DNA from: Isoetes taiwanensis
Lineage: Eukaryota; Streptophyta; Lycopodiopsida; Isoetales; Isoetaceae
Direction of reading: 5' to 3'
DNA length: 64,000 nucleotides
Assembly: GCA_021234155.1 (NCBI GenBank)
Contig: JAJEKV010000002.1
Coordinates: 18,591,592 to 18,655,591, forward strand
Shown here: positions 1 to 64,000 of the stretch, piece after piece
Layout: each line of letters opens with the position of its first letter
How positions within the stretch are numbered: position 1 is the stretch's first letter
Notes under the pieces: model-generated
The model's input: the letters and a program-made list of their open reading frames with translations, nothing else
The model's database searches: none
Told to the model about the DNA's origin: nothing
Made by a program: the position numbers and the translations under genes

Positions 1-1231
1 CTCATGTAAACCATCTTGTCTATGATTCTCAAGAAAGCATGAAGGGTGCATATGTGTACTCTTTTTACGGAATTGGCGTAATTGGCATCAAGGTTGTGTC
101 CTTCTCTTCTCTATTTGGTGGCTCATCCTGGACCACAGTCTAATGTATTCTTGTCCAACCCAATTTGAATCTCTTCTACGCATAGAGAGCGGTGGGGACA
201 AGCATGAGTAGTCTTACCAGCACCATGCTTCATTACGTACATGCATTTTATTGTCTTCAAATCTGCTGACAAGATGCTATTCAACCTCGTACTCACCATA
301 TCCGAGGCGCAAGTTTTTCTCCGATTTAAGTGAGAGGCAATCATTGTGGGGATGGGTGTTTGATCAAAAACCAGTTCGATATCTTGTGATTTTCCTGCGG
401 TACCTGAAATAAATCAACCCACCAAATGTGATTCAGACTGGACGGAAAATTTACCATCTAGATTTGACTCTTCATTCCCTGTATTCAAAGCTCTTGTTCA
501 TTAGACTCGGTGAAACCCTCTCGTACTTCTACCTTTCACCAATTCCATTTCTTGACTTCAAAACAATTCTTAGTTTGCTAAGCGCTCTTCTACCTTCATA
601 TCATAAAATCGAACCAAAAGCTGAAGCATTCTACTTAAGTCTATCCGAAGAATTGTTATTTTCATTAAAAGCGAAAAGTATCACCAAACTTCGACTTCTT
701 CTTACCTTTGGTATAGGATGGCAATGTATCCAAATTGACACTGCTGGTCAGCTGATATATATCACCAAGAAGCTCTTTCACTTGTCTGTTTCTCGATGAC
801 CTACAAGTCCTCACACTAGTCATCCTTGGTAGTAGAATAGTTTTGGTAATGCCTTGTTGTTTAAGGCCATCCTGCAAGCATCTGAACAAAGCAATATAAG
901 CTTGTCTACTTATTCCCGACATTGTCACCACGTTCTTGCCGATTAGAGGTTTGACTGTTCCCCAACTCCTGCAGAATTCTTTGTACTACAGCTTTTCCTA
1001 AGTTGAATGCTACCGGGAAGCTTTAACATTATCAATACATCATCTTTAGTAACTAATTTCTTTAATAAACGGCAATACTAGCAGGTTTTCTCTTATTTTC
1101 TTCTGCAAGATTTGGATCAACAGGCTTTTTAATAGCCATGACCCTTTTTTTTTAGCCTCCACCCCCAGGGGCTAATATATTTATGGGCTTCAGGTTTCTT
1201 GCCCTCTCCCTGATCCCCAGTGGAGTTCTTT
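1..1231. other. Unassigned sequence with weak coding-like stretches
   Basis: No domain was recognised. Minus-strand open stretches at 123-344 and 665-931 read like degraded coding sequence, and the latter has a polar, charged composition. Neither has a recognisable motif or a convincing start. A plus-strand frame at 428-799 overlaps the second and is probably its shadow. The best reading is decayed transposon or pseudogene sequence, but no family can be named. Confidence 0.25.
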
Positions 1232-1749
1232 TCAAGCGTTTGACTTGCTTGTGAAGGGAATCATTTTCTTTGCGCAACCCTCTTCATTCCTTCTTTGCGG
1301 TGATTTCATCTCCGTCACCAATTTCTGATTTTCTACCTCCAATTCATTGAGCTTGCGGCATTGTTGAGACATAAAGTAGTTCGCATGTTGGAGCTGATTA
1401 ACATCTGATAAAACTTTCCAATTGAATCCATACAAGTGGTTATACATGGCACGCAAATGTGGGTCAATATTACCATTAACCAAATTATTACAGTAACCTA
1501 GTAACCCTTGCTGTCCCTTACAAGCAAATTCAATAAGAATGCAGAGTGGAAGTTTGGATGGGCTCGAGTGAAAGGATCACAAGGATACAGTTGGCCTTTA
1601 GCCCAGAGGTCTATATTCATGGCTCCAGAAGCTCGCAATGCATCTTCATCTATTGTTTGCTTCCAAGTAAACTTATTCCTGTAAGGCAGGCATCCTTTTG
1701 GCACTTGCACTCTAAATTGACCCTCGGAATTAGTTTGATCCTGAAACAT
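1232..1749 (-). pseudogene. Frameshifted ORF remnant of unknown function
   Basis: Two minus-strand frames abut here: 83 residues from 1749 to 1498, then 83 residues from 1483 to 1232. Moving by one base near 1510-1530 joins them into a single reading frame of about 170 residues, so this is probably one protein segment broken by an indel or a sequencing error. The second half contains a polar heptad-like stretch (LNELEVENQKLVTEM) that looks like a short coiled coil. No catalytic motif or known domain was seen. It may be the remains of a transposon-encoded structural protein, or an exon of a host gene. Confidence 0.3.
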
Positions 1750-1850
1750 AAGTATTAGAACCAGGAATGCAATAACAACTCAAAAACCAAATACCTTTGC
1801 CATTGACGTTGCAAAAGACCGAGAACCGGAGCGGAGCTTAGAATTAGGAA

Positions 1851-1905
1851 GATTCTTGCCAACAAACAGAGCGAAATTGAAAAGCTCTATTTGCTGGCAA
1901 GAATC
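1851..1905. repeat. Near-perfect 22-bp hairpin with 11-nt loop
   Basis: Arms at 1851-1872 and 1884-1905 are inverted copies matching at 20 of 22 positions, separated by an A/T-rich 11-nt loop. It lies about 100 bp upstream of the minus-strand ORF remnant and just before a tandem repeat. It could be a small foldback, a regulatory hairpin or a small-RNA precursor. The sequence alone does not decide. Confidence 0.6.
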
Positions 1906-1927
1906 CGCCATAATTCGAATTCAAACA

Positions 1928-2046
1928 ATGCTTGGGCGCGATGGCAAGATCGTTGGCGCTCGATGGCACGATGGCAAGCTCGATGGCGCGAGGGCAAGCT
2001 CGATAGCAAGCTCCATGGCGCTGAAGCTCGATGGCTGAAGCTTGAT
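1928..2046. repeat. Tandem repeat of a GCTCGATGGC-like unit
   Basis: About ten imperfect copies of a 10-12-bp unit based on GCTCGATGGC/CGATGGCAAG run across this stretch. They stay open in several frames, which gives spurious short ORFs on both strands. This is a minisatellite-like repeat, not a gene. Confidence 0.7.
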
Positions 2047-4916
2047 GGTGGGAAAATGAAAATCTTAGATGTAATCATCAAATATTCAGGTCGTTAGGAA
2101 ATAATGATTGCAAAGTTAGGTACGATGTTAGGTTCGAAGGGGGGGAAGTTAGGTTAGGGGAGAGTGAAAGTTAGGTATGGAGGGGGGGAAGCTAGGTTCG
2201 GGATCCTACGTGGCGGCCCCCCTAATATATTCTTACATCGCCCTTATTTGACCTCAAAAAAACTCTAATGTTTAGTGTGCTTGATATACAGGGCTTTCCA
2301 ATGCTAGAGCTTAGGGCTTTCCTATGCTAGAGCTCATTGCATATCATACGTGTAATTGGAGGATACTACAAGTACAAGATATCCCATTTATTTTTAAGAT
2401 TACTATTGGGGCGTACTGTGAGGTGCAGTTATTTTAGATAGATTCCAAACATTAGTATCAAAAGTGAACCCAAAAATAGCCATGACAATATGGAAGAAAG
2501 TTAATGGATGTGAACTTTTCATTGAAACACAAGAGATTCAATAATAGAAAACAATCTATTAGTGTAATGCAATGTTTGGTGTAATAAATACAAATAGACA
2601 ATATTGTTTTGCTCTCGGACCAACATGATATTTTTGAGCCAGCCAAACTTCTAATTGGGCATTCTCTTGCAACACTTGCAATTGCACAAATGTTGAAGGG
2701 GGATTTTTAAGAGGTGGTTCAATATTAGGATATTTGTTTGTGCTAATCAGGATGTTTAGTGAACATTTATTTCTCATGTACTTCAAATGGTAGTGATATT
2801 TGTGAAATCAAGATGGAAAATTATTGTTTGGATTATATTGTAGATTTAGGTACTTAGTATTTGTTGAACTACTAAATTGTATTACATGTTAGGATTGTCG
2901 GCTGCAGATAAAGATTGCCAGTGCGATGAAGTCAACTTGGCCTCATATGCACGAACATTACAAAAACAAAATAACACTTTTTGTTAAAGCCCTCATGCTT
3001 CTAGTTCGAGAACAGCTCGAGCAAGGCCTGAGCAAAATATTACACTCCCATAAAACCCTTGCACAGGCCGACCGGCGCTGAATAAGGGCATGGGTGGATG
3101 CACTACGTCAAGGTTCAAGATACTCATAAACATAGATGGAACATCAACTTACAATATTCCAAAGCAGTCCGAGTTGGCAATATGGGCCTGGATATTACCA
3201 GGGCAGACAACCTCTCAATTTCTAACTAGGTTTAGTCTTTGGAGTAGTTTTATTTGCTAGATTAGATCCTAGTAAATAGCTAGTATATATGATGAAGCTT
3301 CTATTTATCTGTTCAAGGACGGATAACCCATATCCATTCGATTATGTTAGTTTTGAGGGACATAGGTGGATATGGGGCCAAATACTTGACCTTCGTCCGT
3401 TTATGTTTCAGCCAGGATTCTCCTGTTTGATCTAAGGGTCCTCATAGCGGGCTGTCTTGCAGGAGATCCCGAACCCAGACCCTAAACAACACTTATATTA
3501 GCTTAGTATAAACACACCAACTAACGTTTATAGACTATGGTCCCAATCCACATAATTACAATCAAAAGGATTTATTTATCAAATTACATTAACCAATATT
3601 GCTTTATATTTTATTGAAGGTTTGGGATACAAAGGACTTTGGCAACTTATGGAACAAAATTCACAAGTGCCAAGTTTTTATCTTTAAAATGCTTGGAATG
3701 CATGATATTTGATTAATTTTTGATGGTGAACATAATATTGTACGTAGTTTGTATTATCCCAGACGTAGAGAGCTATTAGAATAGCCTTCACGTTTTGGTT
3801 TCCATTTTCATCCATGATTCATGGTTTGTGTAAAAAGAGCAATGAATCAAATATTCAAATCTGAGTAGAAGACTGCAAAAACGTGATAAATGATCACCTT
3901 GGATGACTTTCAGATTTGCAATGAGTAGCTTCTATGCCCTGATCAACACAATCTGTAAAATACGAAAAATAAAATGTGCAGAAAGAAACATCACACGTCT
4001 ACCTAAACAATCTGAAATTAAGAAAAGAGTAATGCAAGGAAGATTTACATTGCTTTCGTAGTATGAAAGTAAGAAAAGAGTAAACCGATTCATTACAGCA
4101 TAAAAAATCCAAGCAAGTCTTGCAACAACTAAAGAGTTTGATCCTTTGCAACTTTCTACTGTTACTCATGGTTGCGGCAAATGCTCTCACCTCCTAACCT
4201 CAGATTCTTAAAGAGTTAAGTCCTGCAGCTTCTGTATCAGACCATAAAATTTCAGAAAAAGAAGAAGCTTTGCTTAGCCTAGGAGCTTACCTTGCATGAT
4301 CGCTTGCAATCGGAATATTCAAGCAAACTAAGTGGCTTGTCCATGCATATTCTGTAGAAGATCCACAGCCAAGTAAAGAAAGAGTGTGGCTCTGCAATCG
4401 TTTTTCTACCTTTTTAGTAGCAAAAATAAAATTCGAACTTAAAGAATGATCCGAGACCTTCCGACCTTGCAGCAGCTCTCAAAATGTCACAAACTCTAGC
4501 TCCACAAATCTGGCAGTAGATATGCACTCAAATGAAGCTTGCCATAATAGATATGATTCTCCGTATTTGGAAAACTCCCTTGCTGTCTGTCTATTGCCAC
4601 AACCAACGAAATATGGTTAGAAACATGTTATCGTGCAAGAATGACCAGAAAATTGGAAGATGAATCAAATCAAATCTGTACAGAATGCCCTTGCTTCTCC
4701 CTCTCTGCTATTTCTCGGCCAGACAGATGCGTTAAGCCACCGCCCATCGCACTCTATTCAAGAGAAGAATGAATCGAGATTGTTGGAAATACTACTGGCA
4801 ATTGCAAAATTGATGGTAGGCGGAAGAGTATCCCTGCCATGTCTCGCTTACGGTGGCCGGCTGGCGTTATACACTGCCCATCGTCGATGGAGGGAGGAAA
4901 ATTGCCGAAAAGGAGG
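2047..4916. other. No gene recognised
   Basis: The stretch is AT-rich and has no long open frame. At 2115-2210 there are three or four copies of a GTTAGGTT-G(n) motif with long G runs. A 106-residue plus-strand frame (4660-4980) runs into the dispersed repeat that begins near 4917 and shows no domain. I see nothing else to annotate. Confidence 0.4.
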
Positions 4917-4983
4917 AAAAAAAAGCAAGGTGGCCAGAAAGCAAGGTTCTCTAGATTTTGTGGGCCTGATGACTGTGTGATGA
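4917..4983. repeat. Dispersed repeat, left part (split by LTR element)
   Basis: This matches 16,361-16,422 and 34,921-34,984 nearly base for base. The repeat is interrupted at 4984 by an LTR element and resumes at 8270. The uninterrupted copies act as empty sites and fix the insertion boundaries. Confidence 0.8.
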
Positions 4984-7900
4984 TGTAACGGGCCCATGGT
5001 AGACCGCTCGAGTATTCGGACCTTGAATGTGCCTGTGGGGCGTTCCCAAGACACCGGCATAAATGGGTAGAAGCGACTACTCATAAACGTCTAGACGGTT
5101 TTGCCCAGTTGGTTAAGGGCATGTCGGTTAGGAACGTTACATTTGGTATCAGAGCAAAGTTGGATCCTTGGGTGTTGACATTATGATCTATGGATTGCAG
5201 AGAGATCTAAAAATGCTATCCTCAGGAGGAGGAGGAGGAATATTTAGAGGCTTCGTGGTTACCATAGAAGTATTCAAGGGAGAAGTCTCTGTATAAGCAA
5301 CGAGAGCAACTCTTGATGATGTTGAGGTATGAATTATGAATAAGTTGGCATTGCATATTAATTCTATAAGTTGTTGGAGAATTGCTTCATCAAATCAATG
5401 ATCGACCCATGAGGACATGGGTGAAATTTTAGAAGAGGAGACTGTAACAGTCCTGGCCACTTGATGGGTTAATATACGTATTTATGTACGTATATACATA
5501 TTCATGGCATATATGCAGCATGAGACCAGGGTTTTGTCTCTTTGGAGAAAGTATTGTTGCAGAGCATGAAGGCAGGAAGCAATTCTGGGCAGTTTTAGAA
5601 CCCGGTTTTTGAAGCATCATATCTCGGCGACCTGAGATCCTTTTCAGGTGATTTTTCTTTTGCTGAAAAGATCGTTAAGTTAGCTTTCCGGAATGGTCTG
5701 ATCAGGCCGAAACTCATCCGTATGAGAAAGTTATGACAGAAATTGTGATGCTGGGTCAGAATTGACTGCACTATGTATGTTCTTCTGCAGTTTGATTCTT
5801 GGAGTTAGAGGACGATCTTTGGAGGCGCAATCAATTGCAAGGGGTCCAGAGGTCTATCCGCAAAGAAATTCTAAGGTGGGGTTTTGCTGAGTTAATTTGA
5901 GATTTGATATGGACTGCCATGGTTAGATTTATGATGATTTGTTAAGAGGGTTATGGCTATGTATTTTTAAGGAACTATGGCGTGTAAAAACTCCAGAGGT
6001 AAGAAATCATAGTTGCTTCTATGCCTAAATTTGTTCATGCTTTTGATAAGATATTTGGGTGCTTATGTGTTGATGTGAACATAGAAATTCAAAACAGTTG
6101 TTTAGGCTTTGCTTAAGCGGATGGCATGGGATCTAATTGAGAAAAGCTGAATTGATGCATGTGGATTCTTTTAAGCATTTGGTAGCTAGGAATGGTCGAT
6201 TTGCATTGGACTTCTTCAAAAGATAGAGATTGATACTTGCCTCGAGGGGTATAGAGGCCTTTTTGCGAGATTTGCAAGCCTAAGCTAGTCTAGTTGAAGA
6301 GAAGCCGAGAGGGGATGATGTATTTGTATATAAAAAGGACCGGATTCAATGGTAAAGGGCATTTTGGCTGAATCAAGGATATCATGGAAGGATTTTTGGA
6401 GCTATCCGGATGGGTTTGGATTCACGGAAAAACATGCCAAAACAGCTTGGGAAGTGTGAATTTGGGCGTGGAAAGTCCCCGATTCGAGATGCTAAACTCC
6501 CATATAGTAAGATCGGGCGGAATACGAGGTGTTGTGGCTATTCTGGTCTTCTAACTTGTTGTTTTTTCTTTCTTGTCTCATTTGTGATATATGCATGTTG
6601 TTAACAAATTGGTAATTGGTAATGATATAATAATAGGTAAAGACAGAAGCCAAAGGGGAACAATGGAAGTGTAAGGGCTATAGTATGAATATAGATTAGC
6701 CAGTAGAGCAGTTGCAGGAGATCTAGGAGATCTGAGTGGCAACGTAAACTTAAATAATTCTAAGAACATGAGACATGGATATTTTGGCTCGCAGAGGTGG
6801 AGCCATAGTTCGGAATCATTTGACAGTTGATATAGGCAGTTGTGGTCATGAGTGGATGTGGATTTGTACCAGAATGAGTTCCACCTTAGATGCACTAATA
6901 ATCCTTAGCTATAGAAAGAGGGTTTTTAATTGGAATATTAAAAACCTTAACTAATTGGAGATAAATAAGTGGTGGAACCTTAGAGATCAAATGAAGTTGG
7001 GCCGAGAGAGCAATATGAGGCATATGTGGGTGTCTAAATGAGGCTATGGCATGGAGCACTGTTATTCTAAGTGTACACTGTAAGTTTCCAAGTTATTGCA
7101 CTATACTTTCTCAAAGGCATCATAGCTAATAGATTATCCTCAGGGAGAATGGTTTTGAGGTAAGGTTTGCATTGTGCGGATTGTTAGTATCTTTTCTTGT
7201 TGTAGCTACATCAAGGGTAGTTAGACTTATGGCTTCCTCGACGTGTTGGATTGCGATCATTATCTTCATCAGTAACCTAGCTACTTCAACTTGGGCAGGT
7301 TGTATAGACAACATCAGCAACAGTATAATCTAGGCACATGATAGTAAACATTCTAATGAACTTCACATGTCTTGGTCTTGCATTGTCCACTGTTGTCTTG
7401 GTATTTGATGTCTATTGACACCTCCGGGGTCGGACTTCTAGGTTCGGTGGCCTAGGTTGCTCCGGCATGCTCATGTTCATCTGTAATTTTCTGTGGTATT
7501 CTTGAGCTCTGTGACACCGGGCGTTAGTTCTCCTCGCCGGGATTGCTACGTTGGTCAACTCTTGTGAACTCCATGGTAAGAGGTCCTCCAGCGCCAGACG
7601 TGGGCTGGGAAGGGTATGCGCATACGAGGTTTACCCCACCAACTCCGCCAACGGGGCTCGGAATGTGAGCTGGCTGGGCATTTCTCTGCTAACAGGGCCT
7701 GCATGTAGGCTGGCTGAGCTACCCATTGTCCCGGAGCTATATTTTTGATGTTTTGTTATTCTGGCTATGTTCTTTGCGTTTGTTGCTCAGAGGTTGGCAT
7801 TTACTTGGATTATGTTGTCATTGTCTTAGCACTGTACTCACGTAGGATCTTCCGTCTGTGTTTGTGCTTATCCAAGATTTGCAGAGTATTTCCATGCATG

Positions 7901-8264
7901 CAGTGGCAGCTAGGGATCCCCACTTAGTCACGAGGACTAACCCCAGTGAGTGTATGTGCAGTGAATGAGCAAGGCAACCGCACCAGCACGATTGTGGCTC
8001 ATGGATGAGCGAGAAGCTTCTAGGGTTGAGTTGCTAACAGGGATGCTGTAACTATTGAGAATATGGATTTCTTTGGATGTTAATATTGTATGATTATATT
8101 GAGACCATAAGTACTTGCTCATTGAGTTTTGAGTATGCTATTTCAACTGTGCAAGAGGAAGATTCAATTCTTCACCATATTTAATTGTTTGTCACACCAA
8201 CCTAGAATTAGCGCAGTGTTGACAAGATCCCGAGTTGCCTAGAGGGACAACTCGGCTCGTCACA
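4984..8264 (+). mobile_element. Non-coding LTR retroelement relic with GATGA target duplication
   Basis: The element begins TGTAACGG and ends CGTCACA, the TG...CA ends of LTR elements. It is flanked by GATGA at 4979-4983 and 8265-8269; the empty-site copy has GACGA at 16,418-16,422. A short 5' LTR appears to run 4984-5141 (ending CGTTACA), followed by a primer site. A purine-rich tract and TGTAACAG at about 5445 may start a much longer 3' LTR (to 8264). The internal part would then be only about 300 bp. No gag or pol was seen, so this is a non-autonomous or deleted Ty3/Gypsy-type element. The unequal LTR lengths are unexplained and may reflect an internal deletion or a chimera. Confidence 0.6.
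5144..5155 (+). other. Primer binding site (tRNA-iMet type)
   Basis: TGGTATCAGAGC follows two bases after the CGTTACA end of the short LTR. This is the standard plant initiator-methionine tRNA primer site and shows that the element reads on the plus strand. Confidence 0.8.
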
Positions 8265-8269
8265 GATGA

Positions 8270-8640
8270 ATGATTCGGCAACGGATAGTGGGTGAATAAT
8301 TACACGTTGGCATGCGACATGGAAGATTCTGATTCGTGGACTTGGAAAAGGAAAAGTTTCCTCATAAAAGTGGAGCTACAGAAAACATGTTTCGGCAGAT
8401 TGGGGCGATCTTGAATCTTGTTTTGTGAGATTGGAGCTGGCGATGGAGCAAGGTGGCCAGAAAACACATTTTTTTACTTCCAAAAGTAACGCCTGAAAAG
8501 GGCACACTGGCATCGGTAGAAAACCCAAGAAACTTTTTAAATAAGTAGACTAGTAAACGTGTGCCCGGCGTTGTCGGGCTAATGTCCTAGCATTAGAACT
8601 CGACCCTTTAACGTCCATATGTGTAGCTTCTGACAACAAC
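8270..8640. repeat. Dispersed repeat, right part
   Basis: This continues the repeat interrupted at 4984 and matches 16,423-16,830 and the copy starting near 34,985. It contains a Helitron-type end at 8550. No coding potential was seen. Confidence 0.75.
8550..8585 (-). mobile_element. Helitron-like 3' terminus
   Basis: Read on the minus strand, a hairpin of the CCCGGC/GCCGGG type (one arm imperfect here) is followed by ACACGTTTA and then CTAG, with T next to it. That is the layout of a Helitron 3' end: a short GC-rich hairpin about 10 nt before CTRR, inserted before T. No Rep/helicase gene is visible nearby, so this would be the end of a non-autonomous member. Confidence 0.55.
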
Positions 8641-10000
8641 ACGTTATACTGCCAAGAAGGGATATTATTTGCTTTTGTATTTTTTTTTTGTTATTCAAAT
8701 TGTCTAATAACAATATCATCAATGTACTCACTTTGTACTTAAAGGATGGATTTCACTACAATAGAATAGAATAGGATACAATATGATGGGGGAGGAACAA
8801 TTAAATTGTTCTCTAAAGATGGCACATTTGGAAAGGCAGACCCAGACTTATGAATGAGATTTTTCAAGAAAAATCACTTAGCAATTCCAAACAATCAACT
8901 CAACAACTTTTATTATTGAGCAGAAGGTTATTCAACCATTGAAAATAATAACCAGATAACTATATTCTTAATCAAGCTTTAAACAATATTGTGAACTTCA
9001 CAAATGAACGAACACCTGCTTAAAGCATCGAACTGGCAGTATTCAATCCCTAATTGTTTCAGTGCATTGTCTAACTTCTGTACATCTTAGTTTATAGGGC
9101 CGGACCCGGCCGCTATGGCATGGTTCCGGCCTGTAAGGTAATCGTGGTGTTTTCCCCTTGCACTCAGGGAACTTCTATATTCAAATTTCGTTTTACCTCC
9201 ATCTTTTAATTTACAATGCAATGGTCTCGAGCATTTGACCGTTGCTTTAACATCAAATATGAACTCATATATTTCAATGGTCCTTAGCATGGTCCAACCA
9301 TGCTAATATCTAAATGCTTCTCCAATCTCACATAAAGCACTTATAGCACTTATATGCATTTGCTTGCTTCTCCAACTGTTAAATGTGTATCTTCAACCTG
9401 TAAGACCATTTAACCTGTGTGATGATAAATGAACATGTGTTACCAAATTCTACAACGAAGCAGTTAAGTACATCAACAAAAAGTAGTTACAAATATGCAA
9501 AACACAGAATTTGCCATGCTTCAGTGGCACACTTTAGTTCATAAATTGTGTTATAGAATTGTGTATTATATTATAGTAGTATCATAGCAATGTGAGATGA
9601 TAACGATGACAAAAATATTGCTTCTTTGATATTACTTGTGTACATGTGAAAGTCTAAATATTCGTCGAACGTTTGCAAGATAAAGTTAGTATTTATAAGA
9701 GGTTTGATGACAATCTAAACTCATAAACAATGGCACAGAATGCTTTTTCAAGCCTCAACATGGAGGAATACTGGTATATATTGATTGCATTCTAGCATGA
9801 TGAGGTGCCTAAAGAAATGCAGTGGATCTAATCCAAAACTGGAAGCCACACATGACCGATAATTGGAAATGTTTGAATGATTATTAATGATGTTTGCTTG
9901 AATGCATTTCAACTATCAAACAACAAACTCTACCACACAATAAGCTTTGTTCTTTGAAAGCCACGAAAAATGATAGGTAGTCTAGTAGAATACAATAATT
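8641..10000. other. No gene recognised
   Basis: AT-rich intergenic sequence with short low-complexity tracts. No domain, long frame or structured repeat was seen. Confidence 0.4.
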
Positions 10001-10004
10001 CCAT

Positions 10005-10034
10005 CTAGTAAACGTGCGTGCCACGACTGGAGAA
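10005..10034 (-). mobile_element. Degenerate Helitron-like 3' end
   Basis: The plus-strand text CTAGTAAACGTGCGTG followed by a damaged hairpin resembles the ends at 8550 and 16,692, but the hairpin is no longer symmetrical. It is probably an older or misread copy of the same terminus. Confidence 0.3.
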
Positions 10035-10169
10035 TTATCCTAACATATATAATGCAGTCTTCTTTTTTGTTTTTGTTTGAGGGTGTAATATTTTTTTGAG
10101 CAGCTCTGGTATTGACACCTGTCTATGGAACCTAGAGACTAAGAACGACCATGACCATATTTTGGGAGG

Positions 10170-10312
10170 AAAGCTTTGCTTCGAAGCAAGCGGGAGATTC
10201 TTCAGAAAGCTTTGCTTTGAAGCAAAGGATGCGACGCCGCCTTTTTTTTCGATTTGTGCACCGTAATCGAGATTTGTGCAAATGTCCCAGAATTTGTTTG
10301 TCGCCTATATAA
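10170..10312 (+). promoter_or_regulatory. Promoter-like block: two palindromic repeats and a TATA box
   Basis: Two 21-bp direct repeats (10,170-10,190 and 10,206-10,226) share AAAGCTTTGCTT and each is nearly palindromic around TTCGAA or TTTGAA. A TATATAA lies at 10,306-10,312, about 80 bp downstream, and the 153-residue frame at 10,385 follows 72 bp later. The spacing suits a plant promoter with paired upstream elements, possibly inside an old LTR. This is inferred from pattern only. Confidence 0.35.
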
Positions 10313-10384
10313 GCCGAATCTTGCCTAAGATGGTTTTTCAAAGCCGAAGTATTCCGTGATAGTAGCGGTAACATTTAGTCGGGC

Positions 10385-10846
10385 TTGATCTTTCTCACCC
10401 ATTTTATGGAGCTTCTTGATCCTCAGGGACCTTATTTTTCTAAGTATTCCGCCCTTGCAGAGCCCCCTCGCCATACCAAATCATCCCCGTTAGGTCGAAA
10501 TTCGAGAGTAAAGAAAGGGCAGCCATTGGTGGTAATTTGTCGCTTTTCTTTTTTACTTAGCTACGCCTCCCCCCTCGCCGCTTTTCAAAGGCTTTTTCAA
10601 GTCGTTGAATCTAGCAAGGCTTACCGCCTTAAGTCGGTGATCTATTTTCTAGCCCCATTGTGGATTCTCGCATTTTTGCCGCCGAATCGGCCGAAATGGA
10701 AGCCGCAGTATGCTATGCGTACGCATTCTTCCTTCATAGAGGTACACATGGGTTTAATGTACGACCTCAAGATCTTGATGCTCATTTTGTTTGAGGAAGG
10801 GGCAGAGATGGATGCATGGATGAATGGGTTTCATGTGTGTAATTGA
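10385..10846 (+). CDS. Unknown 153-residue ORF
   Basis: The frame is the longest in this part of the window and follows a plausible TATA box. The N-terminal half is polar with proline and basic residues. A hydrophobic segment lies around residues 80-98, and the C-terminus is amphipathic. No family was recognised and codon use is unremarkable. It could be a short transposon leader protein or a chance ORF. Confidence 0.25.
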   Translation: MIFLTHFMELLDPQGPYFSKYSALAEPPRHTKSSPLGRNSRVKKGQPLVVICRFSFLLSYASPLAAFQRLFQVVESSKAYRLKSVIYFLAPLWILAFLPPNRPKWKPQYAMRTHSSFIEVHMGLMYDLKILMLILFEEGAEMDAWMNGFHVCN

Positions 10847-11578
10847 GGGAAACGTAAGGCTTAACGCTTCGTGGTCATCGCTCCTTTTAAGCTTTGAGGC
10901 TGATCCCAAGAACCGGAGGTATCACCGTAGTCCTATTATCTTATAGCTTGAAGAGTGGCATGCTTCTTTCCCCAACTCGCCACGTAAACAGCCCCTCAAG
11001 GTAAGCTTGCCCTTTACGCTTTAGTTAATCTTCTGTTTATTTCGCTTTCTTCATCCCACAAAATGTATTCCCTTTCCCCGGGTCAAGATTTTTGAAGCGT
11101 AATATTTTGCCCCTATGGCTCGTGCGACCGGCAAGCTCGCTTTTTAAGCCGCCTCGCATTCATTTCTAACCTCAGATCAAGGGGTTGGCATCACTTTTAA
11201 AGTTGTTCCACATCTTGCCATGTTTGTTTGTTTGGTCCCGCTTTGCAACAACAAAACAATCATGCTAACTGAGAAATGGATAAGCGCAGCACAGTGGCAA
11301 TAAGGAAAAGGAGAAGGCATAAGACACAAAGGAAGTTTTCCCTTGAATCTCTCTTTGCAGGTACTTCTCATGTTTCCAATGTACTTCTCTCCTCCTCAGA
11401 ATAAAATGCATGTTTTGGAAGTTATACTCCATTTAGATCTCTTCCTCATTTTGGGACTTGAATTGTGGATTGCTTTAAGTCTTTTCTTCTTTTTTTTTCT
11501 CATTTTCACACTTGCATGGTCGACTGCTTTTATTTCTCCTCTCTTTTGCCTATGCAAAGCACCAGCTTCTTTCATCTA
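10847..11578. other. No gene recognised
   Basis: Mixed pyrimidine-rich sequence without a domain. The short frames overlapping 11,343-11,636 owe their length to poly-pyrimidine tracts and are not credible genes. Confidence 0.35.
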
Positions 11579-12119
11579 TTTTTTTTTTTTTTTTTTTTTT
11601 TTGAGGAAACGGCAGAAGTTGTATTACTGTATATGAGATTACATAGTTATACAAAAAACCAAGGATTATCCATCCATGGAAAAATTGTTGACATCAAGTT
11701 GTCAACGGCCCTATAATGGCCACTAGGAAAAACTGAACTAGAAAAACACTTTTAACCAAGAGTTCAGTGTTTAGCAAGGCAAAGTTAAAGCCTTAGCTCA
11801 TAATATATCTGGGACTCCATCAAGAGTAATAACAGCATAGGCCTCATCAGTATGAAGAAACATCAGGTCATCCAGCTCATTGGGCCCATATCCGGTAGAG
11901 TCTAGCAGGTGCATTATCCAAGAGTCGCGTGCATCCTCATGTATCTTCTTTCTTTCATCTACATTGCTACCATCGACAACATTATTTGGCAGCATTAGTT
12001 TGTACCCATTGGTTGTTCTACAAATCCTGTTCCATTTGCTCCACAAAGGGCATTTTCTTTTTCGCCATAATGGCCATCAAGGCACAAATTCAGAAGGTGA
12101 TACTAAGAGAAATTTGTAA
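11579..12119 (-). mobile_element. Possible retroposon 3' end with poly(A) tail
   Basis: On the minus strand an open frame (12,046-11,798) ends at a TGA. A ~190-bp untranslated stretch ending GCCGTTTCCTC follows, then a run of 24 A (T run 11,579-11,602 on the plus strand). A frame, UTR and long A tail in this order fit a reverse-transcribed insertion such as a LINE 3' end or a processed gene copy. The last ~55 codons look coding (acidic, rich in D, L and E), and a TTTGTAG splice-like site precedes them. No LINE motif was recognised in the protein, so a processed host gene or an ordinary terminal exon remains possible. Confidence 0.35.
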
Positions 12120-12864
12120 GAAGGAAGTACATTTGCACAATGGCGACCTTGAGTTACGTAAGACTTCACACGCCTTCGCCACAGGAATGATGGAAGTCGC
12201 TACTAGAAATTGCTAAATTGCCCCCCGCTAGCAAAGAAATATATCTAGTGTAACTAAGCATATGGCCGATTCATGGTACCTTAGTTAACATCACAACAAA
12301 GTGAATATCCGTTGGTTCCAAGAGTGTGCATTTCCTTTGGAAGACAAGAATATAAGGCATCTAATCAATACGATAGCCGGGTGATCATACATTTTCAATG
12401 TCCTCAAGATAGCTTCACATTCACCGCCACTAAAAGAAAAAATCATTAAGGACCTGGCAAGAATAAAGCAACTTATATGTTGGGGTAAATCTTATAGGAC
12501 CGGTGAAACCATATTCTTTAAGCTTCCTCTAAAATGTTTGAGAAAAATCTTGATCGGGCCTTGTGCTCGTGCTCGCTTTATTTAATAGTGCATCATACCG
12601 TAAAATGCATCTAGACATGCAATCTATGAATTGCCATAGAACCGAGATATTGCCTTCTTTCCTTTGATGAACGGATGAAGTTTTTAGTTGTCGACATGAA
12701 GTTTGTTTGTGATTTTGAATATTGAGAACACTTTTTGTACATATTTTTGTTTTGCTGTGCCTTCCGAATAATGCAAGTTATTATCATTAATATTCAAAAC
12801 GTATGCTTATTAACTATGAAATAGAATCAAGCATGAAGTTTAGCACATACCTCCCCAGCTACAT
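12120..12864. other. No gene recognised
   Basis: AT-rich sequence with no long frame and no recognisable repeat. Confidence 0.35.
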
Positions 12865-13001
12865 GCATCGAAAACATTACTTGCAAACTTAAACTAGGGA
12901 AATGCAATGATGCATCAAAAACATTATTTGTAGACCTAAAGTTGGGTTAATGGGGAAATGCATCAAAGATATTATTTTGTAGACTTAAAATTGGGTTAAA
13001 T
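12865..13001. repeat. Three tandem copies of a 42-48-bp unit
   Basis: Units start at 12,865, 12,912 and 12,960. Each begins GCATC(A/G)AA and contains a conserved ACATTA/ATATTA then TTG-AGAC-TAAA core. This is a short minisatellite just left of the large tandem duplication. Confidence 0.65.
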
Positions 13002-13552
13002 ATCCCCTCTATTGATTAGAAGCTTTTGCTCGTAATTGTTCATGGCACCAATTCACATTTTGCTGACGATTGTTCCTGGCACTACAATGAATTTATCTTG
13101 CAATATTATAAACATTGACATTTTCTTTCAAATTTTGTGTATATCAATTTCAAGAGGAGGAAATAGCTTACTTTCTAAACTAGGTAGTTGAAATTCCTAG
13201 CAAACATTCCCTTTTTCTCAACCCACCCAAACGTATAGATAAGTTGGTGACGGCCGCCGCGATAAGTTTCTTGTATCTATAATGACATTTGACTTGAGCA
13301 TTATCTATAATGAAAGATTTTATGGTTTAGGCTTTGCTTAATAAGGTACTTCTATTTCAAAGTAATGCAAAAAAGTTCCTTGTATGGTAGCTATCATAAT
13401 ATGCATTACATGTGTTAGCTCAAAACAAAACTATGGACAATTGTTGATGGATTACATTGATTCTTTTTAATAGATTAATGAAGCCAATTTCATAAAGCAC
13501 CAACCATTGCTTCAAAGACCATATACTCTTAGTTTACTCGGGGTGCAGTGAT

Positions 13553-16046
13553 ATAAAAACCCCAAACTGTATTGTAATATTCATAGGTTGTCACCCTACC
13601 AGTGGCAGCATAATTACAATGTCTTTCGAGCAGCCCATAGTAAACCTTACTTTCAGCTATATATGCGATAGTCCATGAGACAGTAACGGACTCTCTAGCA
13701 TTCTCTTATGAGTTAGGTGCATGACTTAATTTTAGATATACAATTGGAAATCAAACTTATTCAACAACATATGGAAGCCGTTGGTTGAGGTATGGAACCT
13801 GTATGGCTAAGCAAACTTATAAGAATTGGCAGATAATGATACCAAGATATTAAAGCAAAGTGACCAAATATTTCAAAGGCCCAAATGTGAATAAAAAAGC
13901 ACCTTTCTAATCATTTTGTACGCACGTCAGAGGACGTGATAAAGCTGCAAATGGTAGAAAAAACGTCTTGCACTTGTTTAGGAATGAATTTACTCACTAC
14001 AAAATGATGTCCTTTTCCTACTCTCTCCGATTCAATTCCAAAAAGGTTAAGCCTGCATCACATAGTAGATAAACAGAAATATCTTAAGATGTTCTAATTC
14101 AAGACTGCCTCTACCTACAGAAGACAATTCAAAACAAATTACACAATCAGCCACAAAATTATGCTCTCCTATATAGCTTATTATCAGTTATAAAGAGATT
14201 ATAAAGAGGAAAATTATTTAATACATGTACTCCAGAATTTGATGTCTTGGAGGATCATGCCATTTGCAGATTTGTGCTGCTTCACCAATCAATACATTAC
14301 TTTCCTTTTCCATTTTCATTTACTCCATCTGCATATGTAAAGCCATATACGGAACTTTTATTATTGTTATTGGCAATGAACATGTCAATCCAACGTCAGG
14401 CATATAAGGTCCTCAATGCCAGCTTGTGGAAACTTCAGTGATGTACATACAATGCATTTGGAGCCAGTTTAACCAAGAAGTGAAAACATCAACATGAGAG
14501 AGCTAAGGTCCTGCAATACTTACACAATCAAGGAGCAAATCCAAGCTGCGCATATGTTAAGGCATCCACGCCTCCATAAAACGCCTCCATAAAATATATA
14601 TCTCATAAATGGACTTCTCATCCTTAAACTGTTAAAGAAGCAATGACATTCATAAGCATTTTTCACATCGGTGAGAAAGGGGGAAATGAAAAAAATATAA
14701 AAATAACGGCTCATGTAAATGGAAATACCTATAGCTGAGTCTACAACTGAAATCAAAGGCACAAATATGCAGTTATGGAAGGAATCCAGCCAGTTGGCAA
14801 GCTATAAAAACAAAAAATCATTGAGGGTTGAGGTAATCAGCTAATCAGGTTTACTTAACATAGACTGCGCACATTAAAGAAAATCATATCATTGCTATAT
14901 GATATGCATTGCCTATTATTCCCATAAATGGATTGCCGAACAACAATACACCACAGCATTTCTGTGGCACTAATGGCTCTTGTATAGATTTAAAAAGGAA
15001 ACAGGAAATAACATGAGCAGGCCTACATTGAGTACCCAAGCTCACAAAGAAACCTCTTTTTGTGACCACGTAGATACTTTATAAAGAAACCATTACAGTC
15101 CAACTTTATGCACCTGTTATTTTTGCAAGAAAAGTAGAGTAGAAAGAACTGATGTGAACAATGTAGCATTTGAGAGAAAATTTAACTGGTTGCATCAGTT
15201 TGTAGGACAACAAATATAGACACTATAAATTAACTAGAAGATTACACACATGTTGTGCCAATGGCCTTTAAGCTATACACTAATTCAGTAAAATGCTAGA
15301 TGCTGCCAGTTCTGAGGCGGCTTTGATAACAGCTAAAGAGCTAGCCCATATAATACCTGCTTAGATTAGAGCCATCGGATTTAAAGCAATCGATGCTTAT
15401 CCATGAATGTTTTGCCATAGAATATAGCTACGGAAAAGGAAAACTTGTTTATTGCATTGCTACTATCTGCCACAGTTCGTTGAAAGCCATTCTGAATGCA
15501 AGACTCCGAAAAACATGGCATTTTCTGAGACTCATTTTTCAGCTCAGGAACCTCAAAAAAGCTTGATCTTCTGGCAACAAACGCAGGCAAAGAAAATTGG
15601 AAATACCCGGGAGGCTAAACATGGTAAGACCCGTACCCTAAACAACCGCCTTTAAGAAGAATCCTTCCGTGAGAAGCCAGCACCAAACACGTTCATGCAT
15701 AAGCATAGAATCTAGGAACAAAACACAAAATTAGATATTTAAATCTTGGTTGTGATCCTTATATTTGCAGAGAATAGAAAACATATTGGCCAAATAGAAA
15801 CTTGCAGTACCTGGAATAGAGTAGCAACAGATGAATCCTGCTATTGCTTACCTTGGATGAGGAAAATCAAAATAGCGATGAAGTGCGGAAAGGAAAAAAG
15901 GAAGCCAGACTGAAAAGATGAAATGCAGAGGAATGCAAGGAGATTAGAGCCGATTGTTGTTTATTTGAAGAAGAAATGAAAAATAAAACAAAACCGAAGC
16001 TCCAAGCAATGCATGGAAGAAATGAAAAATAAAACAAAACCCAAAC
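13553..16046 (-). other. Possible body of a minus-strand intron-rich host gene
   Basis: No complete protein can be built. On the minus strand there are several splice-like junctions: CCAAG|GTAAGC near 15,850, TTCCAG| near 15,811, and TTTAACAG| with a following GTAAGT near 14,520-14,640. These suggest short exons downstream of the proposed first exon at 16,121. The duplicate lies at 32,126-34,600. A gene of unknown function, or a decayed one, is plausible. Confidence 0.25.
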
Positions 16047-16060
16047 CTGCAAGCAATGCC
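15969..16060. repeat. Two direct copies of a ~45-bp purine-rich unit
   Basis: Copies at 15,969-16,013 and 16,016-16,060 share GAAGAAATGAAAAATAAAAC and end CAAGCAATGC. The second copy includes the proposed splice donor of the minus-strand exon. The duplicate copy lies near 34,530-34,622. Confidence 0.65.
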
Positions 16061-16121
16061 GGAAAAAAGCGAGAGGATTGCCGGATGCTACTGCCCCAGC
16101 CTGCTGCAGTTTTGAATCCAT
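16047..16121 (-). CDS. Possible first exon of an unknown host gene
   Basis: A minus-strand ATG at 16,121 opens a 25-codon segment ending in TTGCAG|GTTTGG, a fair plant splice donor. The equivalent ATG in unit 2 is at 34,679, with small differences at CAG/CTG sites. The encoded peptide is short, starts MDSKLQQAGAV and shows no domain. It is inferred from an ATG-plus-donor arrangement only. Confidence 0.3.
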
Positions 16122-16360
16122 GAAGAAAGAAGGCGGATGCATCGACTACGGTGGAAAGCCTGCAAGACTACGATGGGAACACTGGATTTAACGCGCCTCT
16201 CTATAACGCTCCATTTAATTTGATACCACAACTAAATGCCCGCCGTTAAGCTTCATTGGGTGTATAATTAAGACCATAATGCCCTAGGACACAAAAAAAA
16301 AAGGAAAGAAAAGAAAATGGGGAAAGAAAGAAGGGGACAAATGTGCATAATTTGCAGAAA

Positions 16361-16850
16361 AAAGCAAGGTGGCCAGAAAGCAAGGTTCTCTAGATTTTGT
16401 GGGCCTGATGACTGTGTGACGAATGATTGGGCAACGGATAGTGGGTGAATAATTACGCGTTGGCATGTGACATGGAAGATTCTGATTCGTGGACTTAGAA
16501 AAAGAAAAGTTTCCTCATAAAAGTGGAGCTACAGAAAACATGTTTAGGCATATCTTGAATCTTGTTTTGAGAGATTGGAGCTGGCGATGGAGCAAGGTGG
16601 CCAGAAAACACATTTTTTACTTCCAAAAGTAACACCTGGAAAGGGCACACTGGCATCGGTAGAAAAGCCAAAAACTTTTTAAGTAAGTAGACTAGTAAAC
16701 GTGTGCCCGGCGTTGCCGAGCTAATGTCCTACCATGTGTTTTTACTCGGCCTTTAACGTTCATATGTGCAACTTTCGAAAACAGCACATATTGATACGGA
16801 CAATTATTTTTGTTATTGAAATTGTCTAATGACAGTACCATCAATGTATT
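16361..16850. repeat. Dispersed repeat, uninterrupted copy (empty site)
   Basis: This holds in one piece the repeat that is split at 4984/8264, including GACGA at 16,418-16,422 where the LTR element entered the other copy. It contains a Helitron-like end at 16,692. The unit 2 copy starts near 34,921. Confidence 0.75.
16692..16725 (-). mobile_element. Helitron-like 3' terminus
   Basis: CTAG at 16,692-16,695 on the plus strand is followed by TAAACGTGTG and a CCCGGC-GTT-GCCG hairpin. Read on the minus strand this is hairpin, 9-nt spacer, CTAG, then T. It has the same family signature as the end at 8550. The unit 2 counterpart is at 35,254. Confidence 0.6.
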
Positions 16851-17179
16851 AACTTTGCGTTTACGGATTTCAATAGAGAAAACAATGCTTTTTAACGAAT
16901 GTGGGGGGACTAAAGTTACATCTAAAGACACAAATTTGGAAAGAGATACCCAAAATATATGCCACTAACTCTAGTCGATCACCTGGTGATTGACCATATA
17001 ACAACTCCTTCCTAATCTCTTCCCAGTTTGTATTGGCAGTCATGGTTATAAAGAGATTCAACTTACCAATTCACGAACAATAGACATGGCATCCTGATAT
17101 CATTGGGTCATGTATCTCAGACTTCCCTCTGACCATCTTCGGGCTTATCATCAATAGGCATTAAAAAACCACCTCATTT

Positions 17180-17230
17180 GTAAACGTGTGCCCGGCTAGT
17201 AAACGTGTGCCCGGCGTTGCCGGCTAATAT
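17180..17230 (-). mobile_element. Two overlapping Helitron-like termini (nested)
   Basis: A first TAAACGTGTGCCCGG (from 17,181) is cut short and followed at once by a complete terminus: CTAG at 17,196-17,199, TAAACGTGTG, then a CCCGGC/GCCGG hairpin. One member seems to have inserted at or next to the end of another. The unit 2 copy shows the same arrangement at 35,716-35,760. Confidence 0.5.
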
Positions 17231-17949
17231 TTTGGCATGTGTTTTTACTCGGCCTTTAATATCTATATGTGCAACTTCAACAACAGATATTGCCAAGAAT
17301 GGGCTTTATGTGCTTTTATAATTATTTTTGTATTTGAAGTTGCCTAATTATAGTATCATCAATGTATTAACAGAAATTAGTCCTGTGTTATGTCGTTAGT
17401 CACCATGTCACCAAATGCCTAAAGGATGTCAAGAGTTATCACATCTCCAGTGTTACTTTCGTATACGTGCTCTTGGGTCATGGAATGATTAGAAACGAAA
17501 ATATCACGCTTATGTGAGCAAGCGTAAAAATTGAGGAGCTCAGCATTTCGTGCAAAAGTGTGTCTAACATTGTTGCATTAAAGTAGGAGTTTGTGTGTTT
17601 TTACTTACCGCGCTAAAGTAGGAGTTTATGTGTTTTTACTTGGCTTTAATTTAAGCAAGTTATAATTCTGAAAAATCATGTGAAATGTCAGATGTTCTTA
17701 AGACGACAAAGCTTGATGTTTGCTAGAGTAGAGTAGATGTTATTTGCCTTGCTATATATTGTGGAAATTTCCATGTTCCCTATGCATCAAACATCATGTT
17801 GTAGGATGCATGAAATGAATTCAATCTCTTGGATTTATATTGTAGACCCTACAATAGTTTTGCACTTGTTTCATAGTTTCCCAAATACAATTTGAATTGT
17901 TGACAATTCTGAGTTGGTAATAGGTAGTTCCATCTTCTTAGATGGCGCG
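17231..17949. other. Repeat-derived AT-rich sequence, no gene
   Basis: This continues the Helitron-associated dispersed repeat. The stretch 17,220-17,370 resembles 16,725-16,850 (ACTCGGCCTTTAA... then TATCATCAATGTATTAA). No coding potential was recognised beyond that. Confidence 0.4.
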
Positions 17950-18393
17950 GGATATCCTTACCCTGGTTTCGGGGATCCCGGAGGGGTGATACCGGAGGAC
18001 GGGATCCCCAAGAGGTGTGATCCCGAGGACGGATCCCCCGCTTATCGCTAGCTATCGTGCAAAAATCTTGGCCCTTATAGGGATTTTTGGGGCAAATTTG
18101 TTGTGAGATTTTCCTCGATCCCAAGATCAATCGCATGGGATCGCCTCGCCGGGTCGGAATCGAGGGCAAGGGGATCGTAGATGCGGGTGGAGGAAGCAGG
18201 GCGAAGCGCCAAGACCGGGCCTTGCTCCAATCCGCAAAAAAAAAATCAAGCAAAAATAAGCATAAGGCTTAACTCAAAGCAGCTAACTGGGGATCCTCGG
18301 GAGGAAGGGATCCCATGTGGGGATCCCGGAGGAGGGGATCCCATTTGGGGATCCCAGAGGGCAGGATCAACCCAAACCAGGGTAAGTCTATCC
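17950..18393. repeat. Foldback element with GGGATCCC palindrome clusters
   Basis: The terminal arms 17,950-17,969 (GGATATCCTTACCCTGGTTT) and 18,374-18,393 are inverted copies with three mismatches. Inside each arm lies a cluster of GGGATCCC palindromes (about 17,970-18,030 and 18,290-18,360) separated by G-rich spacers. Short frames here have no domain. The unit 2 copy is at about 36,473-36,894. It behaves like a small foldback transposon, but no clear target duplication was seen. Confidence 0.55.
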
Positions 18394-18486
18394 TGAACCT
18401 TCTTAGATACTTTCATATCCTCCTCCACACAGGAAAACCATCTAGGGATTTAGGGATTCATTCACATATCAAATAATATTTATGTA

Positions 18487-18520
18487 CTAGAAACGTGTGC
18501 CCGGCGATGCCGGGCATCAG
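18487..18520 (-). mobile_element. Helitron-like 3' terminus
   Basis: CTAG at 18,487-18,490 is followed by AAACGTGTG and the hairpin CCCGGC-GAT-GCCGGG, a perfect 6-bp stem. Read on the minus strand it ends in CTAG. The unit 2 copy near 36,990 is corrupted. Confidence 0.6.
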
Positions 18521-19273
18521 TCATGGACGTGTGGAATGGGTGACTAATATAGTTTGTAGGTGGAATAAGAATGTGTAAATATAACAATTTTGTAGATGTC
18601 CTGGAGTGCCAAGTATAGACATTCATGGTTTTTTGCATTAGCCATGGGTAGGAATAACAAAAACATAATGTAATGGTGGATGTAATGGAGTGCATTGCAT
18701 ATAGTTTAGGGTATTGATTTAGAGCTTGTCCTGCTTTAGGCTTTTGTAGATGTTTTTTTTGCATTAAATTTCTAATGTTTCATGCACATAGATGGGTATA
18801 TGCATTCCCTTTAGAGCCTTTTGGGCTACATTGAAAGTTTTAAGCTTAAGATCTTGGGCCAATAATAACAACACATAGCTTCAAACATTATGTATCAACA
18901 TAAAGGTATTTAAAATACCTTAGCATGAAAATGTGAAACATGAACTTTGAAGGTTATAAAAATATGTGCCACTTTGAACTATGTATCACATTTCTCTCCA
19001 ATATTAAGGAAAAGGGATGTCTCTTATCTCCAATGTTGATAAAGAAAAGTGATGTATCTTAGTAAGTACTTGTGAATGTTAGTTGTGCGAGGTTGCCAAA
19101 TGGCAAGGCCACGTTGCCTTGATACTAAGCATCATGTTGATGAAACCAAGGTGATGATACTCATTCCCTTTGTATTAATAGAATTTAGCTATAGGACTTT
19201 TGCTTTTAATGTCGTCAATGAAAACATCGACTTAGGCAATATACTTGGCACTCCAACCCTATACATTTAATAT
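18521..19273. other. No gene recognised; flank of Gypsy 3' LTR
   Basis: AT-rich sequence. The five bases before the LTR edge are AATAT (19,269-19,273). The matching copy of a target duplication would lie beyond the right end of the window. Confidence 0.4.
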
Positions 19274-20892
19274 TGTGACGCCCCCTCGAATATACCTACA
19301 TACGCAAGTAGAAATCCCCGTCCGGCCGACAACCGCAGACAAAGTTCTCCGGGTCATCCCGCACTGAAGTTCAGCACATGAAGGGAAGGGGACACGGAAG
19401 GTGTCTTGGCGCTCTTCCCCCTATGGGCTCCTATATCATCCCGAAGCATAAACACGCCGTAACTAGCTATACAATACAATATGCTACCCTCAAGGGTAGC
19501 TCAATCGCATATCCATAGATGCAAAGAACATAATCATATGCCATAAAACATGAGAGGTCCCACCCGGCCCGACGCCGAAAGGAAGTCGACCGGACCGATA
19601 GGCCTCAAGATAGAGCAGCATCAATCATAACAATGGCGGGGCTGCATAAGACAATGGCTAGGGTTGACCACTCCATCCGGGCTCCATTACTTTGCGATGG
19701 GCTAGATCAAGCCGTGGCATGACTCTAACCTTCCTGATACGCAATCCCATGGCTTCACCCATCTGACTACTCCAGTGTTGCATCTCCCCGTCCGACGAGG
19801 TAGGAAGGGTTGCATCTCCCTTCCCCGGGTCTAGAGGCTCCACGGGCGCTAGAGAATCGCGGTCGGCACACGACTGCATCTCGACCAACCTCCCCAAACA
19901 AGAGCCAAGCTAACACTTGCAACTCTTGAGAGGCAGTGGCGACACCATTGCCCCGTGAGGTGTTTGGACCCATGCCTCTACCACACACCAAGTGACCCAC
20001 CATAAGCCTAGCCCACCGTGGGATCCCCCGGCCCCCACACTGCAGGGATCCACCTCCATCTTGCCTCTAGCCCCGCTGGGGGGTGTGCCGAGTCACATCA
20101 TAGCTCCCATAGCCCTAGGGTTCCTATGCACAGTCCGCAATTATAATAGGAACTAAGGGATCTACACTAGAGCATACTACATATGGGCCTAGGTCTCTAC
20201 CCCCTTCCAAACACAAGAGGAACAACATGATCAACCATCATCACATAATCATCATGAACACATCATATGAACATCTTAACCTAATCATACATATCTAACT
20301 AACAATGCTAGGGTTCCTTGATTAGGGTTCAAGATGTTCAACAAAGGATCTAGGGTGGCTCTACTCTAGACACAAAATACTAACCCATCCTGGAGGACTA
20401 ACTTCCGTGATGAACTAACATGAACTCTACCCAACCTACCTCCTCCAAAGCTTCCTCCCATCCCCCGGGCGCCTCCATGCTCCTTGACGAGGTTCAAGAC
20501 TTGTTCCCTCAACCATCATACACACCTTCCAGGGTCAGCCGCCTCCAGCCGGGCTATGATTTAATCCAAGCTCTAAACGGGGGTTTCGCACTTAGATGAG
20601 AGTTCAGGTGCTAGGTCGTGAAAGAGGTTTTAGGTTAGGGTTAGAGCTAATATAGATGTGGGTCCACATAGGATGCCATGTGGCACCACTAGGTTAGGCC
20701 GCGGTGCGCTTGCCCCAATAGGATAAGGCCATGTGGAAATGGGTCTTATCCTAAGGTTATCTAAGTTAAGTAATTAACTTAGATGTGCACCCCTTGCCAC
20801 TTTCTAAGGCATACAAGGCTACCTAGGTAGACTTGTATGGTGACGGGTCCAGAATATAATGTGATTTATAGCGATATTCCCCGAACGCCACA
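19274..20892 (-). repeat. Gypsy 3' LTR (unit 1, ~1.62 kb)
   Basis: On the minus strand it begins TGTGGCGTTCGGG next to the polypurine tract and ends GGGGCGTCACA. It matches the 5' LTR sequence at 56,719-56,979 plus 62,640-64,000 and the unit 2 LTR at 37,748-39,367. Away from C-containing sites the copies are nearly identical, which suggests a young insertion. Confidence 0.85.
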
Positions 20893-20904
20893 TTCTCCCC
20901 TTAG
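20893..20904 (-). other. Gypsy polypurine tract
   Basis: On the minus strand CTAAGGGGAGAA abuts the LTR start TGTGG. This purine block is the expected plus-strand primer of reverse transcription. Confidence 0.75.
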
Positions 20905-21794
20905 ATAATGTCGCCTCAAAGATTGGCGCTAAGGTGACGAGCCTACTTGATCCTGCAAAACAATACAAGAGCATACAATTAATTTTAAACGATCAACTTC
21001 CTATTAACAAGTTAAACGTCAAAATTTAGGCTATATTTGTACTTATACAAAATTATATAGCCTTAACAAGGTTACTTCTTACAATAATTCAAAACATTAT
21101 TATAAGAGTTATTAGGGTTCATAATCTAAATTATGGTTCTCCCCATCTTCTCGCAATGCTTCCCCATCTCGATGCTCCTTCACTTGCCCCATTACGGAGC
21201 ACATTACGCTAGTCTAATTAATAAAATTGTGGTTTTAGGGGACCACCCCCTTACCAATACCTTGCACTCGATCATGGCCCTTTCGGGATTTGAGCTTAAG
21301 GACCATTTAAGATGATCCCATCATTGCCCATGATCAAGTGTTACCTTGTACTCTGCTACTCCTATAGGCTGCCGAAAATTCTAGTGCATCATGCCCCAAG
21401 GGTTTTAAGCTAGGGAACGCCTCACGATCCCATCATCGCACATGATCACTTTAACCTTCACCATGACCCCTACGGCCAGTGTGTGCGCCCCACATCGCGG
21501 GCATAGGAGCATCCGGATCGATGTCCCATCATCACAAGACCATGCCTTTCTTTCTCTCTTGCATGACCCTAGTGGTCATGCGCGACCTTTTTGGTGCATG
21601 TTGCCTAGGGAACGCTTTTAAAGGCTTATCCCATCATCGCCACATAGCCCCTAAGATTCTCGCATATGTATTCCACTAACTAGAATACACCGCCAGAGCT
21701 AGAGGCTAACTAAGAAGCATACTAAGCTAACCTCCCCGGCGAAGTCTGGGCTCCACCAAGCCCGAGACTCCACTACCCATCAAACTCCTTTTCA

Positions 21795-22069
21795 TAAACT
21801 CGGGTATTGCTTCTCCAAATCTTGCTTCAATACCCAAGTTATGCCTTTCCACCTGCAAGTGCTTCCACTTGACCAAAAATTGAGGAACTGGGACCTCCTA
21901 GTCTTCTTGAATGACTTATCAAGAAGTAACTCGCACAATTTCCACTTGCTTTCCTCCGCCATTTCCAACAAAGTTGGAGTATCCAAAACCTCCTCGTGGT
22001 TAGGATTGTGCCTTTTAATAAACTTACGCGGAAAACCTTGTGAACCTTAAGGTGGGCCTGAAGATCCAA
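21795..22069 (-). CDS. Integrase C-terminus with chromodomain
   Basis: The minus-strand frames together show HEEVLDTP, then ELLLDKSFKK, then a VPQFLVKWKHLQVE-like stretch and a TWVLKQDLEKQYP-like stretch. This layout (beta strands, LVKW, aromatic W, acidic D-L-E) is that of the chromodomain at the end of chromovirus integrases. In characterised relatives it recognises methylated histone H3 and guides integration. The segment is spread over two or three frames by small indels. The unit 2 copy is near 40,260-40,500. Confidence 0.7.
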
Positions 22070-22378
22070 CCCGTAGGCTTGGGGAACCCACTCTCTCCAA
22101 AATCTTAAACGACCAGCCCACCTAGGGGCAAGCTTCTACAACTCCCAACCAAGCTTAGCTTGCTTAACCTTGATCTTCAACCACACGCCATCGCCACCCT
22201 CGAACTCTTTACGGTCCCCAGGCTTGTCTACCACATTCTTTTGCCGACTTCTTTGTCGCTAGGAGGTAACCCCTTTTTCTTCCACCACCGCTACGATATC
22301 ACCTAGCATCCGCTGATACTTCCACCTTTGACACATGATTGTGCCAAGTATCCGGGTTAAGCACCGGTAATTCGTAAT

Positions 22379-22645
22379 TTACTCATGAAAGGAGACATCC
22401 GAGATGACTCCCCTTGGCACTATTGTAGGCGTGGATGTACTCATCCCACTTGACCGCTTTGTTCCACACAAAGCTTCAAGCATATCCTCGATGATGCGAT
22501 TCGCCCTTCCGCCCGACCATCCGCTTGGGGATGATATGCCGCGGCTCATGGAGAGCTTCACCCGATCGTGGCTAAAAAGGTCTTGCCAAAAGGCACTCAT
22601 AAATTTGGAATCCCTATCTGAAATTATCTCCCCGAGGCATGCCAT
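22379..22645 (-). CDS. Gypsy integrase catalytic core fragment
   Basis: The 88-residue minus-strand frame contains IISDRDSKF, which holds the second catalytic Asp region of retroviral-type integrases. It then has FW..L, an S...SGWSGGRANR stretch and IEDMLEAL, which fit the end of the core up to the catalytic Glu region. Q-T-D-G is damaged. The frame is broken upstream, so the first catalytic Asp and the HHCC domain are not readable. The unit 2 counterpart is around 40,800-41,050 and more corrupted. Confidence 0.75.
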   Translation of the reverse strand: MACLGEIISDRDSKFMSAFWQDLFSHDRVKLSMSRGISSPSGWSGGRANRIIEDMLEALCGTKRSSGMSTSTPTIVPRGVISDVSFHE

Positions 22646-23299
22646 GGAGTCTAAAAATCTCCTTTACAAATAGCTTGGCAAAGATTCTAATGCGTGTCCA
22701 GAGTTCAAAGGCACAAAATGTGCCATCTTAGATAACTTGTTCTACGACAACCATCAATGCATCCTTGCCTCAAGAGTTCTAGGAGTCCTGATAAAATCCA
22801 TACTTATGACCTCCCACTTAGCATTTGGCACCGCCAATGGTTTCTATATGCCTGAATTCTGGAGTCGCTTCGCTTTGGTCTCACACAACAACCGGCACTC
22901 CCAATATACCGGCTATCCGCTTTCTTCATCCCGGCCGAAATAACTACTTCGAATCTTGAAGTAGGTCTTCATAAACCCCGTGATGCCCTCGCTATTGGGT
23001 CTAGTGTGTCATGAAGAATTAGCTTCCTTACCCCCTCGATGATTCTGCACACACAACTTATGCTTATGATACAACAAAGTTGCCTTCCTTCTTATAATGC
23101 TTGAAGGCCTCCCGCTCCTTATCCGTTCTAGCCTCTAGAAAGGCTTTCCCATACTTCCTTGAAGTCTTCATCCAATGGTAGGGTCTCCCAATCTTCTTAC
23201 CAAACTCACTGAAGAGTGGAGATCGTGATTACAATGCTTCTTGTCTCAAGCGCCTCCCTGAGAGAGCATCCGCCACAACATTAAGCTTGCCGCTTATAT

Positions 23300-23860
23300 A
23301 CTATATCAAAATCATACTCCTCAAGGAATTCCATCCACCTCCTTTGCCTTAGGTTGAGGAGTGGTTGGGTGAAAAGATACCGAGGCTCGTGATCGCGATC
23401 TAACTCAAACTTCCTTCCCAAAGAAATAGTGCCTCCAAATCCTAGTGCCCCGACAATGGCTAGAGCTCCCCGATCATGGGTTGGGTAGCTGTGCTCGGCC
23501 GCTCATCTTCTTCGAGTCGTAGGCTTAATTCACCCTTTCTTCTTGCATCAAGACTGCCCTCGTTGCTATCTTGCTTGCATCCGTGGGCACAAGCTTGTCT
23601 TTACTTGGGTCCGAAGGACGAAAGCACCGAGCTGATGTTAAGGCCTCCTTGAGCTTCAAAGGAAACTTGACTTTCTAGCCAACGTGTTTCCAATCTTTTC
23701 ACCTTTAACGCCTTTAGTGAGGTCCGGCAAAGGGGACGCCTTTTACTTAGCAAAGTCCTTCACTTAACTTTCTCAGAATATCCCGCTAACCCAAGAAAGC
23801 TTCTTTCTCGCTACATTCCTTGAGCCGGCAATCGACTACCGCTTCAATCTTTAAGGGTCG
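23300..23860 (-). CDS. Gypsy RT thumb/RNase H region (broken)
   Basis: No long frame survives here, but the sequence is collinear with the better-preserved unit 2 frame at 41,757-42,323, which reads as the RT connection and RNase H. It includes the complement of the AYDSKKMS and HDRELL motifs in fragments. It is damaged by indels, many at CG/CHG sites. Confidence 0.6.
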
Positions 23861-23874
23861 GTGGAAATCCCTTC

Positions 23875-24123
23875 CTACGATATTACATGGCCCAAGTACT
23901 CCACTCTTTGGGTAGCAAAGTGGCATTTGAGAGCTTGCCATACAAGCGATGCCGCCTCAACTTTTCCAACACCCTTTCTCAAATGCTGATCATGATCTTC
24001 AATGGACTTGTCAGAGACTAGGATGTCGCCGAAGAAAACAATGACAAACTCATCTAGAAATTCCCTCAAGACGCCGCTCATGAGGCGATAAAGTTGCCGA
24101 GCGCTCAACAACCCAAAGGGCAT
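23875..24123 (-). CDS. Gypsy reverse transcriptase palm fragment
   Basis: The 82-residue frame begins MPFGL, the conserved B-motif start of Ty3/Gypsy RT. It continues through LREFLDEFVIV and ends YLGHVIS, another RT landmark. The catalytic box reads FFGD instead of an aromatic-x-D-D box, and the same reading is seen in unit 2 near 42,400. Loss of one catalytic Asp would inactivate the enzyme. GTCGCCGAAG on the plus strand could, however, be a repeated misreading of a CG-rich site. Confidence 0.8.
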   Translation of the reverse strand: MPFGLLSARQLYRLMSGVLREFLDEFVIVFFGDILVSDKSIEDHDQHLRKGVGKVEAASLVWQALKCHFATQRVEYLGHVIS

Positions 24124-24681
24124 TACCGGAACTCAAAGTGACCATACCGCTCAAAGGCTGGCCTTTATGGATGTCCTCTTCCTTTATTCTTATCCGATGG
24201 TATCCCCGACCTTTAAGTCAATTTTTGAGAATACCCTTGCTCCTTGAGCTGGTCCATCAAATCATCTCGCCTCTTTGGCAATGCATACTTATTCTTTATT
24301 GTCCGCTTGTTGAGTCATGTAGTCTATGCACATTCTTAAGCTCCCATCTTTCTTCTTCACAAAGAGTATAGGTGCTCCAAAAGGAGATACACTTGCTCTA
24401 ATAAACCCAAGCTCAAGCAATTCCCCGAGTCGCTTCTTGAGTTCTATCAATTCTGGGGTGCTCATCCCGTAAGGTGCCTTGCTGGTAGGCTTAGCATCCG
24501 AGCTAATGTGATTTCACATTCTACACCCCTATAAGGTGGTAATTGCCGATTTCATCCGGAATACATCCTTAAATTCTGAGATGAGCCTTGCTACCGGGCC
24601 CGGCAACCGATTCCCTTTTTGATCGCTTCCACCCTCGCTTATTGGGCTCAATTGCCACTAACCTCAAAAATATAATCCACC

Positions 24682-25090
24682 TTATTTCTTTCTATACTTT
24701 TCCTTAGGTGCTTCCAAAGAAATACACCGCATGGAAGGAGCTGCCTTCTTACCTTTCACTATGAATTTGGTGCCGCCCCGTGCCGCCATGGCGAATTTCG
24801 CTAAGGGGTCACAATCAATCATGGCTTTGGCTGGCTTCAAGAATTCCATGCCTACTATAAGGTCATACCTTCCAATCTCCATGACGCCGCCCCCCATCGC
24901 CACTTACTTCCACTAAGGTCTATGTCGAATGTGATCCTCCTCCCCCTTAGTGTTTAATGGCTTCGCTTGCCATAGCAACCGCCTTGGCTTAGACTTCAAT
25001 ACCTTATTCTTCATTAGGGCAGCCAGCCCGGGAGAGGCGGTTATGAGAGCTACCGTGTCTATGAGGACTACATATGGATTACTATCTATG
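24682..25090 (-). CDS. Gypsy retropepsin-like protease
   Basis: Upstream on the minus strand (about 25,040-25,070) a LIDT(G)-type active site is readable. It is followed after about 50 codons by a 73-residue frame with YDLIVGMEFLKPAKAMIDC, the conserved second half of Ty3/Gypsy aspartic proteases. The active-site triplet is interrupted by an indel in both units. It lies between the zinc knuckle and RT, as expected for gag-pro-pol. Confidence 0.7.
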
Positions 25091-25287
25091 ATCCCATCAG
25101 CCGCATGACTGCTGATCGATCCTCAATATCACCCCGACTCAATGTTTGCACATATATGACACTCTACCATCTATGAAGTCCTCGGCCTCATGCTGGTCGC
25201 CGCTCTTCATCCGCTCGCTGGAGAATCCCAATCCATAAGCTCGCAAAGCCGCCGCATGACGAATGGGCAATCATGTGTCCGTGTCCC

Positions 25288-25296
25288 GGCTGGAAG
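25288..25296. repeat. 9-bp target site duplication, left (unit 1)
   Basis: GGCTGGAAG here is repeated exactly at 51,393-51,401, the far side of the inserted DNA transposon. In an uninterrupted Gypsy element it would be part of the zinc-knuckle codons for C-F-R-C-F-Q-P. The unit 2 left copy is at 43,551-43,559 (GGCCGGAAG). Confidence 0.85.
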
Positions 25297-25311
25297 CCCG
25301 GGATTTCACCT
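25297..25311 (+). repeat. Left terminal inverted repeat of DNA transposon
   Basis: CCCGGGATTTCACCT matches the reverse complement of 51,378-51,392 (CCGGGGATTTCACCT) at 14 of 15 bases. A subterminal CATGTGC motif follows about 16 bp in, and CATGTGCGTG occurs inside the right end too. These may be transposase-binding motifs. Confidence 0.8.
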
Positions 25312-26201
25312 TAACATTCCGTTCAACATGTGCTGGATCGTTAGGGGTTTTTTGCCCCTCACACGCTCAGATACCTGCCTCGAAAAAATACGGGTTCACC
25401 ACCACATTTTCTGGACGCGTTCATTAGGGGTTGTGGGCGAACTCCTCACCAAATTTCATACGGTAGGGGTTCTTTTTGAAGATCCGCTTCAAGATCATAG
25501 GGGTTTGCAAGATCATAACGCTTCGGGTTTTGAATGAAGGATTGGGGTAAACAATTTGACAAAACCGAAATCTATTCTCAAGAATTCCCGCTTAATACCT
25601 ATTGCTTTAAGTTTTCAGCTAAGAACAATGCAATCATCTCTCGCTTCATTGCAGCTAGTGAAGACCAAGGAAGTTTTACAAAGGTTCATATTCACGATTT
25701 ATTCACTACAGAAGATCCCGGGCAAGATGCTTGTTCTTCAAGAAATTGTCTACAAGAATTAAAAGGTATTCTCCTTTGGTGTATTTCCTATTTTTAGGCA
25801 TCCATCTTCCGCATAATAGAGGTTTTCATAGCAAAGGCATATTTGTTGAGATTTTGTTGTCTGGCAGGGACTTTTCATTGCTCCAAAATCACTATCTATG
25901 TATCCTTGAAGGTTCTTTTATCTCATGACAACAATTAGAAGATACTAACTGCTTAATCTTAGTTGTGTAACAGGGGCTTTAGAACCTTCAAAGTATCTAT
26001 ATTGTATTCTTGAAGCCATATTGAAGCCCCGCTTTGAAGCTTTTCTTGTATGACAAATTGGCTACACCAACTAGAAGGTACTAATTTCTGAAATTATTTG
26101 AGTTTTAGGCATAGATTTAGACATAGAACTCTAACTCTTGCATGCGGGCTAGTATGTGAAGGCAATACTTCCTAACTCTCTCTTTGCATGATTTGTAGGA
26201 A

Positions 26202-29200
26202 ATGGCATTTGAAACAAATATTGTTATAAGCACAATTGATGGGAATGAGAAGTGCACCGAGGTTGGCTTTGTGAAAGTGAGGCAAAATGCAAATTATGCC
26301 GATGTACGAAAAGCAATAGAATTGGATGAGATAGATGGCTTGGAGGGTCATGAATTTGTATTCTTGGGAGAAAGGAAGCTTCCTTTGTCAGCACGACAAG
26401 AGGAAAGGTACAAAGTTATGGATGAGGAAGTGTTTGTTCGAGTCACTGAAAGAGTACAAGAAGATATTCAGCCCTTGAAGAGGAGACGACGCGGATACAT
26501 GAGCTGCAAGAAGAAGAGGAGCTGGCCGCCAATCGAGGTTGTAGATCAGACCCAAGCCAATGAGGAAAAGGCAAGTTTGAGTGTCGATTGTGAAGGTAGG
26601 CTGCACCCAAGCTTGCATCAAGAGCTCTTACATGTAGGTGGATTCACACTTATAGAAAATACAAGACTAAGATGAGAAGTCAAGGCAAGAAAGATAGGTT
26701 TGAGCTCATGTCTTCTGGATGTGAATGGAGTGGGAGTTTTAGCATTTGGTGCGAGAATGCCAACTTAAATATGGAAGAGGAGGAGATGACATGTTTTACA
26801 ACTTCACCGCGACGCCACATGGAATCAAAGGAGCACAAGCTGAATTTGCAAAGTAACTCACAAAGTGTTGTTATGTTTGAAAGTGCCCCGAAAAGATAAA
26901 TTGGAAAGTGAGATTATGGCTGAAAAACAGGCTGCAGCTTGAAGAGTGCATGGCTACCTAAAGTTGCTCCTTTTGTGGAGCAAAGTGGTGTCATCTTTGA
27001 GTTGTATAGTGACACCATTAGAAGCTATGCAAAGAAGGAGGAAATTTGCATTTTATGTGTCGCTTGTCGAGGTCTTTACTCCTCTTCCGGCCAAGAGGAG
27101 ACGGGTTGATAACATGAAGGAGCATGTAAAGAGTAGTAGACATGCTCAAAAATCCATTGCCAAAGAAAGGAAAGAGGAGGACAAGATGCATGAACACAAC
27201 AAACATGGAAGGCCCCTAAGGAGAATTTGATTCTTCACAAAAGAGCATGCTCTCATTCTTCACTCGAGGTATCACTTTTTTCAAATATTTTGCTGAAATC
27301 TTTGCTGAAATCTTTGTCAAACAATTGCAAAACATTTGCTAAAAAATCTTTGGTCAAACCGGGCTGAAACATTTGCTGAAATCTAATTCTCGCACATTCT
27401 AGAATCGCCTCGCACATCCAATTCACTATGATGAACTTTTATTTCCTTGAAGTAGAAAGACTTATGGGTCGTTTGCTATGCCGCAGCATCAAGGTGCAAT
27501 GAAGTCGACCAAGCCATCCAAATGAGACTTCAAGTAAGTAAAGGCCACATGTACCATTAGTTCTATTAGTTCTTTGCCTTGTTCTTTTGTTTGTTGTTAG
27601 GTCATTAGTTTGGATTGTAGTAATTCATTGTATTTGTATTTCGCTTCTTTCTCATTGAAATTTAAATAAAAACAATACACACTGGACTATGCATCCGATA
27701 TCTATGTTGGGGTTATTGGCAACTAACATATAGATATGCATCCAAGACAAGAGATTTGAGACCATTCTTAGATGAGTCTAGGCCAGCCTAAATTGGTATT
27801 GTGAGCCGATTTGTGTCAAGAATTCACTAGATGGTGAGATGATTAAGATCCAAGGAACAATTAGGCACGCCAAATGTGCTAGACCGAAAGTGTGAGCAAT
27901 GTTTCCAAACTTCCAATGTTCTTTCGGGTGACCGCCATACCAAAGGAAAGAGACTCCGTGATGAGAGTTTATAGACAAAGTGAGGATAAAGTAGAGCGAG
28001 GCTTGAGGAACACAAAATCCGTGATTGAGAGTTGACTACTTGACAAGGTTCGAGCTGCACAACCTTGCCAAGGAAACATGCCATGAGAATAGAAACTTGA
28101 GAATGGAGTTGAGATTGAGCAAATTAAGGACACTTGCATTGTCAAGAAGGTAAGATCTCTTCGAGAAACATTGTGTGAGTCTATGAAACGTGGTGATGTA
28201 CGTAAGTTTTGCATGGATATTAAAGAGGCTTATTCTTGTGGTAAATTTGAAGGCAAGCCTCGTGATTGTGGAATTTTCTAACCCACCTTTGGCGCTAACA
28301 TATTAAGGCCCCGCCATAAGAAGCGGTACAAGCAAACAACAAAAGAGTTGTTTGAAACAATCAAAATTTGGGAGGAAGAAGGATGCACGACTTTGTCTAT
28401 GAACTTTGAGGTCCAAGTGGGCAAACAACAAGGCGGCTCCATCGGCAAGACACTTAGCTACAAGGCTGGAATAAATGAGGAGACATTTGTATACTTGGCA
28501 AAGATTTATGGCAATCATGTTCTTGAAATGTGGGCTGATTCATGGAAGTGTACCAACTATCGTACTTAAGATGAGACCGTAAATCAAGAGGGCAGTCCAA
28601 TGGTGTGCTAGAGATGATAGTTTGGTAGGTTTTTGTGGTAGAAAAGAAGATCATTCTTGTATCACTAATTTTGTAGTTCATGTTGGGAATGGGGAGGAGG
28701 GCTACAAAACTGTTGTTGATGCATTTGAGATGAATGTGGTTGCACATTATGCCCGTGTGCTTATCGCGAATCCATTACATTCCCATCTACCCAAGCTCGT
28801 GGTTGTCCATACAATTGACATGTAATAGGTTTGACCATAAGGCCGAGATGTCAATGGGATGAAATAGCTCATTTCGAATTTGCATTTAAAACCGCTTTTA
28901 GGTCCCCTAATTGGACACCTCCGATGGAGATGCACGCCTGAGGGCTTGTATGTTAGAAGACTACACTACCTTGAAAGAAACAGGAAAAAAAGTTTGCCAT
29001 TCCATGGGAAGGATGGGTGTTTATCGCGCCATGAACAAAGATAGCAAAGATACATGGACTCCATGATCAAGACTTCATCCATAATGGGAAGAAGCTGATC
29101 AATCCACTTGACAATGCATCTCTGAGGCTTTTACTTAAAAAAGAACTCGCCACACTTAATGACGGTGGCACGCTTTCCACAATTTTCAAAGTGAGCATGG

Positions 29201-30910
29201 TCTTCAACCTAAGGACGCAAGCAAAAGAAAAGACAGACAAAATTGGCGGCTGCCCGCAGGATTGCCTCTCAAGAGTTCAAGTGTGCTTGAAGAAGCTACT
29301 AATGATCCAAAAACATAGTACCCAATGCGCATATTAGGGACCGACTTATCTCTACGCGGTTTCTCATATTGACATATTCCTCTCTCCTCACATGGATCTA
29401 TGGAACCGATAAGAGCAGCCAAAGACCGTGGTCTTTCTTGAGGTAGGTGTGCTTGATATCTATTTAGCTTTATAATTATGGTACCGGGAATTTTACTATC
29501 TTGTTGTTCTTGTCATATTGCAGGCTATGGAGACTTTGATATCAAAACATGAAACACATTGTTTGAAGACAAACTTCATTAGTCGTGAGACTTTTCCGAC
29601 ATTCAAATTTCTTGCCACTTTGTCGCCTTGCTCATAAAGTTTTTAGAGATTATCGAGGGAGCTTCGTCCCATTGGATGCCACAGTGGTCGATGCATGCAG
29701 AATTTCTTCTCAAAGATAGGTGGAATGGTTAGAACGAGAGATCCTACAATCGGGCTGATGTGCTTGATAGTGCAAGTGCTCTTAATCGAAAGTGGTCAAT
29801 TTAAGTCACTTGGGACCTTTGCTATTCTCGCAGCCCAATGTCAAACAGAAAACATTTGGCAAGTACTGAGAGGAAAGTGGATGGTGAAGACAATGAGTTA
29901 AAGTGTGACATGATATAAGGACAAAATGACATGATAGATGCACTAGAGGCGTGGATTTAGACATGCTAAAGAATTATGTGCACAAGTAGGCATCACTTGT
30001 GAGGAAGGTGGAGAGGAAAATTGGTGGAGCAAACCTTGGAAGCACGAAGATTTTTTCAACAAAGATTACTTCATGGAATTAGACACAACCATGGTGGGAG
30101 ATGAGTCGATGATGTGAAATGTAGAACAAGAGAATGATGATGGTATAGCCATCAATTCTCGACCGCCTAATGATGTTACATCACAACCAGAGTTAAGGCA
30201 TACCTTTGACTCCATGGTGGACGAGGTAGAAGCACCATCTCTGAAAGATCGAAAAGGAATGTGACTCTTGATAATAAAGCTATTTGTAGCGGGCACTTTG
30301 GTCAGCCAACTAAATGGTAATCCATGGTCTGTCCAAAGACATGATTGACAAAGGTCAAGCCGCAAAATCATTATAAGCCCTAAAACAAGTTAATAAATGC
30401 AGCCACCTCTTGAATTGATCGACCGCGCCATCTACTTTGAGATGGATTCCGTATAAAGAAAAGGCAAACTCGCGACGTAAAACAAGGAGGACGGATGCAA
30501 GTTTGGTATTTGGGAAGGGTACTTAGTATGCGCAGAAAACATGGGAGAGCATGGAAAGAAACTAGAGAGCCCAGAGACTTGGTTAATGCACCACCATACC
30601 CATAGAGCTTAATTTGGCCTTGGTATAATGAACATAAAGGTGTAGGAGGACGGGGTACACTTTCACCTTTCGAGATAGCTACAAATAATCTCACTAGACT
30701 CAGAATAGCACTAGCATGTTTAACATACAACCTGCATAATGGTAGATACCAGCTTGATGAGCATGATATGATGCAATTTCATAACTTTTTGGCTGATCAG
30801 AAAAAGGTCCCTATTATGTTGTTTTTGCACCGCGGCATTGCTGAAAATTGTGCTCACAAAATCTTGTTTTTCATTAAGTAAGAAATAAGGGCAAGGGAAA
30901 GATTGTTTGA
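26202..30910 (+). pseudogene. Transposase-like gene, unit 1 copy (broken)
   Basis: Collinear with the unit 2 gene at 44,463-49,215. Here the first coding exon is better preserved: a 157-residue frame (26,202-26,675) begins MAFETNIVISTIDGNEKC and contains a ubiquitin-like-looking segment with FVFLGERKLPLSARQEE, then a basic RRRRG stretch. The rest is split into short frames at 26,946-27,230, 28,348-28,825 and beyond, with the same splice sites as unit 2. The stop corresponds to TGA at 30,908-30,910. Most breaks fall at CAG/CTG/CG sites and may be sequencing errors. Confidence 0.6.
27270..27380. repeat. GCTGAAAT(N)TTT intronic repeats (unit 1)
   Basis: Several imperfect copies of a TTGCTGAAATCTTT-like unit sit in the proposed intron after the zinc-finger exon of the transposase-like gene. 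A cleaner version is at 45,540-45,640. Confidence 0.6.
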
Positions 30911-33900
30911 AGATCCCAGAAGATCATTAGTCGTGAGACGTAGTATGAAAATTGACATGAAAATAGATTGCTTATGCATTTGAGATACATAGTTATAGGT
31001 ATTTCTAGTTTGAAGATTATGGAGATGCATTGTTATGGAGGAGGAGCTGCCTTCTCAGAATGATTCTTGCAAAATGTAGATTTTGTGGCAAATCGACAAA
31101 CCAATAGCAGCTTGTATATTTGAATTGCAATTTTGCAATTTTGCTTTTTTGCTTAACTGCTTGTCAAGTTTAAGTTGAAGTTTAGGTGTTTTTTGGCGAT
31201 GGCCAGGTGTTTAAGTTGGTGTTTAAGTTGGTGTTTAAGTTTCCCAAGTTTCGCTTAAGTTGGTTTAAAAGTGTTTGCTTTTGGTTAGGGGACATGGAGC
31301 TCCATAAAAAAAATCGTAGATCGCTAAGGCGCTTGCAAAATGTGTTATGTGCCATTGGTTTGTGCTAGTTAAGCCCTCTTGGAGGAAAAGGAATGCAATT
31401 GTTCTTGTTCTTTGGTTTTTCTATACTCTATGTTTCCTTGAGTGGAGGTTCTTTTGTTTCTTCAGACTTTATTCTTTGGAGGAAAAGGAATGCATTGCAT
31501 TTGTTTCCCATTTGTTTATGCATTTTGTGGCATTCGTGATTTTGTGGCGATCCGTATTATGGTAAAGCCAATTACATTGTACGTTAAAGCAACCATATTA
31601 TATTATAAAGATCTGCTTTTAAAAAAGGTTGTGGCAGAATGAACCAACCTTTGCACTTTTTGTACAAAAAAACTCAAAATGTAATAAAAGTCCTCGTAAA
31701 TGATATGAGTTACGGTGGATATTAGCTACGTGATATTAGCTACGGATATTAGTTACAGATGAAAAAGTGCTACTGTGATTGTCCAAGATATACATGCAGC
31801 AGACACAACCTTTATTTCTTTTTCCGCATAAATGCAAGGCATTAAAAGTAGCCCTGAGGAGGCATCTTAAGAACCACTAAGAAGAATTCACGTCACCGAT
31901 GTTCACCTCGCAAATGACGCCTTCCATCTCCAACACGACAAGCTAATTTTGCACTTTCTTCAAACCTTAGCCCCTCGCTCCTTCAAATTTATTCACTTCC
32001 AAGCAGCTAAACTTGGCCACTAAAACCATCCGCATCCCCGCGGATGGCTAGAGTCAAAGAAGATTCTTCCAGCCTTTAGGTTTCACTGGCAGTTGAATTT
32101 AATCCTAGCCATTGAGTCAGCCGATATAAAACCCCAAACTGTATTGTAATATTCATAGTTGCTACCCCTACTGGCAGCATAATTACAATGTTCGAAAGCA
32201 GCCCATAGTAAACCTTACTAGTTATATAGGCGGGAGGTAGTCCATGAGACAAAGAATTGCATTCTCGAGTATTCTCTTATGAGTTAGGTATGACTTAATT
32301 TTAGATATACACTGAAATCAAACTTATTCAACAACATATGGAAGTGTTGGGTATGGAACCTGTAAACAAACTTATAAGAATTGGCAGATAATGATACCAA
32401 GATATTAAAGCAAAGTGACCAAATATTTCAAAAGGCCCAAATGTGAATAAAAAGCACCTTTTTAATCATTTTGCACGAGGACATGTGGATATAAAGTTGC
32501 AAATGGAAAAAAAAAACGTCTTGCACTTGTTTAGGAATGAATTTACTCATTACAAAAATGATGTCCTTTTCCTACTCCCTTTGATTCAATTCCAAAAGGT
32601 TAAGCCTCGGGTATCACATAGTAGATAAACAGAAATATCTTAAGATGTTCTAATTCAAGACTGCCTCTACCCACAGAAGACAATTCAAACAATTACAATA
32701 ATCAGCTTTCTGGGCCAAATTATGCTCTCCCATATAGCTTATTTACTCGCTTATAAAGATTATAAAGAGGAAAATTATTTAATGCATGTACTCCAGAATT
32801 TGATGTCTTGAGGATCATGCCATTTGGTAGATTTGTGCTGCTTCAAATTCTAACTCAATCACATTACTTTCCCTTTCTTCCTATTTTTACTTACTCCATC
32901 CGCATGTAGCCATAAGTACGGAACTTTATTATTGTTATTGGCAATGAACATGTCAATCCAACCGTGCATATGGGCAACCCAATGCCATGCTAGGAAACTT
33001 CAGTGATGTACATACAATGCATTTGGAGCCAGTTTAACCAAGTAAAGTGAAAACATCAACATGAGAGTAGCCAAGGTCCCGCAATACTTACATAACAATC
33101 AAGGAGCAAACCAAGCTGCGCATATGTTAAGCGCAATCCACGCCCACATGTACCCGCCTCCATAAATCAAGGGTCTTATAAATGGACTTATCCTTAAACC
33201 GTTAAAGAAGCAATGGACATTCATAAGCATTTTCACATCGGGTGAGAAAGGGGAAATGAAAAATATAAAAATAACGCTCATAAATGGAAGGAGTCAACTG
33301 AAATCAAAGGCACAATATAAAGAAGGAATCCAGCCAGTTGGTGTTGTTATAAAACAAAAATCATTGAGGGTTGAGGCAATCAGCTAATCAGGTTTACTTT
33401 AACATAGATCAGTAATATTAAATAGTACCATATCATATATGATGCTGCATTGCCTATTATTCCCATAAATGATTTTGAACAACAATACACCACAGCATTT
33501 CTGGTGGCACTAATGGCTCTTGTATAGATTTAAAAAGTCAACATGAGCAGGCCTACATTGAGTACCCAAGCTCACAAAGAAACCTCTTTATCTTAAACTT
33601 CTCCTATCTTTTATCTTTTTGTGACCACATAGATACTTTATAAAGAAACCATTACAGTCCAACTTTATGCACCCTGTTATTTTTGGTGCAGGAGCAGGAA
33701 AGAACTAATGTGAACAATGTAGCATTTGAGAGAAAATTTAACTGGTTGCATCAGTTTCAGGTAGGGACAACAAAATATAGACACTATAAATTAACTAGAA
33801 GATTACACACATGGTGCCAATGGCCTTTAAGCTATACACTAATTCAGAAAATGCTAGATGCTGCCAGTTCTGAGGCTGGATAACAGCTACAAAGAGCTAG

Positions 33901-36472
33901 CCCATATAATACCCGCTTAGGATTAGAGCCACCGGATTTGAAGCAATCGATGCTTATCCATGAATGTTTTGGCCATAGAATATAGCTACGGAAAAGGAAA
34001 ACTTGTTTATTGCATTGCTACTTATCTCGCCACAGTTCGTTGAAAGCCATTCTTGAATGCAAGACTCCCAAAACATGGCATTTTCTCGAGACCCATTTTT
34101 CAGCTCAGGAACCTCAAAAGCTTGATCTTCCTGGCAACAAACGCAGACAAAGAAAAATTGAAAATACCCGGGAGGCTAAACATGGTAAGACTCAGACTAA
34201 AACAACTGCCTTTAAGAAGAATCCTTCCAGGAGAAGCCAGCACCAAACACGTTCATGCATAAGATAGAATCTAGGAACAAAACACAAAATTAGATATTTA
34301 AATCTTGGTTGTGATCCTTATATTTGGCAGAGAATAGAAAACATATTGGCCAAATAGAAAGTTGCAGTACCTGGAATAGTAGCAACAGATGAATCCTGCC
34401 ATTAAGCTAATTTGATGAGGAAAAATCAAAATAGCGATGAAGTGCGGAAAGGAAAAGGAAGCCAGACCAAAAAGATGAAAATGCAGAGGGGAATGCAAGG
34501 AGATTAGAGCCAGATTGTTGTTTATTTGAAGAAGAAAATGAAAAATAAAACAAAACTGAAGCTCCAAGCAATGCATGGAAGAAATGAAAAATAAAACCAA
34601 AAACCAAACCAAAAAGCAATGCCGGAAAAGCGAGAGGATTGCCGGATGCTACTTTCGCCCCAGCCTGCTTTGAACCCATGAAATGAAGAAAGAAGGCGGA
34701 TGATCGACTACGGTGGAAAGCCCCAAGACTACGATGGGAACACTGGATTTAACGCCAGCTTCTATAACGCCCATTTAATTTGATACCACAACTAAATGCC
34801 CGCCGTTAAGCTTCATTGGGTGTAATTAAGACCATAATGCCCTAGGACACAAAAAAAAAAAAAAAAGGGAAAGAAAAGAAAATGGGAAAGAAAGAAGGGG
34901 ACAAATGTGCATATTTGCAGAAAAGCAAGGTGGCCAGAAAGCAAGGTTCTCTAGGATTTTGTGGGCCTGATGACTGTGTGACGAATGATTGGGCAACGGA
35001 TAGTGGGTGAATAATTACGTTGGCATGTGACATGGAAGATTCTGATTCGTGGACTTAGAAAAAAGAAGAAAAGTTTCATAAAAGGGAGCTACAGAAAAAC
35101 ATGTTTAGGCATATCTTGAATCTTGTTGAGAGATTGAGTCAAGTGGATGAGTTGAAGCGCCTTTTACTTTTAAAACACATTTTACTTCCAAAAGTAACAC
35201 CGGAAAGGGCACACCGGCAATCTAGAAGTTTCAAAAACTTTTAAGTAAGTAGACTAGTAAACGCGAAAGCCGCTGTCGAGCTAAAATGTCCTACCAGAGC
35301 TTTTTACTTTAACGCTCATATTGCAACTTTCGAAACAAAGACATATCGATAAGCTAATAATTATTTTTGTTATTGAAATTGCTCAATGACAAAGACCATC
35401 AATGTATTAACTTATGCTTACTTCGATTTCAACAGAGAAAACAATGCTTTTAACGAATGTGGTGGACTAAAGTTACATCTAAAAGGACACAAATTTGAAA
35501 GAGATACCCCAAAATATATGCCACTAACTCTAATCGATCACCGTGATTGACCATAACAACTCCTTCCCATCTCTCCTACTATATCACAAGTAAAGAGATT
35601 CTAACTTATTAATTCACGTAATGTATAATGGCATCCCGATATCGGAATAAGTGTATCTCGATTTCCTCCCACCATCTTCTATTACCATCAATAGGCATTA
35701 AAACCACCCCATTTGTAAACGTGTGCCCCGCTAGTAACGCAAAGCCGCTTGGCTAATATTTCCTTGGTAATGTGCTTTTACCCTACTTTAACATCTATAT
35801 GTGTGCAACTTCAACAATGAGACAAGAATGGCCATGTGCTTTTATAATTATTTTTGTATTTGAAGCTTAATTATAGCATCATCAATGTATTAATGTAATT
35901 AGCTGTCCTGTTATGTCGCTAGCTCACCATGTCACCAAATGCCTAAAGGATGTCAAGAGTTATCACATCTCCAAGCAGTTACTTTCAGATACGTGTTCTG
36001 GGTCATGGAATGATTAAATCTAAAATATCACGCCTTATGTGAGCAGTCGCGAAAAAATTGAGGAGCTCAAAGATTTCGCAAGTGTGCTGTCTAACATTGT
36101 CGCATTAAAGCAGGGAAGCCTGTGTGTTTTACTACTGCTGCCAGTTAGAGTTTATGTTGTTTTTACTTTCCTTGGCTTTAATTCCATGTAAGTTATAATT
36201 CTGAAAAATCATGAAATGTCGATGTTCTTAAGACGACAAAGCTGATGTTTGTTGTAGAGTAGAGTAGATGTTATTTGCCTCGCTATATATTGTGGAAATG
36301 ATGTTCCCATGCATCAAACACTGTTGTGGTGACGCAATGAAATGAATTCAATCTCTTGGATTTATATTGTAGACCCTACAATAGTTTTGCACTTGTTTCA
36401 TAGTTTCCAAATACAATTTGAATTGTTGACACCGAAAGTTGGTAATAGGTAGTTCCATCTCTTAGATGGCGC

Positions 36473-36894
36473 GGATATCCTTACTCCCTGTTTCGTGGGA
36501 TCCCTGGGAGGGGTGATACCGTGAGGATCTGGATCCCTAAGAGGGGTGTGATCCCGAGGACCTGGATCCCGTGGGTTATCAAAGGTTAGCTATCGCAGTA
36601 AAAATCTTGGCCCTTATGTGATTTGGGGCAAATTTGTCAGATTTTCCCCCGATCCCGCACCGAATCGCATGGGACCGCCCGTCACTGCCTAACCGGGAGG
36701 CAAGGATCGCAGATGCGGAGGAGGTGCCAGATGAAACAAGACCGGCCTGTCTAACCGCAAAAATGAAGAACCTACAATACAATCGCTAGCGAACGGGGTG
36801 GGATCCCGGAGAAGGGATCCCACGTCCCCGGGAGGAGGATCCCATTCGTATCCCGGAGGGGCGTGGATCAACCCAAACCAGGTAAGTCTATCCT
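36473..36894. repeat. GGATCC foldback, unit 2 copy
   Basis: Counterpart of 17,950-18,393. The arms (GGATATCCTTAC... and ...GTAAGTCTATCC) and the GGATCCC clusters are recognisable, but the GC-rich inside differs at nearly every CG and CCG site. Confidence 0.5.
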
Positions 36895-37747
36895 CAACCT
36901 TCTTAGATACTTACATCTCCTCCACACAGAAACCATCTAGGATTTAGGGATTCATCTGCTGAAGGAATATCAAATAATATTTATGTATTAGAACGTGACA
37001 AGTTTGCATCACCATGGACGGTGGAATGGGTAATTAATATAGTTTGTGGTGGTGGAATAAGAATGTAAAATATATATGTAAATGTAATTTTGTGTGGATG
37101 CCGGAGCGGCATATTATCTGCTTTGTTTCGCACAGCTACGGGTAGAAACAACAAACATAATGTAATGGTGGATGTAATGAGTGCATTGCATATAGTTTAG
37201 GATATTGGATTTAGAGCTTGTCCCGCTTAGGCTGTAGATGTTTTTGCATTAAATTTCAATGTTTCATGCATAGATGGTATACGATTCCTTTAGAGCCTTT
37301 GGGCTACATTGAAAGTTTCAAGCTTAAGATCTTGGGCCAATAATAACACATAGCTTCAAACATTATGTATCAACATAAAGGTATTTAAAATACCTTAGCA
37401 TGAAAATGTGAAACATGAACTTTGAAGGTTATAAAAATACGTACACTTGGGAACCATGTATCACATCTAATATTAAGGAAAAGGGGATGTCTCATTCCAA
37501 TGTTGATAAAGAAAAAGATGTATCTAGTAAGTACTCAGAATGTTAGTTGTGCGAGGTTGCCAAATGGCAAGGCCACGCTGTTCCTTGATACTAAGCAATG
37601 TTGATGAAACCAAGGTGATGATACTCATCTTTGTATTATATTAATAGAATTTAGCTATTCCTTTGCTTTTAATGTTGTCACGAAACATCGACTTATCACA
37701 TTACACCCTCAAGACCATGCATATGTCCAACCCTATACATTTACTAT

Positions 37748-39367
37748 TGTGACGCCAATATACTTGGCCGCCATACGCCGCCCCAAGTAGAAATCCCCTG
37801 GGCCCGGCCGACAAACCGCACAGCCTCTCGCCTATCCCGGTGACCGGAAGCTCCCAGAGGCGGGAAGGCGAGTATTACCTAAGGTGTTCCCGGCGCCGCC
37901 TCTTCCCTATGGGCTCCTATCATCACACCTAAGTTAGACAAACACGCCGTAACTAGCTACATCGAAGCAATATGCTACCGGCGGGTAGCTCAATCGCATA
38001 TCCATAGATGCAAAGAACATAATCATATGCCATAAACATGAGAGGTCCTACCCACCGGGACGCCGAAGGAAGTCGATCGAATCGATAGGCCTCAAGATAG
38101 AGCGCATCGGAATCACAACAATGGCTATGTGGGCCGGCATATAAGACAATGGCTAGGTTGACCACTCCATCACCTCCTCGTAGGTATTACTATGCATGGG
38201 GCTGTAGATCAAGTCGCGGGCATGACTTAACCTTCCTGGACATTTAACCATGGCCTTCACCCATCGACTACTCCAGTCATCTCCTCGTCCGACGAGGTAG
38301 AAGGGTTGCATCTCCCTTCCCGGGTTCAGGAGGCTCCACTCCGGCCAGAGGAATCGCGGTTCGCTATTATCACCCATCCACCGATCACCAACCTCGAAAC
38401 AAGAGCCAAGCTAACACTTGGTAACCTGGAGAGTGGCGGCCACCATTGCGGCCCTGTGAGGTGCTCACCCCATGCTCGCCCACACCAAGTGACCCCACCA
38501 CAAGCCTCCCAGCCTCCAATCGGTGATCCCTGGCCCCTCAATTTCAGGATCCACCCTCCGGCCTGCCTCCCATGGGGTAACAGCCACATCAGCTCCCATA
38601 GCCCCATGGTCTGCTGCACAGTCAAGAATTATATTAGGGAAACCAAGGGACTACACTAGGAGTTATTACCACACAAGGGCCTAGGTCTCTCACCTCCCAA
38701 AACACAAGAGGAAATGATGATCAAATCCTACTCATCACATAATCATCATCACTTAACGTAATGATCACATGAACATCTTAACCTAATCATACATATCTAA
38801 CTAATGTAGCTAGGTTCGATTAGGGTTCAAGATGTTCAAATGGTGCTGATCTTAGGTGGCTCTACTCTGATTGGCTGTAATTACCAACCCATCCGGAGGA
38901 CTAACTTCCGTGATGAACTAACATGAACCTCCCCCACCCAACTCCACCTCCCTCCAAGCGCCTCCCATCCCCGGCGCTCTGCCTCACGAGGTTCAAGACT
39001 TGCTCCCCTCAACGATCATACACACCTTCCAGGCCGCCGCCATGGGTTATGATTTAACCAAGGCTCGAAACGGGCCGCACTTAGATGAGAGTTCGTGCTA
39101 GGTCAGAAAGAGGTTTTAGTGGTTAGGTTAGAGCTACTGATAGATGTGGGTCCACATAGATGCCATGTGGCACCACTGTAGCTAGGCTTGTGGCTATGTC
39201 TCAATAGGATAAGTGGAAATGGCCTATTCCTTAAGGTTTATCTAAGTTAAGTAATTAACTTAGATGTGCAACTTTGCCACTTTCTAAGGCATACAAGGCT
39301 ACCTAGGTAGACTTCCATGGTGACGGTCCAGAATACTATTTATAGCGATATTCTGAACGGTCACACA
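37748..39367 (-). repeat. Gypsy 3' LTR (unit 2)
   Basis: It starts TGTGACG at 37,748 and ends just before TTCTCCC (the complement of the polypurine tract) at 39,368. It matches unit 1 except for many local differences in CG/CHG-rich stretches such as 37,755-37,900. Confidence 0.8.
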
Positions 39368-41756
39368 TTCTCCCAGGGACACTGCCGCCCTCAAGATTGG
39401 CGCTGGGCGCACGAGCCTACTTGATCCCTAAACAATACAAGAGCATACAATTAATTTTAAACGATCAACTTCCTATTAACAAGTTAAACGTCAAAATTTA
39501 GGCTACATTTGTACTTATACAAAAATTTATATAGCTCAATAAGGTTACCATAACACCAAAATTGACAATATAAGAGCTTATTAGGTTCATATTAATCAAA
39601 TCATGGTTCTCCCCATCTCCCGCACGCCCCCATCCTCGATGCCCTTCCTCACCGCATTACGGAGTTACACAACACGCTAGTCCAATTCTCAATAAAATCA
39701 GGTCTGTAATTCACCCCCTCAGTCACCGGGTTTTGCACTCGATCATGGCCCTCGGTGATTTGAGCTAAGGACCATTTAAGATGATCCCATCATTGCCCAT
39801 GATCAAGTGCTACCTTTGTACCGCTACTCCCAAGGTTTAGCAATTCTAGTGCATCATGCCCTTAAGTGGTTTTAAGCTAGGAACGCCTCACCCATCCCAT
39901 CACTCCATTACTGATCACCAACCCTCACCCTCAACGACCCCTCACGGCCAGGTGTGCGCCCAACATCGTTAGAGTAATCCGAATCGATGTCCCATCATCG
40001 GCCACACCCCACGTCTTTTTCTCACGACCCTAGTAGTCATGCCACCCTTGGTGATGCCGCCTTTTTAAAAGGCCTATCCCATCACCACACATACCTAAGA
40101 TTCCGGCATAAGTATTCAATTAACTAGAACACACCGCCGCAGCTAGAGGCCAACTGCCAGGCTATTACCAAGCTAACCTCCGGCGAAGCCTGGCCTAATT
40201 CAAGCCCGAGAGACTCCACCGCCCATCAAACTCTTCATAAACTCCGGTACGCTTCTCCAAATCTTGCTTCAATACCTGTTGCGCCTTCCACCGCAAGTGC
40301 TTCCACTCTGACCAAAATTGAGGAACTGGGACCTCCTAGTTCCTTGAATGACTTATCAAGAAGTAACCTGCACAATTTCCACTTGTTTTCCGCTATTTCA
40401 ACAAAAGTTGAGTATCCAAAACCTCCTCGTGGTTAGACTTGTGCCTTAATAAACTTAATGCGGAAAACTCAGAACCTTAAGGTGGGCCTAAGATCCAACC
40501 CTGTAGGGCTTGGGAACCCACCTCTCCGTGTATCTTAAACGATCAAAATTTCACCTAGGGGCAAGTTTACAACTCCCAACCAAGCTTAGCTGCTTAACCT
40601 TGATTCAACCACACGCTATCGCCTACCTCGAACTCTCTCATGCCTCAGGCTTTGCTCACCACACTCTTTGCCGACTTCGCCGCTAGGAGGTAACCCCTTA
40701 TTTTTCCACCAAATTACTGCAGATACCTAGCATCCGCTAGATACTTCCACCTTGGACACGTGATTGTGCCAAGTATCCGGTTAAGCACCGGTACCGTAAT
40801 TTACTATGAAAGGAGAGACATCTCGAGATGACTTCGCTGGCACCTGTCAGGCGCACTCACCACCAAGTGGGATGTACTCATCCCACTTGGATCGCTTTGT
40901 TCCACACAAAGTCATATCTCGATGAGCGATCTCCATCCCGACTTACATCCTGCTTGGGATGATATGCCGCCTTCATGGAGAGCTTCGTCTCGATCGTAAT
41001 AAAAGGTCTCTGCCAAAAGGCACCTATAAATTTGGAACTTTATCCTAAAATTTCCCGAGGCATGCCATGGAGTCTAAAAATCTCCTTTACAAATAGCTTG
41101 GCAAGGACATCTAATGCTATGTCCGAGATCAAGGCACAAATGTGCTATATCTTAGAGCAACTTGTCTACGACAACCATCAATGATCCTTGCCTCAAGAGT
41201 TCTAGGAGTCCCAGCGATAAAAATCCATACTTACGACCCCACTTAGCATTTGGCACCGCCATCGGTCGGCGCCTCGAATTGGAGTCGCTTTGTCTCATTT
41301 AATAACCGGCACTCAATATACCGGCCATCTGCTTTATCCTCGCCGTAAATAACTACACCTTGAAGTAGGTTCATAAACCCCGTGATGCCTCAAGACATGT
41401 TGTGTGTGTCATGAAGAATAGCTTCCTTACCTCGATGATTCGCACACACAACTTATGCTTATGATACAACAGTTGCCTCCTTCTTATAATGCTTGAAGCG
41501 GCCTCCTGCCTCTTTATCCTGCTCTAGCCTCTCTAGAAAAGGCTTTCCATACTTCCTGAAGTCTTCATCCAATGGTAGGGTCTCCCTCAATCTTCTTACC
41601 AAACTCCACTAAAGAGTGAGATCAGACATAATGCGTTTGTCTCTCATGGCTCCCCTCGAGAGAGCATCTCGCCACAACATTAAGCTTTTGCTCCCAAGTT
41701 TATATACTATATCAAAATCATACTCCTCAAGGAATTCCATCCACCCCTTTGCCTTG

Positions 41757-42323
41757 TTAGGTCGCAGGGAGAGTGGCTGGGGTGAAAAGATACCGAGGCT
41801 CGTGATCGTGATTCAACCGAAACTCCCCTTCCCGCCAGTCAGTGCTCCAAATCCCAGTGCCCTCGACAATGGCTAGGAGCTCCCGATCATGGTTGCATGC
41901 TGTTCTGGCCAGGCTGCTCATCTTCTTCGAGTCGTAGGCGACTACCCTTCTTGCATCAAGACCCGCCTCGTCATCTTGCTTGCATCCGTGGCCACAAGCT
42001 AGTTCTACTTGGGTCCGAAGGACGAGTAATCGTGAGCTGATGTTAAGGCCTCCTTGAAGCCAAAGGAAACTTAATTTTCTAGCCAACGCAGCCCAATCTT
42101 TCACCCAACGCCTTAGTGAGGTCCGGCCAAAGGGACGCCCACTTAGCAAAGTCCTTTTCACGAAACTTTCAGACATCCCCGCTAACCCAAGAAAGCTTCT
42201 TATCGCCACATTCCTGGAGCTGGCCAATCGACCACCGCTCAATCTTAGTCGGAAATCCCTCCTACCGACATTACACGGCCCAAGTACCCACCTTTGGGTA
42301 GCAAAGTACTTGGAGCTTGCCAT
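41757..42323 (-). CDS. Gypsy RT thumb and RNase H
   Basis: This 188-residue minus-strand frame is the longest pol fragment of the element. It contains FLGLAG, a conserved RT thumb landmark, then AYDSKKMS and HDRELLAIVE, landmarks of the Ty3/Gypsy RNase H domain, and ends near YLFT. The TDAS motif is obscured by indels. RT palm lies upstream (near 42,330-42,480) and integrase downstream, in the normal pol order. Confidence 0.8.
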   Translation of the reverse strand: MASSKYFATQRWVLGPCNVGRRDFRLRLSGGRLASSRNVAIRSFLGLAGMSESFVKRTLLSGRPFGRTSLRRWVKDWAALARKLSFLWLQGGLNISSRLLVLRTQVELACGHGCKQDDEAGLDARRVVAYDSKKMSSLARTACNHDRELLAIVEGTGIWSTDWREGEFRLNHDHEPRYLFTPATLPAT

Positions 42324-43550
42324 ACAAGCGATGTCTCAACTCTTTCCAACACCCTCAAATGCTGGATCATGACCTTCAAATGGACCTACCGTAGATCAGG
42401 GATGTCGCCGAAGAAAACAATGACAAACTCATCTAGAAATTCTCAAGACGCTGCTCATGAGGCGACAAAGTTGCTCGGAGCTGCTCAACAACCCAAAGGG
42501 CATATCAGTGAACCGCGACCATACCGCTGCCCGGCTATCTTATGGATCGTCCTTACCTTATCCGATGGTATCCCAATCTGGTCAATTTTGAGAATACCCC
42601 TGCCTCAGCCGGTCTTATCAAATCATCCTCGCACGCATACTATTCTTTACTGTCATTAAGCTGGATCATGAGTCTATGCACATTCTTAAGCTCCCATCTT
42701 TCTTCACAAAGAGTATAGTGCTCCAAAAAGGAGATATGTACTGCTTCAAACCCAAGCCTGCCAATCGAGCCGCTTCTTGAGTTCTACTCACCTCCCAGTG
42801 TCATCCCGGCGGTGCCTCGCAGCTTAGCATCCGGAGCTAATGTGATTTCACATTCTACACCGCAGGAAAATTGTTTTAGGATTTCATCCGAATACATCCC
42901 ACCGAGGATGAGCTCACCGGCCCGCAACCCATTCCTGATCGCCCACCCCGCTATTGGGCTCCCCGCCACTAACCTCAAATATAACCAATCTATTTTCTAC
43001 TTTCCTTAGGTGCTGACACCCATGGAAGGAGCTGCCTTCTTACCTTCACTATGAATTTGCGCCGCCCCGCCATTATGGCGACTGCTGGCGGTCACAATCA
43101 ATCATGGCTTTGGCTGGCTTCAAGCACCCGCTCAATATAAGGTCATACCCTCCAATTCCATGATTTCGCCCCATCGGCCACTTAGCTCACCATGCTCCAA
43201 TGATCCTCCTGAGGTAAGCCGAATGGCTACCGCTATTATAAAGAATCGGCCTTGGCTTAGACTTCAATACCTTTATTCTTCATTAGGGCAAACACCGAGA
43301 GGCGAAGTTATGAGAGCTACCCCGTGTCTATGAGGACTACACATGGATTACTATCTTATGATCCCATCAGTCATAATGACCGTATGGATCGATCCCTAAT
43401 ATCACCGACTCACGTGTTTGCACATATATGACACTCACCATCTATGAAGTCCTCAGTCTCTACGTCGCTGCCTTTCATCCGCCTGCTGGAGAATCCCAAT
43501 CCAGTTTCAAAAGTGCCTGCATGACTAATGGGCACCATGTCCTAGTGTCC

Positions 43551-43559
43551 GGCCGGAAG
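43551..43559. repeat. 9-bp target site duplication, left (unit 2)
   Basis: GGCCGGAAG matches GGCTGGAAG at 51,393-51,401 with one difference, at a CTG/CCG site. This pair directly brackets the complete DNA transposon. Confidence 0.75.
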
Positions 43560-43779
43560 CCCTGTGGGATTTCACTCTTTTAACATTCCGCTCAACATGT
43601 GCGTGATCGGTTAGGTTTTTTTTTGCCCCTCCACCACTCGTATCTGATGCAGGAAAAAATGGGTTCACCACCACATTTTTGGCGTGTTCGTTAGGGGTGT
43701 TGTGGGCGGGAACTCCTCCGACTTCATACGGTAGGGGGTTCTTTGAAGATCGAAACTTCAAGATCGCGCCAAAGGGTTT

Positions 43780-44459
43780 ACAAGATCATAACGTTTCTGG
43801 TTTTGAATGAAGGATTAAAAAATTTGGACAAAACGTGAAATCTATTCTCAAGTCTGCCTAATACCTATTGCTTTAAGTTTTTCAGCTAAAATTAAATGCA
43901 ATCATCTCCGCCTATTGCAGCTAAGTGAAGCAGAATAGAAGTTTTACAAGGTTCATATTCACGATTTATTCCACGGCAAACATCCAGGGCAGCATGCTTG
44001 TTCTTCAAGAAATTATCTCACACAATTAAAGGTATTCTCCTTTGGTATTTCCGGTTTTAGGCATCCATCTTCGGACAATAGAGGTTTTCATAGCAAAGGC
44101 ATATTTGTTGAGATTTTGTTGTCCCAAGTGTGGACTTTTCATTGCTCCAAAAAATCACTATCTATGTATCCTTGAAGGTTCTTTTATCTCATGACAACAA
44201 TTAGAAGATACTAACTGCTTAATCTTAGTTGTGTAAGGGGGCTTTAGAACCTTCAAAGTATCTATATTGTATTCTTGAAGCCATATTGAAGCCCCGCAGA
44301 GCTTCTTCTCTATGTAGTTGGTTAGCACCAACTAGAAGGTACTAATTTTGAAATTATTTGAGTTTTAGGCATAGATTTAGACATAGAACTCTAACTCTTT
44401 GCATGCGGGCTAGTATGTGAAGGCAATACTTCCTAACTCTCTCTTTGCATGATTTGTAG
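43780..44459 (+). other. 5' leader of transposase-like gene, with probable intron
   Basis: A probable non-coding or short-coding leader exon ends near 44,034 (ATTAAAG|GTATTC). An intron then runs to TTTGCATGATTTGTAG| just before GAAATGGCATTTG. The matching unit 1 stretch is 25,530-26,198. Splice sites were read by eye. Confidence 0.4.
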
Positions 44460-44462
44460 GAA

Positions 44463-47400
44463 ATGGCATTTGAAACAAATATTGTTATAAGCACAATTGA
44501 TGGAATGAGAAGTGCACCGAGGTTGGCTTTAGGAAAGTGAGGCAAAATGCAAATTATGCCCGATGCCTAAAAGCAATAGAATTGGATGAGATAGATGGCA
44601 GGAGGGTCATGAATTTGTATTCTTGGGAGAAAGGAAGCTTCCTTTGTCATTACGACAAGAGGAAAGGTACAAAGTTATGGATGAGGAAGTGTTTGTTCGA
44701 GTCACTGAAAGAGTACAAGAAGATATTCAGCCCTAGAAGAGGAGACGCCTCGTGATACATGAGCTGCAAGAAGAAGAGGAGCTGGCTGCCACCGAGGTTG
44801 TAGATCAGACCTAAGCCAATGAGGAAAAGGCAAGTTTGAGTGTCGATTGTGAAGGTAGGTCGCACTCCAAGCTTGCATCAAGAGCTCTTACATGTAGGTG
44901 GATCCACACTTATAGAAAAACAAGACAAGATGAGAAGTCAAGGCAAGAAAGATAGGTTTGAGCTCATGTCTTCGGATGTGAATGAAGTGGGAGTTTTTAG
45001 CATTTGGTCGTAGAATGCCAACTTAAATATGGAAGAGGAGGAGATGACATGTTTTACAACTTCACCGCACGCCACATGGAATCAAAGGACAAGCTGAATT
45101 TGCAAAGTAACTCACAAAGTGTTGTTATAAGCGAGGAAAGTGCCTCGAAAGATAAATTGGAAAGTGAGATTATGGCTGAAAACAGGCTGCAGTTGAAGAG
45201 TGCATGGCTAATTAAAGTTGCTCCTTTTGTGGAGCAAAGTGGTGTCATCTTTGAGTTGTATAGTGACACCATTAGAAGCTATGCAAAGAAGGAGGAAATT
45301 TGCATTTTATGTGTCGCTTGTCGAGGTCTTTACTCCTCTTTCCGCCAAGAGGAGACGTGGTTGATAACATGAAGGAGCATGTAAAGAGTAGTAGACATGC
45401 TCAAAAAATCCATTGCCAAAGAAAGGAAAAGAGGAGGACAAGATGCATGAACACAACAAACATGGAAGGCCTGGGAAGGAGAATTTGATTCTTCACAAAG
45501 AGCATGCTCTCATTCTTCACTCGAGGTATCACTTTTTTCTGAAATATTTTGCTGAAATCTTTGCTGAAATCTTTTGCTGAAACAATTGCTGAAACATTTG
45601 CTAAAATCTTTTGCTGAAACCGGGCTGAAACATTTCTTTGTGAAATCTAATTGCACATTCTAGAATGGCCTCGTACATTCAATTCACTATGATGAACTTT
45701 TATTTCGGAAGTAGAAAGACTTATGGGCTGTTTGCTATGTCTGTGAGACACTGCAATGAAGTTGGACAAGCCATCCAAATGAGACTTCAAGTAAGTAAAG
45801 GCCACATGTACCATTAGTTCTATTAGTTCTTTGCCTTGTTCTTTGTTTGTTGTTAGGTCGTTAGTTTGGATTGTAGTAATTCATTGTATTTGTATTTCGC
45901 TTCTTTTCTCATTGAAATTTAAATAAAAAACAATACATTGTGGACTATGCATCTGGGATATCTATGTTGGGGTTATTGGCAACTAACATATAGATATGCA
46001 TCCAAGACAAGAGATTTGAGACCATTCTTAGATGAGTCTAGGCCAGGCCTAAATTGGTATTGTGAGCCGATTTGTGTCAAGAATTCCACGGTAGATGGTG
46101 AGATGATTAAGATCCAAGGAACAATTAGGCACGTCAAATGTGCTAGGATCGAAAAGTGTGGAGCAATGTTTCCAAACTTCCAATGTTCTTTTCGTGACCG
46201 CCATACCAAAGGAAAGAGACTTCCATTATGAGAGTTTATAGACAAAAGTGAGGATAAAGTAGAGCGAGGCTTGAGGAACACAAAATCAGATTGAGAGTTG
46301 ACTACTTGACAAGGTTCGAGCTGCACAACCTTGCCAAGGAAACATGCCATGAGAATAGAAACTTGAGAATGGAGTTGAGATTGAGCAAATTAAGGACACT
46401 TGCATTGTCAAAGAAGGTAAGATCTCTTCGAGAAACATTGTGTGAGTCTATGAAACGTGGTGATGTCTGAAGTTTTGCATGGATATTAAAGAGGCTTATT
46501 CTTGTGGTAAATTTGAAGGCAAGCCCGCATTGTGGAATTTTCTAACCCGACCTTTGCGCAGTAACATATTAAGGCCTGGCCATAAGAAGCGGTACAAGCA
46601 AACAACAAAAGAGTTGTTTGAAACAATCAAAATTTGGGGAGGAAGAAGGATGCACTTCTTGTCTATGAACTTTGGAGGTCCAAGTGTGGCAACAACAAAG
46701 GCGGTCTACCTGGCAAGACACTTAGCTACAAGGCTGGAATAAATGAGGAGACATTTGTATACTTGGCAAAGATTTATGGCAATCATGTCTTGAAATGTGG
46801 GCTGATTCATGGAAGTGTACCAACTATCGTGGCCGAAGATGAGACCGTAATCAAGAGGGCAGTCCAATGGTGTGCTAGAGATGATAGTTTGGTAGGTTTT
46901 TGTGGTAGAAAAGAAGATCATTCTTGTATCACTAATTTTGTAGTTCATGTTGGGAATGGGGAGGAGGGCTACAAAACTGTTGTTGATGCATTTGAGATGA
47001 ATGTGGTTGCACATTATGCCCGTAGGCTTATCGTGAATCCATTACATTCCCATCTACCCAAGCTCGCGTGTTGTCCATACAATTGACATGTAATAGGTTT
47101 GACCATAAGGCCGTGAGATGTCAATGGGATGAAATAGCTCATTTCTGGAATTTGCATTTAAAAACTGTTTTAGGTCCCCTAATTGGACACTCCTCTGATG
47201 GAGATGCACGTCGGAGGGCTTGTATGTTAGAAGACTACACTACCTTGAAAGAAACAGGAAAAAAGTTTGCCATTCCATGGGAAGGATGGGTGTTTTACTG
47301 CTGCCATGAACAAAGATAGCAAAGATACATGGACTCCATGATCAAGACTTCATCCATAATGGGAAGAAGTCGATCAATCCACTTGACAATGCATCTGGGA

Positions 47401-49215
47401 GGCTTTACTTGGGTAAAGAACTCGTCATACTTAATGACGTGTGGCACGTTTTCCACAATTTTCAAAGTGAGCATGGTCTTCAAATCGGTGCGGTAAAAGA
47501 AAAGATGCATAAAATTGGCGGGCTGCCCAGAGGATTGCCTCCTCAAGAGTTCTAAGTGTGCTTGAAGAGGCTACGTGATCCAAAACATAGTACTCCAATG
47601 CGCATTATTAGGGACCGAGACTTATCTCTCACGTGGTTTTCTATATTGACATATTCCTCTCCTCACATGGATCTATGGAACCGGATAAGAGCAGCCAAAG
47701 ACCGTGGTCTTTCTTCTTGAGGTAGGTGTGCTGATATCTATTTAGCTTTATAATTATGGTATTCAATTTTACTATCTTGTTGTTCTTGTCATATTGCAGG
47801 CTATGGAGACTTTGGATATCAAAACATGAAACACATTGTTTGAAGACAAACTTCATTAGTCGGGAGACTTTTTCTCGACATTCAGCTTTCTTGCCACTTT
47901 GTCGCCTTGCTCATAAAGTTTTTAGAGATTAACGTAGGGAGCTTCCTCGTCCCATTGGATGCCACAGGTCGGATGCATGCCAGAATTTCTTTCTCAAAGA
48001 TAGGTGGAATGGTTAGGGAACCTAGAGATCCTACACCGGGCTGATGTGCTTGATAGTGCAAGTGCTCTTAATCGAAAGTGGCTGAATTTAAGTCACTTGG
48101 GACCTTTGCTATTCCCCGCAGCCCATGTCAAACAGAAAACATTTGGCAAGTACTGAGAGGAAAGTGGATGGTGAAGACAATGAGTTAAAGTGTGATCCGG
48201 GCATTACACACTTATAAGGACAAATGACATGATAGTGGATGCACTAGAGGTGGATTTAGACATGCTAAAGAATTATGTGCACAAGTAGGCATCACTTGTG
48301 AGGAAGGTGGAGAGGAAAATTGGTGGAGCAAACCTTGGGAAGCACGTAAGATTTTTTCAACAAAGATTACTTCATGGAATTAGACACAACCGTGGTGGGA
48401 GATGAGTCGGATGATGTGAATGTAGAACAAGAGAATGATGATGGTATAGCCATCAATTACGACCGCCTAATGATGTTACATCACAACAAGAGTTAAGGCA
48501 TACCTTTGACTCCATGGTGGACGAGGTAGAAGCACCATCTCTCGTGGAAAGATCGAAAAGGAATGTGACTCTTGATAATAAAGTTATTTGCAAGGGCACT
48601 TTGGTCAGCCAACTAAATGGTAATCCATGGTTGTCCAAAGATGCATTGACAAAGGTCAAGCCGCAATCCATTATAAGCCCGGAAAACAAGTTAATAAATG
48701 CAGCCACCTCTCTTGGAATTGGATCAGACTGTGCCATCTACTTTGAGATGGATTCCAGAAGCAAGAAAAGGCAAACTCGTGACAGAAACAAGGATGACGT
48801 GACGCAAGTTTGGTATTTGGGAAGGGTACTTAGTATGCGCAGGAAACATGGGAGAGCATGGAAAGAAACTAGAGAGCCGGTAGACTTGGTTAACAGACCA
48901 CCATACTCCATAGAGCTTAATTTGGCCTGGTATAATGAACATAAAGCAGGTAGGAGGACGTGGTACACTTTCGACCTTTCAGATAGCCAGCCAATCTCAC
49001 TAGACTCTGTAATAGCACTAGCATGTTTAACATACGACCCAGACAATGGTAGATACCAGCTTGATGAGCATGATATGATGCAATTTCATAACTTTTTGGC
49101 TGATCAGAAAAAGGTCCCTATTATGTTGTTTTTTGCACCGTGCATTGCTGAAAATTGTGCTCACAAATCTTGTTTTTCATTGGCAGGAAATAAGGGCAAG
49201 GGAAAGATTGTTTGA
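44463..49215 (+). CDS. Multi-exon transposase-like protein (possible DDE type)
   Basis: Order along the protein: (1) a ubiquitin-like-looking N-terminus (from 44,463; intact at 26,202); (2) a C-x2-C...H-x5-H zinc finger (about 45,290-45,400); (3) an exon ending CAA|GTAAGT at 45,790; (4) a core (45,940-47,560) with VAEDETVIKRA, later GHSSDGDARRR, then HDQDFIHNGKKL; (5) after a 78-bp GT-AG intron (47,722-47,799), a C-terminal domain. The last 233 residues (48,514-49,215) are open and include WYLGRVLSMRRK and YTFDLSDSQPISLDSVI. I recall similar motif order (DET, DGD-R, QD-H-KL, then a W/Y-rich C-terminal domain) in uncharacterised animal proteins; this is memory, not a search. The acidic residues could form a DDE/D catalytic set. 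Small indels break the frame. Confidence 0.6.
45540..45640. repeat. GCTGAAAT(N)TTT intronic repeats (unit 2)
   Basis: Seven or so imperfect copies of TTGCTGAAATCTTT lie just after the splice donor TCGAG|GTATCAC (45,525/45,526). They are inside the proposed intron. Confidence 0.65.
47722..47799 (+). other. GT-AG intron (78 bp) in transposase-like gene
   Basis: The donor CTTGAG|GTAGGT and acceptor TTGTCATATTGCAG| flank a T-rich 78-bp insert, and the coding character changes at both edges. The same intron is present in unit 1 around 29,442-29,522. Confidence 0.6.
48514..49215 (+). CDS. C-terminal exon of transposase-like protein (intact frame)
   Basis: This 233-residue frame is uninterrupted and is the best-preserved part of the gene. 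The first ~70 residues are polar linker. The remainder is a compact domain with W-Y-L-G-R, R-x3-W, L-x-W-Y and D-L-S-D-S-Q motifs, ending in a cysteine-containing tail (CIAENCAHKSC). The equivalent in unit 1 (about 30,208-30,910) is broken at several CAG/CG sites. The first Met is internal to the exon, not the gene start. Confidence 0.65.
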   Translation: MVDEVEAPSLVERSKRNVTLDNKVICKGTLVSQLNGNPWLSKDALTKVKPQSIISPENKLINAATSLGIGSDCAIYFEMDSRSKKRQTRDRNKDDVTQVWYLGRVLSMRRKHGRAWKETREPVDLVNRPPYSIELNLAWYNEHKAGRRTWYTFDLSDSQPISLDSVIALACLTYDPDNGRYQLDEHDMMQFHNFLADQKKVPIMLFFAPCIAENCAHKSCFSLAGNKGKGKIV

Positions 49216-49474
49216 AGATCCGGGTGAAGATCATTAGTCGTGAGACGTTAGTATGAAAATTGACATGAAAAATAGATTGCTTATGCATTTGAGATACATA
49301 GTTATAGGTATTTCTAGTTTGAAGATTATGGAGATGCATTGTTATGGAGGAGGAGCTGCCTTCTCTGTAATGATTCTTGCAGTCATGTAGATTTTGTGGC
49401 ACTGACAAACCAATAGCAGTTGCATATTTGAATTGCAATTTTGCAATTTTGCTTCTTTTGCTTAATCTGTTTGC

Positions 49475-49575
49475 TGTTTAAGTTGGTGTTTAGGTTGTTT
49501 AAGTTGGCGACAGTTGGTGTTTAAGTTGGTGTTTAAGTTGGTGTTTAAGTTTCCCAAGTTTCTGTTTAAGTTGGT
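49475..49575. repeat. GTTTAAGTTGGT tandem repeats
   Basis: Four to six copies of a 12-bp GTTTAAGTTGGT unit lie downstream of the transposase-like stop codon. The unit 1 copy is at 31,170-31,270. Confidence 0.7.
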
Positions 49576-50039
49576 TTAAAAGTGTTTGCTTTTTGGTTAG
49601 GGACATGGAGTCGACAGTAAAAAATCGTGTAGATCAGTGCTAAGTGTTGCAAATGTGTTATGTGCTGTCATTGGTTTGTGCTAGTTAAGCTCCTCTTTGG
49701 AGGAAAAGGAATGCAATTGTTCTTTGTTCTTTGGTTTTTCTATACTCTATGTTTCCTTGAGTGGAGGTTCTTTTTTCTTCTGTACTCTTTATTCTTTGGA
49801 GGAAAAGGAATGCATTGCATTTGTTTCCCATTTGTTTATGCATTTTGTGGCAGATTCAGATTTGTGGCAGATCCAGATTATGGTAAAGCGTCAATTACAT
49901 TGTACAGAAAAGCAACCATATTATATTATAAAGACTGTTTTTACAAAAAGGTTGTGCAGGAATGAACCAACCTTGCACTTTTGTACAAAAAACTGAAAAC
50001 AGAATAAAAGTCCTCGTAACAGGATATGAGTTACAGGAT

Positions 50040-50100
50040 ATTAGCTACAGGATATTAGCTACAGGATATTAGTTACAGGATGAAAAAGTGCTACAGGATT
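50040..50100. repeat. ACAGGATATTAG short tandem repeat
   Basis: Five close copies of ACAGGAT(ATTAG) lie here in clean form. In unit 1 (31,695-31,775) every CAGG is altered while the other bases are unchanged, which makes this the clearest place to see the site-specific discordance between units. Confidence 0.8.
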
Positions 50101-50158
50101 GTCCAAGATATACATGCAGCAGACACAACCTTATTTCTTTTCCAGACAATGCAAGGCA

Positions 50159-50431
50159 TTAAAAGTAGCCTGGAGGAGGCATCTTAAGAACCACTCGAAG
50201 AAGAATTCCGTCAGCCTCGATGTTCACCTGCAAATGACGTTCCTCTCCATCTCCAACACGATCAAGCCAATTTTGCACTTTCTCTGAAACCTTAGCTCCC
50301 TGTTCCTTCAGCCGATTCACTTCCAAGCAGCTAAACTTGGCCACGAAAACCATCTGCATCCCTGGATGGCTAGAGTCAGAAGAAGATTCTTCAGCCTTAG
50401 GTTTCGCTGCAGTGAATTTAATCCTAGCCAT
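50159..50431 (-). CDS. Small unknown gene inside the DNA transposon (90 aa)
   Basis: The ATG at 50,431 gives MARIKFTAAKPKAEESSSDS, followed by a region with MQMVFVAKFSCLEV, a helical KVSEKVQNWLDRVGDGEE segment, and a C-terminus LRVVLKMPPPGYF. An upstream in-frame Met (50,539) adds a hydrophobic leader that is more likely untranslated. It is convergent with the transposase-like gene and lies between it and the right inverted repeat. No family was recognised. Options are an accessory transposition protein, a captured host gene fragment or a regulator. Unit 1 keeps only its 3' part (about 31,840-32,113). Confidence 0.5.
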   Translation of the reverse strand: MARIKFTAAKPKAEESSSDSSHPGMQMVFVAKFSCLEVNRLKEQGAKVSEKVQNWLDRVGDGEERHLQVNIEADGILLRVVLKMPPPGYF

Positions 50432-50699
50432 TGAGCTGCCGGCCGATTTTGTGGAGAGGAGATGTGAAATAAGGAGGAGAGCCGGAACAGAAAGGAAGAA
50501 CTTAGGAATGAACCGGAATGAAGGGAATGAATTGAACATGCAGAGGCTAAATAGAAGGGTTTTGTGAGGTCAAATCAAAGCATAAGGAGGAATTATGGCC
50601 AATTATTTGCATGCAGGTTGGGCAAGTTCAGGGCAGGTTCTCCTTCTTGATATCCGTGCCATGCAGACGGCCATGCAAATGATATCCTCTTCTTCTTCT

Positions 50700-51005
50700 T
50701 TTAAGGATTAAGCTATAACATTCGGCCATAAGCTTAGACATTTAGGGATTAAGCTATAACATTTAAGGAACATGTTGGGTGGCCCGTAAACGTTTAAGCT
50801 AGTAAAATGACTCTAAGCTAGTAAACTATAGGCTCTAAGCTAGTAAAAATGACTCTATGCTAGTAAAATGACTTTAAGCTAGTAAACTAGTTAGACCCTA
50901 TACTTTAAACTAGTTTACACGTTTTTAAGCTGTAACATTTAAGGACCATAACATTTAAGGATTAAGCCATTCAAGGATTAAGCTATAACATTTAAGGATC
51001 GTGTT
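50700..51005. repeat. Subterminal repeat field of the DNA transposon
   Basis: Two repeat families interleave: ATTAAGCTATAACATTTAAGGA (copies near 50,708, 50,747, 50,931 and 50,976) and TAAGCTAGTAAAATGACTC (about six copies, 50,790-50,920). Such arrays near transposon ends are often transposase-binding sites. They make the right end structurally unlike the left. Confidence 0.65.
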
Positions 51006-51377
51006 TTCAAGCTTGAAGTATCCCCGGTACTTTACCACTAAGGGACACACTAAGGATGCATTAGAGTCTTAACCAACGAGACAAGCTTAGACCGAGAATG
51101 AAGATGACAAAATGTCTATTTGCGACGGACATTGTGAAATTTTTCCTTCTCCACAAACCATTTTTTTCTCGAATAAGGCTACGACACAAAATAAAGTACA
51201 AGATCGGGTAGGGGTATGTAAAAGCGTAACATAGTCCCGGCCATATATATCTGATAGGGGGCGTGGAAATTGGGTTTTATATTTACATTATGTAGGGGTT
51301 TTCGACCTCAAAAGTCGTGATATCTGAGGGGTTTTCTGGTGACCCCTTGCACGCACATGAGGTATCCCCATGTGCCT
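51006..51377. other. Right end of DNA transposon, no gene recognised
   Basis: Contains repeated (T/G)AGGGGTTTTC motifs (51,292, 51,329) like those near the left end (25,350, 25,420, 25,470), and CATGTGCGTG in the complement near 51,350. Nothing coding was recognised. Confidence 0.5.
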
Positions 51378-51392
51378 AGGTGAAATCCCCGG
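51378..51392 (-). repeat. Right terminal inverted repeat of DNA transposon
   Basis: AGGTGAAATCCCCGG is the inverted partner of 25,297-25,311 (14 of 15 match). It is followed directly by the target duplication at 51,393-51,401. Confidence 0.8.
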
Positions 51393-51401
51393 GGCTGGAA
51401 G

Positions 51402-52636
51402 CACCTGAAACAAAGCTTCTTCTCGATACACTCCTGTCTCTTCTCTTTCGTCGGGACTATCTAGGATACGCCAAGACTGCCGCCCCCGATGCATTTCGTG
51501 GTTTACGGTCCCCAAAGGTCTTACCTCGAGCCCTTTCATCTTTGCCGGCCCCTGGCGGCGTAAGGCTGCTGATTGCTTACTCCGGTATTGCCCTTGGTAC
51601 TGCCCTGAAGCTTTACTCTTGAAGGCCGACTGTTTCTCTGCTGGAGTTGATGGTGCTTCCTCCAAGCTTATAGCTTTGTCTTCGGCTTCTGCCACTGACT
51701 TTGGGTTGATTGCTCTAACAAGCCTCTTGATATTCTTTGTTCAACCCTTGATGTAGGTGTCAACCGCTTGTCTTTTCGATACTGCGGGAACATGGAGCAC
51801 GAGCCGCATAAATTCCCTCAGATACTTTGCTACCGACAATGTACCGGTTCACCTATATAACTGGCTGGATCCGGCCGCTAGTAATGCGATCTTGGCACAA
51901 AATGCTTGTGGAAAGCTTTGCTGAAGGTCTTGAATCTGCAACTGTTTCTTTTGAGCTTGTTAGACTTAGCATAGCCTTTCCACCAGATTCTAGTTTGCTC
52001 CTATCAAGTTTCTTTGTAGCAACTTTCCCTATATCTTTGTCCTTCATGCTATAAGAGTTGCCGAATTCTTCCATTTCGTCAAGCCATGCTTCTGCCTCCA
52101 TACCTGACCTATCCTTTCCTGAGAACTGACCCAACTTCCTTGTCTTCCACACATTGCTCATAGCACTGTCAACCTTCTTCTGATAGTCATCCGCCTTCCT
52201 TGCCCTGGCTCTTACCTGTGGAGTGTCGGACTCACTTCGAGCTAGAACTGTCATGGTATGCGGAAGTGTCGATGATGCTGGAGCTAGGTGGAGTTGGAGA
52301 TCTTGTTTCTCCTTTTCCTCTTCTGCCTCTCGACATTCCCACGATTATCTTGCCCTTCTGCCGTGGACCCTCCTCGATGCCTTGCTGAGGTAGCGGTGGA
52401 GGTGGTGGTGGAGCAGGTGCATATTCTTGGGCATTCATCAATGGGGTGGCCCAGTGGATCAGCTGGTGCATCTGGTTCCTCATCCGGACGAGCCTGGCGT
52501 TGATTGCTTCGGCGTCATATCGCCGTTTGTTGTCATCCCGATCCGTCCGAATAGGTTCCTGGGTATCCACTGATGTTGACGGCCGTGGCCTTGAAGACCT
52601 GAGCCGGAGTTCCTTGCTGCAAGGATTGATCATCAA
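51402..52636 (-). CDS. Gypsy Gag (frameshifted), interrupted in its zinc knuckle
   Basis: Three minus-strand frames (52,636-52,232; 52,254-51,853; 51,695-51,402) form one Gag. The first has a basic/polar N-terminus and a poly-proline stretch. The second has LGQFSGKDRSG followed by an AEAWLDEMEEF-like helix, the start of the retrotransposon Gag capsid domain. The third is a Lys/Gln-rich linker leading to C-F-R-C at 51,401-51,412, the first half of a CCHC zinc knuckle. The second half (P-G-H-G-H-M) is at 25,263-25,290 and near 43,530, on the other side of the inserted DNA transposon. Confidence 0.7.
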
Positions 52637-52837
52637 TACTTGTTATTTGGGTTACACATTAATCATTCCTTCTTACAATTGATGTTAGGCGTAAAAGAAA
52701 TTATATGAAAATTCCATTTACAAGTCAAGATCATGGTAAGACATTAATTAGCATTTCAAAATACATTTCATAAGTTACATGATAATAGCGAAAAGAGTTA
52801 CAATACACTTGATTAATTAATAAAAACAAGTCTTCCA

Positions 52838-54278
52838 TCAACGATGTCGCTTGAAGAAGTTCTTGATTTTCTTGAATGTTGTGCCCTTCCCCATGTTCTG
52901 CAGGATTCTGGCCGCCGATCCTCCCTCCAATGCTCTTGCCAATTGTGGTGCCGGAAGTTCTGGCGCGGTTGCCGCCACTACTGACAAGTGCGCATCCCTG
53001 AGGTGGCCCCTTGCGAAGTCGAGGGCATGAAGGGCTACAGATCTTTTGAAGAGAATTACATGGTCCATCCCGAAATCTATCCTGGCGTGGTGTCCAAAGC
53101 CTGAAAGTGCTATGAGGAGCGCCACGGATTCTTCACCCCTTGGGCTGAACTCCTTGTGGAAGACTATCATCTGTCCCTGGCTAAGGGCCGGAAGATAGTA
53201 CCTGAGTGATTTACCCCTGTGCGGCCCCGTGGCTCCCGTACTCTTCCTTTGAGCTGCCTCGCCGAACACATCTATTGCGGTAAGATCTTCGTGGTCCCTC
53301 CACATCGTTGTTGCGTTCTCCAAATTGATGCTGCTAGATGATTCGCGCATACTCCTGGAGCGCACTGGTCGGCTGGAGCTTGGGCCTCTTCCCGGTTTGT
53401 ACAACCTGCTTTGGATTTCTTGAAACTCTTCTTCTGGGATGATGGGTTCCTGCTGCTGAAACATGTACCTAATCTGTTGATATGCCTGGATGTCCGACAT
53501 AGTTTCCCCTGCATAGGAGTGTCGCTCGGCTACCTCCCGTGGAATCTCTTGGTAGGAGTAGTCGATGAAGTCACTACCCTGCTCTTGTGCCATAAGGCTT
53601 AGGAGCTCATCGATCCTGAGGCCCTCCTCTTGGCAATAGGGAAGGTTAAGGATGTCGGTGGCGAATATGTACTCCTCGCCGTCGATGAATATGATGCCTC
53701 CAAGTCCCGCCTTAGTGCTTCCCCGCCTCTCCATCCTTCTTGCCTCCCTTATCTTCCAACTTGGGTTCTCTTCCTCCTCCTCTTCGTAATCCTCAATCGC
53801 AACATGGGTGCTTGTGATGTGAGGCAACGCCTTCGTGTGCCGAAGTCTCGATCTCATGGATGCTTATCCGGCTGCTGCCCGGGGTGTGATGCCCAAAGGT
53901 TGAATTGACGGCTCCCCGGTTGGGGTTTGCATGAATAAGGCTAAAAGTCGCTTGGTTTGAGTCTATGATGTTTACACGCCATGTAGTGGGCATGTTTCTG
54001 GTTCTATCCCAGAGCCTATTCTTGCCCCTGGATCCCCCACCTATGGCTTGGGTAATAGTGTCTAAGGAAACCCATTTCCCTCCCCTAGGTGGCAAGCTAA
54101 CTTCCCCGGGTAGAATGTGCTGATCATATTGGCAAATGATGTCAGTGTAGTAAGGAGTTCTAGTTAAGGTGGCATGAAGATCAAAGAGGTGATCAAAGAC
54201 ATGAAAGGCTTGCTCAGCAGGGAATTCACGGATGTGATTAGAATCATTGTACCATCTAACAAAGCTTGATGGTGCCAT
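52838..54278 (-). CDS. ORF-B: unknown ~470-residue protein upstream of gag
   Basis: Two overlapping minus-strand frames (starting at 54,278, and 53,857-52,838) join by a frameshift near 53,800-53,850. The N-terminal part starts MAPSSFVRWYNDSNHIREF and looks globular. The middle has a long acidic stretch (EDYEEEEEEN). The C-terminal part ends in a strongly basic tail (GTTFKKIKNFFKRHR). No known domain was recognised. It lies between the H3-like ORF and gag in the same direction. Ogre-type elements also carry an extra ORF before gag, but I see no clear similarity. Confidence 0.55.
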
Positions 54279-54570
54279 TGAGCAGAGGTGGCTATGAAAA
54301 ATGGTTGATGGAAATAAACAAAGGCCTAGGAAATCGCCAAAGGGCTGAGAGCAGTTCTGATGGGGAGAAAATGACAAATGAGGACCCTTTTTATAGACTA
54401 GGGGTGCCTCGGGTTCCGTGCACAAGGGTTCTTGATGAGAAAAGACCTCAAATCTATGGCCATGGGTGTCCAAATGAACTACCATGAAGTGCAATTCTAA
54501 GCAACGCAAAGCAAGAAACACTACATGGCAGTTTGTTGGGTCAAAATTGGTCAACTTTGGGCAAAATTGG

Positions 54571-54850
54571 GCGAAATCGGGTGGCGTCGCGAGAATTAGC
54601 TCTGCGTCGGGGGCGCAGACGCGTTTGTCGCGACGCGACCCGGTTTCGGGTCAATTTAATTTCTATGAGGGGTTTTTGGGAGTTTAGACATCCTAACATG
54701 ACTTTTCAGCATGCTTCTAACCTAACTAGCAACTTTTCTTACTTGAATTGGGCATGTATTGGCATCAAAATGCCGAAATCGGATGGCGTCGCGAGAAATG
54801 GCCCTGCGTCAAGGGCGCAGACGCGTTTTTCGCGATGCGACCCGGTTTCG
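54571..54850 (-). repeat. Two direct copies of a GC-rich hairpin unit between ORFs
   Basis: Copies at about 54,571-54,648 and 54,772-54,850 share GCGTCGCGA, CTGCGTC, GGCGCAGACGCG and TCGCGACGC. In the first, GCGTCGCGA (54,584-54,592) pairs perfectly with TCGCGACGC (54,628-54,636), and CTGCGT pairs inside with GCGCAG (54,602-54,618). The second has the same stems with one wobble. A repeated stem-loop between two ORFs could be an RNA packaging, dimerisation or translation signal. Confidence 0.6.
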
Positions 54851-55061
54851 CCAGTTTGGCCAATTTTTTTACTAATTAAGCTAGGGTTTCTAACTAATTA
54901 ATTTTTTTCTTTCGACATTCCAATTTCAATGGTCAAAACTAAGGTAAAATTGAGCTACTTAAACACATTTTTATACAAAATTGAAGTTACTTTTCAACAA
55001 AATTTTATATTCATAGGAGGAAAAACTTAACAAGTACATTAATTTACACAAAATTTCATCC

Positions 55062-56137
55062 TCAAGGCCGTTCCTTGCGGATGCGACGCGCCAAGTGTAT
55101 GTCCTTGGGCATCAAGGTCACCCTCTTCGCGTGGATCGCACAGAGGTTCCCTTCTTCGAACAGTTGGGTGAGCTTCGGCCTCGGCTGACCCTGCGGCACC
55201 GAGTTGTGGCGGCGTCACCCAGCCAGTGGGTGGCGAACTCTGCATCACCTCCCGCATGGCGGCTCGAGCGGCTTCTTCCCTAATCAGGAGATTAGTGCCT
55301 TTGTTGAAAGTGTCTAATCTCGGTTCATTCGGGGTGTATCGAATTAGGCCGTGATGGACCTTAACCCGGCTTCTCGTTCGTGGCGGCGGCGGCAGGCTGA
55401 TTCTTTGGTGGCGGCCCCCGGTCGTTGGGGCGTTTTGCGGCGGTACCAATCATTATACCTCGTCCGCAGAGCGGGGTATTCTGGTATGCTTTGGCGGGCC
55501 CGAGCATGCTCCTCCTAATAATGGCGAGCGGGCCTTTCGCCCGTATACCTTCTTGATCACCTTAGGTGGGTGGGCTTTGGGTAAAAGGTGGTTTTGGGTC
55601 AGCGGCCTCCTCCTGCTCCTCTTCCTTCCAACCTCCTCTTCTACCTCCTCCCGGGGTTCTTCAATGCCCGGCTTGTGATGCGGTGCGGCAGTCGTTCCTT
55701 CTCTTGGTGCGCCTCTCCTGCTCCCTCAGCTCCCGCTCTCTCTCTCTCTTCTTCCTTGCGGCCCTCTCCTCAGGCCACTCCCCAACCTTCTCCTTGCCCT
55801 TTTTCTTGGGCACTGAAGGGCCCGCTTCAGGAATGCAAGTTTGAGGCTTTGCTCTTGACCAGCTCTTCCACTGTTCTTCTACCTCGGTGTCCGAAGGCCC
55901 AAAGTGACGGGACTCTCCGGTTCTCTGGGTGCCTGCTGATGAAGAGCTACTGCTAGGTGCGTCCTCCTCAGCGTCGTGATAGGTGGCGTCATTCTGGCTT
56001 TGGAGGAAACTCCTCGTCGCGGCCGGCCGAAGAAGGTGCTTTCGGGGACCTTCTTGGCGTCTTGCCCTGTGCTTTACTGCGCCATGGAGAGGGTGGGCCT
56101 AGTGCGGGTTTCTGTAGGTTTGCTTGGTTCTTGCCAT
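55062..56137 (-). CDS. Histone H3-like protein encoded by the Gypsy element
   Basis: The ATG at 56,137 gives MARTKQTYR, identical to canonical H3 except Y for A at position 7 (counting after Met). A GKTPR and PRKHLL stretch follows, loosely like the next part of the H3 tail. A ~220-residue insertion comes next: Ser-rich acidic, then KKKGKEK and [13 protein letters not shown]. The fold starts near 55,390 with RVKVHHGL, then [11 protein letters not shown] (H3 helix alpha-1 KSTELLIR region), a damaged central helix and [18 protein letters not shown]. It ends [15 protein letters not shown] and TGA (55,062-55,064). The C-terminal ~35 residues align with H3 without gaps. It is the first ORF after the primer site, on the element's coding strand. 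Several frameshifts split it, mostly in CG/CHG-rich DNA. A captured and enlarged host H3 gene is the simplest explanation. Confidence 0.8.
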
Positions 56138-56705
56138 GCTTAGCGGTAGGGAAAGCATGGATGGCGTAAAGGCTGATCAAGAGAGATAGGGTGGAGGAAA
56201 GGTTTGAGGGAAAATGAGGTGGCAAGACTATTTAAAAGGAAGGGTCCCGGGAATATTCTCCTATCATTAATAGGCCTACTTATTAGCCCCTCTTATTAAT
56301 TACTCTATAGTACCCTTAATCTTAATATATGGTTAATCTTAATACATATACTAAAAATTCGTATTATACCTTTCAAATTTCAAATTTCCTAATGGTTTGA
56401 AGTGTTAATTATAGATTCGCGCCATTTTTCACCCGGGTCTCAGATTGGCATGATTCTTTGACCCATTTTAGGTGAAATTTGATGCAGATGCATAATTTTC
56501 ACTCCAAATTTACTAGAAGGTAATTTTGACTCCTTTATTCTTTCGTCTAACACTTAACCTCATTCCTGACCCACTACCCAGGAGAAAAAAATTTCCCCTG
56601 TTTTCGCGGTTCAATGGTGGAAATGTTTATTTCACACCCCTATAGGCCTGTTAGACTACTTTCCTGGTTATGGTCAGTGCTAGTTCTTGGTCAACCAAGA
56701 ACATC
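56138..56705 (-). other. Gypsy 5' untranslated leader
   Basis: About 570 bp of AT-rich sequence lies between the primer site and the H3-like ATG, with no ORF. It includes pyrimidine-rich tracts and is a plausible packaging/leader region. Confidence 0.5.
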
Positions 56706-56717
56706 GCTCTGATACCA
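56706..56717 (-). other. Gypsy primer binding site (tRNA-iMet type)
   Basis: On the minus strand the LTR end GCGTCACA is followed by A and then TGGTATCAGAGC, the standard plant iMet primer site. It fixes the 5' LTR boundary and the direction of the element. Confidence 0.9.
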
Positions 56718-56718
56718 T

Positions 56719-56979
56719 TGTGACGCTCCCTGCTGAATATACGGCGCCCGGCCGTACGCTCGGCAGGAAATCCCCCGTCCGGCTCGACAACCGCACAGGC
56801 CCTCCGTCTATCCCGCACTCTGGAAGCTCCGTAGTGCGGGAAGGGGACACGAAGGTGTCTTGCGCGCCCTTCCCCTATGGGCTCCTATCACAGCGGAAGC
56901 ATAAACACGTCAGAACTAGCAATACAATACAATATGCTACCTCGAAGGGTAGCTCAATCGCATATCCATAGATGCAAAG
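56719..56979 (-). repeat. Gypsy 5' LTR, inner part (up to the Copia insert)
   Basis: Collinear with 19,274-19,520 of the 3' LTR. The LTR is broken after GATGCAAAG by the Copia element and resumes at 62,640. Confidence 0.85.
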
Positions 56980-57681
56980 TGTTATATATTATCATGCCAT
57001 TGTGAGAGGGCACCATTTGTTATTTGTTATATATTATCATGTCATAGATTGGTGTTGCAAAGTTGAGAGACCACGTGGACACAAAGTCGGTGAAAGACAT
57101 CTATAAAATAAAGAAAACCAGGAAGTGAACGTACCGGTGTGCATGGTATGATGAGCGATCGATAAAAGTAAGCGGGATGGAGTTCGGCCGCGACATGAGA
57201 CTTCTAAGAACAGAGCGGACCGACCCGGAATCGGTGGAAGAGATCCCTGGATACACGTATGGATGCAGATCGGCAGGGGAAGAAGACACGATTTGAGGAA
57301 GAACAGCAGGATTGAATCTGTGCAGAGGTATTGCGTTTGTTTTGCTTGATATCAGAGGTAGAGTTGCTCTTGAAATTTGCTTCTGGATTAGCTTGTGCTT
57401 GTGCAATTGGTGTCTGGATTTGTTGTGCTATTAAGCTGAAACGGAATTTAGATTCCGGAACAGGTTGGATCCAGCTGCAGGTTCCGCCGTGTGTTCCGCA
57501 GTGTTAAGTTCTATTTTGATTCGCTGCCAGCAAAGAATAAAGCTTGAAGTGCTTGCTGATGTTGAATACATCAGAAAACTTGATTTGAAGGAGAAGCATA
57601 GCTCTATGTTTGCGGGTAATTTTGTCATTGTTTTTGATACTTGTCGTGTGAAGAAATCTTTTGTTGGTGCCTATTTTAACA
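56980..57681 (+). repeat. Copia 5' LTR
   Basis: It begins TGTTATATATTATC and ends TTTTAACA, and is 702 bp long. It matches the 3' LTR (61,940-62,634, 695 bp) closely except at CG/CHG-rich clusters around 57,130-57,270. Confidence 0.9.
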
Positions 57682-57684
57682 AAG

Positions 57685-57699
57685 GGTATCGTCGAGCCA
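57685..57699 (+). other. Copia primer binding site (misread iMet type)
   Basis: GGGTATCGTCGAGCC, three bases after the LTR, is very close to the iMet primer site TGGTATCAGAGCC, with CAG replaced by CGTCG. The change fits the CHG-site errors seen across the window. Confidence 0.65.
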
Positions 57700-57713
57700 C
57701 CCATCAAGAATCA

Positions 57714-58589
57714 TGGCAACCAGATTTGGAGCCACATTGCTTAATAATAGACGTTTATCTGGCGGTTCGGATTTCAGGTATGGAAGGAGAAGATACAAGA
57801 AGTGTTAAATGCGTATGGGTTGATGGATATTGTGCGGCCTCCGGAAGGTAAGGAGTTGAAGGATATAATTGTCAAAGCCGGGTAAGATGAAAATTAGTGA
57901 AGGTGAGAGCAAAGGGGGAAGCCACTAGTGCTAGCAGTATTTACTCTGAAAATAAAATTAGAGAAGCTAGAGGAATTATATCATGTAAAGTTGGTTCTAG
58001 TATACTTTTAAGAATGCGTGGTATGGATCCTCAACAAATGTGGTCATATCTCATTAGTAAATATGAAAGAAAATCGTCATCACAATTGGATGTGCTAGAT
58101 AAGGAATTGAGACAACTAAAATATGTGGAAGGAGAAAATATCACGTAGTTTTTGCTAAGTTAGATAACATTTTTGCCGATCTAGATGCTTTGGTAGGGTG
58201 CTAGGCTAAGTGATGAATTTCAAGTGTTAGCCATATCACGTGCATTTTCAAGGTATGATGTATTGTCTACCTTAATTAGAAGCACAACTAAAAATCGTGA
58301 TGATGCAGAAAGGTTAGTAAGGACGGAACTTGAACAAAGAAAAATAGTTGATGAAGAAGAAGAGAGTTCTGAGGTATTGTTTATTGGAAAAGCAAAAGGT
58401 AATGTGGTTAAAAGGGATTATTCAGAAAAAACTGTAGGTCCATGTTACTATTGTTATGAAATGGGACATTTAAAAATTAATTGTCCAAAATTAAAGGAAA
58501 TGTCTTGTTATAATTGTGGAGGATTAGGGCACATCTCCACTACATGTTCTAGCCCCAAGAACTATAGTAAAGGGAAGAGGCAGAGCTGA
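57714..58589 (+). CDS. Copia Gag with two zinc knuckles (frameshifted)
   Basis: A start at 57,714 (MATRFGATLLNNRRLSGG) leads into a WKEKIQEVLNAYGLMD-like stretch typical of Copia Gag after a +1 shift near 57,780. The frames at 57,897-58,148 and 58,224-58,589 follow, the latter with two CCHC knuckles, CYYCYEMGHLKINC and CYNCGGLGHISTTC. The Gag would bind element RNA in virus-like particles. Two or three frame breaks are present. Confidence 0.8.
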
Positions 58590-58676
58590 AAAGAGGGGGT
58601 TATGTGTCAAGGGAAGAGGTAGCTCATCAAGGGAAGGGGAAGAAGAGGAACATCAAGAGTAAATATAACTCAAGAG

Positions 58677-60272
58677 GTGGATCACGAGCAGAATCGCGGA
58701 GAAAGAACCGACGATCAAGAGGTAAAACCATTTGTCTTATCAACGTGTGAGATCAATGAATGCTTTTCTAATGATGAGACTGATGTATTTATAGTTGATA
58801 GTGGAGCTGAACGATCAGTAGTGAACTGTGCTGATCTTCTGAATGGTGTTTGTTCTAGTAAACACTTAAGTCATGTACAGTTAGGAAATGGACATTTGCA
58901 GGAGGTAACCGGAAAAGGGATGCTGCAACTATTCGATTTGCAAGGAAATAATGTGGATATTTCCAATGTCCTGTGCGTTCCGGGGTTGTATAAAAATCTT
59001 ATATCAGTTTGTCAACTAGTTGATCTTGGATATGAGCTACGGTTTAACAAAGGAGGGTGTAAGGTATTTATGAATGATGAGTTAAGGTTTTTTGCAAAGC
59101 GTGTTGGTAATCTTTTTCAATTTTCAAATAAAGAGAAGCAAAGCATAAATATGTTAGCAGTCACTTCGGCGTCAGTTTGGCATAATAGACTTGCACATTC
59201 ACATATGAATAATATTAGATATATGATAAAGAAGGGCTTGATTGATGGAAAGAATGATGTACATGAAAGGTTTATTTGTCCAGGTTGTGTGTTAGGCAAA
59301 TTAACCAGGTTGCCCTTTAGCAAATCAATGAAGAGAGCAAAAGGACCCCTTGATCTTGTGCACACGGATCTTTGCGGACCATTAAATATACAAGGGAGAA
59401 CAGGTAAAAGATATTATATATCTTTTATTGATGATTTCAGTAGAATGGGTAAGTGTTATCTATTGTCCTCTAAAGATAAAGCTATAGATGCATTTAAGCT
59501 ATATGTAAGTGAGATGGAAAGGCAAACGGGTCGTAGACTCAAATGCATCAGGTCAGATAGAGGTGGAGAATATCTTTCGAGAATATTTAAATATTTTTGT
59601 TGCAAGCATGGAATAAAAAGACAGCTTACATGTAGGTATTCACCTCAGCAAAATGGTGTTGCAGAAAGAAAAAACCGAACGGTTCTAGATGCTGTAAGGT
59701 CAATGATTAAGTTTGCAGGTTTGCCAAATTATCTTTGGGAAGAAGCAGTGAAAGCAGCATTTTTTATACAAAATAGGCTACCGTCGAGCAGTTTGAATGG
59801 TAATATACCTGAAGAACTATGGTCAAATTGTAAGCTAACTCGCTCGTATGATTTCTTTAAAGCTTATGGTTGCTTGACATATGTTCATATTCCTAAAGAA
59901 ACAAGACATAAGCTAGATGATAGAGCAGAAATTGGTTTCCTAGTAGGTTATGATGAGGAATCAAAAGGCTATAGAGTATTTATGCCTGACACAAAGAAAA
60001 TAATTGTCAGTAGAGATGTTATGTTTGATGAAAACAAGTTCTATAAAGATAGACATGGGATACAACATCCAAAAATGGAGGTCAAGGATCATAGCTCTGA
60101 TAAATCCATTATTACGACTGATTTTGACTCGATTGATGATAAAAAGATGAGGAGGAAAGCGAAGATACCAATGAGGAAGGTGAAGGTGCGTGCCTATGCC
60201 TGCAGATTGAAAGAAGACAACACAAAAGAAAATCAAGTGGAAAAGCTAAAAGATATTGTGTATAGACTATAA
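58677..60272 (+). CDS. Copia protease and integrase (531-residue frame)
   Basis: Residues ~40-50 hold DSGAERSVV, the aspartic protease site. Residues ~168-215 are the pre-integrase zinc region (HNRLAHSHMNN ... CPGC). The integrase core follows with catalytic D in LVHTDLCGP (~residue 230), D in IRSDRGGEY (~294) and E in NGVAERKN (~329). The C-terminal part has KAYGCLTYVHIP and GFLVGYDEESKGY, usual Copia integrase landmarks. This long frame is intact and all three acidic integrase residues are present. It joins RT by a frame break near 60,260. Confidence 0.92.
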   Translation: MDHEQNRGERTDDQEVKPFVLSTCEINECFSNDETDVFIVDSGAERSVVNCADLLNGVCSSKHLSHVQLGNGHLQEVTGKGMLQLFDLQGNNVDISNVLCVPGLYKNLISVCQLVDLGYELRFNKGGCKVFMNDELRFFAKRVGNLFQFSNKEKQSINMLAVTSASVWHNRLAHSHMNNIRYMIKKGLIDGKNDVHERFICPGCVLGKLTRLPFSKSMKRAKGPLDLVHTDLCGPLNIQGRTGKRYYISFIDDFSRMGKCYLLSSKDKAIDAFKLYVSEMERQTGRRLKCIRSDRGGEYLSRIFKYFCCKHGIKRQLTCRYSPQQNGVAERKNRTVLDAVRSMIKFAGLPNYLWEEAVKAAFFIQNRLPSSSLNGNIPEELWSNCKLTRSYDFFKAYGCLTYVHIPKETRHKLDDRAEIGFLVGYDEESKGYRVFMPDTKKIIVSRDVMFDENKFYKDRHGIQHPKMEVKDHSSDKSIITTDFDSIDDKKMRRKAKIPMRKVKVRAYACRLKEDNTKENQVEKLKDIVYRL

Positions 60273-60984
60273 TCCAGAAATGTTTGGTAGATATGGTACA
60301 GGAAAATCTAGAAGAATAGGAAGACAACCAAGTAGATATCCTTCTTTGATGGCTGTGTTTGAACCCGAGACTCCTAGATCCCTTGAAGAAGTTCTTGGCT
60401 CAGAAAAGGTTCACGAATGGTTAAAAGCAATGCAAGAAGAGATGGACTCATTTAAAGATACAGGAACATATGAGCTAGTGAAATATCCAATAGGAAAAAA
60501 ATGTGGTTGGCAATAAGTGGATTTATAGAGTGAAAACAAACAGTGATGGGTCAAAAAAATTCAAAGCAAGATTAGTTGCGCAGGGATTCTCTCAAAAGAA
60601 AGGAATTGATTACGAAGAAACATACTCTCCCATAGTCAAATTAACAAGTATAAGACTTGTGCTAGCTTTAGCTAATGCCATGAAGCTTGAGGTACATCAT
60701 ATGGATGTAAAAACTGCATTCTTGAATGCAAGCTTGCAAGAAGAAATATACATGAAACAAGCACCGTGGATTTGAGGAGGGGATAATATGGTATGGAAAT
60801 TGCATCAAATTAGATCTACACGGTTTAAAACAAGCACCTAGAGAGTGGAATAAATGTATAGATGAATATCTAAGGGAGCAAGGGTTTGAAAACTTGAGAA
60901 TGATGGAAACTTATATATGTTTAGGAATGAAGGGATTTTTTGCATTATTGCTTTATATGTGGATGATCAGATAATGGCGACAAA
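60256..60984 (+). CDS. Copia reverse transcriptase, N-terminal part (broken)
   Basis: Frames at 60,256-60,516 and 60,503-60,775 give [20 protein letters not shown], then [39 protein letters not shown] and [20 protein letters not shown], all RT landmarks of plant Copia. The catalytic box reads Y-V-D-D at 60,956-60,967. Frame breaks occur near 60,510, 60,775 and 60,920-60,980. Confidence 0.85.
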
Positions 60985-61917
60985 TTGTATGCTTGCCTAG
61001 ATAAGTGCAAAGAAATTTTGAAGCAAAAATTTAAAATGACAGATCTTGGAGAACTGAAACAGTTTTTGGGTATTGAAATGAGCAGAGACAAGGAAAATAG
61101 GATGCTTAAACTGACACAGACAAGAAATATAGAGAATATGCTAAAAAGGTTTAGGCTTGAAAATGCAAATCCAGTGAATTCTCCTCTTGCAGCAGGATAT
61201 AAAATTTCAAGAGGGTTATGTCCATCATCAGAACATGAGAAGGAAGAAATGGAAAGTATACCTTACAGAGAGCTTATAGGATGCCTACTTTATGTAGCTA
61301 ATAGTACTCGACCAGACATTTCTTATGCAGTAAACTTATTGAGTAGGTACAATAATAATCCCGGCAAAGGACATTGGGTAGCCGCTAAAAGGATTTTAAG
61401 ATACTTAAAAGGCACTAAAGATCAGGGAATCACTTTTTGTTCCGACAACTTGACCCTGTTTGCATACTCAGATGCAGATTGGGCGGGTGATCTAGATGCA
61501 AGAAGGTCCACGTCTGGTTACGCCTTGATTCTAGCAGGTGGTATAATTTCATGGAGGAGCAAAAAACAATCGTCAGTGGCAATGTCATCTGCTGAAGCAG
61601 AATACTCAGCATCTTCTCTAGCAGTCAAAGAAATTGTCTGGGTTAGAAGGCTGTTGATTGAGATAGGTATATCACAAAATGACCCTACTACGCTCCTAAC
61701 TGACAGTCAGAGTTGTATTGCTATAGCAAAGAATCCGGTACATCATGAAAGAACAAAACATATCGAGTTGCATATGCATTTTATAAGAGATCTTATTGCT
61801 AGACAGGTAATAGTAATGCAGTATGTAGAAACTTCACATCAAGCAGCAGATATATTCACCAAGGCAATGACAGAGAAAAAGCTCGATATATACAAAAAAT
61901 TGCTTGGAATACAATAA
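60985..61917 (+). CDS. Copia RT thumb and RNase H (310-residue frame)
   Basis: It starts just after YVDD and includes FKMTDLGELKQFLGIEM, the GCLLYVANSTRPDISYAV region, and an RNase H domain with AYSDADWAGDLDARRSTSGY and SSAEAEYSASS. The first Met is not the true start; the frame is entered from upstream RT. It ends with a stop 20 bp before the 3' polypurine tract. Confidence 0.9.
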   Translation: MYACLDKCKEILKQKFKMTDLGELKQFLGIEMSRDKENRMLKLTQTRNIENMLKRFRLENANPVNSPLAAGYKISRGLCPSSEHEKEEMESIPYRELIGCLLYVANSTRPDISYAVNLLSRYNNNPGKGHWVAAKRILRYLKGTKDQGITFCSDNLTLFAYSDADWAGDLDARRSTSGYALILAGGIISWRSKKQSSVAMSSAEAEYSASSLAVKEIVWVRRLLIEIGISQNDPTTLLTDSQSCIAIAKNPVHHERTKHIELHMHFIRDLIARQVIVMQYVETSHQAADIFTKAMTEKKLDIYKKLLGIQ

Positions 61918-61930
61918 CAGTAATGGCATG

Positions 61931-61939
61931 AAGGGGAAT
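61931..61939 (+). other. Copia polypurine tract
   Basis: AAGGGGAAT directly precedes the 3' LTR start TGTTATATATT and is the expected plus-strand primer. Confidence 0.75.
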
Positions 61940-62634
61940 TGTTATATATTATCATGCCATTGTGAGAGGGCACCATTTGTTATTTGTTATATATTATCAT
62001 GTCATAGATTGGTGTTGCAAAGTTGAGAGACCACGTGGACACAAAGTCGGTGAAAGACATCTATAAAATAAAGAAAACCAGGAAGTGAACGTGCCGATTG
62101 TGCATGGTAACAAAGGAGCGATCGATAAAAGTAAGCGGATGGAGTTCATTTACATGAGACTTCGCAGAAGAGAGTTACCGACGCCGGAATCGTGGAAGAG
62201 ATCCTGGATACACGATGGATGCGGTCTACAGGGGAAGAAGACACGATTTGAGGAAGAACAAACAGGATTGAAATGCAAGTAGGTATTGCGTTTGTTTTGC
62301 TTGATATCGAGGTAGAGTTGCTTTGAAATTTGCTTCCGGATTAGCTTGTGCTTGTGCAATTGGTGTCCGGATTTGTTGTGCTATTTGCTGAAACGGAATT
62401 TAGATTCCGAAAAAGTTGGATCCACTGCAGTTCTCGCAGTGTGTTCCGCAGATGTTAAGTTCTATTTTGATTCGCTGCCAGCAAAGAATAAAGCTTGAAG
62501 TGCTTGCTGATGTTGAATACATCAGAAAACTTGATTTGAAGGAGAAGCATAGCTCTATGTTCTGTGGTAATTTTGTCATTGTTTTTTGATACTTGCTGTG
62601 TGAAGAAATCTTTTGTTGGTGCCTATTTTTAACA
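61940..62634 (+). repeat. Copia 3' LTR
   Basis: 695 bp, TGTTATATA...TTTTTAACA, followed by the CAAAG duplication (62,635-62,639) and the rest of the Gypsy LTR. Confidence 0.9.
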
Positions 62635-62639
62635 CAAAG

Positions 62640-64000
62640 AACATAATCATATGCCATAAAACATGAGAGGTCCTACCGAGGTGTTCGACGCGAAAGGAAG
62701 TCGTGGATCGGATAGGCCTCAAGATAGAGCAGAACCGAATCATAACAATGGCGGGGCTGGCATAAGACAATGGCTAGGGTTGACCACTCCATCCGCCCCT
62801 CCTGTGCATACTTTGCGGATGGGCTAGATCAAGCCGTGGCATGACTCTAACCTTGGGACACGCAATCCCATGGCTTCACCCATCGGGACTACCCGGGTTG
62901 CATCTCCCTGGTCCGGCGAGGTAGGAAGGGTTGCATCTCCCTTCCCGGGGTCTAGAGGCTCCCGAGGCTGGCTAGAGAATCGTGTCGGCACCCATTCGTG
63001 CCGACCGAACCTCCCAAACAAGAGCCAAGTCGACACTTGCAGCTTTTGAGAGGCGGGCACACCATTGCCCGTGAGGTGTGGGACCCATGCTCGACCCACT
63101 GCAAGTGACCGACCATAAGCCTAGCCCACTGTGGGATCCCGAAGCCCCCACTCCCGCGTGGGATCCACCCTCCATCTTGCCTCTAGCCCCGTTGTGGGGT
63201 GCCGAGTCACATCATAGCTCCCATAGCCCGGCTGGGTTCCTATGCCTGTGTCGCAATTATAATAGGAACTAAGGGATCTACACTAGGAGCATACTACATA
63301 TGGGCCTAGGTCTCTACCCCCTTCCAAACACAAGAGGAACAACATGATCAACCATCATCACATAATCATCATGAACAATATCATATGAACATCTTAACCT
63401 AATCATACATATCTAACTAACAGTTAGGGTTCCTTGATTAGGGTTCAAGATGTTCAACAAAGGATCTAGGGTGGCTCTACTCTAGACACAAAATACTAAC
63501 CCATCTGGAGGACTAACTTCCAGATGAACTAACATGAACTCTACCCAACCTACCTCCTCCAGGAGCGCTTCCTCCCATCCCTGGCGTCTCCATGCTCCTT
63601 GACGAGGTTCGAAGACTTGCTCCCTCAACGATCATACACACCTTCCGTGGGCGCTCAGTGGGCTATTGGGCTATGACGAACGGTGCTCGAAACGGGGTTT
63701 CGGGCACTTAGATGAGTGTCAGGTGCTAGGTCAGGGAAAGAGGTTTTAGGGTTAGGGTTAGAGCTAATATAGATGTGGGTCCACATAGGATGCCATGTGG
63801 CACCACTAGGGTTAGGCCGTGTGGCGGTTGCCCCAATAGGATAAGGCCATGTGGAAATGGGTCTTATCCTAAGGTTATCTAAGTTAAGTAATTAACTTAG
63901 ATGTGCACCCCTTGCCACTTTCTAAGGCATACAAGGCTACCTAGGTAGACTTGTATGGTGACGGGTCCAGGAATATACGTATTTATAGCGTATATTCCCC
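62640..64000 (-). repeat. Gypsy 5' LTR, outer part
   Basis: Collinear with 19,518-20,882 of the 3' LTR. It contains TAAGTTAAGTAATTAACTTA (from 63,881), a near-palindrome also present at 20,762 and 39,243. The window ends about 10 bp short of the LTR edge, so the flanking target duplication cannot be checked. Confidence 0.85.

Follow-up and report, generated by a model that had tools for sequence, protein, structure and literature searches.

The window analyzed here, a stretch of 64,000 nucleotides of Isoetes taiwanensis DNA, contains on its minus strand a broken copy of an open reading frame (ORF) with similarity to histone H3. It covers positions 55062..56137, with the ATG at 56137 and the TGA stop codon at 55064-55062, and it is the window copy of a group called family A. 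Coordinates and strand of this ORF had been given in a sequence-only reading and were found to be correct when the sequence was read again. The LTR, primer site, gag and pol around it were likewise all recovered. In element sense, the order within the window is 5′ LTR, primer site, H3 ORF, ORF2, gag, and Gypsy RT/RNase H.

The primer binding site, TGGTATCAGAGC, which we take to be a site of the initiator tRNA-Met type, is located at 56706..56717 on the minus strand, 580 nt before the H3 ATG. A single base separates it (56717-56706) from the LTR end (56719), which reads GCGTCACA. Repeat comparison showed that this 3′ end of the 5′ LTR occupies 56719..56979 (minus) and that the remainder, at 62635..64000 (minus), is truncated where the window stops. 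Between these parts lies a Copia element that is nested in the LTR on the plus strand (56977..62634) and the own LTRs of which are 91% identical. On the other side of the H3 ORF, an ORF2 remnant without a known domain lies at 52838..54650 (minus), with open stretches at 54650-53793 and 53863-52838. A gag remnant at 51288..52344 (minus) has no Pfam match and was assigned by its position and by its likeness, by eye, to the gag-pol start of another family A element (L063). The pol remnant at 41757..42335 (minus) was recognized as Ty3/Gypsy RT/RNase H, and the chromodomain region of the window copy is a decayed piece without a Pfam match.

The 3′ LTR is present twice on the minus strand, at 37748..39353 and at 19274..20882, the upper ends being approximate in both cases. 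The two copies belong to a tandem duplication of about 18.5 kb (13550-32116 versus 32123-50435, about 84% identical), and the duplicated unit consists of the pol half of the element, the 3′ LTR and 5.7 kb of genomic flank. The second copy of the pol half (20882..32116, minus) was found by repeat comparison and Pfam and contains pieces of RVT_1, RT_RNaseH and SH3_Tf2-1. A tandem arrangement of the type LTR-internal-LTR-internal-LTR was considered and rejected, as the same non-element flank follows both lower LTRs; because, in addition, a primer site follows only the upper LTR, it was the 3′ half together with its flank that was duplicated. The H3-ORF2-gag stretch (50435-56767) has no match elsewhere in the lower window. 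Among all copies of this study, both LTRs of one copy were observed in the window only.

Two further features of the window element were noted. Between H3 ORF and ORF2, two GC-rich direct repeats of 77 nt (54572-54648 and 54774-54850, 90% identical) carry CGCGACGC motifs and are partly self-complementary. Between gag and pol, at 44000-50500, there are open frames on the plus strand (e.g. 48442-49215, 257 aa, and 26199-26675 in the duplicated unit), which are perhaps another insertion into the element; four frames of this kind were scanned and gave no convincing Pfam match.

The opening of the ORF is H3-like, as had been reported, and only one of its first nine residues deviates from H3. The histone fold part (55065..55374, minus) was found by frame translation and alignment to be spread over three frames, and the H3-like pieces that were recovered are a frame at 55374-55240, the word LFEEGNL, and a C-terminal piece that includes the stop codon (55175-55062). 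The similarity of the C-terminus to H3 was thus upheld, but not the claim that its changes are only conservative, as nine of the last 37 residues deviate and some of these changes are non-conservative. Similarly, a charged linker is present where an insertion of about 220 residues had been placed between tail and fold, but its position is apparently at K9, within the H3 tail.

The proposed frameshift-tolerant alignment of the window ORF with H3 yielded a score of 166. Elsewhere in the window, on both strands, the scores did not exceed 45, with the exception of the ORF's own tail piece (47), and when these 1401 nt were shuffled 100 times with dinucleotide composition preserved, the maximum was also 47. 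The core histone profile PF00125 matched the unjoined C-terminal piece of 37 residues with 2.1e-13, and the window holds no H3 match besides this ORF. Taken alone, the tail piece (47) and the alpha-1 piece (48) show a slight excess over their backgrounds of at most 41 and 38, respectively; so close to background, these pieces gain their significance from the order in which they occur and from the open copies described below. Nine frame pieces were used to span the whole length, and with its fold in three frames the window copy cannot make the protein and is dead. A side observation concerns the H3 P0222 of the liverwort Calypogeia fissa, which has an additional stretch, LLIREEATDRAVRQFCLLIRRKGKARSKH, ahead of PFQRL. 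The REEA in this stretch is similar to the decayed window copy, not to the open family A copies, and is probably a matter of chance or of a retained intron. The best match of P0222 in the genome studied here has 88% identity over residues 88-159.

The 1.66-Gb assembly of the own genome, in which the window is G000:C1018:18591592-18655591, was searched with 639 nt of the window ORF as the query. From 997 first-look candidates, 40 places were scored, and all 40 matched, with 75–84% identity to the query (100% for the window itself). Other copies of the family thus carry the H3-like ORF, and the refuting outcome named in the sequence-only reading, its absence from every other copy, did not occur. 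The number 997, like the 8705 of the profile search below, denotes first-look candidates, not verified copies. Thirty family A loci were read, including the window copy (L001); all copies were chosen through their H3, and the counts apply to copies of this kind.

A primer site was found 550–583 nt before the H3 start with at most one mismatch in 28 of the 30 loci, and it was exact in 26. The protein starts with MARTKQTARK in 15 of the 30 loci, and the sequence diverges from the H3 tail beyond these residues. Another variant of ten residues is present in six loci, and the remaining starts comprise the window copy's own variant and eight further ones, two of which lack an ATG. Six loci (L002, L006, L010, L016, L018, L026) are open all the way from the start codon through the fold, with 360–369 codons, and 24 are not open throughout. 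The family A protein begins with MARTKQT(A/Y)RK, continues with about 230 residues of charged linker, and has the H3 fold at its C-terminus. The leader that separates the H3 ATG from the primer site (569–721 nt) was examined in ten copies (L002, L006, L010, L014, L016, L018, L019, L024, L066, L067) and contains 6–11 upstream ATGs, so that translation of the H3 ORF may need a spliced leader, leaky scanning or re-initiation.

A second family, B, was found when the genome was searched with PF00125, a profile that also covers H2A, H2B and H4. This search gave 8705 first-look candidates, of which 150 were scored, all above the cut-off; about 55 of them, counted by eye, have open frames of at least 300 residues. 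The 30 loci that were examined out of the 150 included 15 canonical host H3 genes (136 residues, four fold variants), 14 members of family B, and one short locus (L049) that could not be placed. One family B copy (L051) has a stop codon inside the fold. Seven of the 14 family B proteins were inspected in full; three of these (L048, L052, L056) are open for 456–474 residues, and the others are shorter. Their layout comprises some 340 N-terminal residues, which start with MPRFKLTVDLKKLSVFQLF or similar, a remnant of the H3 tail (RTKHPSTGGK or similar), and a fold close to canonical H3 that terminates with RRIRGDFR or RRIRGEFR. The tail remnant is internal in the inspected copies, and they do not have a free H3 N-terminus. 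The unplaced locus L049 (G000:C907:39770035-39770364) has a fold near host H3, but its words SDANLC and MTKDLQ match, or nearly match, family B.

Both families have kept features that are typical for H3. The profile PF00125 matched an open A copy with 1.4e-29 and an open B copy with 3.5e-44, and the best PDB matches of an open A protein were H3 chains (3.2e-30). When an open A copy is aligned with H3, similarity beyond the linker begins again near R8-K9, in a weak stretch (TVEGGRPPKNQ versus KSTGGKAPRKQ). The point from which the PDB alignment resumes suggests that the linker was set into the H3 tail at about K9. For contacts with DNA and between the two H3 molecules (H3-H3′), we assumed the position lists known from nucleosome structures, with R116 on both lists. 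Nine of ten DNA-contact positions have the H3 residue in no fewer than 13 of the 14 A copies, and the tenth, F84, is replaced by V in all 14. In family B, eight of these positions are kept in 14 of 14 copies and R49 in 13, and K64 is replaced by R in 13. At the ten H3-H3′ contact positions, A (14 of 14 copies), B and host have the same residues, and loop 1 has the canonical length in both families. The most changed part in A is helix alpha-2, in which one A copy (L016) and one host H3 share 18 of 30 residues.

With the window ORF as the query, a protein database yielded 1115 matches among 7982 scored candidates; the 120 matches that were listed bear histone domains, and five that were inspected are proteins with several canonical H3s. 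The fold alone had 343 matches among 360 candidates; 20 of the 120 listed ones were inspected and turned out to be ordinary H3s or H3 variants. No match to region 175-337 of the window ORF was obtained among 6217 candidates of the protein database, and the plasmid and viral collections gave no match.

The element context was analyzed for seven stretches of 9.9 kb, all with a long open H3 ORF, namely L061-L064 around the A loci L002, L006, L008 and L010, and L065-L067 around the B loci L052, L048 and L056. ORF2 and/or gag-pol ORFs follow the H3 ORF on the same strand in all seven (for L062, this is clear for ORF2 only), and an exact primer site precedes it in six. Pfam matches to RVP_2, RVT_1 and RT_RNaseH were obtained for L063 of family A. 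In L067 of family B, the first ORF matched Ty3_capsid, Retrotrans_gag, RVP_2 and RVT_1, and the second RT_RNaseH, Integrase_H2C2, rve, SH3_Tf2-1 and Chromo (PF00385, 6.3e-8, above the cut-off). The order of RT, RNase H and integrase is of the Ty3/Gypsy type, and a single element thus contains everything from the H3 ORF through gag and pol to the integrase chromodomain within 9.9 kb. The chromodomain after the integrase was seen in this one B copy, the A stretches ending before that region. By eye, it is devoid of two of the three cage aromatics, as is the case in type II domains, and it therefore need not bind methylated H3. Downstream of the H3 ORF in L066 (reverse complement 6319-6941), a second LTR-like stretch was observed besides the upstream one, which is perhaps a nested or neighboring LTR. 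Among the Pfam matches of the seven proteins scanned there was no hAT domain, the context being one of LTR, gag and pol.

ORF2 had no Pfam or NCBIfam match in one A and one B copy, and no PDB match in the B copy. Its A and B versions are homologous to each other, with 23% identity (2e-16, L066) and 22% identity (2e-5, L065). The identities between A and B are 57–68% for the pol proteins and 51–52% for the H3 fold, and at the DNA level the LTR side, fold and pol match at 67–81%. The simplest reading of these similarities would be a common ancestor of A and B that already had the arrangement LTR-H3-ORF2-gag-pol. In the H3 tree, A forms one clade (100/100), nine of the ten B rows form another (98/95), and L049 stands apart. 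A joint H3 clade of A and B (AU test, p 0.555, without L049) is compatible with one capture as well as with separate captures.

Purifying selection across copies, a check that had been proposed together with the ORF, was evident. For the fold of 14 open A copies (91 pairs), pN/pS was 0.080 (95% interval 0.026–0.154) at a pS of 0.164; DNA similarity had led to these copies, of which those with an open fold and flanking motifs were retained, and the open-frame filter also lowers pN somewhat. Six whole A ORFs yielded 0.221 (0.128–0.342) for the tail, 0.225 (0.164–0.304) for the linker and 0.189 (0.064–0.393) for the fold, the last being a weaker estimate than that from 14 copies. For comparison, the values were 0.252 (0.194–0.320) for pol in three A copies and 0.159 (0.080–0.261) for ORF2 in two copies. 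The variability at codon positions 1, 2 and 3 was 0.031, 0.012 and 0.091 in the 14 open A copies, and 0.140, 0.134 and 0.187 in the other 16, a flatter pattern as expected of drifting dead copies. For the fold in family B, pN/pS was 0.077 in 14 copies (L049 included, L051 excluded), which is biased downward because the B copies were those with the best PF00125 scores; three extended B copies gave 0.112 (0.037–0.230) for the fold and 0.255 for the N-terminal part. The host H3 genes had a value of 0.040. Judged by these ratios, the constraint on H3 within the families resembles that on the element's own enzymes. Between the groups, the uncorrected ratios were 0.377 (0.283–0.486) for A-B (pS 0.76), 0.294 (0.205–0.400) for A-host (pS 0.93) and 0.123 for B-host (pS 0.96); as synonymous sites are near saturation and the ratios higher, long-term constraint is less sure than constraint within A. 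It was also observed that pS in the six A ORFs is much lower in the fold (0.11) than in the tail (0.50) or the linker (0.33), with a similar tendency in three B copies (0.19 versus 0.39). This suggests gene conversion or a constraint on the fold at the RNA level.

Taken together, chromovirus-type Ty3/Gypsy elements of this genome carry an H3-type gene, which is the first long ORF after the primer site and precedes gag, and it is under purifying selection; of this we are highly confident. Its presence in many copies, at a fixed place, in two families and under purifying selection suggests an accessory gene that has been conserved in a chromovirus lineage rather than a one-off insert. Taken on its own, the window copy, broken and the sole H3 match of the window, could have been the result of a single insertion, between primer site and gag, of an H3 gene or pseudogene of the host. 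The identical arrangement in 28 of 30 loci refutes this explanation with near certainty and backs the argument against a simple host H3 gene in the sequence-only reading, and a host fragment inserted once is equally contradicted by the sharing of H3 between two Gypsy families and by the purifying selection. A host H3 might instead have been captured once and then copied along as a neutral passenger without a function. Gene capture is common in plant transposons, LTR elements included, in the available text of one survey (PMC7264820), and 24 of the 30 A loci are broken somewhere. However, a pN/pS of 0.080 for the A fold, values of 0.19–0.23 across all three parts of the ORF, which are in the range of pol, and the presence of H3 in two families with 57–68% identical pol speak against a passenger, and this explanation was rejected as very improbable.

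A descent from centromeric H3 (CENH3), which would direct the element to centromeres, was also considered. Plant CENH3 contains words like HFQ..TNLLI and VTLM, and these words are shared with the element H3. The loop 1 of CENH3, however, is longer than canonical, whereas it has the canonical length in A and B, and the best 60 of 176 PDB matches are all H3s of the canonical type. In the tree, the single CENH3 row falls outside, which is weak evidence as this row has a long branch and the root of the tree is for drawing only. We rejected this origin as highly unlikely. Two further explanations accept a function for the gene. One is that the H3 fold serves as a packaging or structural factor outside nucleosomes, i.e. 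as a DNA/RNA-binding or dimerizing module associated with the cDNA or the interior of the virus-like particle. It would be in line with the location of the gene next to gag, the kept DNA-contact residues, the large and partly charged linker and N-terminal part, and the fusion of the B fold to an unrelated N-terminal part. Yet, the best-kept parts are the positions of the H3-H3′ bundle and the last helix, which are needed for tetramers with H4, and a packaging factor would not need the free MARTKQTARK tail found in 15 of 30 A loci; we consider this role unlikely. The same tail, exact in these 15 loci and present as one variant in six more, could act as a decoy, with K4 and K9 soaking up H3 methyltransferases, readers or chaperones, so that silencing is weakened and the fold is a mere carrier. 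But family B has kept the fold although its tail remnant is internal and without a free H3 N-terminus, and in A the pN/pS of the fold is not above that of the tail (0.189 versus 0.221, with overlapping intervals). We give the decoy, too, a small chance.

As a whole, the explanation that we judge best, and consider probable, is that of a retained element H3 gene, which was captured from the host, the product of which enters nucleosomes, and which changes chromatin in favor of the element. The maintenance of an own H3 version over a long time suggests that the element uses the protein to handle host chromatin. A host H3 would have been captured before families A and B split. Its fold would pair with host H4, and the protein would enter nucleosomes, as it is the tetramer and DNA surfaces that were kept. 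For this entry into chromatin as the mechanism, our confidence is tentative and somewhat below even. Most likely, an H3 with an altered tail and a bulky linker would be placed on element or target DNA, and such placement might shift silencing or integration to the element's benefit. Weakened silencing and biased integration would both fit as this benefit. A more specific and quite unlikely version is that the chromovirus makes its own H3 variant, placed in chromatin, together with a chromodomain integrase that could favor nucleosomes with that variant. The two cage aromatics missing from the L067 chromodomain speak against a simple scheme of mark and reader.

The sequence-only reading had known of no described LTR element with an H3 gene, and searches of the open-access PMC literature did not reveal one either among the titles and abstracts listed. 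An H3 on a transposon is in itself known, and to our knowledge this is the first retrotransposon lineage that keeps one. The closest precedents are H3-like genes (H3L) on hAT DNA transposons of Dothideomycetes, described for Pyrenophora tritici-repentis (PMC3538342) and for Pseudocercospora fijiensis and relatives (PMC6710886) in the available text of these papers. There, too, an H3-like gene multiplies along with the transposon that bears it, and the Pyrenophora copies likewise have tail insertions and a variable fold (PMC3538342). However, these carriers are DNA transposons, and in the same available text the Pyrenophora copies are nearly identical and those of P. fijiensis inactivated by RIP (PMC3538342, PMC6710886). 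In contrast, the gene described here is carried by a retrotransposon, lies before gag in element sense, and is under purifying selection in two diverged families. In Paracoccidioides, regions unique to strains are enriched in histone domains, and no carrier element is named in the accessible part of that study (PMC3203195). Additional internal ORFs (eORFs or aORFs) occur in many family copies of plant LTR elements, and their role is described as not known in the accessible parts of two studies (PMC6317226, PMC7264820), which is similar to the present case. In these partial texts, the eORFs are heterogeneous, with 21.4% of eORF proteins resembling known domains (PMC6317226), and the additional ORFs are most often located between pol and the 3′ LTR (PMC7264820). 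The ORF found here differs in being a recognizable core histone upstream of gag. In other respects the element resembles plant chromoviruses as presented in the available sections of PMC6317226 and PMC3350952, i.e. in its tRNA-Met primer site, which most chromoviruses use (PMC6317226), in the order gag-PR-RT-RH-INT, and in the SH3-like and Chromo domains after the integrase; none of the chromoviruses in these sections is named as an H3 carrier. The word "histone" is absent from the main text of a 2026 review on gene capture by plant transposons (PMC13317346). For the chromodomains of plant type II retrotransposons, the same sections of PMC3350952 and PMC6317226 report that a partner has not been found so far.

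An element-made H3 would be a testable candidate for such a partner of type II chromodomains. If the combination of H3 variant and chromodomain were true, the element would mark or recognize its own landing sites or hide its copies from silencing. In genomes of this kind, histone counts and H3 profile searches will be swamped by element copies. The families would also represent a natural experiment on how far H3 can be rebuilt, with about 230 residues set into its tail, and yet stay useful. With a core histone of its own, a genome parasite would have a direct means to counter silencing at the level of chromatin.
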